Assembly: GCF_964019385.1 (NCBI RefSeq)
Contig: NC_088655.1
Span: 79,501-143,500, forward strand
Direction of reading: 5' to 3'
DNA length: 64,000 bases
Source of the DNA: Sycon ciliatum
Taxonomy: Eukaryota; Porifera; Calcarea; Leucosolenida; Sycettidae
The position numbers and the translations under genes were made by a program. This document shows positions 1 to 64,000 of the stretch, piece after piece. Under the pieces are notes generated by a model. It did not search any database, was not told the DNA's origin, and was given only the letters and a program-made list of their open reading frames with translations. How positions within the stretch are numbered: position 1 is the first letter of the stretch; each line of letters opens with the position of its first letter.

Positions 1-9
1 TCAAGAGAT

Positions 10-2961
10 CTATTTCGCACCTTCACGACGAACAGTGCCAAACAACTGTAAAGACAACACATTCTCCTTCTGAACACAAAGCTCAGGGTCTAACTTACGT
101 ATGTACAAAGCTTCCAACACGGCAAGATGTAACAAAGACCTACCACGCGACAAAACAGAGAATACATCATCGGAGTACCACTCACGACAACTAGCACTGC
201 CCGACAGGTGACACTTGATTGCCGAGGTACCGTTTCCCTGACCCGACGACTTGGCCGTTGTCACCTCCGATATTGCCGCTTGCGAATCTCTCCCATTACG
301 CCCTGCGTCCCTGCAATTCCGATTGCCTCGGTCGAGATCCGTGTGCTGCTCCACGTCCAGTCTGTCCTGCTTCCGTGGTCTACCTCGTTTCTTCACATTA
401 ACCGTTGTTGTCACTTCCAGTATTGGTTCTTTTGATTCGTCATCAATTCGTCTCCTCAATTGACTTCTGGTGACTCGTCCGGGGCTCGATTGTCCAGATG
501 TCAGTTTCGGTGGTTTCCGTATCGGTCTCTTCTTCTTGTTGACTGTTGTTTGGGTTGGCTCCAGCCCTCCGCCCGACGAAAAGGAGGAGGCATCGACAAG
601 CGTATCCACAGCGGACTTGGACAAGTCCACCTCAGACACAGACTGCACTGGACACTTCGGCGGACGACCACGCCGAGGTCGAGAACCACGTGCAGCTACA
701 GGGACAAGATTCAACGGTACATGTTGACGAATCCGTGCGCCCAGGTGCTGAAAGGTTCTACCCACGTACCGATTTTCACAATTTCGGCACTGAAAGAAAT
801 AGATTAAATTACTTTTGCTTAGGGTAGGTAGAACGTCCTTCTTCACGCTGAACGCACGGGTCGTCCCAAAGATGACATACAATTTGACACACGGATAAGA
901 GGAACAAACAATATTCCGCACCTCCTTCTCGACGCGCGAAGAACCGGCACCAACCCATGGCAAACGTAGTACCACAGGGCATCTCTCTGGTCCAAAAGTA
1001 ATCGTCTTTTCCAAGGTCGGTTTCTGGTTGATGAGTTTCATTAGAAGTGTCTTTGGATAGCCATTCTTTGTCATTATGGTTAAGAGTCGTTCTAGTTCCT
1101 CGTCCAGCAGATGAGGGGAACATATCCTATGTGCACGGTAGACAAGGGCCTTGACGAGGTGTGTTTTGGACTTAGTTGGAGTAAAACTTGACCATGGGAT
1201 ATACAAGCCTGTGAAAGTGGGCTTTCTATAAATGGTCGTGTCCATGTTGTGCGTATCCATGTTACGAGAAATACTAACATCCAGGAAAGAAAGGGTACCA
1301 TTGTTTTCACCATCTGATGTGAATTTTAATGCTGGATGTAAGGAGTTGAGAGTTTCCATAAACCTATCACAGGTTTCCTTGTCGTCGTCGTGACAATATA
1401 CATCGTCAACAAAACGACAGTACATTGATGGCCAAAGTGAAGGGTCAATAGACGACTCGCAGAAGCCGACAAATATGTTCGCCAAGACTGGCCCCAAAGG
1501 CGATCCCATGGCGACTCCATCATTCTGTTTGTACATTATATTGTCGAATGAAAACTCCACACCAGACGTGACCATGAACATAAGTTTCACGAACTCTGTT
1601 TCATTCAAATCTGGGGGAGTGATAGATCTGTTATGGTATAACGCCATGGCGCAAATGTCTATTGTTTCTCGTAAAGGAACGTTGGTAAACAAGCTCACTA
1701 CGTCATAGGAGCACATGTAACCATTTGATTCAAATTTCGAATCTCTAAGTTTTTCCACAAACTCAAACGTGTCTTTAACGCAATGTGTGTTGTACAAGGC
1801 AAGAACCGGTTGTAGCAAATTGCATAACCATTTCGAAACCTTGTATTGCGGAGATCCAGACATGCTTAAGATCGGGCGTAATGGAATATGTTTTTTATGA
1901 ATTTTTGGGAGCCCATACATCCTAGGTCTTGTCGAGCCTGTGGGAGCTAGATGATCATACTCATATTTGGTGATCTGATGCGTTCTAGAAAGAAAAAGCA
2001 GGTACTTACTCAGCTTGGTATCAATGTTTTCGGTATGGTCATACACATCGCAAGGCCCAAGTCTGCTGAATTTACTAATGTCATTGAGTATGACCAGCAT
2101 TTTCTCCCGGTAATTATCCGCAGACAAGATGACTGTTGCACGGCCTTTGTCCGGTCGAGAGATAACGATTTCTGGATTCTTTCGAAGCTCGTTGATCACT
2201 TTCATGTGTTCCCGTGATAGCGTGAATGATCGAGTGTCCGGAGGCGATTGTGCGAACCGAAAGGCTTCAGCGGCCAGTGAAGCCCGACAAGATCCAGCTG
2301 CTATATCCGACTTTGCCGGGATGCTAGATAGCTGTTGCTGAAGTAGTTCGAACTCGGCCAGGATATCAGTTTTCCTAAACCTCGGGGGAATACCGAAGTC
2401 CATTCCACCGCACAAAACATCCTTTTGAAGCTGGGTTAAGGTAATATCAGAGAGATTGATGATTGTTTCATAATTGTCACTGCAGGTTCCAAACCGGTCC
2501 TTCCTCAAAGCTAAAATAATGCCTGTGTGTTTCTTTTCAAGTCTAGAACGCTGCCTACAATCACATTCGGATAATAGCCAAGAGAACCTAATGAAGTCAA
2601 ATGTGTTGAGATGTGTTCGGCTTCTTTGGTAGGAAGACACAAACTTGGATCGTATGCTTTGAAGGTGGGCCTTGGCCTTTTTATGGTCATCTCGTAGCAA
2701 GACCTTTTCAATAGAGATGGAATCATAGAGTTTTAATTTGTGAACTCGCTGTTGGAGATACTTAGGCGCGATAGAGTAATGAAGGCAGTCACGAAGCAGT
2801 CGCACATGGTAGATGGCTGTGTTAAGGCGTCCCCGGAGAGAAAGGACGTCATTCAGAAGACCGATATGTTCGGTTTGGAGACGTCGCTTGAAGTAGTTAA
2901 AGCAGTGGCGTGGAGAAAGAAAGAACAGCAGTGTTACTGGTGCTGTGATAGGCATCAGCAT
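10..2961 (-). CDS. Penelope-like element polyprotein: reverse transcriptase plus GIY-YIG endonuclease (left copy)
   Basis: Intact reading frame encoding an RT with the Penelope signature: a DKGRAT motif, a YGLPKIHK motif, motif A around SYDVVSLFTNVP, motif B AMGSPLGPVLANIF and catalytic FVDD. After the RT comes a Cys-X2-Cys finger and the YVGRT part of a GIY-YIG nuclease, then a basic insert with AT-hook-like RGRPPK and KRGRPRK, then the second half of the nuclease ending ELCVQKENVLSL. The frame stays open upstream to 3054, but the codons above about 2979 are antisense of the opposite arm, so I chose the first ATG inside the element's own sequence (2961). The true start could be further upstream or lost. 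Confidence 0.9.
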   Translation of the reverse strand: MLMPITAPVTLLFFLSPRHCFNYFKRRLQTEHIGLLNDVLSLRGRLNTAIYHVRLLRDCLHYSIAPKYLQQRVHKLKLYDSISIEKVLLRDDHKKAKAHLQSIRSKFVSSYQRSRTHLNTFDFIRFSWLLSECDCRQRSRLEKKHTGIILALRKDRFGTCSDNYETIINLSDITLTQLQKDVLCGGMDFGIPPRFRKTDILAEFELLQQQLSSIPAKSDIAAGSCRASLAAEAFRFAQSPPDTRSFTLSREHMKVINELRKNPEIVISRPDKGRATVILSADNYREKMLVILNDISKFSRLGPCDVYDHTENIDTKLSKYLLFLSRTHQITKYEYDHLAPTGSTRPRMYGLPKIHKKHIPLRPILSMSGSPQYKVSKWLCNLLQPVLALYNTHCVKDTFEFVEKLRDSKFESNGYMCSYDVVSLFTNVPLRETIDICAMALYHNRSITPPDLNETEFVKLMFMVTSGVEFSFDNIMYKQNDGVAMGSPLGPVLANIFVGFCESSIDPSLWPSMYCRFVDDVYCHDDDKETCDRFMETLNSLHPALKFTSDGENNGTLSFLDVSISRNMDTHNMDTTIYRKPTFTGLYIPWSSFTPTKSKTHLVKALVYRAHRICSPHLLDEELERLLTIMTKNGYPKTLLMKLINQKPTLEKTITFGPERCPVVLRLPWVGAGSSRVEKEVRNIVCSSYPCVKLYVIFGTTRAFSVKKDVLPTLSKSNLIYFFQCRNCENRYVGRTFQHLGARIRQHVPLNLVPVAARGSRPRRGRPPKCPVQSVSEVDLSKSAVDTLVDASSFSSGGGLEPTQTTVNKKKRPIRKPPKLTSGQSSPGRVTRSQLRRRIDDESKEPILEVTTTVNVKKRGRPRKQDRLDVEQHTDLDRGNRNCRDAGRNGRDSQAAISEVTTAKSSGQGNGTSAIKCHLSGSASCREWYSDDVFSVLSRGRSLLHLAVLEALYIRKLDPELCVQKENVLSLQLFGTVRREGAK

Positions 2962-5784
2962 GGGCTGTCGCCTAGGCGCATCTACCATGTGCGACTGCTT
3001 CGTGACTGCCTTCATTACTCTATCGCGCCTAAGTATCTCCAACAGCGAGTTCACAAATTAAAACTCTATGATTCCATCTCTATTGAAAAGGTCTTGCTAC
3101 GAGATGACCATAACAAGGCCAAGGCCCACCTTCAAAGCATACGATCCAAGTTTGTGTCTTCCTACCAAAGAAGCCGAACACATCTCAACACATTCGACTT
3201 CATTAGGTTCTCTTGGCTATTATCCGAATGTGATTGTAGGCAGCGTTCTAGACTTGAAAAGAAACACACAGGCATTATTTTAGCTTTGAGGAAGGACCGG
3301 TTTGGAACCTGCAGTGACAATTATGAAACAATCATCAATCTCTCTGATATTACCTTAACCCAGCTTCAAAAGGATGTTTTGTGCGGTGGAATGGACTTCG
3401 GTATTCCCCCGAGGTTTAGGAAAACTGATATCCTGGCCGAGTTCGAACTACTTCAGCAACAGCTATCTAGCATCCCGGCAAAGTCGGATATAGCAGCTGG
3501 ATCTTGTCGGGCTTCACTGGCCGCTGAAGCCTTTCGGTTCGCACAATCGCCTCCGGACACTCGATCATTCACGCTATCACGGGAACACATGAAAGTGATC
3601 AACGAGCTTCGAAAGAATCCAGAAATCGTTATCTCTCGACCGGACAAAGGCCGTGCAACAGTCATCTTGTCTGCGGATAATTACCGGGAGAAAATGCTGG
3701 TCATACTCAATGACATTAGTAAATTCAGCAGACTTGGGCCTTGCGATGTGTATGACCATACCGAAAACATTGATACCAAGCTGAGTAAGTACCTGCTTTT
3801 TCTTTCTAGAACGCATCAGATCACCAAATATGAGTATGATCATCTAGCTCCCACAGGCTCGACAAGACCTAGGATATATGGGCTCCCAAAAATTCATAAA
3901 AAACATATTCCATTACGCCCGATCTTAAGCATGTCTGGATCTCCGCAATACAAGGTTTCGAAATGGTTATGCAATTTGCTACAACCGGTTCTTGCCTTGT
4001 ACAACACACATTGCGTTAAAGACACGTTTGAGTTTGTGGAAAAACTTAGAGATTCGAAATTTGAATCAAATGGTTACATGTGCTCCTATGACGTAGTGAG
4101 CTTGTTTACCAACGTTCCTTTACGAGAAACAATAGACATTTGCGCCATGGCGTTATACCATAACAGATCTATCACTCCCCCAGATTTGAATGAAACAGAG
4201 TTCGTGAAACTTATGTTCATGGTCACGTCTGGTGTGGAGTTTTCATTCGACAATATAATGTACAAACAGAATGATGGAGTCGCCATGGGATCGCCTTTGG
4301 GGCCAGTCTTGGCGAACATATTTGTCGGCTTCTGCGAGTCGTCTATTGACCCTTCACTTTGGCCATCAATGTACTGTCGTTTTGTTGACGATGTATATTG
4401 TCACGACGACGACAAGGAAACCTGTGATAGGTTTATGGAAACTCTCAACTCCTTACATCCAGCATTAAAATTCACATCAGATGGTGAAAACAATGGTACC
4501 CTTTCTTTCCTGGATGTTAGTATTTCTCGTAACATGGATACGCACAACATGGACACGACCATTTATAGAAAGCCCACTTTCACAGGCTTGTATATCCCAT
4601 GGTCAAGTTTTACTCCAACTAAGTCCAAAACACACCTCGTCAAGGCCCTTGTCTACCGTGCACATAGGATATGTTCCCCTCATCTGCTGGACGAGGAACT
4701 AGAACGACTCTTAACCATAATGACAAAGAATGGCTATCCAAAGACACTTCTAATGAAACTCATCAACCAGAAACCGACCTTGGAAAAGACGATTACTTTT
4801 GGACCAGAGAGATGCCCTGTGGTACTACGTTTGCCATGGGTTGGTGCCGGTTCTTCGCGCGTCGAGAAGGAGGTGCGGAATATTGTTTGTTCCTCTTATC
4901 CGTGTGTCAAATTGTATGTCATCTTTGGGACGACCCGTGCGTTCAGCGTGAAGAAGGACGTTCTACCTACCCTAAGCAAAAGTAATTTAATCTATTTCTT
5001 TCAGTGCCGAAATTGTGAAAATCGGTACGTGGGTAGAACCTTTCAGCACCTGGGCGCACGGATTCGTCAACATGTACCGTTGAATCTTGTCCCTGTAGCT
5101 GCACGTGGTTCTCGACCTCGGCGTGGTCGTCCACCGAAGTGTCCAGTGCAGTCTGTGTCTGAGGTGGACTTGTCCAAGTCCGCTGTGGATACGCTTGTCG
5201 ATGCCTCCTCCTTTTCGTCGGGCGGAGGGCTGGAGCCAACCCAAACAACAGTCAACAAGAAGAAGAGACCGATACGGAAACCACCGAAACTGACATCTGG
5301 ACAATCGAGCCCCGGACGAGTCACCAGAAGTCAATTGAGGAGACGAATTGATGACGAATCAAAAGAACCAATACTGGAAGTGACAACAACGGTTAATGTG
5401 AAGAAACGAGGTAGACCACGGAAGCAGGACAGACTGGACGTGGAGCAGCACACGGATCTCGACCGAGGCAATCGGAATTGCAGGGACGCAGGGCGTAATG
5501 GGAGAGATTCGCAAGCGGCAATATCGGAGGTGACAACGGCCAAGTCGTCGGGTCAGGGAAACGGTACCTCGGCAATCAAGTGTCACCTGTCGGGCAGTGC
5601 TAGTTGTCGTGAGTGGTACTCCGATGATGTATTCTCTGTTTTGTCGCGTGGTAGGTCTTTGTTACATCTTGCCGTGTTGGAAGCTTTGTACATACGTAAG
5701 TTAGACCCTGAGCTTTGTGTTCAGAAGGAGAATGTGTTGTCTTTACAGTTGTTTGGCACTGTTCGTCGTGAAGGTGCGAAATAG
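2740..5784 (+). CDS. Penelope-like element polyprotein, 5'-truncated right copy
   Basis: Same protein as the opposite-strand copy: Penelope RT (DKGRAT about residue 300, motif A about 449, AMGSPLGP about 515, FVDD about 546), GIY-YIG first half about 750-775, AT-hook-like insert, nuclease second half about 944-1000. Element-derived coding begins only at 2979 (around the IYHVRLL residues). The first 80 or so codons of the open frame are chance coding from the antisense of the left arm and the spacer, so the drawn start is not a genuine element start. Catalytic motifs are intact, but the missing N-terminus makes an active product doubtful. Confidence 0.85.
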   Translation: MNSLLEILRRDRVMKAVTKQSHMVDGCVKASPERKDVIQKTDMFGLETSLEVVKAVAWRKKEQQCYWCCDRHQHGLSPRRIYHVRLLRDCLHYSIAPKYLQQRVHKLKLYDSISIEKVLLRDDHNKAKAHLQSIRSKFVSSYQRSRTHLNTFDFIRFSWLLSECDCRQRSRLEKKHTGIILALRKDRFGTCSDNYETIINLSDITLTQLQKDVLCGGMDFGIPPRFRKTDILAEFELLQQQLSSIPAKSDIAAGSCRASLAAEAFRFAQSPPDTRSFTLSREHMKVINELRKNPEIVISRPDKGRATVILSADNYREKMLVILNDISKFSRLGPCDVYDHTENIDTKLSKYLLFLSRTHQITKYEYDHLAPTGSTRPRIYGLPKIHKKHIPLRPILSMSGSPQYKVSKWLCNLLQPVLALYNTHCVKDTFEFVEKLRDSKFESNGYMCSYDVVSLFTNVPLRETIDICAMALYHNRSITPPDLNETEFVKLMFMVTSGVEFSFDNIMYKQNDGVAMGSPLGPVLANIFVGFCESSIDPSLWPSMYCRFVDDVYCHDDDKETCDRFMETLNSLHPALKFTSDGENNGTLSFLDVSISRNMDTHNMDTTIYRKPTFTGLYIPWSSFTPTKSKTHLVKALVYRAHRICSPHLLDEELERLLTIMTKNGYPKTLLMKLINQKPTLEKTITFGPERCPVVLRLPWVGAGSSRVEKEVRNIVCSSYPCVKLYVIFGTTRAFSVKKDVLPTLSKSNLIYFFQCRNCENRYVGRTFQHLGARIRQHVPLNLVPVAARGSRPRRGRPPKCPVQSVSEVDLSKSAVDTLVDASSFSSGGGLEPTQTTVNKKKRPIRKPPKLTSGQSSPGRVTRSQLRRRIDDESKEPILEVTTTVNVKKRGRPRKQDRLDVEQHTDLDRGNRNCRDAGRNGRDSQAAISEVTTAKSSGQGNGTSAIKCHLSGSASCREWYSDDVFSVLSRGRSLLHLAVLEALYIRKLDPELCVQKENVLSLQLFGTVRREGAK

Positions 5785-6110
5785 ATCTCTTGATGTTTCT
5801 CTCTTTTTCTTGTCACTACGTTTTTGTCACTTATTGGATTTGCATGCTGTTTTCTTGATTCTTCACATCTATTTTTTTCGTGTCACTTCTACACATAATT
5901 GGAGTGATATATTTCTGAACTTCTTTTCCTTATAGTTGTAGTCTTTTAGCTTATTTCCATCATTCCCTGTAGTATTTTGACAAGAAGGGAACGAAAACGT
6001 TCAATACTTTGACACATGTCCTAATTGGCTGGTGGTGACTCTTGCGTAGATGCATGCGTAGACAATACTTTTTTTGTAAAAATAAATAAATAAATAAATA
6101 AAACCTAACC
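5785..6110 (+). other. Penelope-like element 3' UTR with AAAT repeat tail
   Basis: T-rich non-coding sequence after the right-copy stop codon. It ends in about five AAAT units near 6085-6105. The segment around 5960-6010 recurs in reverse orientation at about 62680-62740, directly outside another Penelope fragment, which shows it is element sequence and not host DNA. Confidence 0.7.
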
Positions 6111-6468
6111 TATTATTAACTGGTTTGAGGGAAAGAGACAAACGGGATTATTATTATTATTATTATTTTTTGTCAAAGTAATGTAGTTAGTGTATGTTAG
6201 CATCCACCGATCACACTTCCCTGTTTGCATTTGCCACGCACCGCTACGTCAGTGCTTTGCTCACTGCACTCACACTACCAGTGCATAGATTTGTGCGCGC
6301 TTTGCCTGCCGTCGCACAACTGCATCCTTTGAACTTTCTCTATCTTTCTTGCCGTTGGCATTGGCCTCTCAAAGTCAAATTAGTGGCGACTTTTAGCTTG
6401 TGCTAGCATCAAATGCTCTGTTCAGTATTTGTCGCGGAGTGCTATAACGAGTGCGCAGGTTGCCAATA
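6111..6468. other. Unassigned spacer with (ATT)n
   Basis: An ATT trinucleotide run lies at about 6150-6170. The remainder up to the next transposon shows no coding signal or repeat that I recognise. Confidence 0.5.
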
Positions 6469-6675
6469 TGAGCCGCAGCCAGCAAAAATGGTACTTTTGG
6501 GTGAATTTTTGGAAAACGGTTTTTTTGCTCCAAAACACTTTTTCATAATTATGTGAATTATCATTCCTGATTGTTTGAACGTATTCTAAGGTGCAAGGGG
6601 TGGTTAAATACCACTATATGTACAAGGGTGTCCAGATTGGCAATTGCTGTCAGGTTACTTCTGCATTATAGTTAG

Positions 6676-7910
6676 TTATAAGTCCTCTGCCATGCCCTCG
6701 GCCTCTTCTTGGCCTGTGGCATTGCTCCAGGGTGCTTCTGAGTCTTGGCCCAGGTATTGTTTGATCTCCTTGTTCAGGTACAGCAGCCTTGTATCACTGA
6801 TACCACCTGATGGCAAGGTTGTGGGCAGGCCGCTTGCAGCGACAGCAGCAGAGTTGGTGGACGAGCGCATGTGCCTTATCTCACCTTTATCTGCTTGACA
6901 GTGCTTCTTCATGCAAACAACACCAGGAGATTCCCGTGCACGCAGCCGCTCACAGCGTGCGCAAACATCAGACATCTGCTTCATGATGCATATATCTGGA
7001 GTATTAGCTTTCCAAAGCCGTTTGAACGTGGTCAGACTAATAGGATGCGCACCTTCAGAATCACAGTATAGGCAATGAATTTCTTTCTTTGTACAACAAG
7101 CAGGAAGATATGTGGGCGCCTTTGCTGCGCGTCCCCTGGGTGCTGCTGGTTGTGGCATTCCATAACGAGATGCATAATTTTTGATAAACGGCACAACATT
7201 GTCAGCCACTGCAGTAGGTAAGATGTTGGGCTGGGTTTGCCCTTACTCTTGCTGCTCTGTGGCGTTATAAGTAGATGTTCAGCGTCTTCTTGTAATTTAC
7301 GTGGTAGAGTATGCGACAATCCATGTGCATCTTGGAACACTTCACGGCAGACGACAACACCAAGCATTGCATATGTGAACGAAAATTTGCGAGAACTTGC
7401 AGTTGCAGCTCCAGCGCTGGGGCTAGATATTTTCATTATCGCTGCAAGTTCGCCCAGCACGTACCGCTTCGGCTCACTCCTCTTCATTGCTCTCAAGTTA
7501 CATACCAGTTCCTCGAGCTGGTCCGGAGGTAGCTTGGTCCAATGATTCACTTTGCATTTGCGACCGATGTCCAGTGCGTCGCGTATCATCGCCGCTGCCG
7601 CTCCACTTGCTGCACTAATTCCATGGCTAGTGGTATCCTCTGCATCGCTGAAATACTCGTCATCGCTGCTCTGCGACTCCAGCCGTAAACAGGTCCGCTT
7701 TTCTGCAGGTGTGTCCATATCTGAGTCGTCTGAGCCAGACGATTCGGCGATCGTATCACTGTTGTTTAGGCCGTAAAAACTTTCGTCATGTTCCCGTAGC
7801 GCAGCGAGGTCGTCAACACTCGCACCGCAAATTTCTAGGCTTCGTCTTCTACTCGTGCATGCCATGACACTCTGTGGCTTCTCTACTTTCAGTACGCGTC
7901 TTGCATGCAC
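6676..7910 (-). CDS. Transposon-borne protein with Cys-rich domain, two exons
   Basis: Two overlapping minus-strand frames join cleanly through an intron at 7246-7209 (GTAAGG donor, CTACTGCAG acceptor, 38 nt). The first exon ends in phase 1 and the second supplies TG, giving an in-frame ATG codon before ADNVVPFIK. The N-terminal part is acidic and Ser-rich (about residues 40-90). The second exon carries a PQPAAPRGR motif and a Cys pattern (CLYC, later CARC). I recall similar PQPAAPRGR proteins as repetitive hypothetical genes of sponges and cnidarians, but the function is unknown to me. No catalytic DDE residues were recognised, so the product is probably truncated. Confidence 0.65.
7209..7246 (-). 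other. 38-nt intron in transposon gene
   Basis: Read on the minus strand it starts GTAAGG and ends CTACTGCAG. Removing it restores one frame across two otherwise conflicting frames, with phase 1 on both sides. Confidence 0.6.
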
Positions 7911-8120
7911 TCACACTTGTTGAAAGATTAAGTTGCCCCACTTGATACCTTGTCAAGATGAAAACAAATAATCTTGAAGCGATCCTCATCAAGAAGACAA
8001 CTCGTAAAATGTACAAAATCACCTCAACTCAAAAAGTTATTTTCAATTCCGAACTTCAAATTCCCATTCTGAACAATTTCCGTAATTTTCTATAGTACCT
8101 TTTTTGCTGGCCGCGGCTCA

Positions 8121-8230
8121 TATGGTGATTGTGCATAGGATGCAGCCACACGCCAGTCAGTATCTGTTTTACCTGTCAGTCACCACAATGCACTGAAGCA
8201 TATTAAGTCGCTCACTGAACCTGGTTTTAT
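8121..8230. other. Short unassigned spacer
   Basis: No feature was recognised between the transposon terminus and the BEL/Pao remnant. Confidence 0.4.
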
Positions 8231-9198
8231 TGGACACAAAGTTAGCAGTCATGGATAGCTGTTCTCAACGCTTGTGTTGGAAACACCAGTGCATCAGAGG
8301 AGCTCAAGTTGCTTCACATGCGACAGTATGCCGAGGGTAACACTTTGCTTTCAATCAAAAACCTTGGCTTTTCGGCAGCAGCGTACACCTTAGCCCTCTC
8401 CCGACTCGAGAAGAAATACTGAAGTGAGACACGCCAATTGACCATCCTGCTGGACAACATCAACAAGTTTCTGCCAATCACGAACCGCGCCACCGACCGC
8501 TTTGCAGATTCTCTGGAGGTCACGATCGTCGCCCTGACAGACGCGCAAAGGAACTTGGCAAGGGAGCCCTGTACATGCAGTTGTTAAAGAAACGCCTAAG
8601 CTGAGAGGATGCGTCGTTGGGGAGCTCTTTCCACTGCTGCTGAAGGCTGATTACAATAACCCAGGGAAGCATGGACAACAACGGTTGCCTCCTCTACCCA
8701 AAGTGAATATTTACCCATGCTGATAACCCAAATTTTGTGCTTCGATGTACGATTATTCTTTTCAGTTTGCTGGATTGGATCAACCGGGAAGCAGAGTTTC
8801 AAAGCCATGCTTGTGAAAAATTGGACTGCATAAACTCACGATCAACTCAGTCGCCCGCAAATCATCAGGCTACTTGCCCCAGTGCTCCTTCGAATCCGAA
8901 AACTCGAGCTTATCATGCCAGTCGGCCAACCCAAGCTTCCACCGCAACTTGTGCACTGAGCAAGGAACCTCATTGGATCCATCAGTGTGATTACTTCCGC
9001 ACGCTTGATGTGAAGGAACATTGGGCCAAGGGCACAGCACTAGCATTGTGTTTTCGTTGTTTGCACGTAAGTCACCAAGGAAGGAACTGCCCACATCCAC
9101 GAGCTTGCAATACTGATGGATGCAAATATACACACCATTATCTCCTACATGGTCGTCCACAGCGTCCCACCTTGTCACCACCATACCATGGCATGTAA
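8231..9198 (+). pseudogene. BEL/Pao retrotransposon gag remnant
   Basis: The first half, with stops and frameshifts, reads like the DUF1759-type Pao gag region: LKLLHMRQYAEG, then a motif like IKNLGFSAAAYTLALSRLE. The open frame 8737-9198 carries the diagnostic Pao C-terminal finger: CALSKEPHWIHQCDYF, then LCFRCLHVSHQGRNC, then the GCKYTHHYLLH stretch. The frame stops just after the finger, where protease would normally follow. No LTRs or pol were found nearby, so this is an old fragment. Confidence 0.8.
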
Positions 9199-10860
9199 TC
9201 CAAACGCAGCATGACATCAGGTGGTTCTTCCTTTGTCTCTTCACAAAGCTGTACAAGAGAATCAGTTGTGAAAGGCTGCATAGACAAGCTCTGAGCTGGA
9301 AGCGCTTGCAAATAATTCACAACTTCAAACAACAATCGATCGTGCTTTGTTGAAAAATGTTTTGTAGAGTGGGCACCGGTAGTTAGAATAGCTAGTCGTC
9401 GTAACAGTGAATTTCTTGGAGATTATGAGGCCAAAGCTGAGGACCAGTTACTTGAGTCTGGACATAGCGACTGTTGTTGACGCCAGCTCATACATAGTGT
9501 GATTACCTGTCAAAAGACTAACGAAGGAAGGTGACCAGGAGCAGAGGTGTTTACTTCGACAACACAGGATGGTGATTTTCAACATGCTAATACTACTAGA
9601 GAGACTTTCAATGCAGAGACGATAGCTTATCATCTAGGCATAAGTTATGCTCGCCGTGCGTTTGTTATGCACCGCTGAGGTGTCTCCAACCCTGCTGTGA
9701 ACATGGTATTCTACGATCTAGAACACTATCACCCCAGTCGTTCTGGGTGTACAACTATTCCTGATAGCTGTGCTAGCCAGCTCAAGAACCAGTACGCTGC
9801 ACTAAACTAAGTGCTTATGTTACCTTCTATATATTCCCCATGTTGACCTCCTTGGTGGAATTGTGAGGTGGTGTATATGAACTGAGGTTTAATGATGTAT
9901 AAATAGGAGCAGGGACAAGTTGAGAAACAAGCTATGCTGGTATAAATCCCACCTGATGCTTGTGAAGAAGAGGTTGGTGCGACTTCGGCGATAGTGGGGA
10001 AGTGTGTGTTGTTCCCTACATAGGAGTTCGCGGCTTTCCTGCCGACTTGAATTCTCACTTGACTGACTCACAACTGCCATCCAGAGCACACAAGAAGTCC
10101 ATCAAACCGTCCCCTCGGCAAACCTGCAAGAAAGCACCACTCCTGATGCTTGTATTGATTAAAGGCATAGTCGAATATCAATTGCCTTGTGCAGTTTGCA
10201 ACATGCTCGATCAGTCTCTCTCCTTAGGCGTTCAAAATATGTTGAAGCCTTTGTTTGTATCATTTTTGCTCCTCCCTGATTTATGACAATGCCAAAGTGG
10301 CGAAAGAGTGTTATAGTAGCGGAGAATTGGTGTCCACCAAATTCCTTTCTAAAAAATGCATGTACTCAGATGGTGAGCCAAGGAAAATAATATATTGAAC
10401 CGAGGAAAACGTTGGGGCACAAGTTATGCGTTAGAGTCCACCAACTAAACCAGATTTTTAACAGTCAGACGCGTACATGTACTGCTTGCCAATGCACACT
10501 GACCCCATGCACTGTCACCCCTGCTGTACGAAAGTGCATCTCACACCGTAGCGCGAAGAGCGCTTTGTTACGGTAAACTATGTCCACTTTCCTGGTTTCA
10601 AAAGCTCTTTGGGCACTAGCCACGAGCTAGCTCGTTGTGATTTTATGATGATGGTTGTTTTATTTCGCAAATCCAAACGGGAGTTTCTTCCGAGTAACAA
10701 GGTAGCGAAGAACAGAGTATTGCAGGAACCAAATACACTTCTGACGGTGTTTCAAGCAATCCTTTCCAAATCACACAATGCTCAAAGGCAAGTGTTTTTC
10801 TCGAGCACTTCAGAGTTTTCAACAAGTTAGCAGCTACTTTGTAGGTGTAGCTTCTGTGAC
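9199..10860. other. Unassigned region with one short dispersed repeat
   Basis: Only short chance frames on both strands. A stretch of about 85 bp at 10055-10140 (CACAACTGCCATCCAGAG and following) recurs at about 34440-34525 with clear but imperfect identity, so it is a dispersed repeat of unknown type. Nothing else was recognised. Confidence 0.45.
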
Positions 10861-10870
10861 ATACCGGGTT

Positions 10871-10875
10871 GCTGC

Positions 10876-10940
<65 letters not shown>
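10871..10940. repeat. (GTT)n microsatellite at the 3' end of a LINE
   Basis: About 22 GTT units, with GCT units at the left edge. On the minus strand this is a CAA tail that directly follows the LINE sequence containing an AATAAAG signal at about 10948-10955. Confidence 0.9.
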
Positions 10941-11045
10941 CAAATCTTTATTCTCACGATAGCCAGTGGCCAATAAGAGATAATAGTGTAAGAAAGGAGA
11001 AAGAGTGAGGAAGAATTGGGTGGGCAGGGCCTAGGGGTTAATGAC

Positions 11046-11148
11046 TACTTAAGTGTACGGGCAGGGGTGGTCGCCACACGAGCATACAGAGTTGCATACT
11101 TAAGTGTACGGGCAGGGGTGGTCGCTACACGAGCATACAGAGTTGTGC
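11046..11148 (-). repeat. Tandem duplication (about 52 bp x 2) in LINE 3' UTR
   Basis: The unit containing CTTAAGTGTACGGGCAGG occurs at about 11046 and again at about 11098, differing by one base in the shared core. Confidence 0.85.
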
Positions 11149-14015
11149 AACAGCAGGGATATCTGGGATTTGAAGGGAGAACGAGAAGGGATTTCGCGAA
11201 GCTGGGTGGGCAGGCAATTAAAGTAATGAAGGGCCTTGTACAGGGGAGAATGGAGACAGCGGTCAGTCCGCGGAGTTGGCAAGTGCCAAGTACGAGAGCG
11301 ACGTAAATTATACGAAGGTTGCACGTTGCTAGCAGTATGCAGCGAGAGTATATGTGGTGGGGCATAATTGTGGCGCAGAGAATGCGCGAAGAGTATATGT
11401 TTAACTTTAAAGCGTGAAAATAATGTTGGCCATTTGATGCGATGCAAAAGGTGGGAGTGTTCTAAGTGTGTGTAAAGGGGAAGGTGGAGACATATTCTGG
11501 CGGCTTTCCGCTGGAGTCGTTCTAGCCTGTCAAGGGAAGTGTGGGACAACGGTGTGAGAGCAGTGCTCGCATATGAGAATATAGGTAGTATGTATGTCTG
11601 ATAGATGTGAGATAAAGAATCACTGGTGAGTGTAGACCTTAGTCTAAAAAGAATATTGAAAGACTTGAGTGATTTTTTGACTATGTATTCAACATGCTCC
11701 GTCCAACGGAGGTCATGCTGAAAGATTATTCCGAGGTGTTTGTGTTTTTGTGCTACGGTAAGCGGACTATTCCTGAGGGTGATCTGGGGTAGCTGTTCAG
11801 GGGGGCGGTTGTTGTGGTAGAACGGGAGGATGACTGTTTTCTTTGTGTTAACCAGCAGGTGCCATCTTTGAAGCCAGTCTCCAGCTGCTGTGACACTCTG
11901 TTGTAGGTTTCGGGTGCAGTCTTGAAGAGTTCTCGCTATGGAAATCAGAGCGGTGTCATCTGCAAACTGGCTACAGGTGGTGCTGGGATTCTCACATGCG
12001 TGTGGAAGGTCTATGGTGTAGACGAGGAATAGAAGCGGCCCAAGAACAGATCCCTGAGGGACGCCGGCAGGGATCTCGAGGAAAGGCGATAGGTCGCCAT
12101 CCACCTGGACCCTTTGCCGACGCCCCAACAGGTACCGTCGGAACCACTCCAGGGCGTTGCCCTGGACACCATAGTGGGAGAGTTTTGCTAGAAGGCCTGC
12201 ATGCCACACACGATCGAAGGCCTTGCTTAGATCGAAAAAGCAGGCATTGACGTGTTTCCCGTCGTCTCTCGCAGTGGAGAGGGTATGGACGAGACGGGCG
12301 ACCTGCTGCTCAGTGCCGTCTTTCTCGCGGAATCCGGACTGCTGGTTGGGCAGGTGGGGTGTGATGTGCTTGTAGAGGAGTTGATGTGCAATTTTTTCTT
12401 GGATTTTTGATGTAGTGCTCAAGAGAGAGATGGGTCTATAATTTGTTGGTTGGGTTGGGTCACCCGGCTTGGGTACTGGAGTAATGGTGGCATCTTTCCA
12501 CTCCTGTGGGATTTCTCCGGTTTGGAACGATAGATTAAAGAGGGACGATAACGACGGTGCAAGTTCCTTAGCCGCTTCTTTGAGGAGGCGGTTTGGAATA
12601 GAGTCAAACCCGGGGCTTTTGTTGGTATCAACTCCTCGGAGGAGTTTTTCGACCTCAGCTTGGGAAGTCGAGATTTCTTGAAGGGGACTGAGGATGTCAG
12701 GGGTGGTGTTGATGGCTGGAGTTTTCTCATCCGCATTAGCCACGGACAGCTTGCTCTGTGAAATGAAGAATTCGTTGAGGGCAGCGGCTTTTTGTGCTGG
12801 TGTCGTTGCAGGAGTTGCTTGGCTGACGAGTTCGGGTATGCGTTGTTTTGTAGCTGTAGTTAGGTGCTTCATGAGGCGGTGTAGGGAAGTAGAGGAGGCT
12901 GTTGAGTTGTTTACGAAATCCGATTTAGCACGACGCGGGAGGGTGGTGACACGGTTTCTTTGGGCAGTGAACGTGTTCCAGTCGTCAGGCGAGCGTGAGT
13001 GAAGGTATATTCTGTGTTTTCTGTGCTTATCCTTGATCTCTTTCAAGAGGCCCTTTGATATCCATGGTCGTGCTGGCACGTTCTTCCTGTCCCAAGGGGG
13101 GTGAGTGCGAGTAACTTGGCAGTGTTCTTGGGCGATGCTCATGACATCGTCGCGCCAGGATCGCCAGAAGGTGTCAACTGGGCATGGGTCGTGTTGGTTT
13201 GGATGGTGGTTGAGATTTGTGCGTGAAAGGGCTTCTCGAAGAAGGTGGATAGTGCTGTCTGTCCATGACCAGAATGTGGTGCTTCTGGATCGTGGAGGGG
13301 AGTTGTTAATTATGGGGGGCAGTTGATTATTGATGTGGCCACTGATAGTAGTGTGATCAGATGCGCCAAACGGTGGAAGTGATTGGATATGAATATCATT
13401 GGTGTGGAGTGAGGAGATAACAAGGTCTAGACATGAGAGAGGTGTTTGTCGGTGGATGTAAGTAGGGAATCTGACATGTTGTGTGAGGCCGTATGTGTGT
13501 AGCAGAGTTTGTATGTCGTCCCCAAGGCGATCTGTTCTGTCTGTGGTGAGCCACGCACTGTTCTTGGCATTGAAGTCTCCAAGTAGTAGGAGGTCGTCAC
13601 CTTCGGCTCTAGCGGTTTTGATGCTTCTTTCCAGTTCCGCACAGAAGAGGGTGCCATCGCTACGGGGTGGTCGGTAAATGTTTGCAACAACGAGGGAAAG
13701 GTTACCGGTGGATATTCTCGTCCATATGCATTCTGCTGCTGTCATTGGTATTGTCAGTACCCTTGTGTTGAAACGTTCCGCTATGTACAAGGCAACACCA
13801 CCACCATAGTCCTGTCTGTCAGCTCTGATCAGCTTGTAGCCTGGGATTGCATAGAGACTGTTAGGGTCTGATGTGTCAGCCCAGGTTTCCTGGACTGCAA
13901 TGACTGATAGTTCGTTCTGAGATTCAGAGCACGAACGGGTAAAGGTAAGTAACTTGTCCATTTTGTTGAATATGCAACGGACATTGGTGCTGAGAAAGTT
14001 CAAATTCACTGACAT
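11100..14015 (-). CDS. LINE ORF2: apurinic-type endonuclease and reverse transcriptase
   Basis: An intact 971-residue protein. Endonuclease motifs in order: VQETWAD, ANIYRPP, LLLLGDFNAKNSAW, then GASDH, all within the first 230 residues. RT motifs: RPISLLSTTSKI, FFDLSKAFDRVWH (motif A Asp), AGVPQGSVLGPLLF (motif B) and FADDTALI (motif C). The C-terminal region ends with the usual YNLRRS and FNCLPTQLREIP block. The frame runs into the 3' tandem repeat. The start ATG at 14015 lies about 90 bp after the ORF1 stop. All visible catalytic residues are present. Confidence 0.92.
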   Translation of the reverse strand: MSVNLNFLSTNVRCIFNKMDKLLTFTRSCSESQNELSVIAVQETWADTSDPNSLYAIPGYKLIRADRQDYGGGVALYIAERFNTRVLTIPMTAAECIWTRISTGNLSLVVANIYRPPRSDGTLFCAELERSIKTARAEGDDLLLLGDFNAKNSAWLTTDRTDRLGDDIQTLLHTYGLTQHVRFPTYIHRQTPLSCLDLVISSLHTNDIHIQSLPPFGASDHTTISGHINNQLPPIINNSPPRSRSTTFWSWTDSTIHLLREALSRTNLNHHPNQHDPCPVDTFWRSWRDDVMSIAQEHCQVTRTHPPWDRKNVPARPWISKGLLKEIKDKHRKHRIYLHSRSPDDWNTFTAQRNRVTTLPRRAKSDFVNNSTASSTSLHRLMKHLTTATKQRIPELVSQATPATTPAQKAAALNEFFISQSKLSVANADEKTPAINTTPDILSPLQEISTSQAEVEKLLRGVDTNKSPGFDSIPNRLLKEAAKELAPSLSSLFNLSFQTGEIPQEWKDATITPVPKPGDPTQPTNYRPISLLSTTSKIQEKIAHQLLYKHITPHLPNQQSGFREKDGTEQQVARLVHTLSTARDDGKHVNACFFDLSKAFDRVWHAGLLAKLSHYGVQGNALEWFRRYLLGRRQRVQVDGDLSPFLEIPAGVPQGSVLGPLLFLVYTIDLPHACENPSTTCSQFADDTALISIARTLQDCTRNLQQSVTAAGDWLQRWHLLVNTKKTVILPFYHNNRPPEQLPQITLRNSPLTVAQKHKHLGIIFQHDLRWTEHVEYIVKKSLKSFNILFRLRSTLTSDSLSHIYQTYILPIFSYASTALTPLSHTSLDRLERLQRKAARICLHLPLYTHLEHSHLLHRIKWPTLFSRFKVKHILFAHSLRHNYAPPHILSLHTASNVQPSYNLRRSRTWHLPTPRTDRCLHSPLYKALHYFNCLPTQLREIPSRSPFKSQISLLLHNSVCSCSDHPCPYT

Positions 14016-14103
14016 TGGTATTGTTTTTTTTGGGGGGAATTTTATTTATTTATTTATTTTTTATGTTTTTGTCTTTTGGCTAGTTGTTGAAACTTATCTG
14101 GAC

Positions 14104-15412
14104 TCAGTATTTCGGGTGTTTACTCTGAGGGGAGGGCCATGTCCCATCGGCCTTGGCTTTCTCCTCCATGGTCGAATGGCCGTGGCTGTGTCGGCGACGA
14201 CGAGGACCGCTGGGTATCCAATCCGCATCGTCAGAGGCAACCGTGGTGGCCCCGTCGTCGTGGCCTGCCCCAGTGCCTGTAGGCGGAGGGGTGCCGGACA
14301 TTCGGGGTGTACTGGGAGCGATTACCTGCAAGCTGGAACTCTCAGCTACCTCAGTTTGGTCGACAGAGGATGGAGTATTGCTCTGTATTTCCTTGGATTC
14401 CCCGTCGCTGGTTGTGTTCTCAGACGCACTGGCGCTGTTCATTTCAGCGGTTTTCTGTGTTGCATCCTTGCTACTAGTACTAGTACTAGCAGGGGATCCG
14501 TCGGGTGCAGTGCTCACCTGTTCGGCCGCCCCGTGCGTACAGTTGAACTGTGCGCGGGCTCCCTGTTGAGCTGCGCTTGCGTACGAGTGTGAACCCTTGG
14601 GCTCTGTGCGCGTGCGTGCTGAGCTGGTGGATTGATTTGAGCTCTCGGGCTCCGCGCTGGGGTCCGTGTTTGTACAGCTACTACCTGAACTAGCACTCAC
14701 AACAGCCTCACTACCTCCTGCATCGGGCGCACTTGTACCCGAGCTCAGTTGTGATCCAGGGAGTGCAGCCGAATTGGTGCTCTGTGTATTTGTGGGTGGT
14801 TTGTTCGTGGGCCGCTTGCTCGGACACGATCGAGCAAAGTGCTCCCCCATGCAGATCCTGCAGGTGGCCCTCTGGTCCTCGTGACGGACACGAAACTGGT
14901 GCTGGTCGGCTGTGCGGACAAATGACGGAACTTGCCGACATCCCTCCTTCAGCTCGATGGTGGCGAATCGCATACCTGTCCCTACAGTAATCCCCGACGG
15001 GGTTTGAATTTGACCATGGCGGATGTCTCCCTGGATCTGGCCAAATGCAGCCAAAGCACTGCAGATAACGGTATTCTCGATCCAGATCGGGACATCAAAG
15101 ATATGGAGTTGTAGTTGTTTGGTGAATGCAGGGCGTACAGAGAAATGGCTGTCGCCGATAAAAAAACCCGTGCCCCAGCAGTGCGTCAGTCTGCGTAGCA
15201 GATAATAACGTTACCTTTGTGAGGTTGGAATTGGTGATCTGGACGGAGGCGACGTCCGTGTACCCTTGGGTAACAAGGGCCTCGGCTACATCCACTGTCT
15301 TGATACCGGCGTGACTGGTGAAAACTACGGTGTTGGCCTTCATGTCTTCACGGGTAAGTGATTTCCATCGTGGCTCGCCATTTCGGGCAGCAGTACTAAT
15401 GTTGCGCTCCAT
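14104..15412 (-). pseudogene. LINE ORF1 with zinc knuckle; one homopolymer frameshift
   Basis: Two frames on the minus strand, 15412-15095 and 15054-14104, are joined by a one-base frameshift in a T7 run (minus strand) at about 15162-15168; with six T the frame continues through the GHGFF residues. The N-terminal half looks like a small RNA-binding fold, then a zinc knuckle C-X2-C-X3-H-X4-C (CRICMGEHFARSC), then a long Ser/Thr/Pro-rich tail. ORF1 proteins of this class are RNA chaperones that coat the element RNA. The single-base difference could be a real mutation or a sequencing error. Confidence 0.75.
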
Positions 15413-15510
15413 GGTTGGGGTCTGGTACCCCGGGTAAGCCTCAATCCGCAGAAATCTAGGGAAAAACTGGGAGCGCCAAAATCTGCTTCCTACTCCTACT
15501 CAACTTTTTT

Positions 15511-15550
15511 GTTGTTGTTGTTGTTGTTGCTGCTGCTGCTGCTGCTGCTA
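15511..15550. repeat. (GTT)n(GCT)n microsatellite at the LINE 5' border
   Basis: GTT units followed by GCT units, mirroring the GCT/GTT composition at the opposite end of the LINE (10871). Confidence 0.85.
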
Positions 15551-15559
15551 CAGCAGCTA

Positions 15560-15982
15560 CTGCTGTGGCTGTAGTTACAGCCCCTCTTGTTGTCAGGAAA
15601 TGTTTGCTTGTGCTACTTCTCATCCAGTTGACTTCTTATTATGACTTTGTACGTTATAATTTTGTTGAGCTCCGGTTTTCCCCTTCATTCTAACTCAAGT
15701 GCAGTTTAGCGTGTATTGGCTTGTGATTTCCTTTCTTCTGTTTGCTTGGCATTTTATCGCTCCACAGGTACCCTCAGTCTCAGGTGCTCTCACATTTGTG
15801 CAATTGTTGATTTTGGTCCTGAATTGTCCTCCCTGTTGCTTTGCTACCGTCCTCCTCCTTCCTCCACCTTTTTTTCCTAATTGGCCTCATTATGGCATTC
15901 GCTTCCATGTAATTGGGCTTGTAGCCCGTGTGTACTTGCGAATTCAAATAAAAACATACATACATACATACATACATACCCT
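15560..15982 (+). mobile_element. 5'-truncated LINE 3' end (tail type A)
   Basis: Non-coding fragment ending in the conserved block TTCGCTTCCATGTAATT, a GGGC/GCCC hairpin, GCGAATTCAAATAAAA and a CATA-repeat tail. The same block occurs at 47435-47500 and 55965-56045, where it follows recognisable RT C-termini, which identifies it as a LINE tail. Confidence 0.75.
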
Positions 15983-16329
15983 AGCTATTTGTCTTGCAAC
16001 TGCAATACTGTTGTTGAATGATGCTTCGTCAGAACAATCACTGTTACGTTCTGAAAGCGCGACATCGTGTCGTGGCACTGTAGACATTTCCTGAAAACCA
16101 GATGGATTCTACGGCATTACCACATGGAGAGCGAACTACCACAAAGACGACTCATTTATCGATTAAAAGGAAATCTCTGCAGAAGTTTTTTCTTTGCAGC
16201 AAGATGATGACAATCGCTTTTGCAGAGTCTCCTGGTAAGACATATGCAGTTGGTAAGCATCACAGCCGTTTTCGTACGCATTCGACCTTCACGCCAGTTT
16301 TCTACAACTATAATGACCTGAAAAGACGA

Positions 16330-16606
16330 AAATAGTATGGGCCTGCTGGGGTGGGCGTTTTCTGCGAAGTGGGCGTTTGCAGCGGACTTTACTGGCAAAT
16401 TATGGAATTGCCTTCCACCCAAGATTACCGCTATAGATTCTGTTTCAGAATTTCGGACACAATTTCGCGCTCATTATAAACGGCATATATTTGCCTGCAC
16501 AAGTCGCTTCACTAGTGTATGAATCAATGATCATTCTCACTGTTAGGACATCCCGATAGGCTATGCCTTTGGGAAATCCTTTAAATAATAAATAATAATA
16601 AATATT
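16330..16606 (+). mobile_element. 5'-truncated LINE 3' end (tail type B)
   Basis: Encodes only the last residues of ORF2 (LWNCLPPKITAIDS, then FRAHYKR, stop near 16520). A hairpin tail CCCGATAGGC...GCCTTTGGG follows, then AAT-type repeats. The same tail occurs at about 29970-30023 after another LWNCLPP terminus. Confidence 0.7.
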
Positions 16607-16681
16607 GAATGAAGGCACGAATGCATTTCGTGAGTTTAGTGAAGCTGCCTGCCGGAATGTGGATGAAGCTGATCCAATTAA

Positions 16682-17096
16682 AGGGGAAGTTAAGCCTATA
16701 TCAAAATTTCACCAGTTCTAGTTTCCGGGGTGCTGAGTCGAATGGTCTTGGTTCGAGGAAGCTGAAACTCTTCCTTCCTCCTTTATTCCCAATCAAACTC
16801 GCGCACTTCCACCGAAATTGGGTGACTGCGCCCTACTAGAGGGGGATTTGTATGCAAAAATGTCACTAAAAGCGCCATTTCGTTGTTATAAAAGCACGGA
16901 TGACCGCGATTGGCCCATATGTTGTGGTCTTTTGGACGCTGAGTTGATTGGTTTTGGTCCGAAAAGGCTGCGATGCAGCGTTCGGCCCTTATTCCCAATC
17001 AAACATGGCTGAACAAGCGGTCACGTGCTCCTGCGTACACCAGCGTACACCAGTCACCTGATGACACGATTTTTTATTTTAGGCTTAACTTCCCCT
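16682..17096. mobile_element. MITE with TTAA target duplication (415 bp)
   Basis: Perfect 17-bp terminal inverted repeats AGGGGAAGTTAAGCCTA, with TTAA on both outer sides (16678-16681 and 17097-17100). A TTAA duplication is typical of piggyBac and Kolobok families. Rearranged relatives lie at 22625-23463 and 27775-28485. Confidence 0.88.
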
Positions 17097-17314
17097 TTAA
17101 AACTACATTTCAGGAAATCCCTCAATCCCTCAATAACAATTCTGAGATATCCATAACATTTTATGCCTGAAAAGAAAATTTCACGGTGGGGCTGGACCCA
17201 GAGTTTTCGGCACCCGCAGGAATGCCACCACCCTCATGGATTAATGCGCAGATGCAGCTCCTAAAGCGGTGGGAAGAAGTGTTTTTACCTCAATCCAATG
17301 AATTTGTTTGCCTT

Positions 17315-17486
17315 ATCCTCCTCCCCCTTATCCTCCTCCCCCTTATCCCCCTCCCCTTATCCCCCTCCCCTTATCCCCTTCCCCTTAACCCCTCCCTTAT
17401 CCCTCCTCCTTATCCCCCTTCCCCTTATCCCCTCCCCTTATCCCCTCCCCTTATCCCCCTCCCCCTTATCCCCCTCCCCTTACACC
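17315..17486. repeat. C-rich tandem repeat (CCCCTTATCC type)
   Basis: Degenerate repeats of 10-13 bp on the theme CCCCTTATCCCCCT. Long frames across it are a composition effect. Confidence 0.85.
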
Positions 17487-17573
17487 TAAATTGAATGGTA
17501 TATTAACCTTGCTGATTCTTTATACTCGCACATCTGCTTGTCGTACTGGCATACTGGCTGCAGTACCATCAAC

Positions 17574-17632
17574 TGGTCCTAGCATACAAACCACAATGGT
17601 GTTCTCTAGCTCATCCATCTATGTCAGCTGGT
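17574..17632 (+). pseudogene. Truncated FN3 exon remnant
   Basis: After a plausible acceptor (GGCTGCAG) the sequence reads VPSTGPSIQTTMVFSSSSIY then VSW in the same phase as the downstream FN3 exons, and then loses all similarity. Only the first strands of the FN3 fold remain. The following 30 bp resemble the terminus of the long-TIR element found at 37794-40026, suggesting transposon damage. Probably a dead copy of a further FN3 exon. Confidence 0.7.
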
Positions 17633-17959
17633 ATGTGTATCAACTTGCACAAACACGTTGGTATTATCAGACATGCTCTCATAAAAGAGGAGGGAGCACA
17701 ACACTGCGCAATATGCCTACCAGACCAATAAGGTCACTATTTTTATTAGAAGCTTCTCCGCGTTGGCATCAATGCAATGTAGATATACACAGCATGTATA
17801 GCTTTCGCATAAGCCGAAGCGACAACAGCCAAACAGGATATTGATGGCGATATAAAACATTATGCGATATAAAACGCGTGACGAAAATAGAATACAATTA
17901 AAACAAGCAAACGAGCAGCTCAACCGAGTTGAATTTGAATTTCTGATCATTACCAGGGT

Positions 17960-19939
17960 TCATCTGTGAGCAGCAACATATCTCTCCAGGATATGGCTGC
18001 TGAGGTAGCTCCACGCCCCGCGATTCTGGGCGATGCTCCTCAGCTCCTCACTATCTGCCGAGGTCTTGAGGGTCCTCCCAACCAGCTCGAGATCGGGTCT
18101 GAGCACGACCGGCAGAGTTGTGCGCGGCCTGCCCCTCCAGGTAGGCTCAGTGGATGGCTTGAAGTAGGAGCACATTGACAGATTCGCCAGTGCACTCTGG
18201 TCCAGCCGCAGCACGTGCCGAAACAGACACCAGCGGGCTCCCAGGATCGAGATACCAAGTGGTGTTGAGTTTGTCCTCTTGTACAGGGTGTTATTCTTGA
18301 TCTTAGCTGGGTACCGTATGCGAATAACTTTCCACAGTTGTTGTCTGTGAAACGCATCAACTAGCGGTGCCAGTGAGGCCCCAAGTCCCGTTGTTGTAGC
18401 ACAGGACCGGTAAGCCTTGTATAGCCGTACTCTCAGCCATTCGTTTACAATGGAACCACGTACCCATAATGCCCAGAGCCAGTGCAGGGCAGCCGTGGCG
18501 AGTTGCATTCTCCGCGCAGCATCCTCGTGGTCACCAATGAGGGAGCCCAGCTTCCTAGTGAGGCGCCATTCCTCGCACACTCTGTCGTTCAGCCGTGTGA
18601 TGTTTGTGAGTTCTGTTTTAGATTCATTGATGTTGAGGTCCCAGGTTTTGAGGCACTTTGCAATGTCGGGCAGGAGCTCTTGAATACGTTTGCAGTCGGA
18701 CGATAGGAAGTCGACATCGTCGGCGTACTCTGTACCAGTTGGCAAGCCGAGGTCGGGTCTTGCGCAGATAATCTGTCTCACCTCCCGAAGCACTGCCTCC
18801 AGGTAGATAACGAATAGGACAGGTGATAGTGAGTCACCCTGTGGTGTGCCTCGGTTGGTCTGGAACTGCTCGCTCTTCCCTCCAGGTAACCGGACCTCAA
18901 GGGACGTGTTCCTGAGTAGGTAGGAGATATTGGTGACCTCATCATTCTCAAGGAAGCTAGCTAATATAGTGAGCAAACGGTGCCTGGATATTGTGTCGAA
19001 CGCTTTCGACATGTCTATGCCGAGCACGCCAAATGATTCCTTCACTCGTTGGCACCGTGCTGCGATCCATCTGTAGGACCAAACAACATCAGCCGTACTC
19101 CTACCACTGCGGAAGCCACTCTGGTTCGGAGACAGGAATGTGTTAACTGCATGCCTGATGCGATTTAGGGCAATGATGGACAGCACTTTCCGAAGTGCAG
19201 TGAGAAGCACAATGGGCCTCAGGTTAGATGGTGGACATTTAGGCTTCCCAGGCTTCTGAAGTGGGACGAGATGGCCACCCGACAGCTGATCATCACAGTT
19301 GATGGCACGTGTGTATAGATCGGCAAGGTGACGGTGAAGCGGTGCTGGGCCATATTTTATAAGTTCAGCAGGTAGGTCGTCGGGTCCAATCGCTCTGCCG
19401 TTATTTAGGCGTCGTGCTGCTGACCTGACTTCTACCTCGCTTATCGGTATCCCAAGAGGTTTCTTCTCTTGGTGTAGAGGTGCGCAGGTGGAATCAGCAA
19501 AGGCTGCTGAGAAGTGATTTCTGATTATTGAAGCTGACTCCATCGGGCGAAGGACCAGTTTCCCGCTGGCATCATTCACCACTATCGGCGACTGCTTTTT
19601 GCGCTGCAGTAGATGCACAGCATGGAACATCTGGGCTCCGTCTTTTTGATTTTCAATTTCACGAGCTTTTTCATCTAGATGGCTGGCTGCATTTGCACAG
19701 GCATGTTGGCGGATCATGTGGGAGAATTTGTTGCGCTGTTGCTTTAGGATGCTAACTTCATCGGCATTCTTTTCATCACGGATCCGGTGTCTCAGTCGAC
19801 GCTTCTCACAGGACATTTTTAGCGTGTCGGCGTCCATGATCCACTTTCCACCTCTCTTCCTGGGTGCAGCAACGCCCAGAGTGTTCCGCGCTGCTGTAAT
19901 CACCGTTTGATGAATACCATTCCAGGTAGTTGTGGGCAA
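17960..19939 (-). CDS. Non-LTR reverse transcriptase (RTE-like), C-terminal part of ORF2
   Basis: About 659 residues. RT motifs: NLRPIVLLTALRKVLS, GFRSGRSTADVVWSYRW, GIDMSKAFDTISRHRLL (motif A), RGTPQGDSLSPVLF (motif B), EYADDVDFLS (motif C) and NESKTEL. The C-terminal region has the WRGRPRTTLP block also seen in the 58 kb element. The drawn start is set by the upstream frameshift near 19940; the natural product would be a fusion with the endonuclease frame. Confidence 0.88.
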   Translation of the reverse strand: MPTTTWNGIHQTVITAARNTLGVAAPRKRGGKWIMDADTLKMSCEKRRLRHRIRDEKNADEVSILKQQRNKFSHMIRQHACANAASHLDEKAREIENQKDGAQMFHAVHLLQRKKQSPIVVNDASGKLVLRPMESASIIRNHFSAAFADSTCAPLHQEKKPLGIPISEVEVRSAARRLNNGRAIGPDDLPAELIKYGPAPLHRHLADLYTRAINCDDQLSGGHLVPLQKPGKPKCPPSNLRPIVLLTALRKVLSIIALNRIRHAVNTFLSPNQSGFRSGRSTADVVWSYRWIAARCQRVKESFGVLGIDMSKAFDTISRHRLLTILASFLENDEVTNISYLLRNTSLEVRLPGGKSEQFQTNRGTPQGDSLSPVLFVIYLEAVLREVRQIICARPDLGLPTGTEYADDVDFLSSDCKRIQELLPDIAKCLKTWDLNINESKTELTNITRLNDRVCEEWRLTRKLGSLIGDHEDAARRMQLATAALHWLWALWVRGSIVNEWLRVRLYKAYRSCATTTGLGASLAPLVDAFHRQQLWKVIRIRYPAKIKNNTLYKRTNSTPLGISILGARWCLFRHVLRLDQSALANLSMCSYFKPSTEPTWRGRPRTTLPVVLRPDLELVGRTLKTSADSEELRSIAQNRGAWSYLSSHILERYVAAHR

Positions 19940-20856
19940 TTAGTGTTGTCGAGCCGGTTTCCGGTGAGAGAGGATTCCAGCTCATCACAATACCTCCTTC
20001 GCATGGTTGGGTCCGAGAGGCCACCAACCAGTATTCTTTGGCTGGCACGCTGTTTCTTACCGTGCTCAACAGAGCTCCACACATGGCATAGGCGAGAGAG
20101 ATCGAGTCTTGCAACCACTAGTTGGTGATCAGACCCCACCAGCGTACCAGAATATGACCGGCTGTCTACAAGTAGCTGTCGTTGTCGAAGAAGACAGAAT
20201 ATATAATCTATTTGATTGTAAATAGGGATCGACACACCATCTTGAGGTCCTTTTATCCAGCCAGTCCATGTTGTTTGGTGCTGCGCTGGATGCTGAAACG
20301 CAGTGTTGCAAGCGAAGAGATGATGTGCGTCGCAGAAGGCGACCAGGACAGCTCCGCTAAAATTCCGTCGCCCGCGTCCGTAGTGTCCTATGCACCGATA
20401 CTGAGAACTCATTCCACCAAGTTTGGCGTTGAAGTCTCCCGAAATTAGAATAACTGAGGAGGAATGTACCTTACTGAGAGCCGTGCCAAGCGATGAGTAG
20501 AAGTCCTCCAAACAGCCCTGGTCTTGTGCGACTTTCGCTGAGGTCAGAGCGTAAGTGTTGACGATGGATATAAAGCACTTTTCCGATGAGCGAATCTGCA
20601 GAACTGCAACACGGTTCGACTCCCTCCAAACGCGATGCACCCGCTCCCAGAGCGAGCGATGAATGCAGAACCCCAGGCCATAATGTCGAGAGTCTGAAGG
20701 GAGGCAGAATATTTGGTAGTCGCAAATAACATCGTCAAATCCATTTTGAATTTTCGTCTCTTGCAAGCTACAAATTTGAACGTCGTAGCGCTGCAAATCG
20801 GAAGCCAGCTGTTGCTTCTTTATGCCTGATGATAGGCCGTGAACGATGAAGGTCAC
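19900..20856 (-). CDS. LINE endonuclease (EEP/APE-like), N-terminal part of ORF2, frameshifted
   Basis: Endonuclease/exonuclease/phosphatase motifs: CSLQETKIQ, IVNTYALTS, LISGDFNAKLGG, QIDYIF and LVGSDHQLV. The frame ends a few codons past the point where the RT frame (TTTWNGIHQTV) takes over one base out of phase, so a single indel near 19940 separates them. The start ATG at 20856 gives MTFIVHGLSSG; an earlier start is not visible. Confidence 0.85.
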   Translation of the reverse strand: MTFIVHGLSSGIKKQQLASDLQRYDVQICSLQETKIQNGFDDVICDYQIFCLPSDSRHYGLGFCIHRSLWERVHRVWRESNRVAVLQIRSSEKCFISIVNTYALTSAKVAQDQGCLEDFYSSLGTALSKVHSSSVILISGDFNAKLGGMSSQYRCIGHYGRGRRNFSGAVLVAFCDAHHLFACNTAFQHPAQHQTTWTGWIKGPQDGVSIPIYNQIDYIFCLLRQRQLLVDSRSYSGTLVGSDHQLVVARLDLSRLCHVWSSVEHGKKQRASQRILVGGLSDPTMRRRYCDELESSLTGNRLDNTNCPQLPGMVFIKR

Positions 20857-21147
20857 TAGATAATTTAAACACCTAGCACCAACATATCTACGAAGTGTTA
20901 ACCAACAACCAACTTGGGAGCCTCAGGTGTGGAAGGTTGTTGGCTGCGCCTGCTGGTTCGGCTGAGCAAGCGGTTGCGGAAGCAGGTGTTCTTGCATTGC
21001 ATTTGCTCACTTGCTACCCTTAGATTTGTTCCTATCTAAGACTTGAGAAAGCGGAGAGCCGGAGCGTGTCGTTTAAAAAAAGAAAGAAAAAAGGACAATG
21101 GACAACAACTTGAATACATTTGTCGTGCGGATTCAACATCTTCACAT

Positions 21148-21226
21148 GACAAAAAAAGTAAATTATCGTGTCCGTTCCCGAAGGGAACTCACGACGGCCG
21201 CTAACACCCGGTAAATCCTAGGATTT
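21148..21226 (-). mobile_element. 79-bp structured insertion with 12-bp target duplication
   Basis: Flanked on both sides by ACATCTTCACAT (21136-21147 and 21227-21238). The paralogous unit (near 26845-26860) has a single copy of that site and no insert. On the minus strand the insert reads GATTTACCGGGTGTTAG..., contains a hairpin GTTCCC-TTC-GGGAAC enclosed by TCGTG/CACGA, and ends in T7. A second copy is at 41985-42051. Confidence 0.8.
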
Positions 21227-21530
21227 ACATCTTCACATACAGCAACCACAAAATCCACTCACACTTCTATATCCAAGTGCGCTGATGTACCGGATGATAT
21301 ACAGTCAGGTAGTGTCACACTATGGCACAAAACTCACAGGGGTACTGAGACATTAACACCTAGCACATTTACGAAGCTCAAGCCAACAGCGTGTGCATGT
21401 GCTAAGGGTGAATAGCAACTAAATAGAGTGGTTGTCAGTTGACAAACCCCCTTTTATATGGAATGCAGTTGCGTGATGTCCACCACTTTTTGAACGTATA
21501 TTTCTTTTCATTGTTCAATGTGCGCACCAG

Positions 21531-21824
21531 CTCCAACAACTGGTCCTAGCATACTGTCAGCCATTGCTCTATCTAGCTCATCTATTTATGTTAACTGGTC
21601 AATACTAACACAACAAGAACTGAATGGTGTTCTACAAGGTTATCAGGTGGAATACATAGATGCTGATGGCGAGAATACAACTGTGGATTTCAACAAGTCT
21701 GTAACATTTACTATTCTACGTAACCTTTATTTCTTTACGGAATACAATATTTCTGTGAAAGCTAAAACTAATCCTGGGTTCGGCCCATATGGAGTTGTAG
21801 CAGCTGTTACTACTAAAGAAGATG
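21531..21824 (+). CDS. FN3 receptor exon D1
   Basis: One fibronectin type III domain in a 294-nt exon with phase-1 introns on both sides: acceptor ...GCGCACCAG, donor GATG|GTGAGT. It reads APTTGPSILSAIALSSSSIY, then the FN3 core VNWSIL, the YQVEYID strand, and the EYNISVKAKTNPGFGPYG strand-F/G region with the conserved Tyr. Several N-glycosylation sequons suggest an extracellular location. The duplicate exon D2 differs by one residue (TQQ against TEQ). The fold itself does not reveal the ligand. Confidence 0.88.
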
Positions 21825-22141
21825 GTGAGTTCAAACTTTACTTTGCTGAACATGTGCAATGCATAGATATATGACCAATGACAAGTGGGCGTGGGGAGAG
21901 TTGCGCTGCAGTTTCTTGATTCTTGTTAAAAAAATTAATCTTGGCAGTTCACTGCACTATGGTACTGACATTGCCTAAAAAGAAGGGCTTTCATATTTTG
22001 CCAAAAGGTAGGTACACCAAGCGGACTTTTCAGGTTGCAAGTTATTCTATTTGAACATCCAAGAAGAAAGTATACTTCTTTCTTCCACTACGGGATCCAG
22101 CAGAGTGCAAAGAAATGCTTAAACCCATCGATCTACACCTT

Positions 22142-22610
22142 TGCAGCCTAGAGAGCGTGTGTGGGCAGGCGTGTGTTTACCGCCATATTGCCAGGTGTAT
22201 CTTTACCACCATATTTATCAACCATAGGTACAGCTGCAGTGATGTCTTCAACTTCATTCTCCCGAGTCAAGCTCCGTATGAAGACATCCAAGAAGAAGAT
22301 TGCCTGATGAGTGCAGCGGGTACGAAACGTACGTCACAATCGAGCTATGTCGTTGCTGTGTCATCATCTATGTGCCATGCGCTACTTGATGTACCAGCCT
22401 GCTTTGCCGGATACCGCCAGCCATGCATCGACCAGGCGCCAGGCGCGAACTGATGGTGGTGGTGGTGAGAAGGAGAGCTCTGTGCCAGAACTTTGCAGCC
22501 TAGAAAGCATGTGTGGGCAGGCGTGTGTTTACCGCCATATTGCCAGGTGTGTCTTTACCACCATATTTATCAAACCATAAGTACAGCTGCAGTGATGTCT
22601 TCGACGTCAT
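22142..22610 (+). mobile_element. Retrozyme-like insertion with terminal direct repeats and hammerhead motif
   Basis: Flanked by the 12-bp duplication GATCTACACCTT (22130-22141 and 22611-22622), and absent from the paralogous site near 27760. Direct repeats of about 115 bp lie at 22142-22256 and 22494-22609 (period 352 bp), so the insert is about 1.3 units of a 352-bp tandem monomer. A type I hammerhead motif lies at 22298-22341. No coding capacity is seen. This matches the described layout of metazoan retrozymes: small, noncoding, tandemly arranged, ribozyme-bearing and mobilised in trans. A TRIM-type LTR element is the main alternative, but a 12-bp duplication argues against it. Confidence 0.75.
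22298..22341 (+). ncRNA. Hammerhead ribozyme, type I (in retrozyme-like insert)
   Basis: Core CTGATGA at 22304-22310; stem II GTGC/GTAC (22311-22314 with 22320-22323, one G-U pair) with loop AGCGG; GAAA at 22324-22327; a very short palindromic stem III ACGTACGT; cleavage predicted after C22335; stem I GATTG/CAATC with a C-A mismatch next to the core. Short stem III hammerheads typically cleave as dimers. Confidence 0.72.
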
Positions 22611-22624
22611 GATCTACACCTTCA

Positions 22625-23463
22625 ATTATAATTTTAAGAAGGAAGTACACCCTAAAATCAAATTTTCACCAGTTGTAGTCTTCGGGGTGCTGAGTCGAAT
22701 GGTCTTGGTCTGAGGAAGCTGAGACGCTCCCTTCCTCCTTTATTTCCAATCGAACTCACGCACTTCCACCGAAACTGGGTGACTGCGCCCTACTAGATAG
22801 GGATTTGTATGGAAAAGTCACTAAAAACTTCGTTCTTATAAAAGCACGGATGACCGCTGAGTCGACTGGTTTTGATCCGAAAAGGCTGCGATGCAGCGTT
22901 CGGCCCCTATTCACAATCGAACACGGTTGAGTAAGCGGTCACGTGCTCTTGCGTACACCAGTCACCTGGTCATCGTGCCTGCAGGCTACAATTTTCACAT
23001 CAAGGTTCAACTCAAAGGTTCAAAGCGGGGAGTCGTAAGAGGCTTTTACGACTCCCTGGTTCAAATGTTCAACTCGAGTGACATAAACGGGCCCAAACAG
23101 GCTGTAAATGAGCACGTGATCGCTTACTGAACCGTGTTCGATTTGAAATACGGGCCGAACGCTGCATTGCAGCCTTTTCGGACCAAAACCAGTCGACTCA
23201 GCGTCCAAAAGGCTGCAACATATGGACCAATCGTGGTCATCCGCGCTTTCATAAGAACAAAACGGCGTTTTTAGTGGCTTTTTCCATACAAATCCCTATC
23301 TAGTAGGACGCAGTCACCCAGTTTCGGTGAAGTGCGCGAGTTCGATTGGGAATAAAGGAGGAAGGGAGCGTCTCAGCTTCCTCGGACCTCGACCATTCAA
23401 CTCAGCATCCCGAAGACTACAACTGGTGAAAATTTGATTTTAGGGTATAGCTCCCCTTTAATT
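22625..23463. mobile_element. Two TTAA-type MITEs in inverted arrangement
   Basis: Left arm (22625-23010) and right arm (about 23075-23462) are inverted relatives of the MITE at 16682-17096. They share the CACCGAAACTGGGTGACTG and AAAAGCACGGATGACC segments. The composite ends TAAAGGGGAGC on the right. In unit 2 the right arm is deleted. Confidence 0.75.
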
Positions 23464-23639
23464 GTAGCGAGAAGACTAGCAGTCACTGAGACTTCCAAGT
23501 GAAGAAGTCAATCAACATGCCATGATACAAGAATGAATAAACTCGCCGTTTTTACGAGAAACCACGAGCCTCGAGAACAGAATACTGCATGATAGAGGTG
23601 GCTGCAGAGTGCAGGCGCAACTGTGGTGGTGAAACTGGA

Positions 23640-25190
23640 GCATCTACGCCGACCTGAGGTCTGGGCTTCAGCGATACTAGTAAAATAGAGTAAAATGGGG
23701 GAGCCAGGGTGCAATCAGAGAGGGTGTTCAGGGATCGTTCAGAGGGCAACTGTTGCTGAGTGTCAGTCTCGACTGTGGAGAGACTTGTAGGCACCTTCCT
23801 TGAATGCCTGCATTGTCTTCGGCATGGGAAGGTAGCAGGGCGGATGGGAGATGATTCCAGTTTTATATCGTGGCGTGGGGAATGATTGGAGAGCACTACT
23901 ACGGGCTCCGGCGGGCAATGTCAGTTCTAGCTGTTGCTGGTACTCCTCTTGCTGGTGGCGAGTGGAGCGCCGGTGCTGGTTAGCAACTGCCCTCCCCGCT
24001 GGGTGGTGTCATGGTGGTCAGGATTGGGAGACCATCAATCTAATGCAGCCTTTACAGGCACGTGAGTGCTGCGACTTGACACCAAACAGTGAGGCTTGGG
24101 AGATACGACCCTGGGTCGATGAACTTTAGGGCTTGATGCCGTACCTGGTCCACCTGGTTCAGGGTAGACTGGGCCTCACCCAACCATGAAAGAGGGCAGT
24201 ACTCCAAGTACTGGGTGGACGAAGCCACGATACAAGGCATACTTGCCCTTGTCATCCAGAATTAGCAGAGCCTTCCTCATGAGAAGCCAAGACGTTGGTG
24301 ACCACGGACTGCAATTTGTCGAATATGGGAGCGAAAGGAGAGGCTCCAATCGAAGAGCACTCCAAGCAACTTCAGATCCTCCACTTTCTCTATGGCCACC
24401 CCGTTGAAAGTGGCTGGAGGAATTGCCCAGGGTTGATGTTGATGCAAAATCGTCAATACTTTGGATTTTGTCGGCTCGAATGCGATCTTCCAGCTCTGGT
24501 CCCATTTTGCTGGGGCATCTACAACAGTCTGGAGCTGCGCTAGGCCAACTGGGAGAGCATTCCGGAACGCGATGCACTGATATAGCATAGTGTCATCTGC
24601 ATATATGGCGTGCTGGGTTGTGGCTGGGATCGAGAGGTGGTCCTCCATGTCATTGACATATAGGAGGAAAAAGGGAGGCCCGATATGCTCCCATGTGGCA
24701 CACCTGATCTGATTTGGAATTCAGGTGAGATTTCGCCACTCATAACGGCCTAGATTCGTCTATCCGCCAGGTAGCTGTGGAGCCACTTAAGGAGGTTCCC
24801 GGATACTCCGTAAGCCTTTGCCTTGGGAAGGCCACCTGCATGGGAGACTTTATCGAAGGCCCCCGCAATGTCAACGGCAACAATGCGTCCAGCACCGCCG
24901 GCAGCTGCTATCTTGCTCCACTGGTGGTGCAGTCCTGCTAGGAGGTGAGCAGGCCCTAACCCTCGGCGAAAACCAGACTGGCGGTTTGAGAATATATTAT
25001 TTCCTTCGAGAAAGTTGGTGAGAGCACGGTTAACAACTGCTTCCATTGTCTTGGAGATGAGTGACAGGAGAGAAATGGGACAATAGTTCGATGGGGCTGA
25101 CTTTGACCGTTTCTTATGGACTGGGCAGACACTTGCCACTTTCCAAGACTGTGGTTCTGTCCCCGACGTCATGCACTGGCGGAAGGTAGC
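23640..25190 (-). pseudogene. Degenerate LINE reverse transcriptase fragment, unit 1
   Basis: Minus strand, broken by a stop and frameshifts. Recognisable pieces in order: VCPVHKKRSKSAPSNYCPIS, FSNRQSGFRRGLGPAH, AVDIAGAFDKVSH (motif A), GVPHGSI (motif B), IYADDTMLYQC (motif C), LLGVLFDWSLSFRSHI, then the C-terminal region. It lacks the endonuclease, so it is 5'-truncated. The duplicated copy is at 28519-30335. Confidence 0.85.
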
Positions 25191-25256
25191 TGGCTCTTGA
25201 CTTGATTTATTACAGTCTGTTGCATGTGTGTGTTTTTGTTGATGTTTTCACTCCAG

Positions 25257-25550
25257 CTCCAACAACTGGTCCTAGTATACAGTCAGCCATTGCTCTATCC
25301 AGCTCATCTATCTATGTCGACTGGTCAATACTAACACAACAAGAACTCAATGGTGTTCTACAAGGTTATCAGGTGCAATACATAGATACTGCTGGCCAGA
25401 ACAAGTCGGTAGAAGTGAACGCTACAGTTACCTCAGCCGTTCTGACCAACCTCACTGCGTACACAGTGTACAACATCTCTGTGAAGGCTAGAACGGGGCC
25501 TGGGTATGGTCCATTTGGAGCAACAACACTACAAAGAAGTGGAGAAGATG
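25257..25550 (+). CDS. FN3 receptor exon E1
   Basis: Second FN3 domain, a 294-nt phase 1-1 exon: acceptor TTTTCACTCCAG, donor GATG|GTGAGT. The first half is nearly identical to exon D1 (PTTGPSI, SAIALSSSSIYV, QELNGVLQGYQV), while the second half differs (SVEVNATVTSAVLTNLTAY, VKARTGPGYGPFG). Sequons NKS, NAT, NLT and NIS suggest heavy N-glycosylation. Duplicated as E2 with Asp to Asn in the SIYVDW segment. It joins in frame to D2. Confidence 0.88.
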
Positions 25551-26084
25551 GTGAGTGTAAAGTGTTGCTGACGTTCTTTAAAGTATTTTGGAGTCTCTAG
25601 CAAAACATGCAGTGACATTGTCTATCGCAGCAGGTACACTCGAACGTCTCTTATCCAGGCACCTTGGCACTGGGCACTGCCCATATCTCAGATTTGCCCG
25701 TATCTCAGGGTAACTAATCTAATCATGTATCATAGTATCATTTTTATCATTTGTTAAGTAAAAGTGGGGTGATGTCAAATGGTGAACGGTGCTATTCGGC
25801 CAATATGTTTGGTGGTTCGCCAAAATTCTTAAACTATCACCTATCCGTTAGATAATTAATGTTGGCAGCTTGTGATTGCATTTTTTACCTGCCATATTCT
25901 TGGAACCCCTGGCACTGTGTTGCTGAAGAGGTTAGCAGCTTGTGATTGGATTTCTCACTTGCTTTTTTTGGAACCCCTGGCACTGTGTTGCTGGAGAATT
26001 CTCACACTTTGCCCGTAATCTTGCGCCCATGTTTTGTAGTATAAATCTGACCATCTACACCTGATATCATCCTATTCAATATCA

Positions 26085-26128
26085 CCTTCTCTGATGAGCC
26101 TTATGAAGGCGAAACAGCTGTCAGGAGG
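26085..26128 (+). ncRNA. Hammerhead ribozyme, type I, unit 1
   Basis: Complete motif: stem I CCTTCT (26085-26090) with AGGAGG (26123-26128), six pairs including one G-U; CTGATGA 26091-26097; stem II GCCTT-ATG-AAGGC; GAAA 26111-26114; short palindromic stem III ACAGCTGT; cleavage predicted after C26122. The host element is not identified, but minimal hammerheads of this form are known from Penelope-like elements and retrozymes. Confidence 0.78.
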
Positions 26129-27155
26129 AATTTCAGTATCTACCTGCAACACTTCCTTGTATGGCTGTTGGTGTGTGTAATGGCGACCGAGGCTAGCAGT
26201 AAGTCGGCTGTGAGAGCGCATGGAGGAGAGGAGAGGAAGAGTTCTTTAAAAGTGGGGTGGCTTCATCATTTTTTGCTGACGTTTCTTCGGCACATATTGC
26301 TCATGTTCAGGATAAACAAGAATCCACTGATGGAAATGTGTGTATTACACAGATTGACAGTGACCAATGAACACTTGCACATTCGGAAAAGTTCAAAAAC
26401 CCTTAAATGGAAACAATTTTGCCATAGAATGTCAAGCTGAAGGTGCTCGACAGAAATGTCATACAGAGAAGGTCATGTGTGCAACGAATGGAGCAAAATG
26501 ATTAGCATCGCATACACGCGTCTCTTCTGGTTGCCAGATCTTGCTTCTCTTCTGTTTGTCAGAGATACGATCACGAAAGTCCTCGCTGGTCAGCCAATAA
26601 CTCGCGAGCCGCAGGCAGTGGATCTTTTCCGCTTCAGTCGCCAGTTGGAATCGAGTTCATAACTGAATTCATCCATCAATACCCGTATGCTAGGCCCAAG
26701 AGAGTCGCTGCCCACCTGAACTATGTTCATCTAGGGCTGAAACAGACTCACCACGCATCATTAGCATCAGCCTCAATCGAGCCACATATTAAAAAAAGAA
26801 AGAAAAAAGGACAATGGACACCAACTTGAATACATTTGTCTTCCAGATTCAACATCTTCACGTACAGCAACCACAAAATCCACTCACACTTCTATATCCA
26901 AGTGCGCTGATGTACCGGATGATATACAGTCAGGTAGTGTCACACTATGGCACAAAACTCACAGGGGTACTGAGACATTAACACCTAGCACATTTACGAA
27001 GCTCAAGCCAACAGCGTGTGCATGTGCTAAGGGTGAATAGCAACTAAATAGAGTGGTTGTCAGTTGACAAACCCCCTTTTATATGGAATGCAGTTGCGTG
27101 ATGTCCACCACTTTTTGAACGTATATTTCTTTTCATTGTTCAATGTGCGCACCAG

Positions 27156-27449
27156 CTCCAACAACTGGTCCTAGCATACTGTCAGCCATTGCTCTATCTA
27201 GCTCATCTATTTATGTTAACTGGTCAATACTCACAGAACAAGAACTGAATGGTGTTCTACAAGGTTATCAGGTGGAATACATAGATGCTGATGGCGAGAA
27301 TACAACTGTGGATTTCAACAAGTCTGTAACATTTACTATTCTACGTAACCTTTATTTCTTTACGGAATACAATATTTCTGTGAAAGCTAAAACTAATCCT
27401 GGGTTCGGCCCATATGGAGTTGTAGCAGCTGTTACTACTAAAGAAGATG
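27156..27449 (+). CDS. FN3 receptor exon D2
   Basis: Duplicate of D1 with the same 294-nt length, the same phase-1 borders (GCACCAG acceptor, GATG|GTGAGT donor) and one amino-acid change (SILTEQELNG in place of SILTQQELNG). The open frame and intact splice sites indicate that it is functional or very recently so. Confidence 0.88.
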
Positions 27450-27774
27450 GTGAGTTCAAACTTTACTTTGCTGAACATGTGCAATGCATAGATATATGAC
27501 CAATGACAAGTGGGCGTGGGGAGAGTTGCGCTGCAGTTTCTTGATTCTTGTTAAAAAAATTAATCTTGGCAGTTCACTGCACTATGGTACTGACATTGCC
27601 TAAAAAGAAGGGCTTTCATATTTTGCCAAAAGGTAGGTACACCAAGCGGACTTTTCAGGTTGCAAGTTATTCTATTTGAACATCCAAGAAGAAAGTATAC
27701 TCCTTTCTTCCACTACGGGATCCAGCAGAGTGCAAAGAAATGCTTAAACTCATCGATCTACACCTTCAATTATA

Positions 27775-28485
27775 ATTTTGAAAAGGGGGAAGTACACCCT
27801 AAAATCAAATTTTCACCAGTTGTAGTCTTCGGGGTGCTGAGTCGAATGGTCTTGGTCTGAGGAAGCTGAGACGCTCCCTTCCTCCTTTATTCCCAATCGA
27901 ACTCACGCACTTCCACCGAAACTGGGTGACTGCGACCTACTAGATAGGGATTTGTATGGAAAAGTCACTAAAAACGCCGTTTCGTTCTTATTTGTTGTTT
28001 GTTTGTATTCTTTATTTAGAGTGGGAAGTCCAAAACAGGCCCTAGCCTAATAACAATGGTCCCACTAGTGAGGGAATGCTGTGTATCTGTGCATCAGCCT
28101 AGCGGATCAGTGAGTGTAACAGCAACTAGTAGGGAAAGAAAAAGAGAGAAGAAAAACAACTCAAAACAGGAGTTGCGACTTGCATAGGGAGGAAATAACG
28201 CAAAGAGCAGTGCAAACAGTATTTGTAAAAAGGCTTATTTATCTGGTAAGCAAAAAGGCAAGAGCCATTGACTTAAAGCGATTGCGTTTTCTTTCTTGCC
28301 TGACCTTATAAAAGCACGGATGACCGCTGAGTCGACTGGTTTTGGTCCGAAAAGGCTGCGATGCAGCGTTCGGCCACTATTCCCAATCGAACACGGTTGA
28401 GTAAGCGGTCACGTGCTCATGCGTACACCAGTCACCTGGTCATCGTGCCTGCAGGCTACAATTTTCACGTCAAGGTTCAACTCAA
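27775..28485. mobile_element. TTAA-type MITE copy of unit 2, interrupted and truncated
   Basis: Corresponds to the left arm of the inverted MITE pair in unit 1; it is split by the insertion at 27993-28314. The right arm is replaced by a 33-nt inverted filler. Confidence 0.7.
27993..28314 (-). mobile_element. LINE 3' end insertion (tail type C), unit 2 only
   Basis: Flanked by CTTAT on both sides (27988-27992, 28315-28319); the unit 1 site near 22830 is empty. On the minus strand it carries AGGC/GCCT hairpin, CTAAATAAAG and an ACAAAC-rich tail, resembling the tail at about 43545-43620. Confidence 0.75.
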
Positions 28486-28518
28486 ATCCTGACCACCATG
28501 ACACCACCGAGCGGCGAG

Positions 28519-30335
28519 CAAGACCTGAGGTCTGGGCTTCAGCGATACTAGTAAAATAGAGTAAAATGGGGGAGCCAGGGTGCAATCAGAGAGGGTGTTC
28601 AGGGATCGTTCAGAGGGCAACTGTTGCTGAGTGCCAGTCTCGACTGTGGAGAGACTTGTAGGCACCTTCCTTGAATGCCTGCATTCTCTTCGGCATGGGA
28701 AGGTAGCAGGGTGGATGGGAGATGATTCCAGTTTTATATCATGGCGTGGGGAATGATTGGAGAGCACTACTACGGGCTCCGGCGGGCAATGTCGGTTCTA
28801 GCTGTTGCTGGTACTCCTCTTGCTGGTGGCGAGTGGAGCGCCGGTGCTGGTTAGCAACTGCCCTCGCCGCTCGGTGGTGTCATGGTGGTCAGGATTGGGA
28901 GACCATCAATCTAATGCAGCCTTTACAGGCACGGGGTTGCTGCGACTTGACACCAAACAGTGAGGCTTGGGAGACACGACCCTGGGTCGATGAACTTTAG
29001 GGCTCGGTGCCGTACCTGGTCCACCTGGTTCAGGGTAGACTGGGCCTCACCCAACCATGAAAGAGGGCAGTACTCCAAGTACTGGGTGGACGGAGCCAAG
29101 ATACAAGGCATACTTGCCCTTGTCATCCAGAATTAGCGGAGCCTTCCCCATGAGAAGCCAAGACGTTGGTGACCACGGACTGCAACTTGTCGAATATGGG
29201 AGCGAAAGGAGAGGCTCCAATCGAAGAGCACTCCAAGCAACTTCAGATCCTCCACTTTCTCTATGGCCACCCCGTTGAAAGTGGCTGGAGGAATTGCCCA
29301 GGGTTGATGGTGATGCAAAATCGTCAATACTTTGGATTTTGTCGGCTCGAATGCGATCTTCCAGCTCTGGTCCCATTTTGCTGGGGCATCTACAACAGTC
29401 TGGAGCTGCGCTAGGCCAACTGGGAGAGCATTTCGGAACGTGATGCACTGATAAAGCATAGTGTCATCTGCATATATGGCGTGCTGGGTTGTGGCTGGGA
29501 TCGGGAGGTGGTCCTCCATGTCATTGACATATAGGAGGAAATAGGGGGGCCCAATATGCTCCCATGTGGCACACCTGATCTGATTTGGAATTCAGGTGAG
29601 ATTTCGCCACTCATAACGGCCTGGATTCGTCTATCCGCCAGGTTTGCTGTGGAGCCACTTAAGGAGGTTCCCGGATACTCCGTAAGCCTTTGCCTTGGGA
29701 AGGCCACCTGCATGGGAGACTTTATCGAAGGCCCCGCAATGTCAACGGCAACAACACAACTGCTATTCTATGGAACTGTTTACCCCCCAGTCTAACATCG
29801 GAAGCCTCGTTCTATAAGTTCAAAGCTGTCCTCAGGAAATTTACAGCTGACCATGCTCATGAAATCAACGGAATTCCGTCACCTTGCAGTTGATTTTCTC
29901 CATTTCTCTCCTCATCAATCCCTACTTGTCTTTGTACATACATCTACATCTACTGTTCTTTCAATCAAATGAACCCCTCGATAGGCACGTTGCCTTTGGG
30001 TCATTTCATAATAATAATAATAATGCGTACAGCACCGCCGGCAGCTGCTATCTTGCTCCACTGGTGGTGCAGTCCTGCTAGGAGGTGAGCAGGCCCTAAC
30101 CCTCGGCGAAAACCAGACTGGCGGTTTGAGAATATATTATTTCCTTCGAGAAAGTTGGTGAGAGGAAGGTTAACAACTACTTCGATTGTCTTGGAGATGA
30201 GTGACAGGAGAGAAATGGGCCAATAGTTCGATGGGGCTGACTTTGACCGTTTCTTATGGACTGGGTAGACACTTGCCACTTTCCAAGACTGTGGTTCTGT
30301 CCCCGACGTCATGCACTGGCGGAAGGTAGCTGGCT
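28519..30335 (-). pseudogene. Degenerate LINE reverse transcriptase fragment, unit 2
   Basis: Paralogous copy of the unit 1 fragment with the same broken RT motifs (IAGAFDK region now disrupted, YADDTMLYQC, LLGVLFDWSLSF). It is further interrupted by the plus-strand LINE end at 29755-30023, within the motif A region. Confidence 0.85.
29755..30023 (+). mobile_element. 5'-truncated LINE 3' end (tail type B), unit 2 only
   Basis: Inserted after GGCAACAA where unit 1 reads straight on to TGCGT. It encodes LWNCLPPSLTSEASF as the ORF2 terminus, then a tail hairpin AGGC/GCCT framed by CCC/GGG and an AAT repeat. No clear target duplication. Confidence 0.82.
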
Positions 30336-30396
30336 CTTGACTTGATTTACTAAAGTCTGTTGCATGTGTGTGTTTTTGTTGATGTTTTCACTCCAG

Positions 30397-30690
30397 CTCC
30401 AACAACTGGTCCTAGTATACAGTCAGCCATTGCTCTATCCAGCTCATCTATCTATGTCAACTGGTCAATACTAACACAACAAGAACTCAATGGTGTTCTA
30501 CAAGGTTATCAGGTGCAATACATAGATACTGCTGGCCAGAACAAGTCGGTAGAAGTGAACGCTACAGTTACCTCAGCCGTTCTGACCAACCTCACTGCAT
30601 ACACAGTATACAACATCTCTGTGAAGGCTAGAACGGGGCCTGGGTATGGTCCATTTGGAGCAACAACACTACAAAGAAGTGGAGAAGATG
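30397..30690 (+). CDS. FN3 receptor exon E2
   Basis: Duplicate of E1: 294 nt, phase 1-1, acceptor TTTTCACTCCAG, donor GATG|GTGAGT. Differences seen are Asp to Asn in the SIYV-W segment and silent changes near the TAYTVYN strand. In frame with exon F downstream. Confidence 0.88.
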
Positions 30691-30793
30691 GTGAGTGTAA
30701 AGTGTTGCTGACGTTCTTTAAAGTATTTTGGAGTCTCTAGCAAAACATGCAGTGACATTGTCTATCGCAGCAGGTACACTCGAACGTCTCTTA

Positions 30794-31109
30794 GGGCGCG
30801 TTCAGACTACCGTGAACCCCGTCAAACCGTCAATGCCGATAAACCGTGAAGGACATTCACACTACCGATAACAAACTAACGTTAACCGTGAAGTTTTCAG
30901 CTCTCACCGCGGCACTGACAAGGGATTTTCCCTTTTTTTCCAGCGCGCATGCAGCCTGAGCACTTTTTTACTGCCGGTAAAAGTTTACTGCCGCAGCCGC
31001 CGTGGCAGTAAAACTTTCCCACCGGTAACGTGCCAGTAACGTCACGTGATCAAATCACCTTGGCGCCTTTCCCAATCGGTCACTTTTTATCCGTAGTCTG
31101 AACGCGCCC
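30794..31109. mobile_element. MITE with TTA target duplication (316 bp)
   Basis: Terminal inverted repeats GGGCGCGTTCAGACTAC with TTA on both sides (30791-30793, 31110-31112). The unit 1 site at 25651-25653 has one TTA and no insert. A 3-bp TTA duplication fits PIF/Harbinger-type elements. Confidence 0.9.
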
Positions 31110-31575
31110 TTATCCAGACACCTTGGCACTGGGCACTGCCCGTATCTCAGATTTGCCCGTATCTCAGATTTGCCCGTATCTCAGGGTAACTAATCTAATC
31201 ATGTATCATATTAATCATTTTTATCATTTTTTAAGTAAAAGTGGGGTGATTTCAAATGGTGAACGGTGCTATTCGGCCAATATGTTTGGTGGCTCGCCAA
31301 AATTCTTAAACTATCACCTAGCCGTTGGATAATTAATGTTAGCAGCTTGTGATTGCATTTTTCACCTGCCATTTTCTTGGAACCCCTGGCACTGTGTTGC
31401 TGAAGAGGTTAGCAGCTTGTGATTGGATTTCTCACTTGCTTTTATTTTTGAACCCCTGGCATGTGTTGCTGGAGAATTGTAACTTCTCATTCTCACACTT
31501 TGCCCGTGATCTTGCGCCCATGTTTTGTAGTATAAATCTGACGATCTCCACCTGATATCATCTTATTCAATATCA

Positions 31576-31619
31576 CCTTCGCTGATGAGCCTTATGAAGG
31601 CGAAACAGCTGTCAGGAGG
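31576..31619 (+). ncRNA. Hammerhead ribozyme motif, unit 2, stem I weakened
   Basis: Paralog of 26085-26128 with identical core, stem II and stem III, but a T to G change at 31581 removes the stem I pair next to the core. Confidence 0.65.
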
Positions 31620-32280
31620 AATTTCAGTATCTACCTGCAACCCTTCCTTGTATGGCTGTTGGTGTGTGTAATGGCGACCGAGGGTAGCAGTAAGTCGGCT
31701 GTGAGAGCGCATGGAGGAGAGGAGAGGAAGAGTTCTTGAAAAGTGGGGTGGCTTCATCACTTTTTGGTGAAGTTTCTTCGGCACATATTGCTCATGTTCA
31801 GGATAAACAAGAATCCACTGATGGAAATGTGTGTATTACACAGATTGACAGTGACCAATGAACACTTGCACATTCGGAAAAGTTCAAAAACCCTTAAATC
31901 GAAACAATTTTGCCATAGAATGTCAAGCTGAAGGTGCGCGACAGAAATGTCATACAGAGAAGGTCATGTGCGCAACGAATGGAGCAAAATGAATAGCATC
32001 GCATGCACGCGTCTCTTCTGCTTGCCAGATCGTGCTTCTCTTCTGTTTGTCAGAGATACGATCACGAAAGTCCTCGCTGGTCAGCCAATAACTCACGAGC
32101 CGCAGGCAGTGGATCTTTTCCGCTTCAGTCGCCAGTTGGAATCGAGTTCATAACTGAATTCATCCATCAATACCCGTATGCTAGGCCCAAGAGAGTCGCT
32201 GCCCACCTGAACTATGTTCATCTAGGGCTGAAACAGCCTCACCACGCATCATTAGCATCAGTCTCAATCGAGCCAGACAT

Positions 32281-33360
32281 AAATTTGTACCGATTGACAG
32301 GCTCACGGACGTTCGGCTTCTCTGGATCATGCAGCATGAAGGTGTTGACTTCACACACAGCAGTTGAGGTCTGGTGAGGCATGTTTCGTCACTGGTCGCG
32401 ATGGTCAGATTCAGTTCTGGTTCCCTCATAATCATTGGCCTGTCCCGCAGTAGAGCAGCACCAGTACATGGTGAAGGCTCGTGTTCTTGGTGTGGTCTCA
32501 ATTTTCCGGACTGGCCTGGCATTGGCCTTTTCCAATACAGTACTTGGAATGCCGGTACATTTGAGGTTTAAAAGTCATTGCCAGTGCCAATTTATTTATT
32601 TTAATTTTATTCCAAGCAATGCATGGCTGGAGTAGCCAATGACCACGTTGCGTGACTATTGCAGGGTTTTTATAGCCAACCAAGGCAATGTGTTCTTTAG
32701 CGAGGTGTTGGGCACTACTGATGGACAATGCAACCCACATAGGGCAACCAGAGAAAGGTATAAGCTTTGCGACAGTTGTGTACCTGAAATCCACTTCAAG
32801 CCCCCGAACTCTCCGGATTTAAAATACTTTGAGAATGCCGGTGTGGGCACTGCTCGACTGCTGCACCCTGACTGCTCAACGGACATGCGGCTTCAAGCAG
32901 CTGTTACTGCCGAGTTGGAATCATGCACACTAGAGGGTAATCAGCCATTCATAGATTCAATGGTGAACCCCCATCGCTGCAGATATTACTGCCGACGGAG
33001 GTCACACAAAACACTGACTGTCATGCAGTGTTCTTGCTTGAAAATAAACAACACCAAAGGAAATGTCATGTATTGTTCCTTGCATGCAGTGCAGGCAAAA
33101 CCCGATTCTGCTGCGTTCATTTCCCGCAAAATTTCGTTCATCGTCGATAGTATGCTTCATTTTGCCAGGGCCATGATCGATTGGATGAATCCCGAGCGAG
33201 TGCGCTCCGAGTTAGCGTTTTGCATACTACATACATCCTTGCTTCGTTCGATTGGGCAAGCGTTGCTCAGAGCACACCGCCTGCTCTCACGCAATCCAGA
33301 TTCACCAATCGATGACGACCCAAGCCGCTCGCTATTTTGCTACCTTTTGCTCCAATGAGA
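32281..33360 (+). pseudogene. Degenerate mariner/Tc1-type transposase remnant
   Basis: Multiply broken plus-strand coding. A MDNATHIG motif at about 32721 (second catalytic Asp) is followed about 31 codons later, across a frameshift, by FKPPNSPDLKYFE (third Asp in SPDL). This is close to the D34D spacing of mariner-type transposases. The open stretch after it reads as a decayed C-terminus. Some N-terminal sequence may lie in the preceding duplicated unit. Confidence 0.55.
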
Positions 33361-33802
33361 TGCTAAATTTGTATCACGTGTGGGAAAACTGACCGAAAGT
33401 GGGTCACGTATCGGGGAAATGAGCAAAAGTGAGTCATGTGTTGGCAAAATGTGCGAAAAATGCACATCTGAGTGTAAACCCTGCACTTCAGTCAACATGC
33501 CAGTATCTTACTCCGTTGTGCCAGCAAATTCTTCTTCAAATCTCTTCGATATTTTGCTACCAGATTTGCTAGCAAAATCGGGCTTTGCATACTGCAGTGT
33601 GTTATTATACGCAGATGTTTTGTTCGCACAAGTTTTGTTGTAGTGATATCTTAAAATCAATCATCAACCAGTACATGCGTGAGCAGAGGATGCACACTGG
33701 CAAATAGTGGCTGATAGAATCTATGCTGCACTCGAACACCAAAAGCTTGGGTCGGATTTCGGGTCCCATCACTATGTATTTGTTGATCACTGTTCAATGC
33801 AG
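33361..33802. other. Intron sequence, nothing recognised
   Basis: A few degenerate repeats of the theme GGGAAAACTGACCGAAAGT near 33380-33450; otherwise no feature was found before the next exon. Confidence 0.4.
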
Positions 33803-34093
33803 TACCATCCTCTGGGCCCAGAATACAGACCATAATGACTCTATCCAGCTCATCTATTTATGTCAACTGGTCAATACTAAAACAAGAACTGAATGGTGTT
33901 CTCCATGGCTATCAAGTCCAGGTCAAGGATATGAATGGTTTAATCAAAGTTGTGGACGTGAAATCCCCTGACACATCAGCTAATCTCACCAGTCTACTAC
34001 CCCACATGCAATATCAAATTTCAGTACGAGCTAAAACCGGTTTTGGTTATGGTCCGTATGGTGGAGGTGCAACACAGAAAACCGAAGAAGATG
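33803..34093 (+). CDS. FN3 receptor exon F
   Basis: FN3 domain in a 291-nt phase 1-1 exon: acceptor GTTCAATGCAG, donor GATG|GTGAGT. It reads VPSSGPRIQTIMTLSSSSIY, VNWSILKQELNGVLHGYQV, then MQYQISVRAKTGFGYGPYG. It shares the conserved first half with exons D and E but has a distinct second half. One codon shorter than D and E. Confidence 0.87.
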
Positions 34094-35018
34094 GTGAGTT
34101 GGCAAGTGACTCCATCTTTGTTTGCACTTATTGATGCTGGCATTGTTGACACAACGTGGAATATGTTTCAATCAAGTGTCTTTTGCAAATTTCCAGGCTG
34201 CCTGCTTTGCTTTTCATGTAACTGATTTACATGGTTGGAAAAGCACAGTGTCACTTGGTACCTTGGTACCAAGGTGTCACTTGCCACCTCCTTGTCGGTT
34301 TTGTACTAGATTGTGCACGTCTGACTGTTCAAAATCGATCGCATGACTTGTGCACACATTTTTCCATGTTACAATTTCTGCAGTATACTCAGTCATGAGT
34401 TGCTCTCTATGTGGGAGCTTGCGCTTTTCCTAAGTCTCAGTTGACTGACTCACGACTGCCATCCAGAGCACATGAGAAGTCCATCGAACCTTCAACTAGG
34501 CAAACCTGCGAGAAAGCACCGATCCCTGCTCAGTTCGCAATGTTTCCGGGAATTCACCCCTTTTCGTTTCAGCTTGAGTAAGCTCAGGAAGATTCAGTGC
34601 TGCGAAACTTTCCGATTTTTTAGGGCTATCCCTAAAACCAGTCCTAAAAGGATATTTCCGAAAAGCAGCCAATAATGTCAGTAGTCAGTACTTTCCTATG
34701 CAGAAGTCCTGTATTTTCACTTTTGAGCGGATCTGAACACACAAATCACTATAATTTTATACGTGCTTCTGAAAAGGCTAGTGCTGCTCTGTGAAGTGCA
34801 AAGCAATCACCCCTGGATGGCATGTACAATGGACAGTCATAGTACTTGAACAGAAACGACAAGCGTTCATGACAACTTCTGGGTGCCATGTTGGTTACCA
34901 TGGCAACGACACGATTTTTCTGCGTATTTTGGGCAATATTTTGGATTCTCTGAAAATTTGCTGTGAATGGTGTCAGATTTTGGGCGAAATTATTTGACAG
35001 CACTGAAGATTGTGCCTT

Positions 35019-35832
35019 AAGAGCACCACTATGGGTTGGTTCACATAAGCAAAATTGGCGCCACAAGACATCGCAAGACATCGGCGGTGAGCCAGCGCCC
35101 GATCCGTTGCGCATACGGTTCGAGTACCAAATCTACTACAAAGTAGTACAGAACGTGCCCAAATGCTTCGACAGGTTTGACAATTGAAGCATCAATTCTT
35201 TGTTTCTTCAGTAGTTCAAGGACTTTCAGTAATGGCCACTCAGTGCTACCTTTTACTGGAGATCATGAAACTACTTCTACACCTTTTATTGCAGTCTAAT
35301 AAGCGGTGGTGTCGAAATTATGCGTGCAAACGTTGATGAAGTCAAACGAACTTGTCTATGTATCCTTCGTATTTTTTATTTATTTCAATGGTATTTGTCT
35401 CATAAGTTGCACAACACTGAGTCAAGCAGATCATTCGAGAAGGACGAGTTGGTGTGCTGACTAAATTTGCCACCTTGAAACGACTACAGAAATGGCGAAC
35501 GGACCTCATCTTTAACTTCAATATAGGAAAATTTAGGATCAGTCTTGGTTTCAAATTTTGACAAAGTCTGGCTCCTGGCAGCCGGCGATCACCGGCACGA
35601 ATGGTTCACAAACCACTTTTGGTCAAAATTGTATGGGATCGGCGCCGGGGCAGATTGCAAGAGTTGGGCACTGTCCAAATTTGCCTGCGGTCCCTTGCGA
35701 TATTTTACCGTATGATTTTGTTACGACTGCACTGGTTCACATAATCGCAATGTGCCGGGAGAGGTTGCAAGACTCCCGATGACTCCCCGTGCGTACCGGC
35801 GATATGTGAACCAACCATTATATAGTGCTCTT
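35019..35832. mobile_element. Non-autonomous element with about 30-bp inverted termini
   Basis: Ends AAGAGCAC(CAC)TATGGGTTGG and, inverted, AAGAGCACTATATAATGG, both followed by GGTTGGTTCACATA. No coding frame of note. No convincing target duplication, so the borders and family are uncertain. Confidence 0.55.
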
Positions 35833-36151
35833 CAGGTACATACATCACCAGGGACACAAACTTACAGAGACGCTCTGTTTCTAGCGCGACAAACACCTCA
35901 TGAACACCAAATAGTAGCGTGAGTCACTGCCGCTCATAGAGGTGCTGAACAAACATGGCAGTGATGAAAGTCTCTGTGTTATCGTTTTCACTTGAGTAGT
36001 GAGCCAAGCTTGATTGTACGTCGCACCAAAGTCATTGGTCATAACATTTAGTTCAAAAATGTACAACTTATAATCATAGAAATAACTGTGTTAATATTGC
36101 AGCCACAGCAGAATGCCACTCCATGCTGTTGCCTTGCTGTGTGTTATTTAG

Positions 36152-36448
36152 TACCGGCTCAAGTAACTGGTGTAGATGTGAAGTTACAGTCCAGCACTGA
36201 CAGTATCACTGCTAATGTGTCTTGGTCACCTCTCACCAATATTCATGGCACAATCACTGCCTACATAGTCTACTACCAGGCAGTGAATGGCTTTAACTCC
36301 AAACAGCTCAGAACATCAGCCAATGTCTCAACAACACTTCTACGGAACCTGGCTGATAAACAAAACTATGAATTCACAGTTCAGGGCTTAACTAGCGCTG
36401 GTGCTGGAGCCAACAGCACCGTCGCAACGCGAACTGGCTTGCCAAAGA
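36152..36448 (+). CDS. FN3 receptor exon G
   Basis: FN3 domain in a 297-nt phase 1-1 exon: acceptor TGTTATTTAG, donor A|GTAAGT. It reads VPAQVTGVDVKLQSSTDSIT, ANVSWSPLTNIHGTITAY, then NYEFTVQGLTSAGAGANST. It belongs to a more divergent FN3 type than D, E and F. Sequons NVS and NST are present. Joins exon H in frame. Confidence 0.87.
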
Positions 36449-36558
36449 GTAAGTCATTATCTACATACAGCAAATAAAAGTACAATTTAGAGCGACAATG
36501 CCACATTTTGCTCAAACCTTCTCTGTGATTTTATTCTACTTGTAACTCTATTATATCT

Positions 36559-36760
36559 ATGATGAAGAAAGGAAAAGGACAAAATGTTACGAATTATGAA
36601 AAACTGTCCACCAACGTAACCAGATATTATACAGTCAGCGAGTGCGACAAAATGGCACAAAACTGACAAGGAGTGCTGAGACATTCGGCGGCCTGACACC
36701 TATGTTGGTGGACAGTTTGTCATAACTCGTGACATTTTGTCCTTTTCCTTTCTTCATCAT
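36559..36760. mobile_element. MITE, ACAGTCAG family (202 bp)
   Basis: Long inverted ends starting ATGATGAAGAAAGGAAAAG and continuing to the TGTCCACC segment. The interior carries GATATTATACAGTCAG and TGGCACAAAACTGAC, also found at about 21290-21370, 27000-27080, 41495-41785 and 44553-44640. Confidence 0.82.
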
Positions 36761-37081
36761 AATTATATTGGCTCACCATCCGAGTTCTACTATATCTGTT
36801 TGGCCACAGGCCTTCGTGAAATGAATATTTTCAACTCAGCTAGTCTTGCTATCATCCTGTGGCAGTCGATACCTTGTTGCCATGGGGACTAAGCTCGTGG
36901 ACATTTCTTTGCACTTGATAATAGGCAAACTTCAAGGGCCATAACAGAAACAATTTTGGCGTCCATTCCCTAAACCATTTCCACATTCTCTATGATTCTG
37001 AACTGCACCAGTGGTTCTATATTCCTGTTTTCTTTAATGTGCATGTGTTTTAAATCATTTTTTTCTTCTTGCCACTAACAG

Positions 37082-37242
37082 AAACTGGCAAAGTAACAAA
37101 TATAACTGTGAAGTTTCCAAACAGCAGCAGTGCTCAACTATCATGGACGGTATCATCAGTGCCTGATAACTACACTGTGTATGCTTACTATCAACCAATG
37201 TCCAGCAGTGGTGATGCTACTCTGGTTCCGTCTATAAAGCAG
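37082..37242 (+). CDS. FN3 receptor exon H (first half of a split FN3 domain)
   Basis: 161-nt exon, phase 1 in (ACTAACAG acceptor) and phase 0 out (AAGCAG|GTAATT). It reads TGKVTNITVKFPNSSSAQLS then WTVSSVPDNYTVYAYYQP, the A to C strands of an FN3 domain. It ends at PSIKQ and continues in exon I after a 7.1 kb intron. Sequons NIT and NYT are present. Confidence 0.85.
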
Positions 37243-37289
37243 GTAATTAGATCTAACTTGATCTTTGGTCTACTGGCTCGCTATTTCCC

Positions 37290-37622
37290 TGTCCTTCTCC
37301 TTTTTCCTCTCCCTCTCCCTCTCGCTCTCCCTCTCGCTCTCCCTCTCCCTCTCCCTCTCCTCTCCCTCTCCCTCTCCCTCTCCCTCTCCCTCTCCCTCTC
37401 CTTCTCCCTCTCCCTCTCCCTCTCCCTCTCCCTCTTCCTCTTCCTCTCCCTCTCCCTCTCCCTCTCCCTCTCCCTCTCCCTCTCCCTCTCTCTCCCTCAC
37501 CCTCTCCCTATCCCTCTCTCCACCTCCATCTCCATCTCCATCTCTCCATTATTCTCCTCCTCCCTCTCCCTCTCCTTCCCCATATTATTCCCACATCCCT
37601 CTCTCTCTCTTCCTCTTCTTCT
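37290..37622. repeat. Polypyrimidine (CTCCCT)n microsatellite
   Basis: More than 300 bp of CTCCCT-type repeat just after the exon H donor. Long Ser/Pro and Glu/Gly frames across it are composition artefacts. Confidence 0.95.
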
Positions 37623-37634
37623 TCTTATCAGAGA

Positions 37635-37793
37635 AGGTGACTGCCAGGAGCAGCTCCGGCGCCTAAAAGGCCTACAAATGCAAGGGGCCTGGACCAAATG
37701 GGCAGACACAATGTTTGAGGACATGACATGACGGAAACTCTTATACGAGGGCTATGGAAGGACGATATCGTTCCAAATGAAGGTGATACTTAA
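37635..37793 (+). pseudogene. LINE ORF2 C-terminal fragment, part 1
   Basis: Reads LRRLKGLQMQGAWTKW and then, with one stop, RKLLYEGYGRTISFQMKVIL: the region after the RT domain in many LINEs. It is cut off at TTAA (37790-37793) by the long-TIR element and resumes in frame at 40027. Confidence 0.7.
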
Positions 37794-40026
37794 GAGAGCA
37801 TGTCTGAGAATACCAAAGTATGTGTGCAAGTGGATCTCTCCGATTTCGCTCAAATTTGCAGGTAGGTTCCCTTTGGGGTGTGGATCGATTGTGCAAAGCC
37901 CTTGAAAAGTTTCTGAAGGGAACCTTGAAACTTGCATACCCCTCAAAAATGGCCGAAATATCACATTATTTATGGGTCTAGAAACGAGTCACGCCACAGC
38001 GTATACGAACAAGCTATGAACAAAACTCCATCAAGCCAACATTGCCTCACCTTAGAAGAGTTCCTGGAGCAGTACCGCTTAGCCACGCCAGCATCTCAGA
38101 AGACGAGGTCCATCACCCCCTGACGCCACAAATGATCGTCTTGAAAATAGCCAATTTACAAGCGCTGGCAAAACAGCCAGCTACGTCCTCAATCGGCCAG
38201 AACTATACACCGGCAGATAGTAGAACACCTCTTCTAGCACTGAGGACATGTCCCCCATCTTCCTTTTGGGGTTTTCTTCAAATATACTTTTTTGAATTTT
38301 TCCACTCGACAATGCTGAAATACGGCCAAAGTCATACCTGCGCAGGAAAGCTCGCCCCTCCGCGACGTCTCCTCAGCAATTTCTACTCCAACACTACTCC
38401 CAAGGCCGCAGAACAAAGTGTAGTGTTGACTCTGACAAGGAAAAGCAGCAGTGATCACTTGTCACTCCAAACGACAAGCTTATCCTTGCGCCACCAATAA
38501 TTTTTTGTGCGACTGTTGATGCAAAAGTGACTGAAGGCCTGAGCGCAGTTTTTGAATTTTATTGCAAGATGCACGGTGAAATCATGTGCCTTGTGACGCA
38601 AGAATGTCAAGTCGCGTGGCCCACGGCTCACGAAATTTCAGAGTGACCTTTGTCAAGTGCGCTTGTTACTCGCCTTGAACGCCCGTACCCCCGCGGCTGT
38701 GGCGTTGGTCTGGAAGTGATCACACTTGTGTTGTTACTGCGCTCAAGAACACGCTGACCGTGTTGTAGGCCTACGAACCGGGACTTTCCCTGACCATGTA
38801 GGTCGAAGACCAGTGAAATGATGATGAAATCACATTCTTTATGACGTAAGAAATCTCTCTTGCCGTTCACGCGACAAGTGCGTGCAGCCAGTGCTGCTCG
38901 CGTGCCAGTCAACACAAAGGGACCGAGCTAGCCGCTTTTGTCGAGCATCGACATGAAAACAAGGGACTTTTACTGTTGGACTATGTTCGGGATTGCAGGA
39001 GGTAAGTGTGAAAGACGAATAACTCTCCATGCTGTACGGGGCATATTTCAACGGCTTGCTGCCATTGCAAAACTCCTAGGACAGTTTGTGGGGGTTCTCA
39101 GCAGATCAAGCAGGAAATGCAGCTCATCTCACCTCTGCCATCATGGTCTGTTCGGAGTAGCGTTCCAGACACGTTCGCGATCGATGGCTGCGTATCGTGA
39201 TGCAGGAAGCGTCATCCTACGTCACAGAGCACGCGATCTCACAGTGCATCTTGCAATAAAAATTCAAAAACTGCGCTCAGGCCTTCAGTCACTTTTGCAT
39301 CAACAGTGGCACAAAAAATTATTGGTGGCGCAAGGATAAGCTTGTCGTTTGGAGTGACAAGTGATCACCGCTGCTTTTCCTTGTCAGAGTCAACACTACA
39401 CTTTGTTCTGCGGCCTTGGGAGTAGTGTTGGAGTAGAAATTGCTGAGGAGACGTCGCGGAGGGGCGAGCTTTCCTGCGCAGGTATGACTTTGGCCGTATT
39501 TCAGCATTGTCGAGTGGAAAAATTCAAAAAAGTATATTTGAAGAAAACCCCAAAAGGAAGATGGGGGACATGTCCTCAGTGCTAGAAGAGGTGTTCTACT
39601 ATCTGCCGGTGTATAGTTCTGGCCGATTGAGGACGTAGCTGGCTGTTTTGCCAGCGCTTGTAAATTGGCTATTTTCAAGACGATCATTTGTGGCGTCAGG
39701 GGTGATGGACCTCGTCTTCTGAGATGCTGGCGTGGCTAAGCGGTACTGCTCCAGGAACTCTTCTAAGGTGAGGCAATGTTGGCTTGATGGAGTTTTGTTC
39801 ATAGCTTGTTCGTATACGCTGTGGCGTGACTCGTTTCTAGACCCATAAATAATGTGATATTTCGGCCATTTTTGAGGGGTATGCAAGTTTCAAGGTTCCC
39901 TTCAGAAACTTTTTCAAGGGCTTTGCACAATCGATCCACACCCCAAAGGGAACCTACCTGCAAATTTTGAGCGAAATCGGAGAGATCCACTTGCACACAT
40001 ACTTTGGTATTCTCAGACATGCTCTC
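37794..40026. mobile_element. TTAA-flanked element with about 790-bp inverted arms
   Basis: Ends GAGAGCATGTCTGAGAA and its inverse, with TTAA on both sides (37790-37793, 40027-40030). Arms 37794-38580 and 39240-40026 are nearly identical in inverted orientation around a centre at 38910; the 660-bp middle shows weaker inverted similarity. Dropping the element and one TTAA rejoins the LINE frame as VILNTLPSPDN. No transposase was recognised in either arm. The TTAA site suggests piggyBac or Kolobok-type mobilisation. Confidence 0.85.
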
Positions 40027-40720
40027 TTAATACTCTGCCTTCGCCCGACAATCTGAGACGATGTGGCAACTCTGTTGTGGACCAGAGTTGCCCTCTTTGT
40101 CAGTGGACATCAACACTGAGGCACATTCTCACCGCCTGCCCTTCCTCACTCCATCAAGGAAGGTACACGTGGCGCCATGACAACGTCCTCAAACAAATCA
40201 GTAAATTCATGACAGAAGTAGTATCAGCAAAGCAAAAGTCGTCAAATACCGAGCAAACTCCCACTAATGGTACATACATTACCTTCTGTAAACCGGGTCA
40301 AAACATCCCCCGCCTTCGAGTTACCTCAGCGGAAAGATCTGAGCGATGGTTTTTTGTCGGGATCACATGATTGGCAACTTCTTTCAGATCTGGACGAGAA
40401 GCTAGTCTTCCCACTCTTTATTGCACCTACCACGTGTCGTCCAGACATAGTTCTCTTCTCGAAGAAATTGAGAAGGGTGCTTTGGCTGGAACTCGCGGTG
40501 TGTAGCGAAGACCGCATCCTCCAGTCCAGGCAGAAGAAGCTGTCACGGTATCGCCACCTCAAACAGGAGTGTATGAAGAATGGCTGGGAAGTCGAGGCCC
40601 TCACAGCGGAGGTGGGGGGCTAGAGGAGCCATTTCCAGCAGCCTGGACGGTTTGGCACGAGCATTGGGCTGCTGAAAGGAAAAAACCGGAGCCAGTCTAT
40701 CTGTAGATGCTTTCGCCGCA
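40027..40720 (+). pseudogene. LINE ORF2 C-terminal fragment, part 2
   Basis: Continues part 1: LNTLPSPDNLRRCGNSVVDQ, a C-X2-C finger with HILTACP (CPLCQW...TLRH), QGRYTWRHDNVL and, after a frameshift, FPLFIAPTTCRPDIVLFSKK and ELAVCSEDRIL. This is the conserved C-terminal Zn finger and terminal domain of a LINE ORF2. It stops near 40623 and its 3' end is interrupted by the MITE at 40735. Confidence 0.8.
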
Positions 40721-40734
40721 TATACTGTAATTTC

Positions 40735-40932
40735 ACAAATTTTCGGTGTACTTTTATTTTCGGTACTTTCGGTGCATCTGTTTCATACCTAAAATATCAA
40801 TACACCGAACAAACATTAACACACATAATCCAATAGGGAACTGCTTCTCTGCACCGAAAATTCTGTTCACCTAACCTAGCTTTTTGCTGTCATACCGAAA
40901 ATATTGAGCACCGAAAATTTCTGAAATTAGAG
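40735..40932. mobile_element. MITE with TA target duplication (198 bp)
   Basis: Imperfect inverted ends CTGTAATTTCACAAATTTTC and CTCTAATTTCAGAAATTTTC, with TA outside on both sides (40733-40734, 40933-40934), as for Tc1/mariner-type MITEs. Confidence 0.85.
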
Positions 40933-41278
40933 TAGCTACTTCGAAGTACTATTGCACAAAGCCACAACACTGCACGCTGCTAGTCGCTGTATGCATTCGC
41001 TGCACCTAGCTGCTGTTTAACTGCACGGCGCCACAACACAACTTCACTACAACAGTCTTGTCCACAACTTCACTTCAAGAGTCTCGTCCATATTGCACTA
41101 AGCTGAGTACTGGCTTGCTCCCGCTCTGAAGAGCTTTTTAGCCTTCACGGTTTTCGCTCAAACCCAGGCATTGTCCCACAGTGGCAGTCGCTTCTTTTTC
41201 TTTTTGTTTTCTTTTCTCCTTTTTACTTTCTCCGTCACTGCCTAAAAAACAATCGAGTTTTTTGGTGCGAATTACTTT

Positions 41279-41298
41279 CCTTCTCTCTCTCTCTCTCC

Positions 41299-41375
<77 letters not shown>

Positions 41376-41390
41376 CCTCTCTCAGTCCTT
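41279..41390. repeat. (CT)n microsatellite
   Basis: About 100 bp of nearly pure CT dinucleotide repeat; adjacent frames are artefacts. Confidence 0.95.
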
Positions 41391-41494
41391 CTCCCCCATC
41401 CTCCGTGCCACTTCTTACGAGTCTTATCTGATTCTGAGTGAACATATTTTATTTCCTTTTATATTTCTGAGGCTCGGATGTTGTGTTGATAATA

Positions 41495-41785
41495 AATGTA
41501 GAAAGGGAAAGGATATATGGATGTGAGTGAACTGGGAAGAGTAACTGTCCACCACTGTAACTAGATACTATAGTACTGTCAGAAGGTGCAAAAATCACGC
41601 TTCCCTACACTACGGAGATGTGTTGAAGCTAGGTGTCAGGACGTCGAATGTCTCAATACTCTGTCAGTTTTGTGCCTAGTTGTTGCACTTTCTGACTGTA
41701 TTAAAGTATCTACTTACAGTGTTGGACTGTTACTCTTCACAGTTACTCTTCACTTGTATCCATACGTCCTTTTCCTTTCTACATT
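41495..41785. mobile_element. MITE, ACAGTCAG family (291 bp)
   Basis: Inverted ends AATGTAGAAAGGGAAAGGA with the matching CCTTTCTACATT end. Shares GTAACTGTCCACCACTGTAA and the TACTGTCAG interior with the copies at 36559 and 44553. Confidence 0.8.
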
Positions 41786-41984
41786 ATATTCTCTTATCCT
41801 CACTAGTGTGGGATGCAGTGAGTAATGCGTCCCATCCGCCTGTGTGGATTCACAGGAAGCGTGAAATTTGAAGTCCAAGGAAAATGTGGAACGGTCTCCG
41901 CTGGGATAACAGCTACGTCCTAGCTTAGTGCAATCTTCCCGTTGTATTCTAGAACTCCATTTCCGTGGGCTTACTGGAGCAACT

Positions 41985-42051
41985 AGGGTTTACCGGGTGT
42001 TAGCAGCCGTCGTGAGTTCCCTTCGGGAACGGACACGATAATTTACTTTTT
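41985..42051 (+). mobile_element. 67-bp structured insertion, second copy
   Basis: Flanked by TTACTGGAGCAACT (41971-41984) and TTACTGGAGAAACT (42052-42065), a 14-bp duplication with one mismatch. It matches the 21148-21226 insert with about one difference over 58 bp: hairpin GTTCCC-TTC-GGGAAC within TCGTG/CACGA, ending in a T run. Confidence 0.78.
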
Positions 42052-42209
42052 TTACTGGAGAAACTTTGCTTAACATTCTCCATGTGATGAATGATGGAAG
42101 CAAATCACAACCTAAACCTTCACCATCGCCTGACTTGAGAGCACGTGACGTCTCGTAGCGTCTTGAAACGTGTCCAGGACTAGTTCACATCAAGTCCTTC
42201 CCAGTAAAG

Positions 42210-43403
42210 TGTTAGGTACCTCCTCCCGTACAATCTTACCTACAACCTTTCCTAAGCTGGCCGGCCTGAATGCACCACGTACTACGTCATACTCACCTTT
42301 CGTTCAGTTGGCCTGGGTAGCTACTTGCGCGCCCATGTTTGCCATAGCTACCCAGGCCCTTTATATTGCGTTGTTTCTCAGTCGAGCTCTCTCTCTCTTC
42401 AAATAATCTCACTCTTCAATGTAGTCGTTTCGTTCGTCTTGGTCTCTTGTCTCGTCGTCTATAATAAATGTCGTTCCCAATAACTTGTTCCCGTTGTCCG
42501 TTGTAATGTCTAGAGAATATGTCGTCAGTCGTCCTAATTCATACTCAACATTGGCACCCAACTTTTGCCGAAGCCCGCGACCCTGAGGTCCTAGTCCTCT
42601 ACCGCCCGGCATTCGTCTCGTGTTCAGCCTCGTCTCGTTATCATATGCAACATCGTCACGTCAATGTGAACCTCGTCTCGTCCAGGTCCACCTCGTCTCG
42701 TCATGCAGGTCAGCTACCTTTCTCTCTTTCTTTTTCGTATGCGTTCCTTCTTCGTCAAATGTATTTTCAGTTTATTTATTTCGTGATTTTTTTGTAGTGT
42801 GTGCGCGCGTGTTTCCAGCCATCAATACTAGGGGTCCGTTGGTGAGCCACGCTCTATCATTCTGGTTGCAAAAAAGTGCATAACTAAGCTGTTTAGCCAT
42901 GCGAAGCAGAACGAACTGTAGTGCATATAACATGTAGTATAGCACTTTTGTGAGATCCGTGCGTTGTGTGTGTGTGTTTTTTCTCATCGTCCTAATAATT
43001 ATTTCCTGCGAGATCGTGGTTCTTTTTTTGCTCAGGGGAGGTATGTTAGTTACCACCTCCCGTACAATCTTACCTACAACCTTTCCTTAGCTGGCCGGCC
43101 TGCATGCACCCGTACTACGTCATACTCACCTTTCGTTCCGTTGGCCTGGGTAGCTACTTGTGCGCCCATGTTTGCCATAGCTACCCAGGCCGTTTATATT
43201 GCGTTGTTTCTCAGTCGAGCTCTCTCTCTCTTCAATAGTCTCGCTCCCTTCAAATAATCTCACTCTTCAATGTAGTCATTTCGTTCGTCTTGGTTTTTTT
43301 GTCTCGTCGTCTATAATAAATGTCGTTCCCAATAACTTGTTCCCGTTGTCCGTTGTAATGTCTGGAGAATAATGTCGTCAGTCGTCCTAATTCATACTCA
43401 ACA
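42210..43403 (+). mobile_element. TRIM-like LTR retroelement (1.19 kb, noncoding)
   Basis: LTRs 42210-42550 (341 bp) and 43044-43403 (360 bp) both start TGTTAG and end CTCAACA. A primer-binding-site-like TGGCACCCAAC follows the first LTR (42552-42562) and a purine tract CAGGGGAGG precedes the second. The LTRs carry TTTATATT and AATAAA. The interior of 493 bp has no gag or pol. The second LTR has a 19-bp insertion. No clean target duplication. It may be a deletion derivative or a true TRIM. Confidence 0.85.
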
Positions 43404-43539
43404 AGAGGATGCATGTGCATGTTGTGTCTCTTTTCTTTTCTGGTATGATTGCATCATAGCAAGCAGAGTGGTAGATGTCGGTTAGTTGCTGAGAAGCCCT
43501 CAACTAAAACTAACTTTTCATGATAAAAACTGAGATCGT

Positions 43540-43720
43540 CGTTCTGTTGTATACTTTATTTATAGTGGAAATCAAAACAGGCAAAATGCCTAATAACATT
43601 GGACCCACTGTGAATAACATGTTAAAGGATATTGTGGAGAACAAAAAAAGTAGATACAAGAGAAAAAGAGAAAGGAAAAAAAATTCTGTTCTGGTGTTAT
43701 ATTTTTTGTTCGTGTCTATC
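43540..43720 (-). mobile_element. LINE 3' end (tail type C)
   Basis: On the minus strand: TTATTAGGCATTTTGCCTG hairpin, CTATAAATAAAG and an AC-rich tail, matching the tail type inserted at 27993-28314. Confidence 0.65.
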
Positions 43721-44319
43721 CAATCGAACATGTCAAATTTTGATAACGATCATGAGATAGACTCTAGTCTACACTTGCAGATTGTAGGCACTTTGAGATG
43801 ATTTGCAATTCAAAGTTTCTTTGGTGACCTGCTGCTTGGGTTATACCTGACAACTTTCCACAAGGCTTTTTGATAAAGTTTTGGACAACATGCGTGGTGA
43901 CTATGCAGGGTCAATTGACCTCGGCCCGGACTAGTTCTATGTATACATGAACCACAGCACATAAACTAAAGGGATTTTTCTCAGGGGAGTTTGTTGCTTG
44001 TGTTACTATGTGAACTAAGGAAACATCACAAGATATTTTTGGATTCAAGACGTTCCATGCAAAGTTATTCTTTTTTGAAAGTGCATTTGGAGTCAATTAA
44101 CCCCGCCTGGTAGTTCTAGTGTTACAGCATCGCTGGCTTGAAGCGAAGGTCCCTGGTTTGGGTCTTGAGGGTAACAGTGACTTTTTCTCGTCACCGGAGT
44201 AAAAGCTGCGCCGCATTTATTTTGGGTGAATTTTGATTGTTCAAAGTGGGGCTTATACACCCGAGGTAAGGTACTTGTAAGCCTGTGCGTAGATGATTGT
44301 CTACACAATTTTATTTCAG

Positions 44320-44491
44320 ACTGTAAGCGGCTATGTCACTAACACCACACTTACCGATTTAATATCCGGTACATTCTACGCGTTTGATGTCATTGCTGTG
44401 AATGGATACGCGAACCAAGTCTTCACAAGTCAATCAATGGTTAACTTCACGGATATTGCATCGTCATTCACCTTTTTCAAGACTCCTCAAG
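44320..44491 (+). CDS. FN3 receptor exon I (second half of split FN3 domain)
   Basis: 172-nt exon, phase 0 in (TTTTATTTCAG acceptor) and phase 1 out (CAAG|GTAAGA). It reads TVSGYVTNTTLTDLISGTFY then AFDVIAVNGYANQVFTSQS, the E to G strands of an FN3 fold, followed by a short stalk ending FFKTPQ. Phases match exon H upstream and the transmembrane exon downstream. Sequons NTT and NFT are present. Confidence 0.83.
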
Positions 44492-44547
44492 GTAAGACCT
44501 GGTAATGAATGAAGCTCACTGACGAATTTCCTGTTATTTTCTTAATT

Positions 44548-44640
44548 TAAGAATGAGAAAGGACACATGGCTTACGAGTTATGAGTAACTGTCCGCTACC
44601 GTAACAAGATACTAAGCAGTCAGAAAATGCGATAACTAAG
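44548..44640. mobile_element. Partial MITE, ACAGTCAG family
   Basis: One end only: GAGAAAGGACACATGG, ACTGTCCGCTACCGTAAC and AGCAGTCAGAAAATGCG. The other terminus is missing. Confidence 0.6.
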
Positions 44641-44845
44641 GACACACTCACTCTGCGACCATGAACACGCGCCCATGCATCAGGATAACACAGAAACGTG
44701 GCAGTCGTGCTCACACTAGGCCTTATACACGTCTTGACGTGAAGTTGTCACACAAATTTTCGAATTGCAGTTCGTACTCAAAAGAGTTTGTGCGTTTCTT
44801 AATAAAGTTGTGGTCCATTTTTGGACATAATTTTGTGCATGTTGA

Positions 44846-45016
44846 TGTTATGTTCGCCTCTAGCTTTGCGTATCCGACTCACACTCTCAGACAACACAAG
44901 GAGTCCTGGAACTAACTTCTTCAAGAAACTTAAACGAATACGGTATATAAGCTCACGGGCAGGGTTGCCCCAACCCGTGTCAAAGCGGTTTCCATGACGT
45001 CACGTCACCATACACA
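44846..45016 (-). repeat. Gypsy 3' LTR
   Basis: Direct repeat of 54410-54581; shares GTTATGTTCGCCTCT, CACAAGGAGTCCTGG and CCATGACGTCACGTCACC. Contains a TATATAA box-like sequence. Confidence 0.85.
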
Positions 45017-45189
45017 TCAACTCCCTCTCCCAAACTGCAAGAAATGGAAAGAGCAGAGAAAATGATTGCAGAGTGAAGATATAAGAAGAGATAAATCTAA
45101 CGGAATAAAGATGAAATCAAAACGATCAACTATACTGCAAGTCTACATGAAATGGGTTTCTTCCCCCGCTCCCCGCAACACAACAATTC

Positions 45190-46626
45190 TCTGCCTCGCA
45201 CAACTGGGACGTCGTTGGCGTTGCTGAGACCTGGCTGGATAGTACAATCTCGGATGGCGAAATTTGTATTCCCGGCTACAGTGTTGTTCGCTGTGACCGG
45301 CCCGATCGCCAGGGTGGGGGCACATGCCTTTATTACAAGACATCACTCGCAGTTATCTATCGTTCAGATCTGCACAATAGCCACCTGGAGGCTACCTGGA
45401 TAGCTATTGGCGGTGAGCAACACCAGCACCTCGTTGGCTGCCTCTATCGCCCACCGAATGCAACTGCTGATTTCTGGGGCCACCTGGACACAGTCCTCCA
45501 CAATGCTGCCACGATCACGCCATCAATGACACTGGTGGGTGATTTTAATATCAATCTGGCTCAATGCATGACCATTCGTCCTCACCAGCGCTTCTGGGAC
45601 CTTATCGGATCGTATGGGCTCCGCAACTACGTCCAGTCTGCCACACTAGTCACACCCCGATGTCCGGATGGAACGCTGCTTGATTTAGTGCTCTCCACCG
45701 TGGGTACTATAAGTCATTGTGAAGTTGTACCCTGCACGATCAGCGATCACTTCCTTGTGCATGCAAGTCTGTCTCTACCCGCCTCGCAACACCCACTGCA
45801 GCGGAAATCAGTGCGCCTCACCCGCAAGATCCGTGCCATTAACCTTGCAACATTTTGTGAAGATATTGCCTCGTGCAGCCTCCACTCCTTTCCCCCTGCT
45901 ACAACTGTAGACGAGATGTGGAATGGCTGGCATGCCAAGTTAATGTGGGTTCTCGAAAGTCACGCTCCCCTGCGTGAAGTCAGAATCTCCACCAGGAGGA
46001 CTCCCCCGCCATGGTCCGACCATGATCTATTCCAACTGAACATGCGCAAGAATAGACTTCACCGAAAGTGGCTACGAGATAAGACTAACGTGCATCTACA
46101 TGAGGAGTACAAGCGAGCCCTTGCAGAAGCCTCAAATGCTTACCGGCGAAAACGCAATCAGCATTTCCAACAGCAGTGTCGTGATCACTCCTCCAACCTG
46201 CGGATGATGTGGTCCGTGATCAACTCTGTCACTAGCCGTTCTCGTCAACATCATCAGCCAACGTGCGACATCACAGAAGTCTCGGATGCCTTCCACAGCA
46301 TTGTACATGATCCGTCCCGTCCGGCGCAGCTCCAGATTCCCATTGGTCCACAGCTGCAAGGCTCAATGCTGACCTTCCAGTCGACCACCCCAGATGAGGT
46401 CAAGCTCCTCCTGGAACGGATAAATCCCTGCAAAGCCACAGGCAGTGATGGGATTCCTGGGTGTCTGCTACGTGCTTGCGCTGACCTGTTGGCTCCATCG
46501 CTTTCAGTGCTCTTCAGCTCATCGCTGAGGCATGGTGAAGTCCCTGTGGCTTTCCATGCGGGTCCGCTGCAACCAGACAGAGCTTCCCCTGAGCCCAACA
46601 GCAAGGTACCTCCGCGTGACCCTTGA
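45190..46626 (+). pseudogene. LINE endonuclease and RT N-terminus, truncated by deletion
   Basis: The first part (45210-45525) is in a frame without a nearby ATG: VGVAETWLD, GGGTCLYYK, LVGCLYRPPNA; it continues TLVGDFNINLA, DGTLLDLVLS and CTISDHFLV, a complete APE endonuclease. The RT approach region follows (INPCKATGSDGIPGCLL), then FSSSLRHGEVP, where coding jumps to unrelated frame. RT motifs A to C are missing. Confidence 0.8.
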
Positions 46627-47197
46627 CGCCGCTGTGAAGTGGGACCCCATGTTGATGCGATGGCGAAGAAATTTGTGCAGAAGATTGGAGCACTGTGGCG
46701 GTCTAGCAGATGTTTGAGCCTCAGTAGTCGCATCCAGTATGTGAGGTCAGTCATCATGCCTGACCTCCTATATGGGTCTAACGCCTTCTCTTCCTCCCTC
46801 AAGGTTTCGCAGCTTGATCGCCTTCAGGTCCTGCAGAACCGAGCGGCGAGAGCGGCTAACGGTTTGCCGCCTCACACCTCGGCTCAGCCTCTGCTCGAAC
46901 GGATGTCCCTGTACAGAGTTCGCGAGTGCTACGCCCAGAAGCGGCTCGTCCTGGTGTGGCGCTGTGTCAATGGGAAAGCCAGCAGTGTCCTCCAGGACCT
47001 ATTCTCACCATCAGCTGGCAGCACCTCCCGGCACCAGGTTTCCAGGGCCTCACTGTCCCTCGGCACAGTCGGAAGCCGGCAGATCTCGCCTGGCCTTTCA
47101 GGCAGCCTTGGCCTGGAACGCTCTCCCAAGGAGTGTAAGGGAGATCAAGGCTGCCCAGCAATTTAAGCTTGCCTCCATCCCCTACACCTTGCAATGA
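46560..47197 (+). pseudogene. LINE ORF2 C-terminus after the deletion
   Basis: Frameshifted. It reads YLRVTLDAAVKWD, VQKIGALWRSSRCLSLSSRI, LLYGSNAFSSSL, LQNRAARAANGLPPHTSAQ, then in another frame FQAALAWNALPRSVREIK. The same C-terminus occurs in the fragment at 55160-55791. Confidence 0.8.
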
Positions 47198-47371
47198 ATG
47201 CTCTGTCTGACTTTTCCCGTCCACACACCACGTCATTTACTCTTCTCTGCGTGCTTGTGTGCTTATGAACTCTTTGTGTTCCCTCTGTTGACGCTTCAAA
47301 ATCGCTCTATTGACACTGCAAAATCGCTCTGTTGACGCTGCAAAATTGCTTATCTCCCTCCTTCCCCCCCC

Positions 47372-47404
<33 letters not shown>

Positions 47405-48039
47405 CCCAGTAGCTCTCTCCCTTTTGAAATTCGCTTCCATAGAATTGGGCACCATTGCCCGTTTGGCCTTGCGAAGTAAAATAAAAATCAACAACAACAA
47501 CTCATTCCTGGTGGGAAATATACTGTTGTTGAAATCACGTTGTTGAAATCAATATTCCATTGAAGTAACTTAGACTTGCTTGGCGAGAGAACGGGGAAAA
47601 AGACAACGAAATCATAAACAACTAACAGTTATAAACAGGAGGAAGGGCAAACAAATCGGAACGACCAATGAGCGACCTGTACGTACGATACACGTGACAA
47701 GAACCAAGACAACAACTCCGTGGACGAATCACACCACTTTCTCGCACCCGAACCTTACTCTCACAGCGCATGCTCCACATAGTCCACGCATGTGCATCAA
47801 CTACTCCACCAACACTCTCGCGCGGACGGAAGCAGATTCCGCCACTCCACAATGCATACTCCTGCATGAACCACATATACCACGTCCTCCACACCCATAC
47901 ACCACACCCATATACTGTACACAACGCACCACACCCGTACAAACAGAAGACCATATCTGACACTGGACTGGACGAAACAGCGAGACCAGAGACAACAGCG
48001 GGTGCAAATAATAAGCGCATCGAATTTCGCAACATACAT

Positions 48040-49473
48040 ATCTAAATGCTCTGGTTGCTTTCTGCTGCGGGAGCTATGCGGCCGGATGGTACTCGAGGAA
48101 TCCGAAGAGGGGCCGGGTATCTGCTCTGCAGCCTGGAGGGGTGCCGAAAAGTTGTCTGAGCTTGGAGACTGACCGAGACTGGAGGCTGACGGCGGTGGCA
48201 CCAGGCGGAGGTACCTGAGGTTGCGCCAGAGAACGCGGCCGCTTGGAAAGCGGACATGGTAACTGCGGGTACAGCCAATATGGACGGTTGTGCTGACCTG
48301 GTCCCACTTCTTGGTGCAAGGATTCTGCACCAGGACCTGGCAATCATTGGCCAAGGGTTGGAGTGTGTGAGCTGATCGGTCGTACTGGGACGCGGCTTTC
48401 TGAGCGGCAACTTCTCGATCCAGGGAGGTGAGAGCTTGGTTCCATGAAGGCTCGAATACACGTCGATGAGCTGGAACGAGTGTACACAGCGGGTGCCCGG
48501 ATAGCATCCGGGTGGGTGACACGCCTGCTGCATTAGGGGTGTTGCGCCACTCCAGCAAGGCGTTGTTGAAGGCCTTATCCTGAAGATTGCCGTGGTGCGT
48601 GCACTTCGAGACCAAGTGCTTCATAGCGCGAACGGCGGACTCTGCATGGTCGTTCGACTGTGGGAAATGGGGGCTGGACAAGACGTACTGAATGCCCCAT
48701 CGGGTCCTGAAGTCGGCGAATTCCTTGGAGGCAAATTGGGGGCCACCATCTGACCCCCGAAACTTTGTCGGAACGCCCAATGCTACAAAGTTCCCCCGGA
48801 GAATCTGGATGACATCTCGGGAGGTGGGGTCGCGCCTGTACCACACCGCAATGCAAGGCCAGTTAGACAGGCGATCAGCATACACGAGGTAATGGTTGCC
48901 GGCATGGGAAAAGAGATCCGCTGACACTTCCTCAAAGGGACATGGGGTCTCGCTGCAGCGGTTCGGACAGTTCGCTCAATGTCAACTATCATGCCTGGCC
49001 AGTATACCACTTGTCGGGCCCGCTGTTTAGTCCGAACAATGCCTTGGTGCGAGGCGTGCAAACGCTGTAGGGCGTCGGGCCGGGCTGCGGCTGGGACGAC
49101 AATCCAGGAGCCGTAGAGGACAAGTTGGCCATCTGTTGACAACTCCGATTTCAGTGGCCAATGGTGTTGCAATGCGCGGCTCGTGGTACTCCGGCGATTG
49201 GGGAACCCATCGATCACCGCTTCCCGTAGCACGCAGTAGTCTAAATCGGCAGCGGCAGCCTCGCCTAGCTGCACAAGGATGCGTCAGTTGCAGAGGTGCT
49301 GTCAGTCCGTGTTTCTGGTGGTGACGGCCCGTACGCAGAACTGCACTTCGGCATCCAGCGCCTCCTCCTCGGGTGACGGGTCTTGAATTGGTGCACGGGA
49401 GAGGGCGTCTGGGATGGCATGCTTCGAATCCTTACGCCAAACGGTGTCGAAGACATACATGCCGAGCTTGGAT
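48040..49473 (-). pseudogene. Gypsy integrase and C-terminal pol
   Basis: Starts after the TTAA element with LGMYVFDTVWRKDSKHAIPD and ALSRAP (end of RNase H/connection), then HQGIVRTKQRARQVVYWPGM (integrase zinc-binding region, H2C2-type), then the core: SADLFSHAGNHYLVYADRLS, GSDGGPQFASKEF and FPQSNDHAESAVRAMK (catalytic D,D35E-type region). The tail has the LEWRNTPNAAG and VLVQNP blocks. Stops near 49290 and 48940 break the frame; the longest open stretch is 48927-47797, whose last 80 codons run past the element's coding end. Confidence 0.85.
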
Positions 49474-49477
49474 TTAA

Positions 49478-51987
49478 GGAGGCTCCGAACAGTTGCGCAG
49501 CGCAGTGTAAAAAGGGCACCTCCAAAATCTGTTTTTTGCCGCGAGATTCAAAAAATATCGCGTTCCATGCGAAAACAAGCTGTTGTTCAGAAAGAAGTAA
49601 GTAGTTAGTTCTTTGATTTCTCTGTGCTCGCAGTTGTTCCAGGATGTAGTTCTACTTGTTGCAGTGTTTCTGTAGCCGTGGCAGTTTCTACGCTGGAATG
49701 AATCACTGACCATGGATAATGCAAAACAAAGGCAGTTCCTACGCTGCTTGATTTTTTTCTGAAAACTTTGCTGAAGCGGTACGCGGTGGCCACAAAGAAG
49801 AAAATAATTACTGACGAAGAAGGGTGAGAAAAGCAGGCTGAAGTCAGTGAAGACATCGATGTCGAACGTAGTGATACTACTAGTACTGGTACTGGAATTT
49901 AGCATGGACTACCTGTGGAGCATGAAGTGGCTGCCCACTCGCTGGTAAGTGGACCCACTTGCAGCTCCAGTCGCACGAGTGCCGTTTGAAACTTTCGGTG
50001 GATCCTTGAGTATCCTGAGCTCAATGGACAACGTATCTCAGAGCTGCTGAACTTGGGCTGCTGTCCCTGTAGGAATGAGGTTCGTGTCAACCACTGTACT
50101 GTACTGATGGTGTAAGGAAAGCGCTGGCCAGAAGCTTGTGTTTAGAACCAAGGACGAACTTCTAAATCCTGCTCTTGTAAAAATGGGGATGCCGCAACTA
50201 AGATGTGCACACTCAGGTGTGCATTGGGTAAATAATGTCTATGGCTGAATATTTTGAATCCTTTCCTATGCGCAAGTACATGCATTTATGTGTGTGTGTG
50301 TGTGTGTATGTGCGCGTGTGTACGTGCACGCACGTGCGTGTGTGTATGTGTGTGCAAGCTGTTGAAAGGTGTAATCCGAGCACAAGTTGCTATGTCTAAC
50401 GTAGTTTGTTCGCTATCCTCGCTTCAGCGGTGGGCAGGTGTATGAGTGTGTGTGTGTGTGCGCACATGTGTGTATGTGTGTGTGTGCGTGTGTGTGTGTG
50501 TGCGCGAGTGCTCGTGCCCGCATGTGTGGGTTCGCATGCAATGTTGATCTGGGTTATGCACATGTTCCCACGAGTACACTGTGTGCATGCAAATGTCTGC
50601 GTACATGTATGTGTGTATGCACGCGCGTGTGTGCGCATGCACGTGCGTGTGTGCGCATGCACGCGCGCGCGTGTGCAAAGCTAGGTGTGGAAGGGGGGGG
50701 GGCTCACGGTGCTGGTTCTGTTTGGCTCTATTCTCTGGTGTCCGCAAGGACAGTGTGGCAGTGGCTTTACAGTACAGGAGGTGCATGTGAATGCACATTT
50801 GTGAACCGCATTTGAGACACAAAAAAGAATTGCCAAGAGATCATGACAGTACACTACATGTACATGGTATGTGTGCTGCACGCCAGCGTGTGTACATGCA
50901 TATTGCCCTTCACATACATTGTACATAGCGTATGCTTTTCTGGAGTCTGCTGCTATCAACGCAAGTGACAACCAGCAAATGCACGCCCAGTGCAGTGGCT
51001 GGTCTTCATGCTTTTATTTACACTAAGTCCTACTATGGTCCAGTATGGACTAGTAGAGTTACAATGATGCGTGCATGTGGGTGGGTGTTTACATGTATGT
51101 GCGTGTGCACGCACACGTGTGGGTGTCTAGTGTGCCTGATTTTGAATGCCTGATTTCACATTATTCATGTGCCAGTTTCATGGTCGAGGTTGTTATGAAA
51201 CCTCGCTGCCTTACATGTACACTACTCGTATATCAATGTGCTAGGACTGATGGCTACATGATGTACGTGTAATGATACCTGTTCCTTTCCAACCACAGAC
51301 TATCTGGTATGTCCAAAGGAGGTTGCAGCATGAAAATAACTTCTTCTAACATAATATTACCATACTACCATGTCATTGGTAGTGCTATGTAGTCAAGAAG
51401 GCAAGAATGGTCAGATTTTCTAAAAATGCTATTTTCAGAATTGGCCTAAAAATACCATATTTTGATACCTATATTGTTTTGTAGGGGCCTAAAGTGCCTG
51501 GTGACACCATCAAAACTGTCCATTATCGGTTTCCTTGGGGCTCATGGATCACAGAAAGCCACAAAAATCGATATGTCCATGGACAAAATGTTGCAGGCTG
51601 AACCATTTCACAATTCACCACCCGATGGAAATTTCGGTACCCGTAATTTCGAAAAAGTGGCTCGCCAAGGGCAAAACCAAGACACAGTCTATCTTGTGTA
51701 CCCAAGATACCTCCAGATGTGGTTCTTAAACATATGATGAAGAAAATGCTTAGTATCCTCCCTCCAGGAGGCTTCTTTGGGTCAAAAACCAAATTTTTTT
51801 ACCATTATTTTGCCGAAAATCAAGAAATTGTACACTCACTAAATACACCAGAATACCTCTTATATGCCTGGTGACCCTACCTAAAAACTATACCAAGTTG
51901 AAGAGGAGACATCACTCCACCATTCTATGCATAAAAAACAGGGTGTCCATGGACCTTTTATTTTTACTTCTTTAGGTGGGAGCCTCC
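49478..51987. mobile_element. TTAA-flanked noncoding element (2.5 kb) inside gypsy pol
   Basis: Short inverted ends GGAGGCTCC, with TTAA on both sides (49474-49477, 51988-51991). Skipping the element and one TTAA gives a continuous gypsy frame QRLKSKLGMYVFD, so the insertion is precise. No transposase frame was recognised. The interior has GT-rich microsatellites (50285-50360, 50448-50512, 50600-50680) whose frames are artefacts. Confidence 0.82.
50285..50680. repeat. (GT)n-rich microsatellite region
   Basis: Several GT/GCGT tracts interspersed with ATG and CATG; long Val/Cys frames on the plus strand and Thr/His frames on the minus strand arise from the repeat. Confidence 0.9.
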
Positions 51988-51991
51988 TTAA

Positions 51992-53165
51992 GCCGTTGAA
52001 ACCATGAGTTTCCGACCATGTCTAGAGTCTGGTGATTGAGGATGGAGATGAGAGGCTGGTGGTCGACAATCAGCAAGAATTTTGGCAAGCCAAGCAGGAA
52101 GACGCAACACTTGTGCACTGCCTACACCGCAGCCATCAACTCCAACTCAACCATGGAGTACCTCGATTCTGTGTCAGTGAGGAATCGGGACCCGCATTGC
52201 ACTAAGTTAGCCGCCACTCTGAGGCATGCTTCTGGAGCAGAGCAAAGCCGAGACCTTTGCAATGGGGCGCATCTGTCTGCAATGCAGTCGGAAGACTGGG
52301 GTCAAAATGTGCTAGCACGGGTGGCAATACCAAGGCAATCATTGTGGCATCAAAGGCGACCTCATGCTCCGGAAGCCACTGGAAGACCGACCTGGTGCTA
52401 AGGAGTGAGCGGAGCGGGCTCGTCGTGCTCCCGATGCTACTTGAGAAGTGGCCGAGCTGGTTGACTATTCCCATGATCGTGCGTAGCTCGGAGGTATTAG
52501 TTGGTGCGGGGAACTCACGAATTGCCTTGAGCTGGCCTGGCTCCGCTGCTATGCTGACGCGAGAGATAATTTAGCCCAAATAGTGAACTTGCTCTTGAAC
52601 ATATGTGAACTTGTTTGCGTTGAGGGTGATACCCTGCTCCTTGCAGCGCGTGAGAATGTTCCAGATGCGCTCGATGTATGCCGAAAACGTAGTGTCATGA
52701 GCGAGAATGTCGTCTACGACCTTCTGCAGATTGTCAATGCCTGCCAATGCAATGTCTCCCCGCCGACAATACTCATCGCCAGTCGAGGACAGCCCCATGG
52801 GTGCACGCAGAAACTTGTACCGCCCCCAAGAGGTGATGAAGGCTGTCAGACGCTGGTAGTCTTCCGCGAGTGGTATTTGCCAGTAGCCATGTGCGGCATC
52901 CAGGGTAGTGAAGTATCTGGCCCCGCGGGGAATGTCAGATACGGCATCCTCCGGCGTTTCGAGTGGGTAGTACACCCGAGACACATGGCGGTTAAGCTAA
53001 GTCAAATCGATGCAGATGCGCAGGCCACCGTTGGATTTCGGGACCTGAACGAGCGGGTGGCAACAATTGGTCAGCACGTCTCCGAGTGGCGTTATCACGC
53101 CTTGCCATACCATGCCTTTATGGTGTCCAGCTCGGCCTTGACATCGTCTTTATGTGCATATCGCA
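51992..53165 (-). pseudogene. Gypsy reverse transcriptase and RNase H
   Basis: RT: LRICIDLTQLNRHV, YFTTLDAAHGYWQIPLA (motif A Asp), FLRAPMGLSSTGDEY and KVVDDILAHD (motif C VVDD), then the RNase H side: FQWLPEHEVAFDA, LQTDA, LLIVDHQPLISILN. Stops occur after VQEQVHYLG and within RNase H, so it is inactive. Upstream of the RT, about 53282-53722, a frame without clear motifs probably spans the protease/linker. Confidence 0.85.
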
Positions 53166-53639
53166 CTTGACGGGTGCCGTGTACGCAGGTATGGCGTTCT
53201 CCTGCACATAAATGTGCGTAGGTGGGCCGGCCATGGTCTGCAGAGTGTCCTCAGGTGTAAACACTGAGGAAAAGTGAGCAATTAGCTGATTACGGATACG
53301 GGCTTGATCAAGGGCGTGTCTGGAATGTGTCCCAGCAAGGAGATATCCGTGAGTTGCTGCACCTGTGTATCGCCATCAGTCGTGCAGATGTTCGGGTTTT
53401 CCACTAGCGCATTCTGGATGGGGTTCCGGTAGTCATCCGGGATAATCTTCAGGAGAGGAGCATGGATGCACGCAAATACCGTACACGGAGCCACTCTGTC
53501 GCCGTAGAGTATGGTGAGGGAAAGAGTGCCAATGCATGTCAGGTAAGATCCATTGGCGGCGATGATCTGGGTAGCCTGAACAGGGCGATGATCTGGGTAG
53601 CCTGAACCCACCTGATTAGAGTGGAAAGTAAGAAACTCT

Positions 53640-54340
53640 AACAAGGAGTGGTCCAAGATGCAGGTATCCGTTGCCAAACATGTGCGGTAAACTTCCTTGT
53701 GAAATATACTGCCCAGCTGCACTCAGATCCTGGGGGCACGTGCTGTGCTGTGATGCTTCCATAATGCGTACTAACCTAGCTTCCAATTTGGAGGAGAGTG
53801 CGGATGCTGTGGACGTCTTCTCGCACACCCGTGCATAATGTCCCTTCACCCCGAATGCTTTACACGTGCGGGACATTTCCTAGTGACACCATGCAGGGTG
53901 CCTCCGCAGTAACAGCACCTGGTTTGAGGTGGCAACTCATCCTTTACTGCCTGGACCATGACCTCCGGTGCCTTTGAGCTGGACAATATGGGGTTGTCCT
54001 TGACGGTTGCCTCCCGCGATCAGCAGATATCCATGACGGATTTTAATGAGGGATATGGGAGGACAGACAGCAACTTACGGCGCGTGTCCACACAACGCAC
54101 CCCACGCATGATCCTGGTGACCATCTGCTGCTCCAAACAGTGATCACAAAGATTGGCATTTTTTGCAATGGCCTTGATGGCCACGACGAAGTCGTCGAAC
54201 GACTAACATGCCTCCTCCCGTCGACGACTGTCGTCCTGCATTTGCTGGAGGATAGGCAGAAGCCAAGCCGGTGGCGCGTCTGCCGGAATTTCCTCACTGA
54301 AGGACGCCGCGCTGGCTGATTGTCGCTTTTTCTTGCCCAT
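53640..54340 (-). pseudogene. Gypsy gag-like region with two zinc knuckles
   Basis: From an ATG at 54340 (MGKKKRQSASAAS) through a helical gag-like region (DDFVVAI, LEQQMVTRIMRGV, KLLSVLPY) to a C-Y-C...H...C knuckle (CCYCGG) and a second one (CKAFGVKGHYARVC). It is broken by an in-frame stop before SFDDFV and a shift between the knuckles. Confidence 0.75.
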
Positions 54341-54409
54341 CACCGACGAGGTGCTACACGTAGGTTCTAACTACTACAAATACATACATAAACCTGTTCA
54401 CTGCACCAC

Positions 54410-54581
54410 GTTATGTTCGCCTCTATCTCTGCGTGACCGACTCACACTCTCACACAACACAAGGAGTCCTGGGACAAACAACTAACTTCTTCAAGAAACT
54501 CAAACGAATATATGAGCTCACGGGCAGGGTTGCCCTGACCCGTGGCAAAGCGGTTTCCATGACGTCACGTCACCATACACA
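54410..54581 (-). repeat. Gypsy 5' LTR with adjacent primer-binding site
   Basis: Direct repeat of 44846-45016. The sequence complementary to a tRNA 3' end (CCTGTTCACTGCACCA, 54393-54408 on plus) sits immediately inside. Confidence 0.85.
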
Positions 54582-54711
54582 TGAGTTGCGTTTAGGAGGA
54601 AGTGCCCTTGGCTTGTATTCTTGCAGTCGACAAATTATAGTGATTTCTTTTGTTTGTTGCCGAGAAGAAGACTGTATTTTCCGAGGATACAGAACTAAAA
54701 TTTTTTGACGT

Positions 54712-55014
54712 ATGGCATTCTATTGTCGCCGGAAAGCAAGACCAAGCTGCCACGAGTACACCGCAGACATTGGTCATTATCAAATGACAACGAAGGAACT
54801 AAAAACAAAGTCCAAAAAGGCAAAGAATGCATTCAAGGCTGGTGCAAATGTCGAGGATGACTACGGCCAAGTTTCGTCAATCAACATGCTGTACCCGGAA
54901 TTTGAGAAATTGAACATACTTCAGGCCAGGTTGTACACAAAATACACTTCACGTCTACGATCATGTTGCCGCCAAGTCGTGCCGCCACCTCCGGAGGTCG
55001 CGGTCACGATTTGA
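54712..55014 (+). CDS. Unrecognised 100-residue frame
   Basis: A basic frame beginning MAFYCRRKARPSC, with a Lys-rich middle (TKELKTKSKKAKN) and a NMLYPEFEKLN segment. I do not recognise it. It lies between the gypsy LTR and a GCGCGCCCTAA sequence at about 55105 that resembles the terminus of the TTA-type MITE at 30794, so it may be part of a decayed DNA transposon. It could also be a chance frame. Confidence 0.25.
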   Translation: MAFYCRRKARPSCHEYTADIGHYQMTTKELKTKSKKAKNAFKAGANVEDDYGQVSSINMLYPEFEKLNILQARLYTKYTSRLRSCCRQVVPPPPEVAVTI

Positions 55015-55159
55015 AACGTGGCTGCGACATTTAGGTCAGTTGTATGCCGTTGCCATGCAACTTGGCCGCGTGGTCGCATGGACGCTGATTTTGGTCGCAT
55101 TGTAAGCGCGCCCTAAGCAGAAAACGGACAGACTACTGTGGCATTCAACGACCTAACAC

Positions 55160-56045
55160 CTAGCTAGAACCCATGCGAAGTACCTGGGCATCACGATAGA
55201 CGAGCACGTTCGATTTGACGAACACGTTAACAATGCTGTGAAGAAGGCCTCGCAGAAAGTGGGAGCACTCTGGAGAGCCCGCCGTTGCCTTACAAGAAAG
55301 TCCAGAGAGCAGTACGTGAAATCCGTTGTGATGCCAGATTTGCTCTACGGGTCCGTGGCGTTCTCTGGTGCCTTCGACAAGACCAGCGGTCCCGCCTTCA
55401 GGTCCAGCAAAACCGTGCGGCACGCGCCGTATTCGGCCTGCCACCTCGCACAAGCGCCCAACCTCTGCTTGCTCGTCTGCAGCTGTATGGCATCGAAGAG
55501 CTCCACAAGCAAAAGACCCTTATTATGATCTGGCGTTGCTCGAATGGTTGGGCAAGCAATGCACTGCAAGCCCTTCTGGAGCATCCCAGTACTCGAACAA
55601 CGTGCGCGCAACGCAGCTTGGGCCTTCGAGTGCCCAAATCTGCCTCCAAAGCCGGCCACGACCGTCCAGCCGCTCGCGGGTCCATTTCATGGAACACCCT
55701 GCCATCCGACGTGCGTGGTATTACCCAGCATCACCAGTTCAAACAAGCCTGCCTCCCGTTCTGTCTTGCTAGCAGTAGCACCCACTACTGAACACTACAG
55801 GAATCTTTGAACGTTTGCGGTACTCCACAGTACCAGTCATGTGCTGTTTACCGCCTCCCCGTTGTTGTATTCTAACGTTAACGTTATTCATTGACCGAGC
55901 GTTCTTTGCTTTGTACTACACCCTGCTATCATGTTAAGCTATTTCCTACAATATTTTGCTGTTTTCATTCGCTTCCATGTAATTCGGCGACACCGCCCGT
56001 TTGGTTCTGCGAATTCAAATAAAAATGTACCTGCCTACCTACCTA
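55160..56045 (+). mobile_element. 5'-truncated LINE with RT C-terminus and type A tail
   Basis: Plus strand: YLGITIDEHVRFDEHVNN, KVGALWRARRCLTRKSREQY, LLYGSVAFSGAFD, then one frame over LQNRAARAVFGLPPRTSAQ-like sequence to SISWNTLPSDVRGI and a stop at 55791. The 3' UTR ends with TTCGCTTCCATGTAATTC, a GGCG/CGCC hairpin, GCGAATTCAAATAAAAA and a CCTA repeat. Confidence 0.82.
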
Positions 56046-56419
56046 GAAGACATATCCATTGCGCAAAAAACAGCCTTCCAGCCGGGAATGTTCAAGGCTA
56101 TGGTAGGACATATGAGGGGAAGGTGACCAGCTAAAACTTGACAATACGGTCTAACTACAATTCGAAGCAGCAAAGCAACACACAACCCAACTTGTGTGGG
56201 TCAGAAATATCTAAAATAAATACAGAATGGTGAAGCTTTGCAAAAAAACCTTTTCGCTGGCGCTCGCGTTCCCCTTATAGGTACCCCCATAACTTTGAAC
56301 CAGCCTTCCCAGCTGGAAGGCTATTGGTTTGTGCAATGGAGACGTGTTCGAGATAGGTCTTGTGCTTACTTATAGCATTTTCTGACTGTTCATTATCTTC
56401 CTAAGGGTGTCCATGCGCC

Positions 56420-56716
56420 TTGATCCTTGAAGGGTGGCGGCGTTCCTACGGATTGATCCTTGAAGGGTGGTGGCGTTCCTACGGATTGATCCTTGAAGGG
56501 TGGTGGCGTTCCTACGGATTGATCCTTGAAGGGTGGTGGCGTTCCTACGGATTGATCCTTGAAGGGTGGTGGCGTTCCTACGGATTGATCCTTGAAGGGT
56601 GGTGGCGTTCCTACGGATTGATCCTTGAAGGGTGGTGGCGTTCCTACGGATTGATCCTTGAAGGGTGGTGGCGTTCCTACGGATTGATCCCTGGAGGGTG
56701 GTGGCGTTCCTACGGA
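56420..56716. repeat. 33-bp minisatellite, nine units
   Basis: Nine exact-length units of 33 bp (core TTGATCCTTGAAGGGTGG) with only a few substitutions in the first and last. As 33 is a multiple of three, both strands stay open across it; on the minus strand it would read as an 11-residue repeat SVGTPPPFKDQ. No start context or homology supports a protein. Confidence 0.95.
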
Positions 56717-56796
56717 TGCAAAAAACTCGGCCTCTATATTATACTTGAAGTAGACAAACTGAGTCTCACGCGAACCGTGAATTTTTTTGGGGGTGT

Positions 56797-56995
56797 GCAT
56801 TATCTTGTGACAGTAGTGGCCAGTTACTCATAACTCGTACCCATGTGTTCTTTCTCATGTATTTTTACACCCCCCCCCCATACATCAGAAAATAGTTATT
56901 CTCCCCTTGCCCCCCCCCCCCATCCGTCAGAATAGTTATTTATGACTGTAAGCAAACTTCCCTCCCCCATCCATCAGAATAGTAACTGTCCTTTT
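56797..56995. repeat. MITE terminus and degenerate poly-C repeats
   Basis: 56797-56857 contains CAGTTACTCATAACTCG and TGTGTTCTTTCTCAT, an end of the ACAGTCAG MITE family. It is followed by three imperfect units built of a C run plus CATCCGTCAGAATAGTTATT. Confidence 0.6.
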
Positions 56996-57277
56996 ATGGC
57001 TCTAAGCAAACGCAAACTGGTGATAATAATCTACATGTCTACAAGTAAAGGCTCAACGCTTAGTTATGTATCTATTTGTATTTATGGTCTTAAGTTTCAA
57101 ATACGATTACAGGGCACTTGTTTTTGTATCGCAAAGACGTTTCTATCAGTTCGAACAACACATGACGACCTAAGTAAAAATAAAGCATAATGGTCCTGGG
57201 CTTCAAGCCCTCACTTTCCCATTGAATTAGCTGTATCGGTGTTTGTGTTTGCTTGAAATGTCCTTTTTCACCTCAAG

Positions 57278-57389
57278 CACCAGACGGAAGCACACCTCCA
57301 AATACTGTTGGCTTGGTTGTGGGATCAATTATTGGTGTAGTCCTGGTAATCCTCCTGTGTTTAGTTGCCCTCTTGTACAAGCAGAAAAA
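57278..57389 (+). CDS. FN3 receptor transmembrane exon
   Basis: 112-nt exon, phase 1 in (TTTCACCTCAAG acceptor) and phase 2 out (GAAAAA|GTAAGT). With the G from exon I it reads APDGSTPPN, then a hydrophobic helix TVGLVVGSIIGVVLVILLCL plus VALLY and the basic stop-transfer KQKK. This makes the protein type I with FN3 domains outside. Cytoplasmic exons lie more than 6.6 kb downstream, outside the window, so it cannot be told whether it is a receptor kinase, phosphatase or adhesion protein. Confidence 0.87.
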
Positions 57390-57600
57390 GTAAGTTAGTT
57401 TTAACTGTCTTTATAAGCAGCTCATTTCCCCTACGGATGCTTTGAACTTGAAGTTCTCCCAATCCATTCAAAATTAATCACTTGCTTTGGCTTTCTGGTA
57501 ATATTTTCCAGAAGCTGAATGTCGTTGGTCCCAAACAATAATAAGAGGATGGTAAAAGTTTGTTTACTCAGAGCTTCACCCACTATGTGATACTATGTGA

Positions 57601-57637
57601 TCATCAGAAAACAGTGTACAGTGCTGTTTTCTGATGA
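57601..57637. other. Perfect 14-bp hairpin
   Basis: TCATCAGAAAACAG and CTGTTTTCTGATGA pair perfectly around a 9-nt loop. Function unknown; it may be the core of a small inverted-repeat element. Confidence 0.7.
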
Positions 57638-57939
57638 TTGCTTTTTTTATTTATTTTTACTTTGTCAATATTATTATTAGTATTTATTACTTGCATGTAC
57701 GCGTTGGAGTCAACCATGCAAGCATGATCCACAACTTCGCTTATGCTGAACATGATAAACAGGACTATGACGGGGGAAAGAAATTGAGCTAGAACGATGA
57801 TACAATGATATAATTATCATATACAATGTAGCTCATGGGTATTGAAGATATGTCATTTATGAATATGTCTTTAATTATGTCATTGAATATTGCAGCCTGA
57901 GTGATAACAATAGTGCTATTTCCTGAGTTTGACTGTTTC

Positions 57940-59890
57940 AGGACCTGTCGGAATATCACGATGCACAGATCTTCATGCATAGATCTCGCCATGCGGGTCG
58001 GTCATGGGCAATGGCTCGCAGGCTCTGCAGAGCGTATAAGTTCCCGAGCAATCCGGCATTGGCTTGGCGCAGATCTCCCACCAATGCCTGCGGCAGGGTC
58101 GTCCGCGGTCTACCCCTCCAGCATTTCTGTTGCTGATTGGCGAAGTACGCGGACATAGCCATAACAGCTGGAGATTCATCTGCCATCCGCAGGATGTGGC
58201 CAAACAGCCTCCAGCGTGATCTCTTGACCATGACACTCAAGGGTTCAGCTTCGCATCTGGCATAGAGAGCATCATTCGGTATTATTTGTGGCCATTTCAC
58301 ACCGATGAGTGACCTTAGCTGACGGCGGTGGAAGGAATCCAGGCGAGACAGAACGGTCACACTGACCCCCCACGTACCCGAGTTGTACGTCAGTACTGGA
58401 ACAATAAAAGTGCTGTACAGCCGCAGACGCAACTTCTCGCTGATGTGCTGATGCCTCTTCCAGAGGCTCCATAGGGACTGAAATGCTGCAGTCGCCAGCT
58501 GTTTTCGTCGCATAATATCCTCTTCGTCGCCCAGCAGCGAACCCAGCTTGCGCGTTGTCCTCCACTCTTCATCGATCCTGTCCGCACTTCTGAAGATGTC
58601 CGTATACTCAGTTTTGTCCCGGTTCATGATCAGGGACCACTGTGGTAGCACCGTGCTGGCAGTCGCCTCCACGTCCGCCAGCCAGGACTTTGAGGTGCTG
58701 ACAAAGTCTGCATCATCCGCATATACAAGTTCGAGCGGCAGACCGTTGTCGCTGAGAGGTCTTGCTGGCACCTCTTGCCTTAGTTGTCGGAGCGCAGCCT
58801 CCAGGTAAACCGTGAAGAGAACGGGGGAAAGGCAATCCCCCTGTGGCGTCCCCTTCGTTGTAGCAAATGATTCCGACTGGCACCTCCCAAGCTGAACACG
58901 AAGTCTGGTGTTAGAGATCAAGACCCTGATCAAGCGAACGTCATCGTCACTCAGAAACGCCTCCAGAACAGTCAGCAAGGTGTCTCGCTTGATCGTGTCA
59001 AAAGCCTTCCACAGATCAATGCCCAACAGGTGAACGGTGCTGTGGTAGCGCTGGGTCTTTGCCACAAGCCATCGATGTGCCCATACCACATCCGCGGTGG
59101 ATCGGCCAGGGCGGAAGCCGCTGTGCGTCTGGGCTAGGTACTGGTCAACCTTGGGTCTGACTCGAGCTAAAGTGAGGAGTGACAGGGTCTTCCGCAGCGT
59201 GTTGAGAAGAACTATCGGACGTAAATTTGATGGTGGTCCCAGCGGCTTGTTGGGTTTCTGAAGTGGGATCAGACTGCCACTGCCTATATCAACCACCTCG
59301 TGTTGCTCAAACATGCCGTTGAAAATGCTGGTCAACACAGGAGCCAAAGCATCACTTGCATACTTCATCAGTTCTGTGGGGATACTGTCGTCTCCTGCGG
59401 CACGGCCATTGTTCAGTTTCCCGAGACAGCCTGCAATCTCTGAAGATGTAATGGGAGTTTGCAGAGGACGTGGCTGTCCCTGGAACGGTGAGATGTCTGT
59501 GGCGCTTGGTGAGCTGAACTGACTTGAGAAATGGCTTCCAATTGCCTCAGCTGCTTCCTTCTCGTTTACTATGATTTTTCCGGTGTTGTCAGCAACTGTA
59601 GGCTTCACAGCTCCACGTCTCCGCATTAACTGAACAGCTTTGAACATTCGAGCACCGTCCCGCAACTTCTCCACCTCCTTTGCCTTTTCGTCCAGCCGTA
59701 ATTCTGCTTCCTTCAGCGCTGTTCTTCTGATGCTGTGAAGAATGCGGTTGCGTTCCTTCTTCAGGCCTGCCCGAGTACCGGTGTTGGTGATATTTTCGAT
59801 ACGTAATTTTAGTTCTTTTTGAGCCTGAGACAGTCGGCGCAGTTCAGGGCTGTCCTTCACACCACGCTTTGTCAATATACCCAGCTCTAA
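57940..59890 (-). mobile_element. 5'-truncated RTE-like non-LTR element
   Basis: Minus-strand element with an open RT frame ending at 57956. The truncation point is near 59890, where RT-linked coding (LRRLSQAQKELKLRIENI) gives way to unrelated sequence. Confidence 0.82.
57956..59890 (-). CDS. Non-LTR reverse transcriptase (RTE-like), 5'-truncated
   Basis: RT motifs: NLRPIVLLNTLRKTLSLL, GFRPGRSTADVVWAHRW, GIDLWKAFDTIKRDTLL (motif A), KGTPQGDCLSPVLFTVY (motif B), YADDADFVST (motif C) and NRDKTEY; C-terminal WRGRPRTTLPQAL. The open frame extends to 60046, but its first 50 or so codons are not LINE-like. The catalytic frame is undisturbed, so the insertion is young. It is a relative of the 17960-19939 RT, clearly diverged from it. 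The endonuclease is missing. Confidence 0.87.
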   Translation of the reverse strand, partial: LELGILTKRGVKDSPELRRLSQAQKELKLRIENITNTGTRAGLKKERNRILHSIRRTALKEAELRLDEKAKEVEKLRDGARMFKAVQLMRRRGAVKPTVADNTGKIIVNEKEAAEAIGSHFSSQFSSPSATDISPFQGQPRPLQTPITSSEIAGCLGKLNNGRAAGDDSIPTELMKYASDALAPVLTSIFNGMFEQHEVVDIGSGSLIPLQKPNKPLGPPSNLRPIVLLNTLRKTLSLLTLARVRPKVDQYLAQTHSGFRPGRSTADVVWAHRWLVAKTQRYHSTVHLLGIDLWKAFDTIKRDTLLTVLEAFLSDDDVRLIRVLISNTRLRVQLGRCQSESFATTKGTPQGDCLSPVLFTVYLEAALRQLRQEVPARPLSDNGLPLELVYADDADFVSTSKSWLADVEATASTVLPQWSLIMNRDKTEYTDIFRSADRIDEEWRTTRKLGSLLGDEEDIMRRKQLATAAFQSLWSLWKRHQHISEKLRLRLYSTFIVPVLTYNSGTWGVSVTVLSRLDSFHRRQLRSLIGVKWPQIIPNDALYARCEAEPLSVMVKRSRWRLFGHILRMADESPAVMAMSAYFANQQQKCWRGRPRTTLPQALVGDLRQANAGLLGNLYALQSLRAIAHDRPAWRDLCMKICAS

Positions 59891-60119
59891 AAGAATAAAG
59901 AAAGATAATGGTATGGAGACAAGAACAAACGTGATAACTAATGAGCAGGCGCTGCACCAGGACGCAGGAGTGATGGTGGGGCATTGATGGCTCTGCCGAC
60001 CTGAGGTGTCGGCATCATGGCCAAAAACACGCACGAAAAAAACCAAAAAATATAGAGCTGTACCGGTCAGAAAAAGCTATCATAGCATCATAGCGAGTCG
60101 ACTGCCCAGCGCCAGTTTG

Positions 60120-61385
60120 TGCTTCGAAGATGGCGATAAACGTTCGTTTTAATTGATTGCATTCTCTTGCTGTGGGGCGGCTGGGAAAGAAAAGCGGCAG
60201 GGAGGGAGTTCCAATCGCTGATGCTGCAATGTGGGAACGAGTGTTTTAGTGCCAGCGGGGCAGATGCAGGCAGCTGGTGTTGGAGCTGGTGGTCATGGCC
60301 ACTGACACTACTGTGCTAGCTGCGAGTTCTGGAGCTCGTAGAGAGGATATGGCGCGGTGGCAACACAGAGAGCAGCTGCGGAGGACTAAGGGAGCAATTC
60401 AGCTTGTACAGACAAGCAAGCGAGGCAACAGTACGGCGGATGATCAGGCTGGGTAGGTGTGCACCAGGGTCGACAACCTGAAGTGAGCGGCGCTTTTAAA
60501 AACATTGTTCACTCGTTGGAGGTGACTCTGCGCAGCTCCCATCCACACAAAAGGTGCGCACTCCGTGATTGGTTGTACAAACGCCTTGTATACTGTCGTC
60601 TGGCCGGCAGGGGTGAGGATGTGTGTTGCTCTGTTTAGGACACCAAGCCGTTGGCGTGCACGGGTGGCTTGGAGCGTAGGTGATCGCTAAAGGTCAACTT
60701 GGCGTCCACCTTCACACCAAGGTGGGTGATGCTGGTTGTCTCGGGTACCAGTGTGCCACCATACAGGAGTGGGGGAGGTCTAAGCCGGGGCATCTGAGAG
60801 TGGCTGTCATGGCCTGGGATTTGGTCGGTTCAAAAACCACTTTCCATGTACTCGTATAGTCGGTCAACGGACACCTTCAGTGACTGCTCGGCCACATGCG
60901 GGTGTGCTGGGAGGTGACTAAGCTGTAAAAAGTAGTGTCATCAGCGAAGGCCTCCAAGCTGGTGCAATCAGCGAGAACATGTGGCGCCTCGCTGACGTTC
61001 GCCGGGAAAAGCATTGGTCCAAGAATGCTGCCCTGGGGGACTATCTGCGCAGATGACATCCGCCCGCCAACGATGCACTGTAGAGAATGGGCATCCAGGT
61101 ACGAGGCCAGCCATCTCTGAAGCGGACCATCGATGCTGATGATGACTACGCCGCTCCGCAGCCCACAGCGCTTGCCCAGGCATTTTGAAGAGCTTGCAAA
61201 GCGTCCGATGTTCCAAGGCCTCTGCGATATCCAAACGGGTGCGGTGTAAGCAAGTGGTGGTCCTGAATATACCGGTAGTATACGACGCGTCTCTTTACAA
61301 GAGTTTTCACGACTTTCGAAATTATGCAGAGCACGGATACGCTTAGTGCGTGAAACTCGGAGTAAAAACACTTTTTCATCCTCTT
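60120..61385 (-). pseudogene. Degenerate LINE RT fragment (CR1-like)
   Basis: Frameshifted minus-strand coding: LCIISKVVKTLVKRRVV, FGYRRGLGTSDALQALQ, IDGPLQRWLASYLDAHSLQC, IVPQGSILGPMLF (motif B), LEAFADDTTFYS (motif C), THLGVKVDAKL, and a C-terminus with SISDWNSLPAAF near 60200. The endonuclease and motif A are lost or unreadable. Confidence 0.78.
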
Positions 61386-62684
61386 ATTGTTGTTTGAACT
61401 AGCTCTGCCTTTCAGTATAAAGCACTCTCTTGGACAGCATGAAACCTCTCTGTTTTGTGGGTGGTCCTCTGGGGCAAGGAAACAGGCCTAAGTGCCATCA
61501 GTATGTGTGGCACCTGTTGTGAGCTGCCTTTGTTGTGAACAACTTGTCAGCGCATTCTAGGTTCGGCCAGGTCCAATAAGTCCCTGCAGGCTAGTGCAAG
61601 ACAGAGCCCGAAATACTCTATTAACAAGCAATTATTCTATATTGTGAAGTATTATATCGCCAGTCTTCATCCGTTTCTCCGACACATAACGTAGAATCCA
61701 CCGGATAAGGCCATGGGCTTATCTGTTTCACAAGGGCCTTTCGGCGGGCTGAAACAAGAACATGGGCTTATACGCGGGCATGGGCTTATACGCCAAAACC
61801 TTGACCTGGGCTTATACGTGGGATCCTATAGTCTACGGTATTGCCGGTGGAGAGGATGAAAACCTCTGAAGAGAACTCATTCTTCAACGACAGCACTAAC
61901 TGCCAGAAAAACTTCTCACAGCAATCAAAAATCACCCAACTTTCACAAGTTCCAAATCCAGAAGTGCTACAGTCAACTTTGTGTATAACGACACTTGGCG
62001 GGGCATCAGAAAATTGTCGTTACTCGCGAAGTGTGCTTATACCCGAAGTCTCATTATGTGTATTACAGTTAGATGGGAGTTTGCTCTAGGCATGGGCATT
62101 CTGTCGTTATCCGCGAATTGTAGTTATATCCGCAGTCGTTATTAGCAAAAGTTGACTGTAGTCCGTACTAGGCATGCTTGCCTGGGTTGTACAGTATCGG
62201 TCAGAATAACGGAAATACTTCATGCACATGCATACAGTAGTGCCAAGTATGCTTCCAGTGTTTTGCAAAACGAGTACTTGCTCTTTTAAAACTTTCGAGC
62301 GAGTACTCGAGAGTTTTCCATGAGGCTGATACTATGTTCTGGCTCATGTACCAAGCACCAAACGAGGATGTTATTTACTCAATATCAGCGTCTTTTCTCT
62401 GTGAAGTCAGGGATAACTGACTCTCACAGACAGTACCAGGTAAAATAACATATTTATTGGCGGTGAGGCTTGGAAACCTGGAGCATTGTAATTTTGTATT
62501 TGGGATTGTACTCTGCCGCCTCGGATTGCTTGACCTTTGTTCTTTAAAATCCCATATTTGGATTATGACCATCAGTAGACCGTCATTCTAAGCAATATCG
62601 TCAGTGCACTGACAATTTTGTGTAGATCAACAAAACATAACGAATTTTTGTGAAAATTACTAAAATTACTAACTGGTTCGTATT
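61386..62684. other. Unassigned region
   Basis: Contains repeated GGGCTTATACG-type phrases around 61715-61830 and related CGTTAT phrases to about 62150. No coding frame or known element was recognised. Confidence 0.4.
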
Positions 62685-63763
62685 GAACGTTTTCGTTCCT
62701 TTCTTGTCACAATCCGACAGGAATGATGAGATTACTCAGGAGGCCATAACTAAGAAGGTACTATGTTGCGAAACTACAACACTCAATGAGTTGTGATAAA
62801 AGTAGTGGAAAAAAGCGAAGAATATCAAGGTGGGACTAACATCAGTAGCAGTGGTAACAGAAGAAGAATAAAGGAAAGAAAAGCAGAAAACACACTACAC
62901 CTCAAGAATTCTTCATGACGCATTCACGACCGATGGTGCCAAACCACTTCAAAGCCAGTACGTTCTCCTTCTGAATATATCATTCCGCATCCAGCTTACG
63001 AATGTACAAGACTTTAGCAAGATACAACTTAGACCTACAACGTGTCAAAACAAAAAGACCGAATTAGTACACCACTCACGACAACTAGCACTGATTGACA
63101 AGTGGTCCTTGATTGCCGACGTCCACTTTCCTGACTGTGACGCATCCATTGTTCTCACTTCCGATGTCGTTCATCCCGGATCCCTTCCATTGTGTACAAT
63201 GGCCCCGCATCTCCGAGTAATTCTTCCTGTATGCGTTGCCTCTGTGTCCAGTTTACTTGGTGTCTGCAGTATGCCATGTTTCTTGGCGTTCACGGTCGTT
63301 GTCACCTCCAGTAATGGTGCCTGTGATTCCACATCCGCACCGCACAGGGGCATCGGACATGGTACGGTCACTACGGTATTGACCATAACACAGTCACCAC
63401 TTCAATAAAATACACTGATCTGGGGTGTAAATTCCCACTTTTTTCGGCTCATCCACCACTCTCCCACGAGTAAAGTGTGCTTCAGATGGCTGACCTTTCC
63501 ACAATAGTACCCTCCCGAAGCCCCCGGTGCGTCTCTTCAGTTGACTTATCGTAAATCTTCTCAGACTCGGTACTTCTACTGATTCTGTTGCTCGTGTGGG
63601 TCGTTATTTCTCTCCCATGCCCACCTCAATTGGTCAGACCCACACACGACGAGGAGGAGAAGGAACACAGTGCTGCATGCACAGTGGCCGTAGACGAGGA
63701 TGATCTAGAACTAGATCGCACTCCACCTTTCGATGGACGACCACAACGAGGACGAGACTGGAT
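62685..63763 (-). pseudogene. Decayed Penelope-like element 3' end, minus copy
   Basis: The 3' UTR segment (62680-62740, TTGAACGTTTTCGTTCC) matches the Penelope 3' UTR at 5960-6010. From 62900 onward it matches the C-terminal coding of the 5' palindrome (antisense of QKENVL, the CREWYS region and the AT-hook-rich insert) with many indels. It stops near 63763, where an opposite-strand copy begins. Confidence 0.75.
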
Positions 63764-64000
63764 CCTGAATTATGTGCCCAGAAGGAGAACGTACTGGCTT
63801 TGCAGTGGTTTATCACCATCATGAATGGCAAGTGGTGAAGAATTCTTGAGGTGTAGTGCCTTTCTTTCCTTCGCTCTTTTTCTGTCACTAATGCTACTGT
63901 TGTTAATCTCACCTTGATATTCTTTTTTTCTCCAATTATTTCATCACACCTCATGGCATGTTGTGGTTTCTTAACCTTAACTTAATACCTGTATGCTCAT
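63764..64000 (+). pseudogene. Decayed Penelope-like element 3' end, plus copy
   Basis: Begins CCCAGAAGGAGAACGTACTGG, the last codons of the GIY-YIG region, then a 3' UTR that is the inverse of 62750-62917 (shared CACTACACCTCAAGAATTC). It continues past the window. Confidence 0.72.

What the first reader, a model, noticed from the sequence alone, without database searches (positions are those of the whole stretch)
22142..22610. Retrozyme-like insertion with a hammerhead ribozyme, with its empty site preserved 5.6 kb away
Seen: a 469-bp insert, an exact 12-bp flanking duplication, 115-bp terminal direct repeats at period 352, and a hammerhead core with paired stems I and II and a very short palindromic stem III. 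The duplicated paralog near 27760 has the unfilled site. Known: metazoan retrozymes are small noncoding tandem retroelements with type I hammerheads, thought to be mobilised by Penelope-like machinery, and a Penelope-like element lies in this window. Inference: this is a recent retrozyme integration of about 1.3 monomers in a receptor gene intron. A C-A mismatch beside the core may reduce activity.
Basis: partly seen in the sequence, partly recalled or inferred. Interest (0 to 1): 0.87.

Follow-up and report, generated by a model that had tools for sequence, protein, structure and literature searches.

The report
Ribozyme jumping element carrying Penelope's insertion signature
A small non-coding jumping element with a self-cutting RNA sits in an intron of an animal gene, and sister copies in the same genome carry insertion scars that match those of Penelope elements, which points to the kind of enzyme that moves it.

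Summary
In detail: a 469-bp insert (22142-22610), an exact 12-bp target duplication, 116-bp terminal repeats at period 352, and the empty site in a paralogous segment at 27755. The family is a metazoan-type retrozyme: 1,342 first-look candidate places in the 538-Mb genome (40 scored), arms up to about 14 monomers, and a family hammerhead above Rfam's type I cut-off. The window copy itself gives no Rfam match; three of its seven differences from the consensus lie in the ribozyme. The main result goes beyond the finding. Of 36 non-duplicate insertions, 24 are head-to-head composites, mostly inside one 11-14-bp duplication. Their outer 3' ends fall at two fixed sites about 38 nt apart, one per side: 21 A/B, 0 A/A, 0 B/B, 3 with another end. 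Opposite arms share private variants as often as units within one arm, so both were copied from one RNA type. A second hammerhead family in the window (26091, 31582) and Penelope-like elements of this genome, including the one at 1-6079, show the same anatomy and one-sided 'tail'. Penelope-type machinery most likely inserted these retrozymes. A circular RNA template fits best but is not proven, and no partner element was identified.

The parts
22142..22610 (+). retrozyme insertion, 1.33 monomers of 352 bp, single-orientation
22130..22141 (.). left target-site duplication GATCTACACCTT
22611..22622 (.). right target-site duplication GATCTACACCTT
22142..22257 (+). terminal direct repeat, copy 1
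22494..22610 (+). terminal direct repeat, copy 2; its end at 22610 is monomer position 116, inside the family's RT start window 'A' (113-124)
22298..22341 (+). type I hammerhead, predicted cut after 22335; differs from the family consensus at monomer positions 172, 180 and 195 (window 22313, 22321, 22336)
27755..27766 (.). empty (pre-integration) site in the paralogous segment
25772..26247 (+). second hammerhead element, head-to-head: short minus arm with tail at left (about 25775-25805), plus arm to the right; 12-bp duplication AAAAGTGGGGTG at 25760-25771 and 26248-26259
26085..26128 (+). hammerhead of the second family, intact 6-bp stem I and 5-bp stem II, palindromic CAGCTG stem III
31249..31738 (+). 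duplicated copy of the second hammerhead element; duplication AAAAGTGGGGTG at 31237-31248 and 31739-31750; hammerhead 31576-31619 with a mismatch at the base of stem I
1..6079 (.). Penelope-like element, head-to-head palindrome (arms of 3101 bp, 99.87% identical); left end, with tail, lies outside the window; right end, without tail, at about 6079
2737..5781 (+). Penelope-like ORF, 1015 codons open (RVT_1 2.8e-6; GIY-YIG 0.008, below cut-off)
13..3057 (-). Penelope-like ORF, 1015 codons open
21494..21871 (+). open frame with fibronectin type III domain upstream of the insertion

Best explanation
It is a non-autonomous hammerhead retroelement of the metazoan retrozyme kind, inserted by Penelope-type (PLE) reverse transcriptase/endonuclease acting in trans. 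Shown: insertions carry target duplications of mostly 11-14 bp; the outer 3' ends lie at two fixed monomer positions, A (113-124, median 119) and B (73-89, median 81); two-armed insertions are head-to-head, with A at one side and B at the other; inner 5' ends are scattered and not at the ribozyme cut; both arms derive from the same RNA sequence type; Penelope-like elements in the same genome have the same anatomy. Inferred: the host DNA is cut on both strands about 12 bp apart; each 3' end primes reverse transcription at a fixed internal site of the retrozyme RNA, one strand at A and the other at B; reverse transcription runs through the ligated hammerhead junction for several laps, most simply on a circular RNA; the two cDNAs, being on opposite strands, join at their ends. 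The window copy is a single-armed product that began at A; its ribozyme has since decayed.
For: Blind end classification of 39 insertion clusters (37 loci plus the window), 36 after dropping three apparent duplicates: 21 A/B, 0 A/A, 0 B/B, 12 single-armed (6 A, 6 B), 3 with one other end; duplications found in 29 of 39 against 3 of 200 mismatched flank pairs. Second hammerhead family: 12 of 13 independent two-ended loci A/B, tail about 37 nt. Penelope-like elements: the window element (tail left, none right), C9:1702022 (none left, tail right) and C9:12658417-12663629 (tail left, none right). Shared variants per kb: same arm 3.66, opposite arms 3.42, different loci 0.44. 1 of 44 inner ends within 3 nt of the cut. 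Published Penelope traits: both DNA strands cut and extended, two adjacent internal RT start sites bounding a 30-40-bp tail (PMC11167929, parts 1-2 of 4 read); 31-bp tail at the 3' end of one of two inverted pLTRs, TSDs, head-to-head most frequent (PMC3846280, passages).
Against: No Penelope-like element with a tail resembling the retrozyme's was found, and PMC3846280 argues that enzyme and cis sequences are co-adapted with no cross-mobilisation seen. Within-locus units still differ (6.3 per kb), and at polymorphic sites present in three or more loci, loci were fixed 24 times and mixed 14 times. 5 of 23 two-armed loci share no variant between arms. The window's terminal repeats differ more than its flanks. 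L066 reads A/A without a supported duplication, and L015 and L011 have an end at neither site. No RNA or enzyme data. The loci are the best matches, not a random sample.
Confidence: 0.83

Rival explanations
1. Penelope-type insertion as above, but the template is a linear, uncleaved multimer transcribed from a young homogeneous array, not a circle.
For: PMC11167929 found that ribozyme mutants did not affect insertion and that unprocessed RNA was the main substrate for the anole element. The window copy's two terminal repeats carry different variants, which a single circle cannot give unless all arose later. Mixed sites occur within some loci.
Against: One arm of L027 spans about 14 monomers and all its units and the opposite arm share a 1-nt deletion; L040, L026 and L044 show no difference between arms.
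Confidence: 0.3
2. LINE-driven target-primed insertion with twin priming.
For: LINE reverse transcriptase frames are in the window; twin priming can also give inverted head-to-head copies (recalled, no call).
Against: Two fixed 3' ends with one per side (21 of 24 two-ended) are not expected from twin priming (recalled); the same one-sided tail is a published Penelope trait and is seen in this genome's Penelope-like elements.
Confidence: 0.06
3. Satellite DNA or extrachromosomal circular DNA re-inserted by a DNA route, without RNA.
For: Tandem monomers and arrays of variable length.
Against: Fixed ends at two positions, duplications of mostly 11-14 bp and the A/B rule; random DNA reintegration has no reason to give them.
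Confidence: 0.03
4. The empty site is the other allele, misplaced in tandem by the assembler, rather than a paralog.
For: Colinear copies 21073-26784 and 26789-32275 abut and are 97-99.5% alike.
Against: Each copy has further independent indels; not tested with reads. Either way the empty site is a genuine pre-integration sequence.
Confidence: 0.25

Closest known systems
Metazoan non-LTR retrozymes (Cervera and de la Pena 2020, PMC7229834; parts 1-3 of 6 and Discussion read)
   Same: type I hammerhead, small tandem monomer (352 bp against about 170-400), no LTR, target duplications longer than 4 bp, coexistence with Penelope-like elements; a stem III of one pair capped by a palindromic tetraloop as described for axolotl Amex1
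   Different: head-to-head two-armed composites and fixed A/B ends are not described in the parts read; GC 52% rather than under 50%; predicted circle not more self-paired than shuffles
Penelope-like elements (PMC11167929 parts 1-2 of 4; PMC3846280 passages)
   Same: head-to-head arms, optional tail of about 30-40 nt at one side, target duplication, internal fixed RT start, hammerhead motifs
   Different: no reverse transcriptase or endonuclease; unit of 352 bp; arms of many tandem units
Plant LTR retrozymes (PMC4918200; listing only; described in passages of PMC7761336)
   Same: hammerhead and circular RNA model
   Different: type III hammerhead, LTRs, PBS/PPT and 4-bp duplications

Membership tests
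metazoan retrozyme | small tandem monomers of about 150-450 bp | tested here: met
   352-bp units, one to about 14 per arm
metazoan retrozyme | type I hammerhead in each monomer | tested here: met
   RF00163 at 35.4 bits (cut-off 34) in four units of L040; the window copy itself gives no match
metazoan retrozyme | target duplications longer than 4 bp | tested here: met
   mostly 11-14 bp, 29 of 39 against 3 of 200 in the control
metazoan retrozyme | low GC (under 50%): a described tendency, not a definition | tested here: not met
   52% in the window monomer
metazoan retrozyme | highly self-paired RNA circle: a described tendency, not a definition | tested here: not met
   circular fold of the window monomer z = +0.53, 74 of 100 shuffles at least as stable
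metazoan retrozyme | expressed as linear and circular RNA | not testable with these tools
   no RNA data at hand
metazoan retrozyme | no coding capacity | not tested
   no conserved-ORF test was run
Penelope-like element (as a member) | RT and GIY-YIG endonuclease encoded | tested here: not met
   the 352-bp unit is too short; so it works like one at insertion but is not one
Penelope-type insertion (mechanism) | head-to-head arms with tail at one side only | tested here: met
   21 A/B, 0 A/A, 0 B/B, 3 with another end; second family 12 of 13
Penelope-type insertion (mechanism) | shared cis sequence with a resident Penelope-like element | tested here: inconclusive
   ends of three resident families compared by eye only; no clear match to the retrozyme tail
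Rfam Hammerhead_1 at window 22298-22341 | score above the gathering cut-off | tested here: not met

The most novel reading that the evidence does not exclude
One retrozyme RNA circle is copied at the same time by two Penelope-type reverse transcriptases, one seated at start site A and one at site B, each primed by one strand of the same staggered cut; both run several laps and their complementary-strand cDNAs join head to head. This would explain the strict one-A-one-B rule in retrozymes and the one-sided tail of Penelope elements with a single mechanism, since one RNA offers each site once.
Probability: 0.4. Interest if true: 0.85.

Novelty: new variant of a known kind. Interest (0 to 1): 0.7.

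Why it matters
What moves animal retrozymes has been stated in print as an open choice between LINEs and Penelope-like elements, with the latter favoured by coexistence and shared hammerheads only (PMC7229834 Discussion; PMC11722881 passages). Here the insertion products carry the Penelope signature at base resolution, in two hammerhead families and in the resident Penelope-like elements. That makes the question directly testable with a purified enzyme and a defined RNA circle, and the A/B rule constrains how Penelope elements copy RNA into DNA.

Tried and rejected
Rfam on the window copy found no hammerhead; thermodynamic folds of the short ribozyme stretches do not favour the hammerhead fold, so identity rests on the core pattern, the family consensus and RF00163 in sister copies. 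I first thought the divergence of the window's terminal repeats proved a multimer template; against the near flanks 6/116 versus 9/1109 gives p = 0.0016, but against the whole duplication (86/4399) p = 0.03, and CpG decay or gene conversion of the flanks could explain it, so it stays open. A hammerhead fossil in the window Penelope element's 3' UTR (near 5968-6010) was seen by eye only. I first took the window Penelope element to have identical ends; the longer comparison showed the tail at its left end only. No Penelope-like element with a retrozyme-like tail was found, but this was a comparison by eye of a few families. Microhomology at inner junctions is weak: 15 of 22 junctions overlap by 1-4 nt, 4 by 0, 3 have extra bases; BLAST over-extension may account for much of it.

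Rows dropped before counts: L031, L033 and L034 as apparent duplicate copies of the same insertions as L014 and L043; the window, L031, L033 and L034 left out. L018 and L028 look two-armed by eye but were counted as the script classed them. In one search at most three blocks per locus entered the between-locus comparison.

Literature: no paper held describes head-to-head retrozymes or retrozyme tails in the searches (retrozyme with head-to-head: 0 papers); most subscription papers are not held, and PMC4209133, PMC5785218 and PMC8557442, the likeliest places, could not be opened.

Full report
Check of the observation. The insert, its exact 12-bp duplication, the terminal direct repeats at period 352 and the empty site at 27755-27766 are all there. 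With insert and one duplication removed, the filled copy aligns with the empty one straight through the junction. The hammerhead core pattern occurs three times in the window against 0.04 expected. A stem-aware scan with up to one core mismatch finds the same three sites only; random sequence of the same dinucleotide content gives about one such site per window, but exact cores only 4 in 40 simulated windows.

The family. The whole genome in which the window lies (538 Mb, 313 contigs, no name given) could be searched once the tool answered. It holds 1,342 first-look candidates for the monomer, of which 40 were scored, giving 220 matches; many are tandem at 351-352-bp spacing. A consensus of 93 full units plus the window copy has a complete type I hammerhead: 6-bp stem I, 4-bp stem II, and a six-base palindromic stem III region. 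In one sister array four units score 35.4 bits with RF00163, cut-off 34. That explains why Rfam finds nothing at this copy even at E up to 10.

Insertion anatomy. I fetched 37 loci with flanks, mapped the monomer on them and printed every end against the consensus. Most are head-to-head: a minus block on the left, a plus block on the right, within one duplication. A scripted classification of 39 clusters, 36 after removing three apparent duplicates, gives 21 with A at one side and B at the other, none with A/A, none with B/B, 6 single-armed ending at A, 6 single-armed ending at B, and 3 with one end elsewhere. In the 21, A lies at monomer positions 113-124 (median 119) and B at 73-89 (median 81). 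With independent equal choice, 21 of 21 mixed would have a chance of about 5 in ten million. Duplications were found in 29 of 39 clusters against 3 of 200 mismatched flank pairs; 23 of the 30 lengths in the non-duplicate set are 11-14 bp. The window insertion is one of the single-armed ones and ends at position 116, in the A window.

Template. Inner (5') ends are scattered over the monomer; only 1 of 44 lies within 3 nt of the predicted ribozyme cut, so the copied RNA was joined across that point. Units in opposite arms of one locus share variants at 3.42 per kb, units of one arm at 3.66, units of different loci at 0.44. 18 of 23 two-armed loci share at least one variant between arms; in L040 there are 26 shared and no differing variants over 18 pairs, and in L027 a one-base deletion marks units of both arms. 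The two arms therefore came from one RNA type. Against a strictly clonal template, common variants are fixed within loci 24 times and mixed 14 times, partly at CpG sites, and the window's own terminal repeats differ by six substitutions. A circle copied for several laps is the simplest template; a homogeneous linear multimer is not excluded.

Penelope-like elements. The window's element is a palindrome of two 1015-codon open frames, head to head, with arms 99.87% alike. Pfam gives RVT_1 slightly below its cut-off and GIY-YIG weakly. Its left end carries about 29 more nucleotides than its right end: tail on one side, none on the other. The copy at C9:1702022 has the tail on the right and not on the left, and a related family at C9:12658417-12663629 has it on the left only. 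A fourth, on C12, has a disrupted right end and could not be read. A duplication AAAAATAAATAA flanks the window element by eye, but in simple sequence. The search for this protein returned 9,178 first-look candidates, 45 scored.

Second hammerhead family. The cores at 26091 and 31582 belong to another element (529 first-look candidates, 40 scored), inserted at 25772-26247 with a 12-bp duplication and carried into both copies of the segmental duplication. It has its own tail of about 37 nt. In 20 fetched loci and the window, 13 independent loci have two readable outer ends: 12 are A/B and one, L066, reads A/A without a supported duplication; nine of the 12 have a well-scored duplication. Eight of the 20 loci showed only one 3' end. 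Its hammerhead has intact stems at 26091 but scores only 16.1 bits against an Rfam cut-off of 52 for the best model, HH9.

Comparison with what is known. Penelope elements cut and extend both DNA strands, start reverse transcription at two adjacent internal sites, and these sites bound the 'tail' (PMC11167929, parts 1 and 2 of 4). [quoted passage not shown] The retrozymes here match that point by point. Cervera and de la Pena proposed Penelope-like elements as strong candidates for moving animal retrozymes because of shared hammerheads, tandem copies and coexistence (PMC7229834 Discussion). The present data add the insertion products themselves. Against trans mobilisation stands the statement in PMC3846280 that enzyme and cis sequences seem co-adapted, and I found no resident Penelope-like element with a retrozyme-like tail, though I compared few and only by eye.

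Verdict. The finding as given is correct and ordinary in kind: a decayed member of a known class. What lifts it is the insertion anatomy of its family, which makes Penelope-type mobilisation the best-supported mechanism and raises a precise new rule, one A end and one B end per insertion, for experiments to explain. Limits: one genome, best-match loci, no RNA or protein experiment.

Noticed in passing
window 26091-26122 and 31582-31613: Two further hammerhead cores, in a second, differently sequenced element family that also inserts head-to-head with a one-sided tail; its unit contains about 69-bp subrepeats.
   Followed up: yes
window 1-6079 (G000:C14:79213-85579): Penelope-like element as a near-perfect palindrome of two open 1015-codon frames, tail on the left side only.
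   Followed up: partly
window 21073-26784 and 26789-32275: Abutting tandem duplication of fibronectin type III exons and introns, 97-99.5% alike; paralog or misplaced allele not decided.
   Followed up: partly
L014 and L031 flanks: By eye, a retrozyme inserted in the 3' UTR of a Penelope-like element of the 1025-codon family, apparently copied with it to two places.
   Followed up: no
L079-L092: By eye, the 3' UTRs of three Penelope-like families carry hammerhead-like motifs (CTGAAGA or TTGATGA ... GAAAACGT), and most of the 14 copies end in AAT/TTA simple repeats.
   Followed up: no
L021 and L039: Single-armed insertions whose 5' end lies at site B, as if the second arm had length zero.
   Followed up: no
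window 22649-23459 and 16675-17030: Foldback-like inverted repeats next to the insertion, shared with other places in the window.
   Followed up: no
window 11103-14045, 17963-19939, 57959-60076 (minus strand): Long open frames with reverse transcriptase domains of non-Penelope type (RVT_1, one with endonuclease).
   Followed up: no
window 56420-56717: Nine 33-bp tandem repeats, 98% alike, open in several frames.
   Followed up: no
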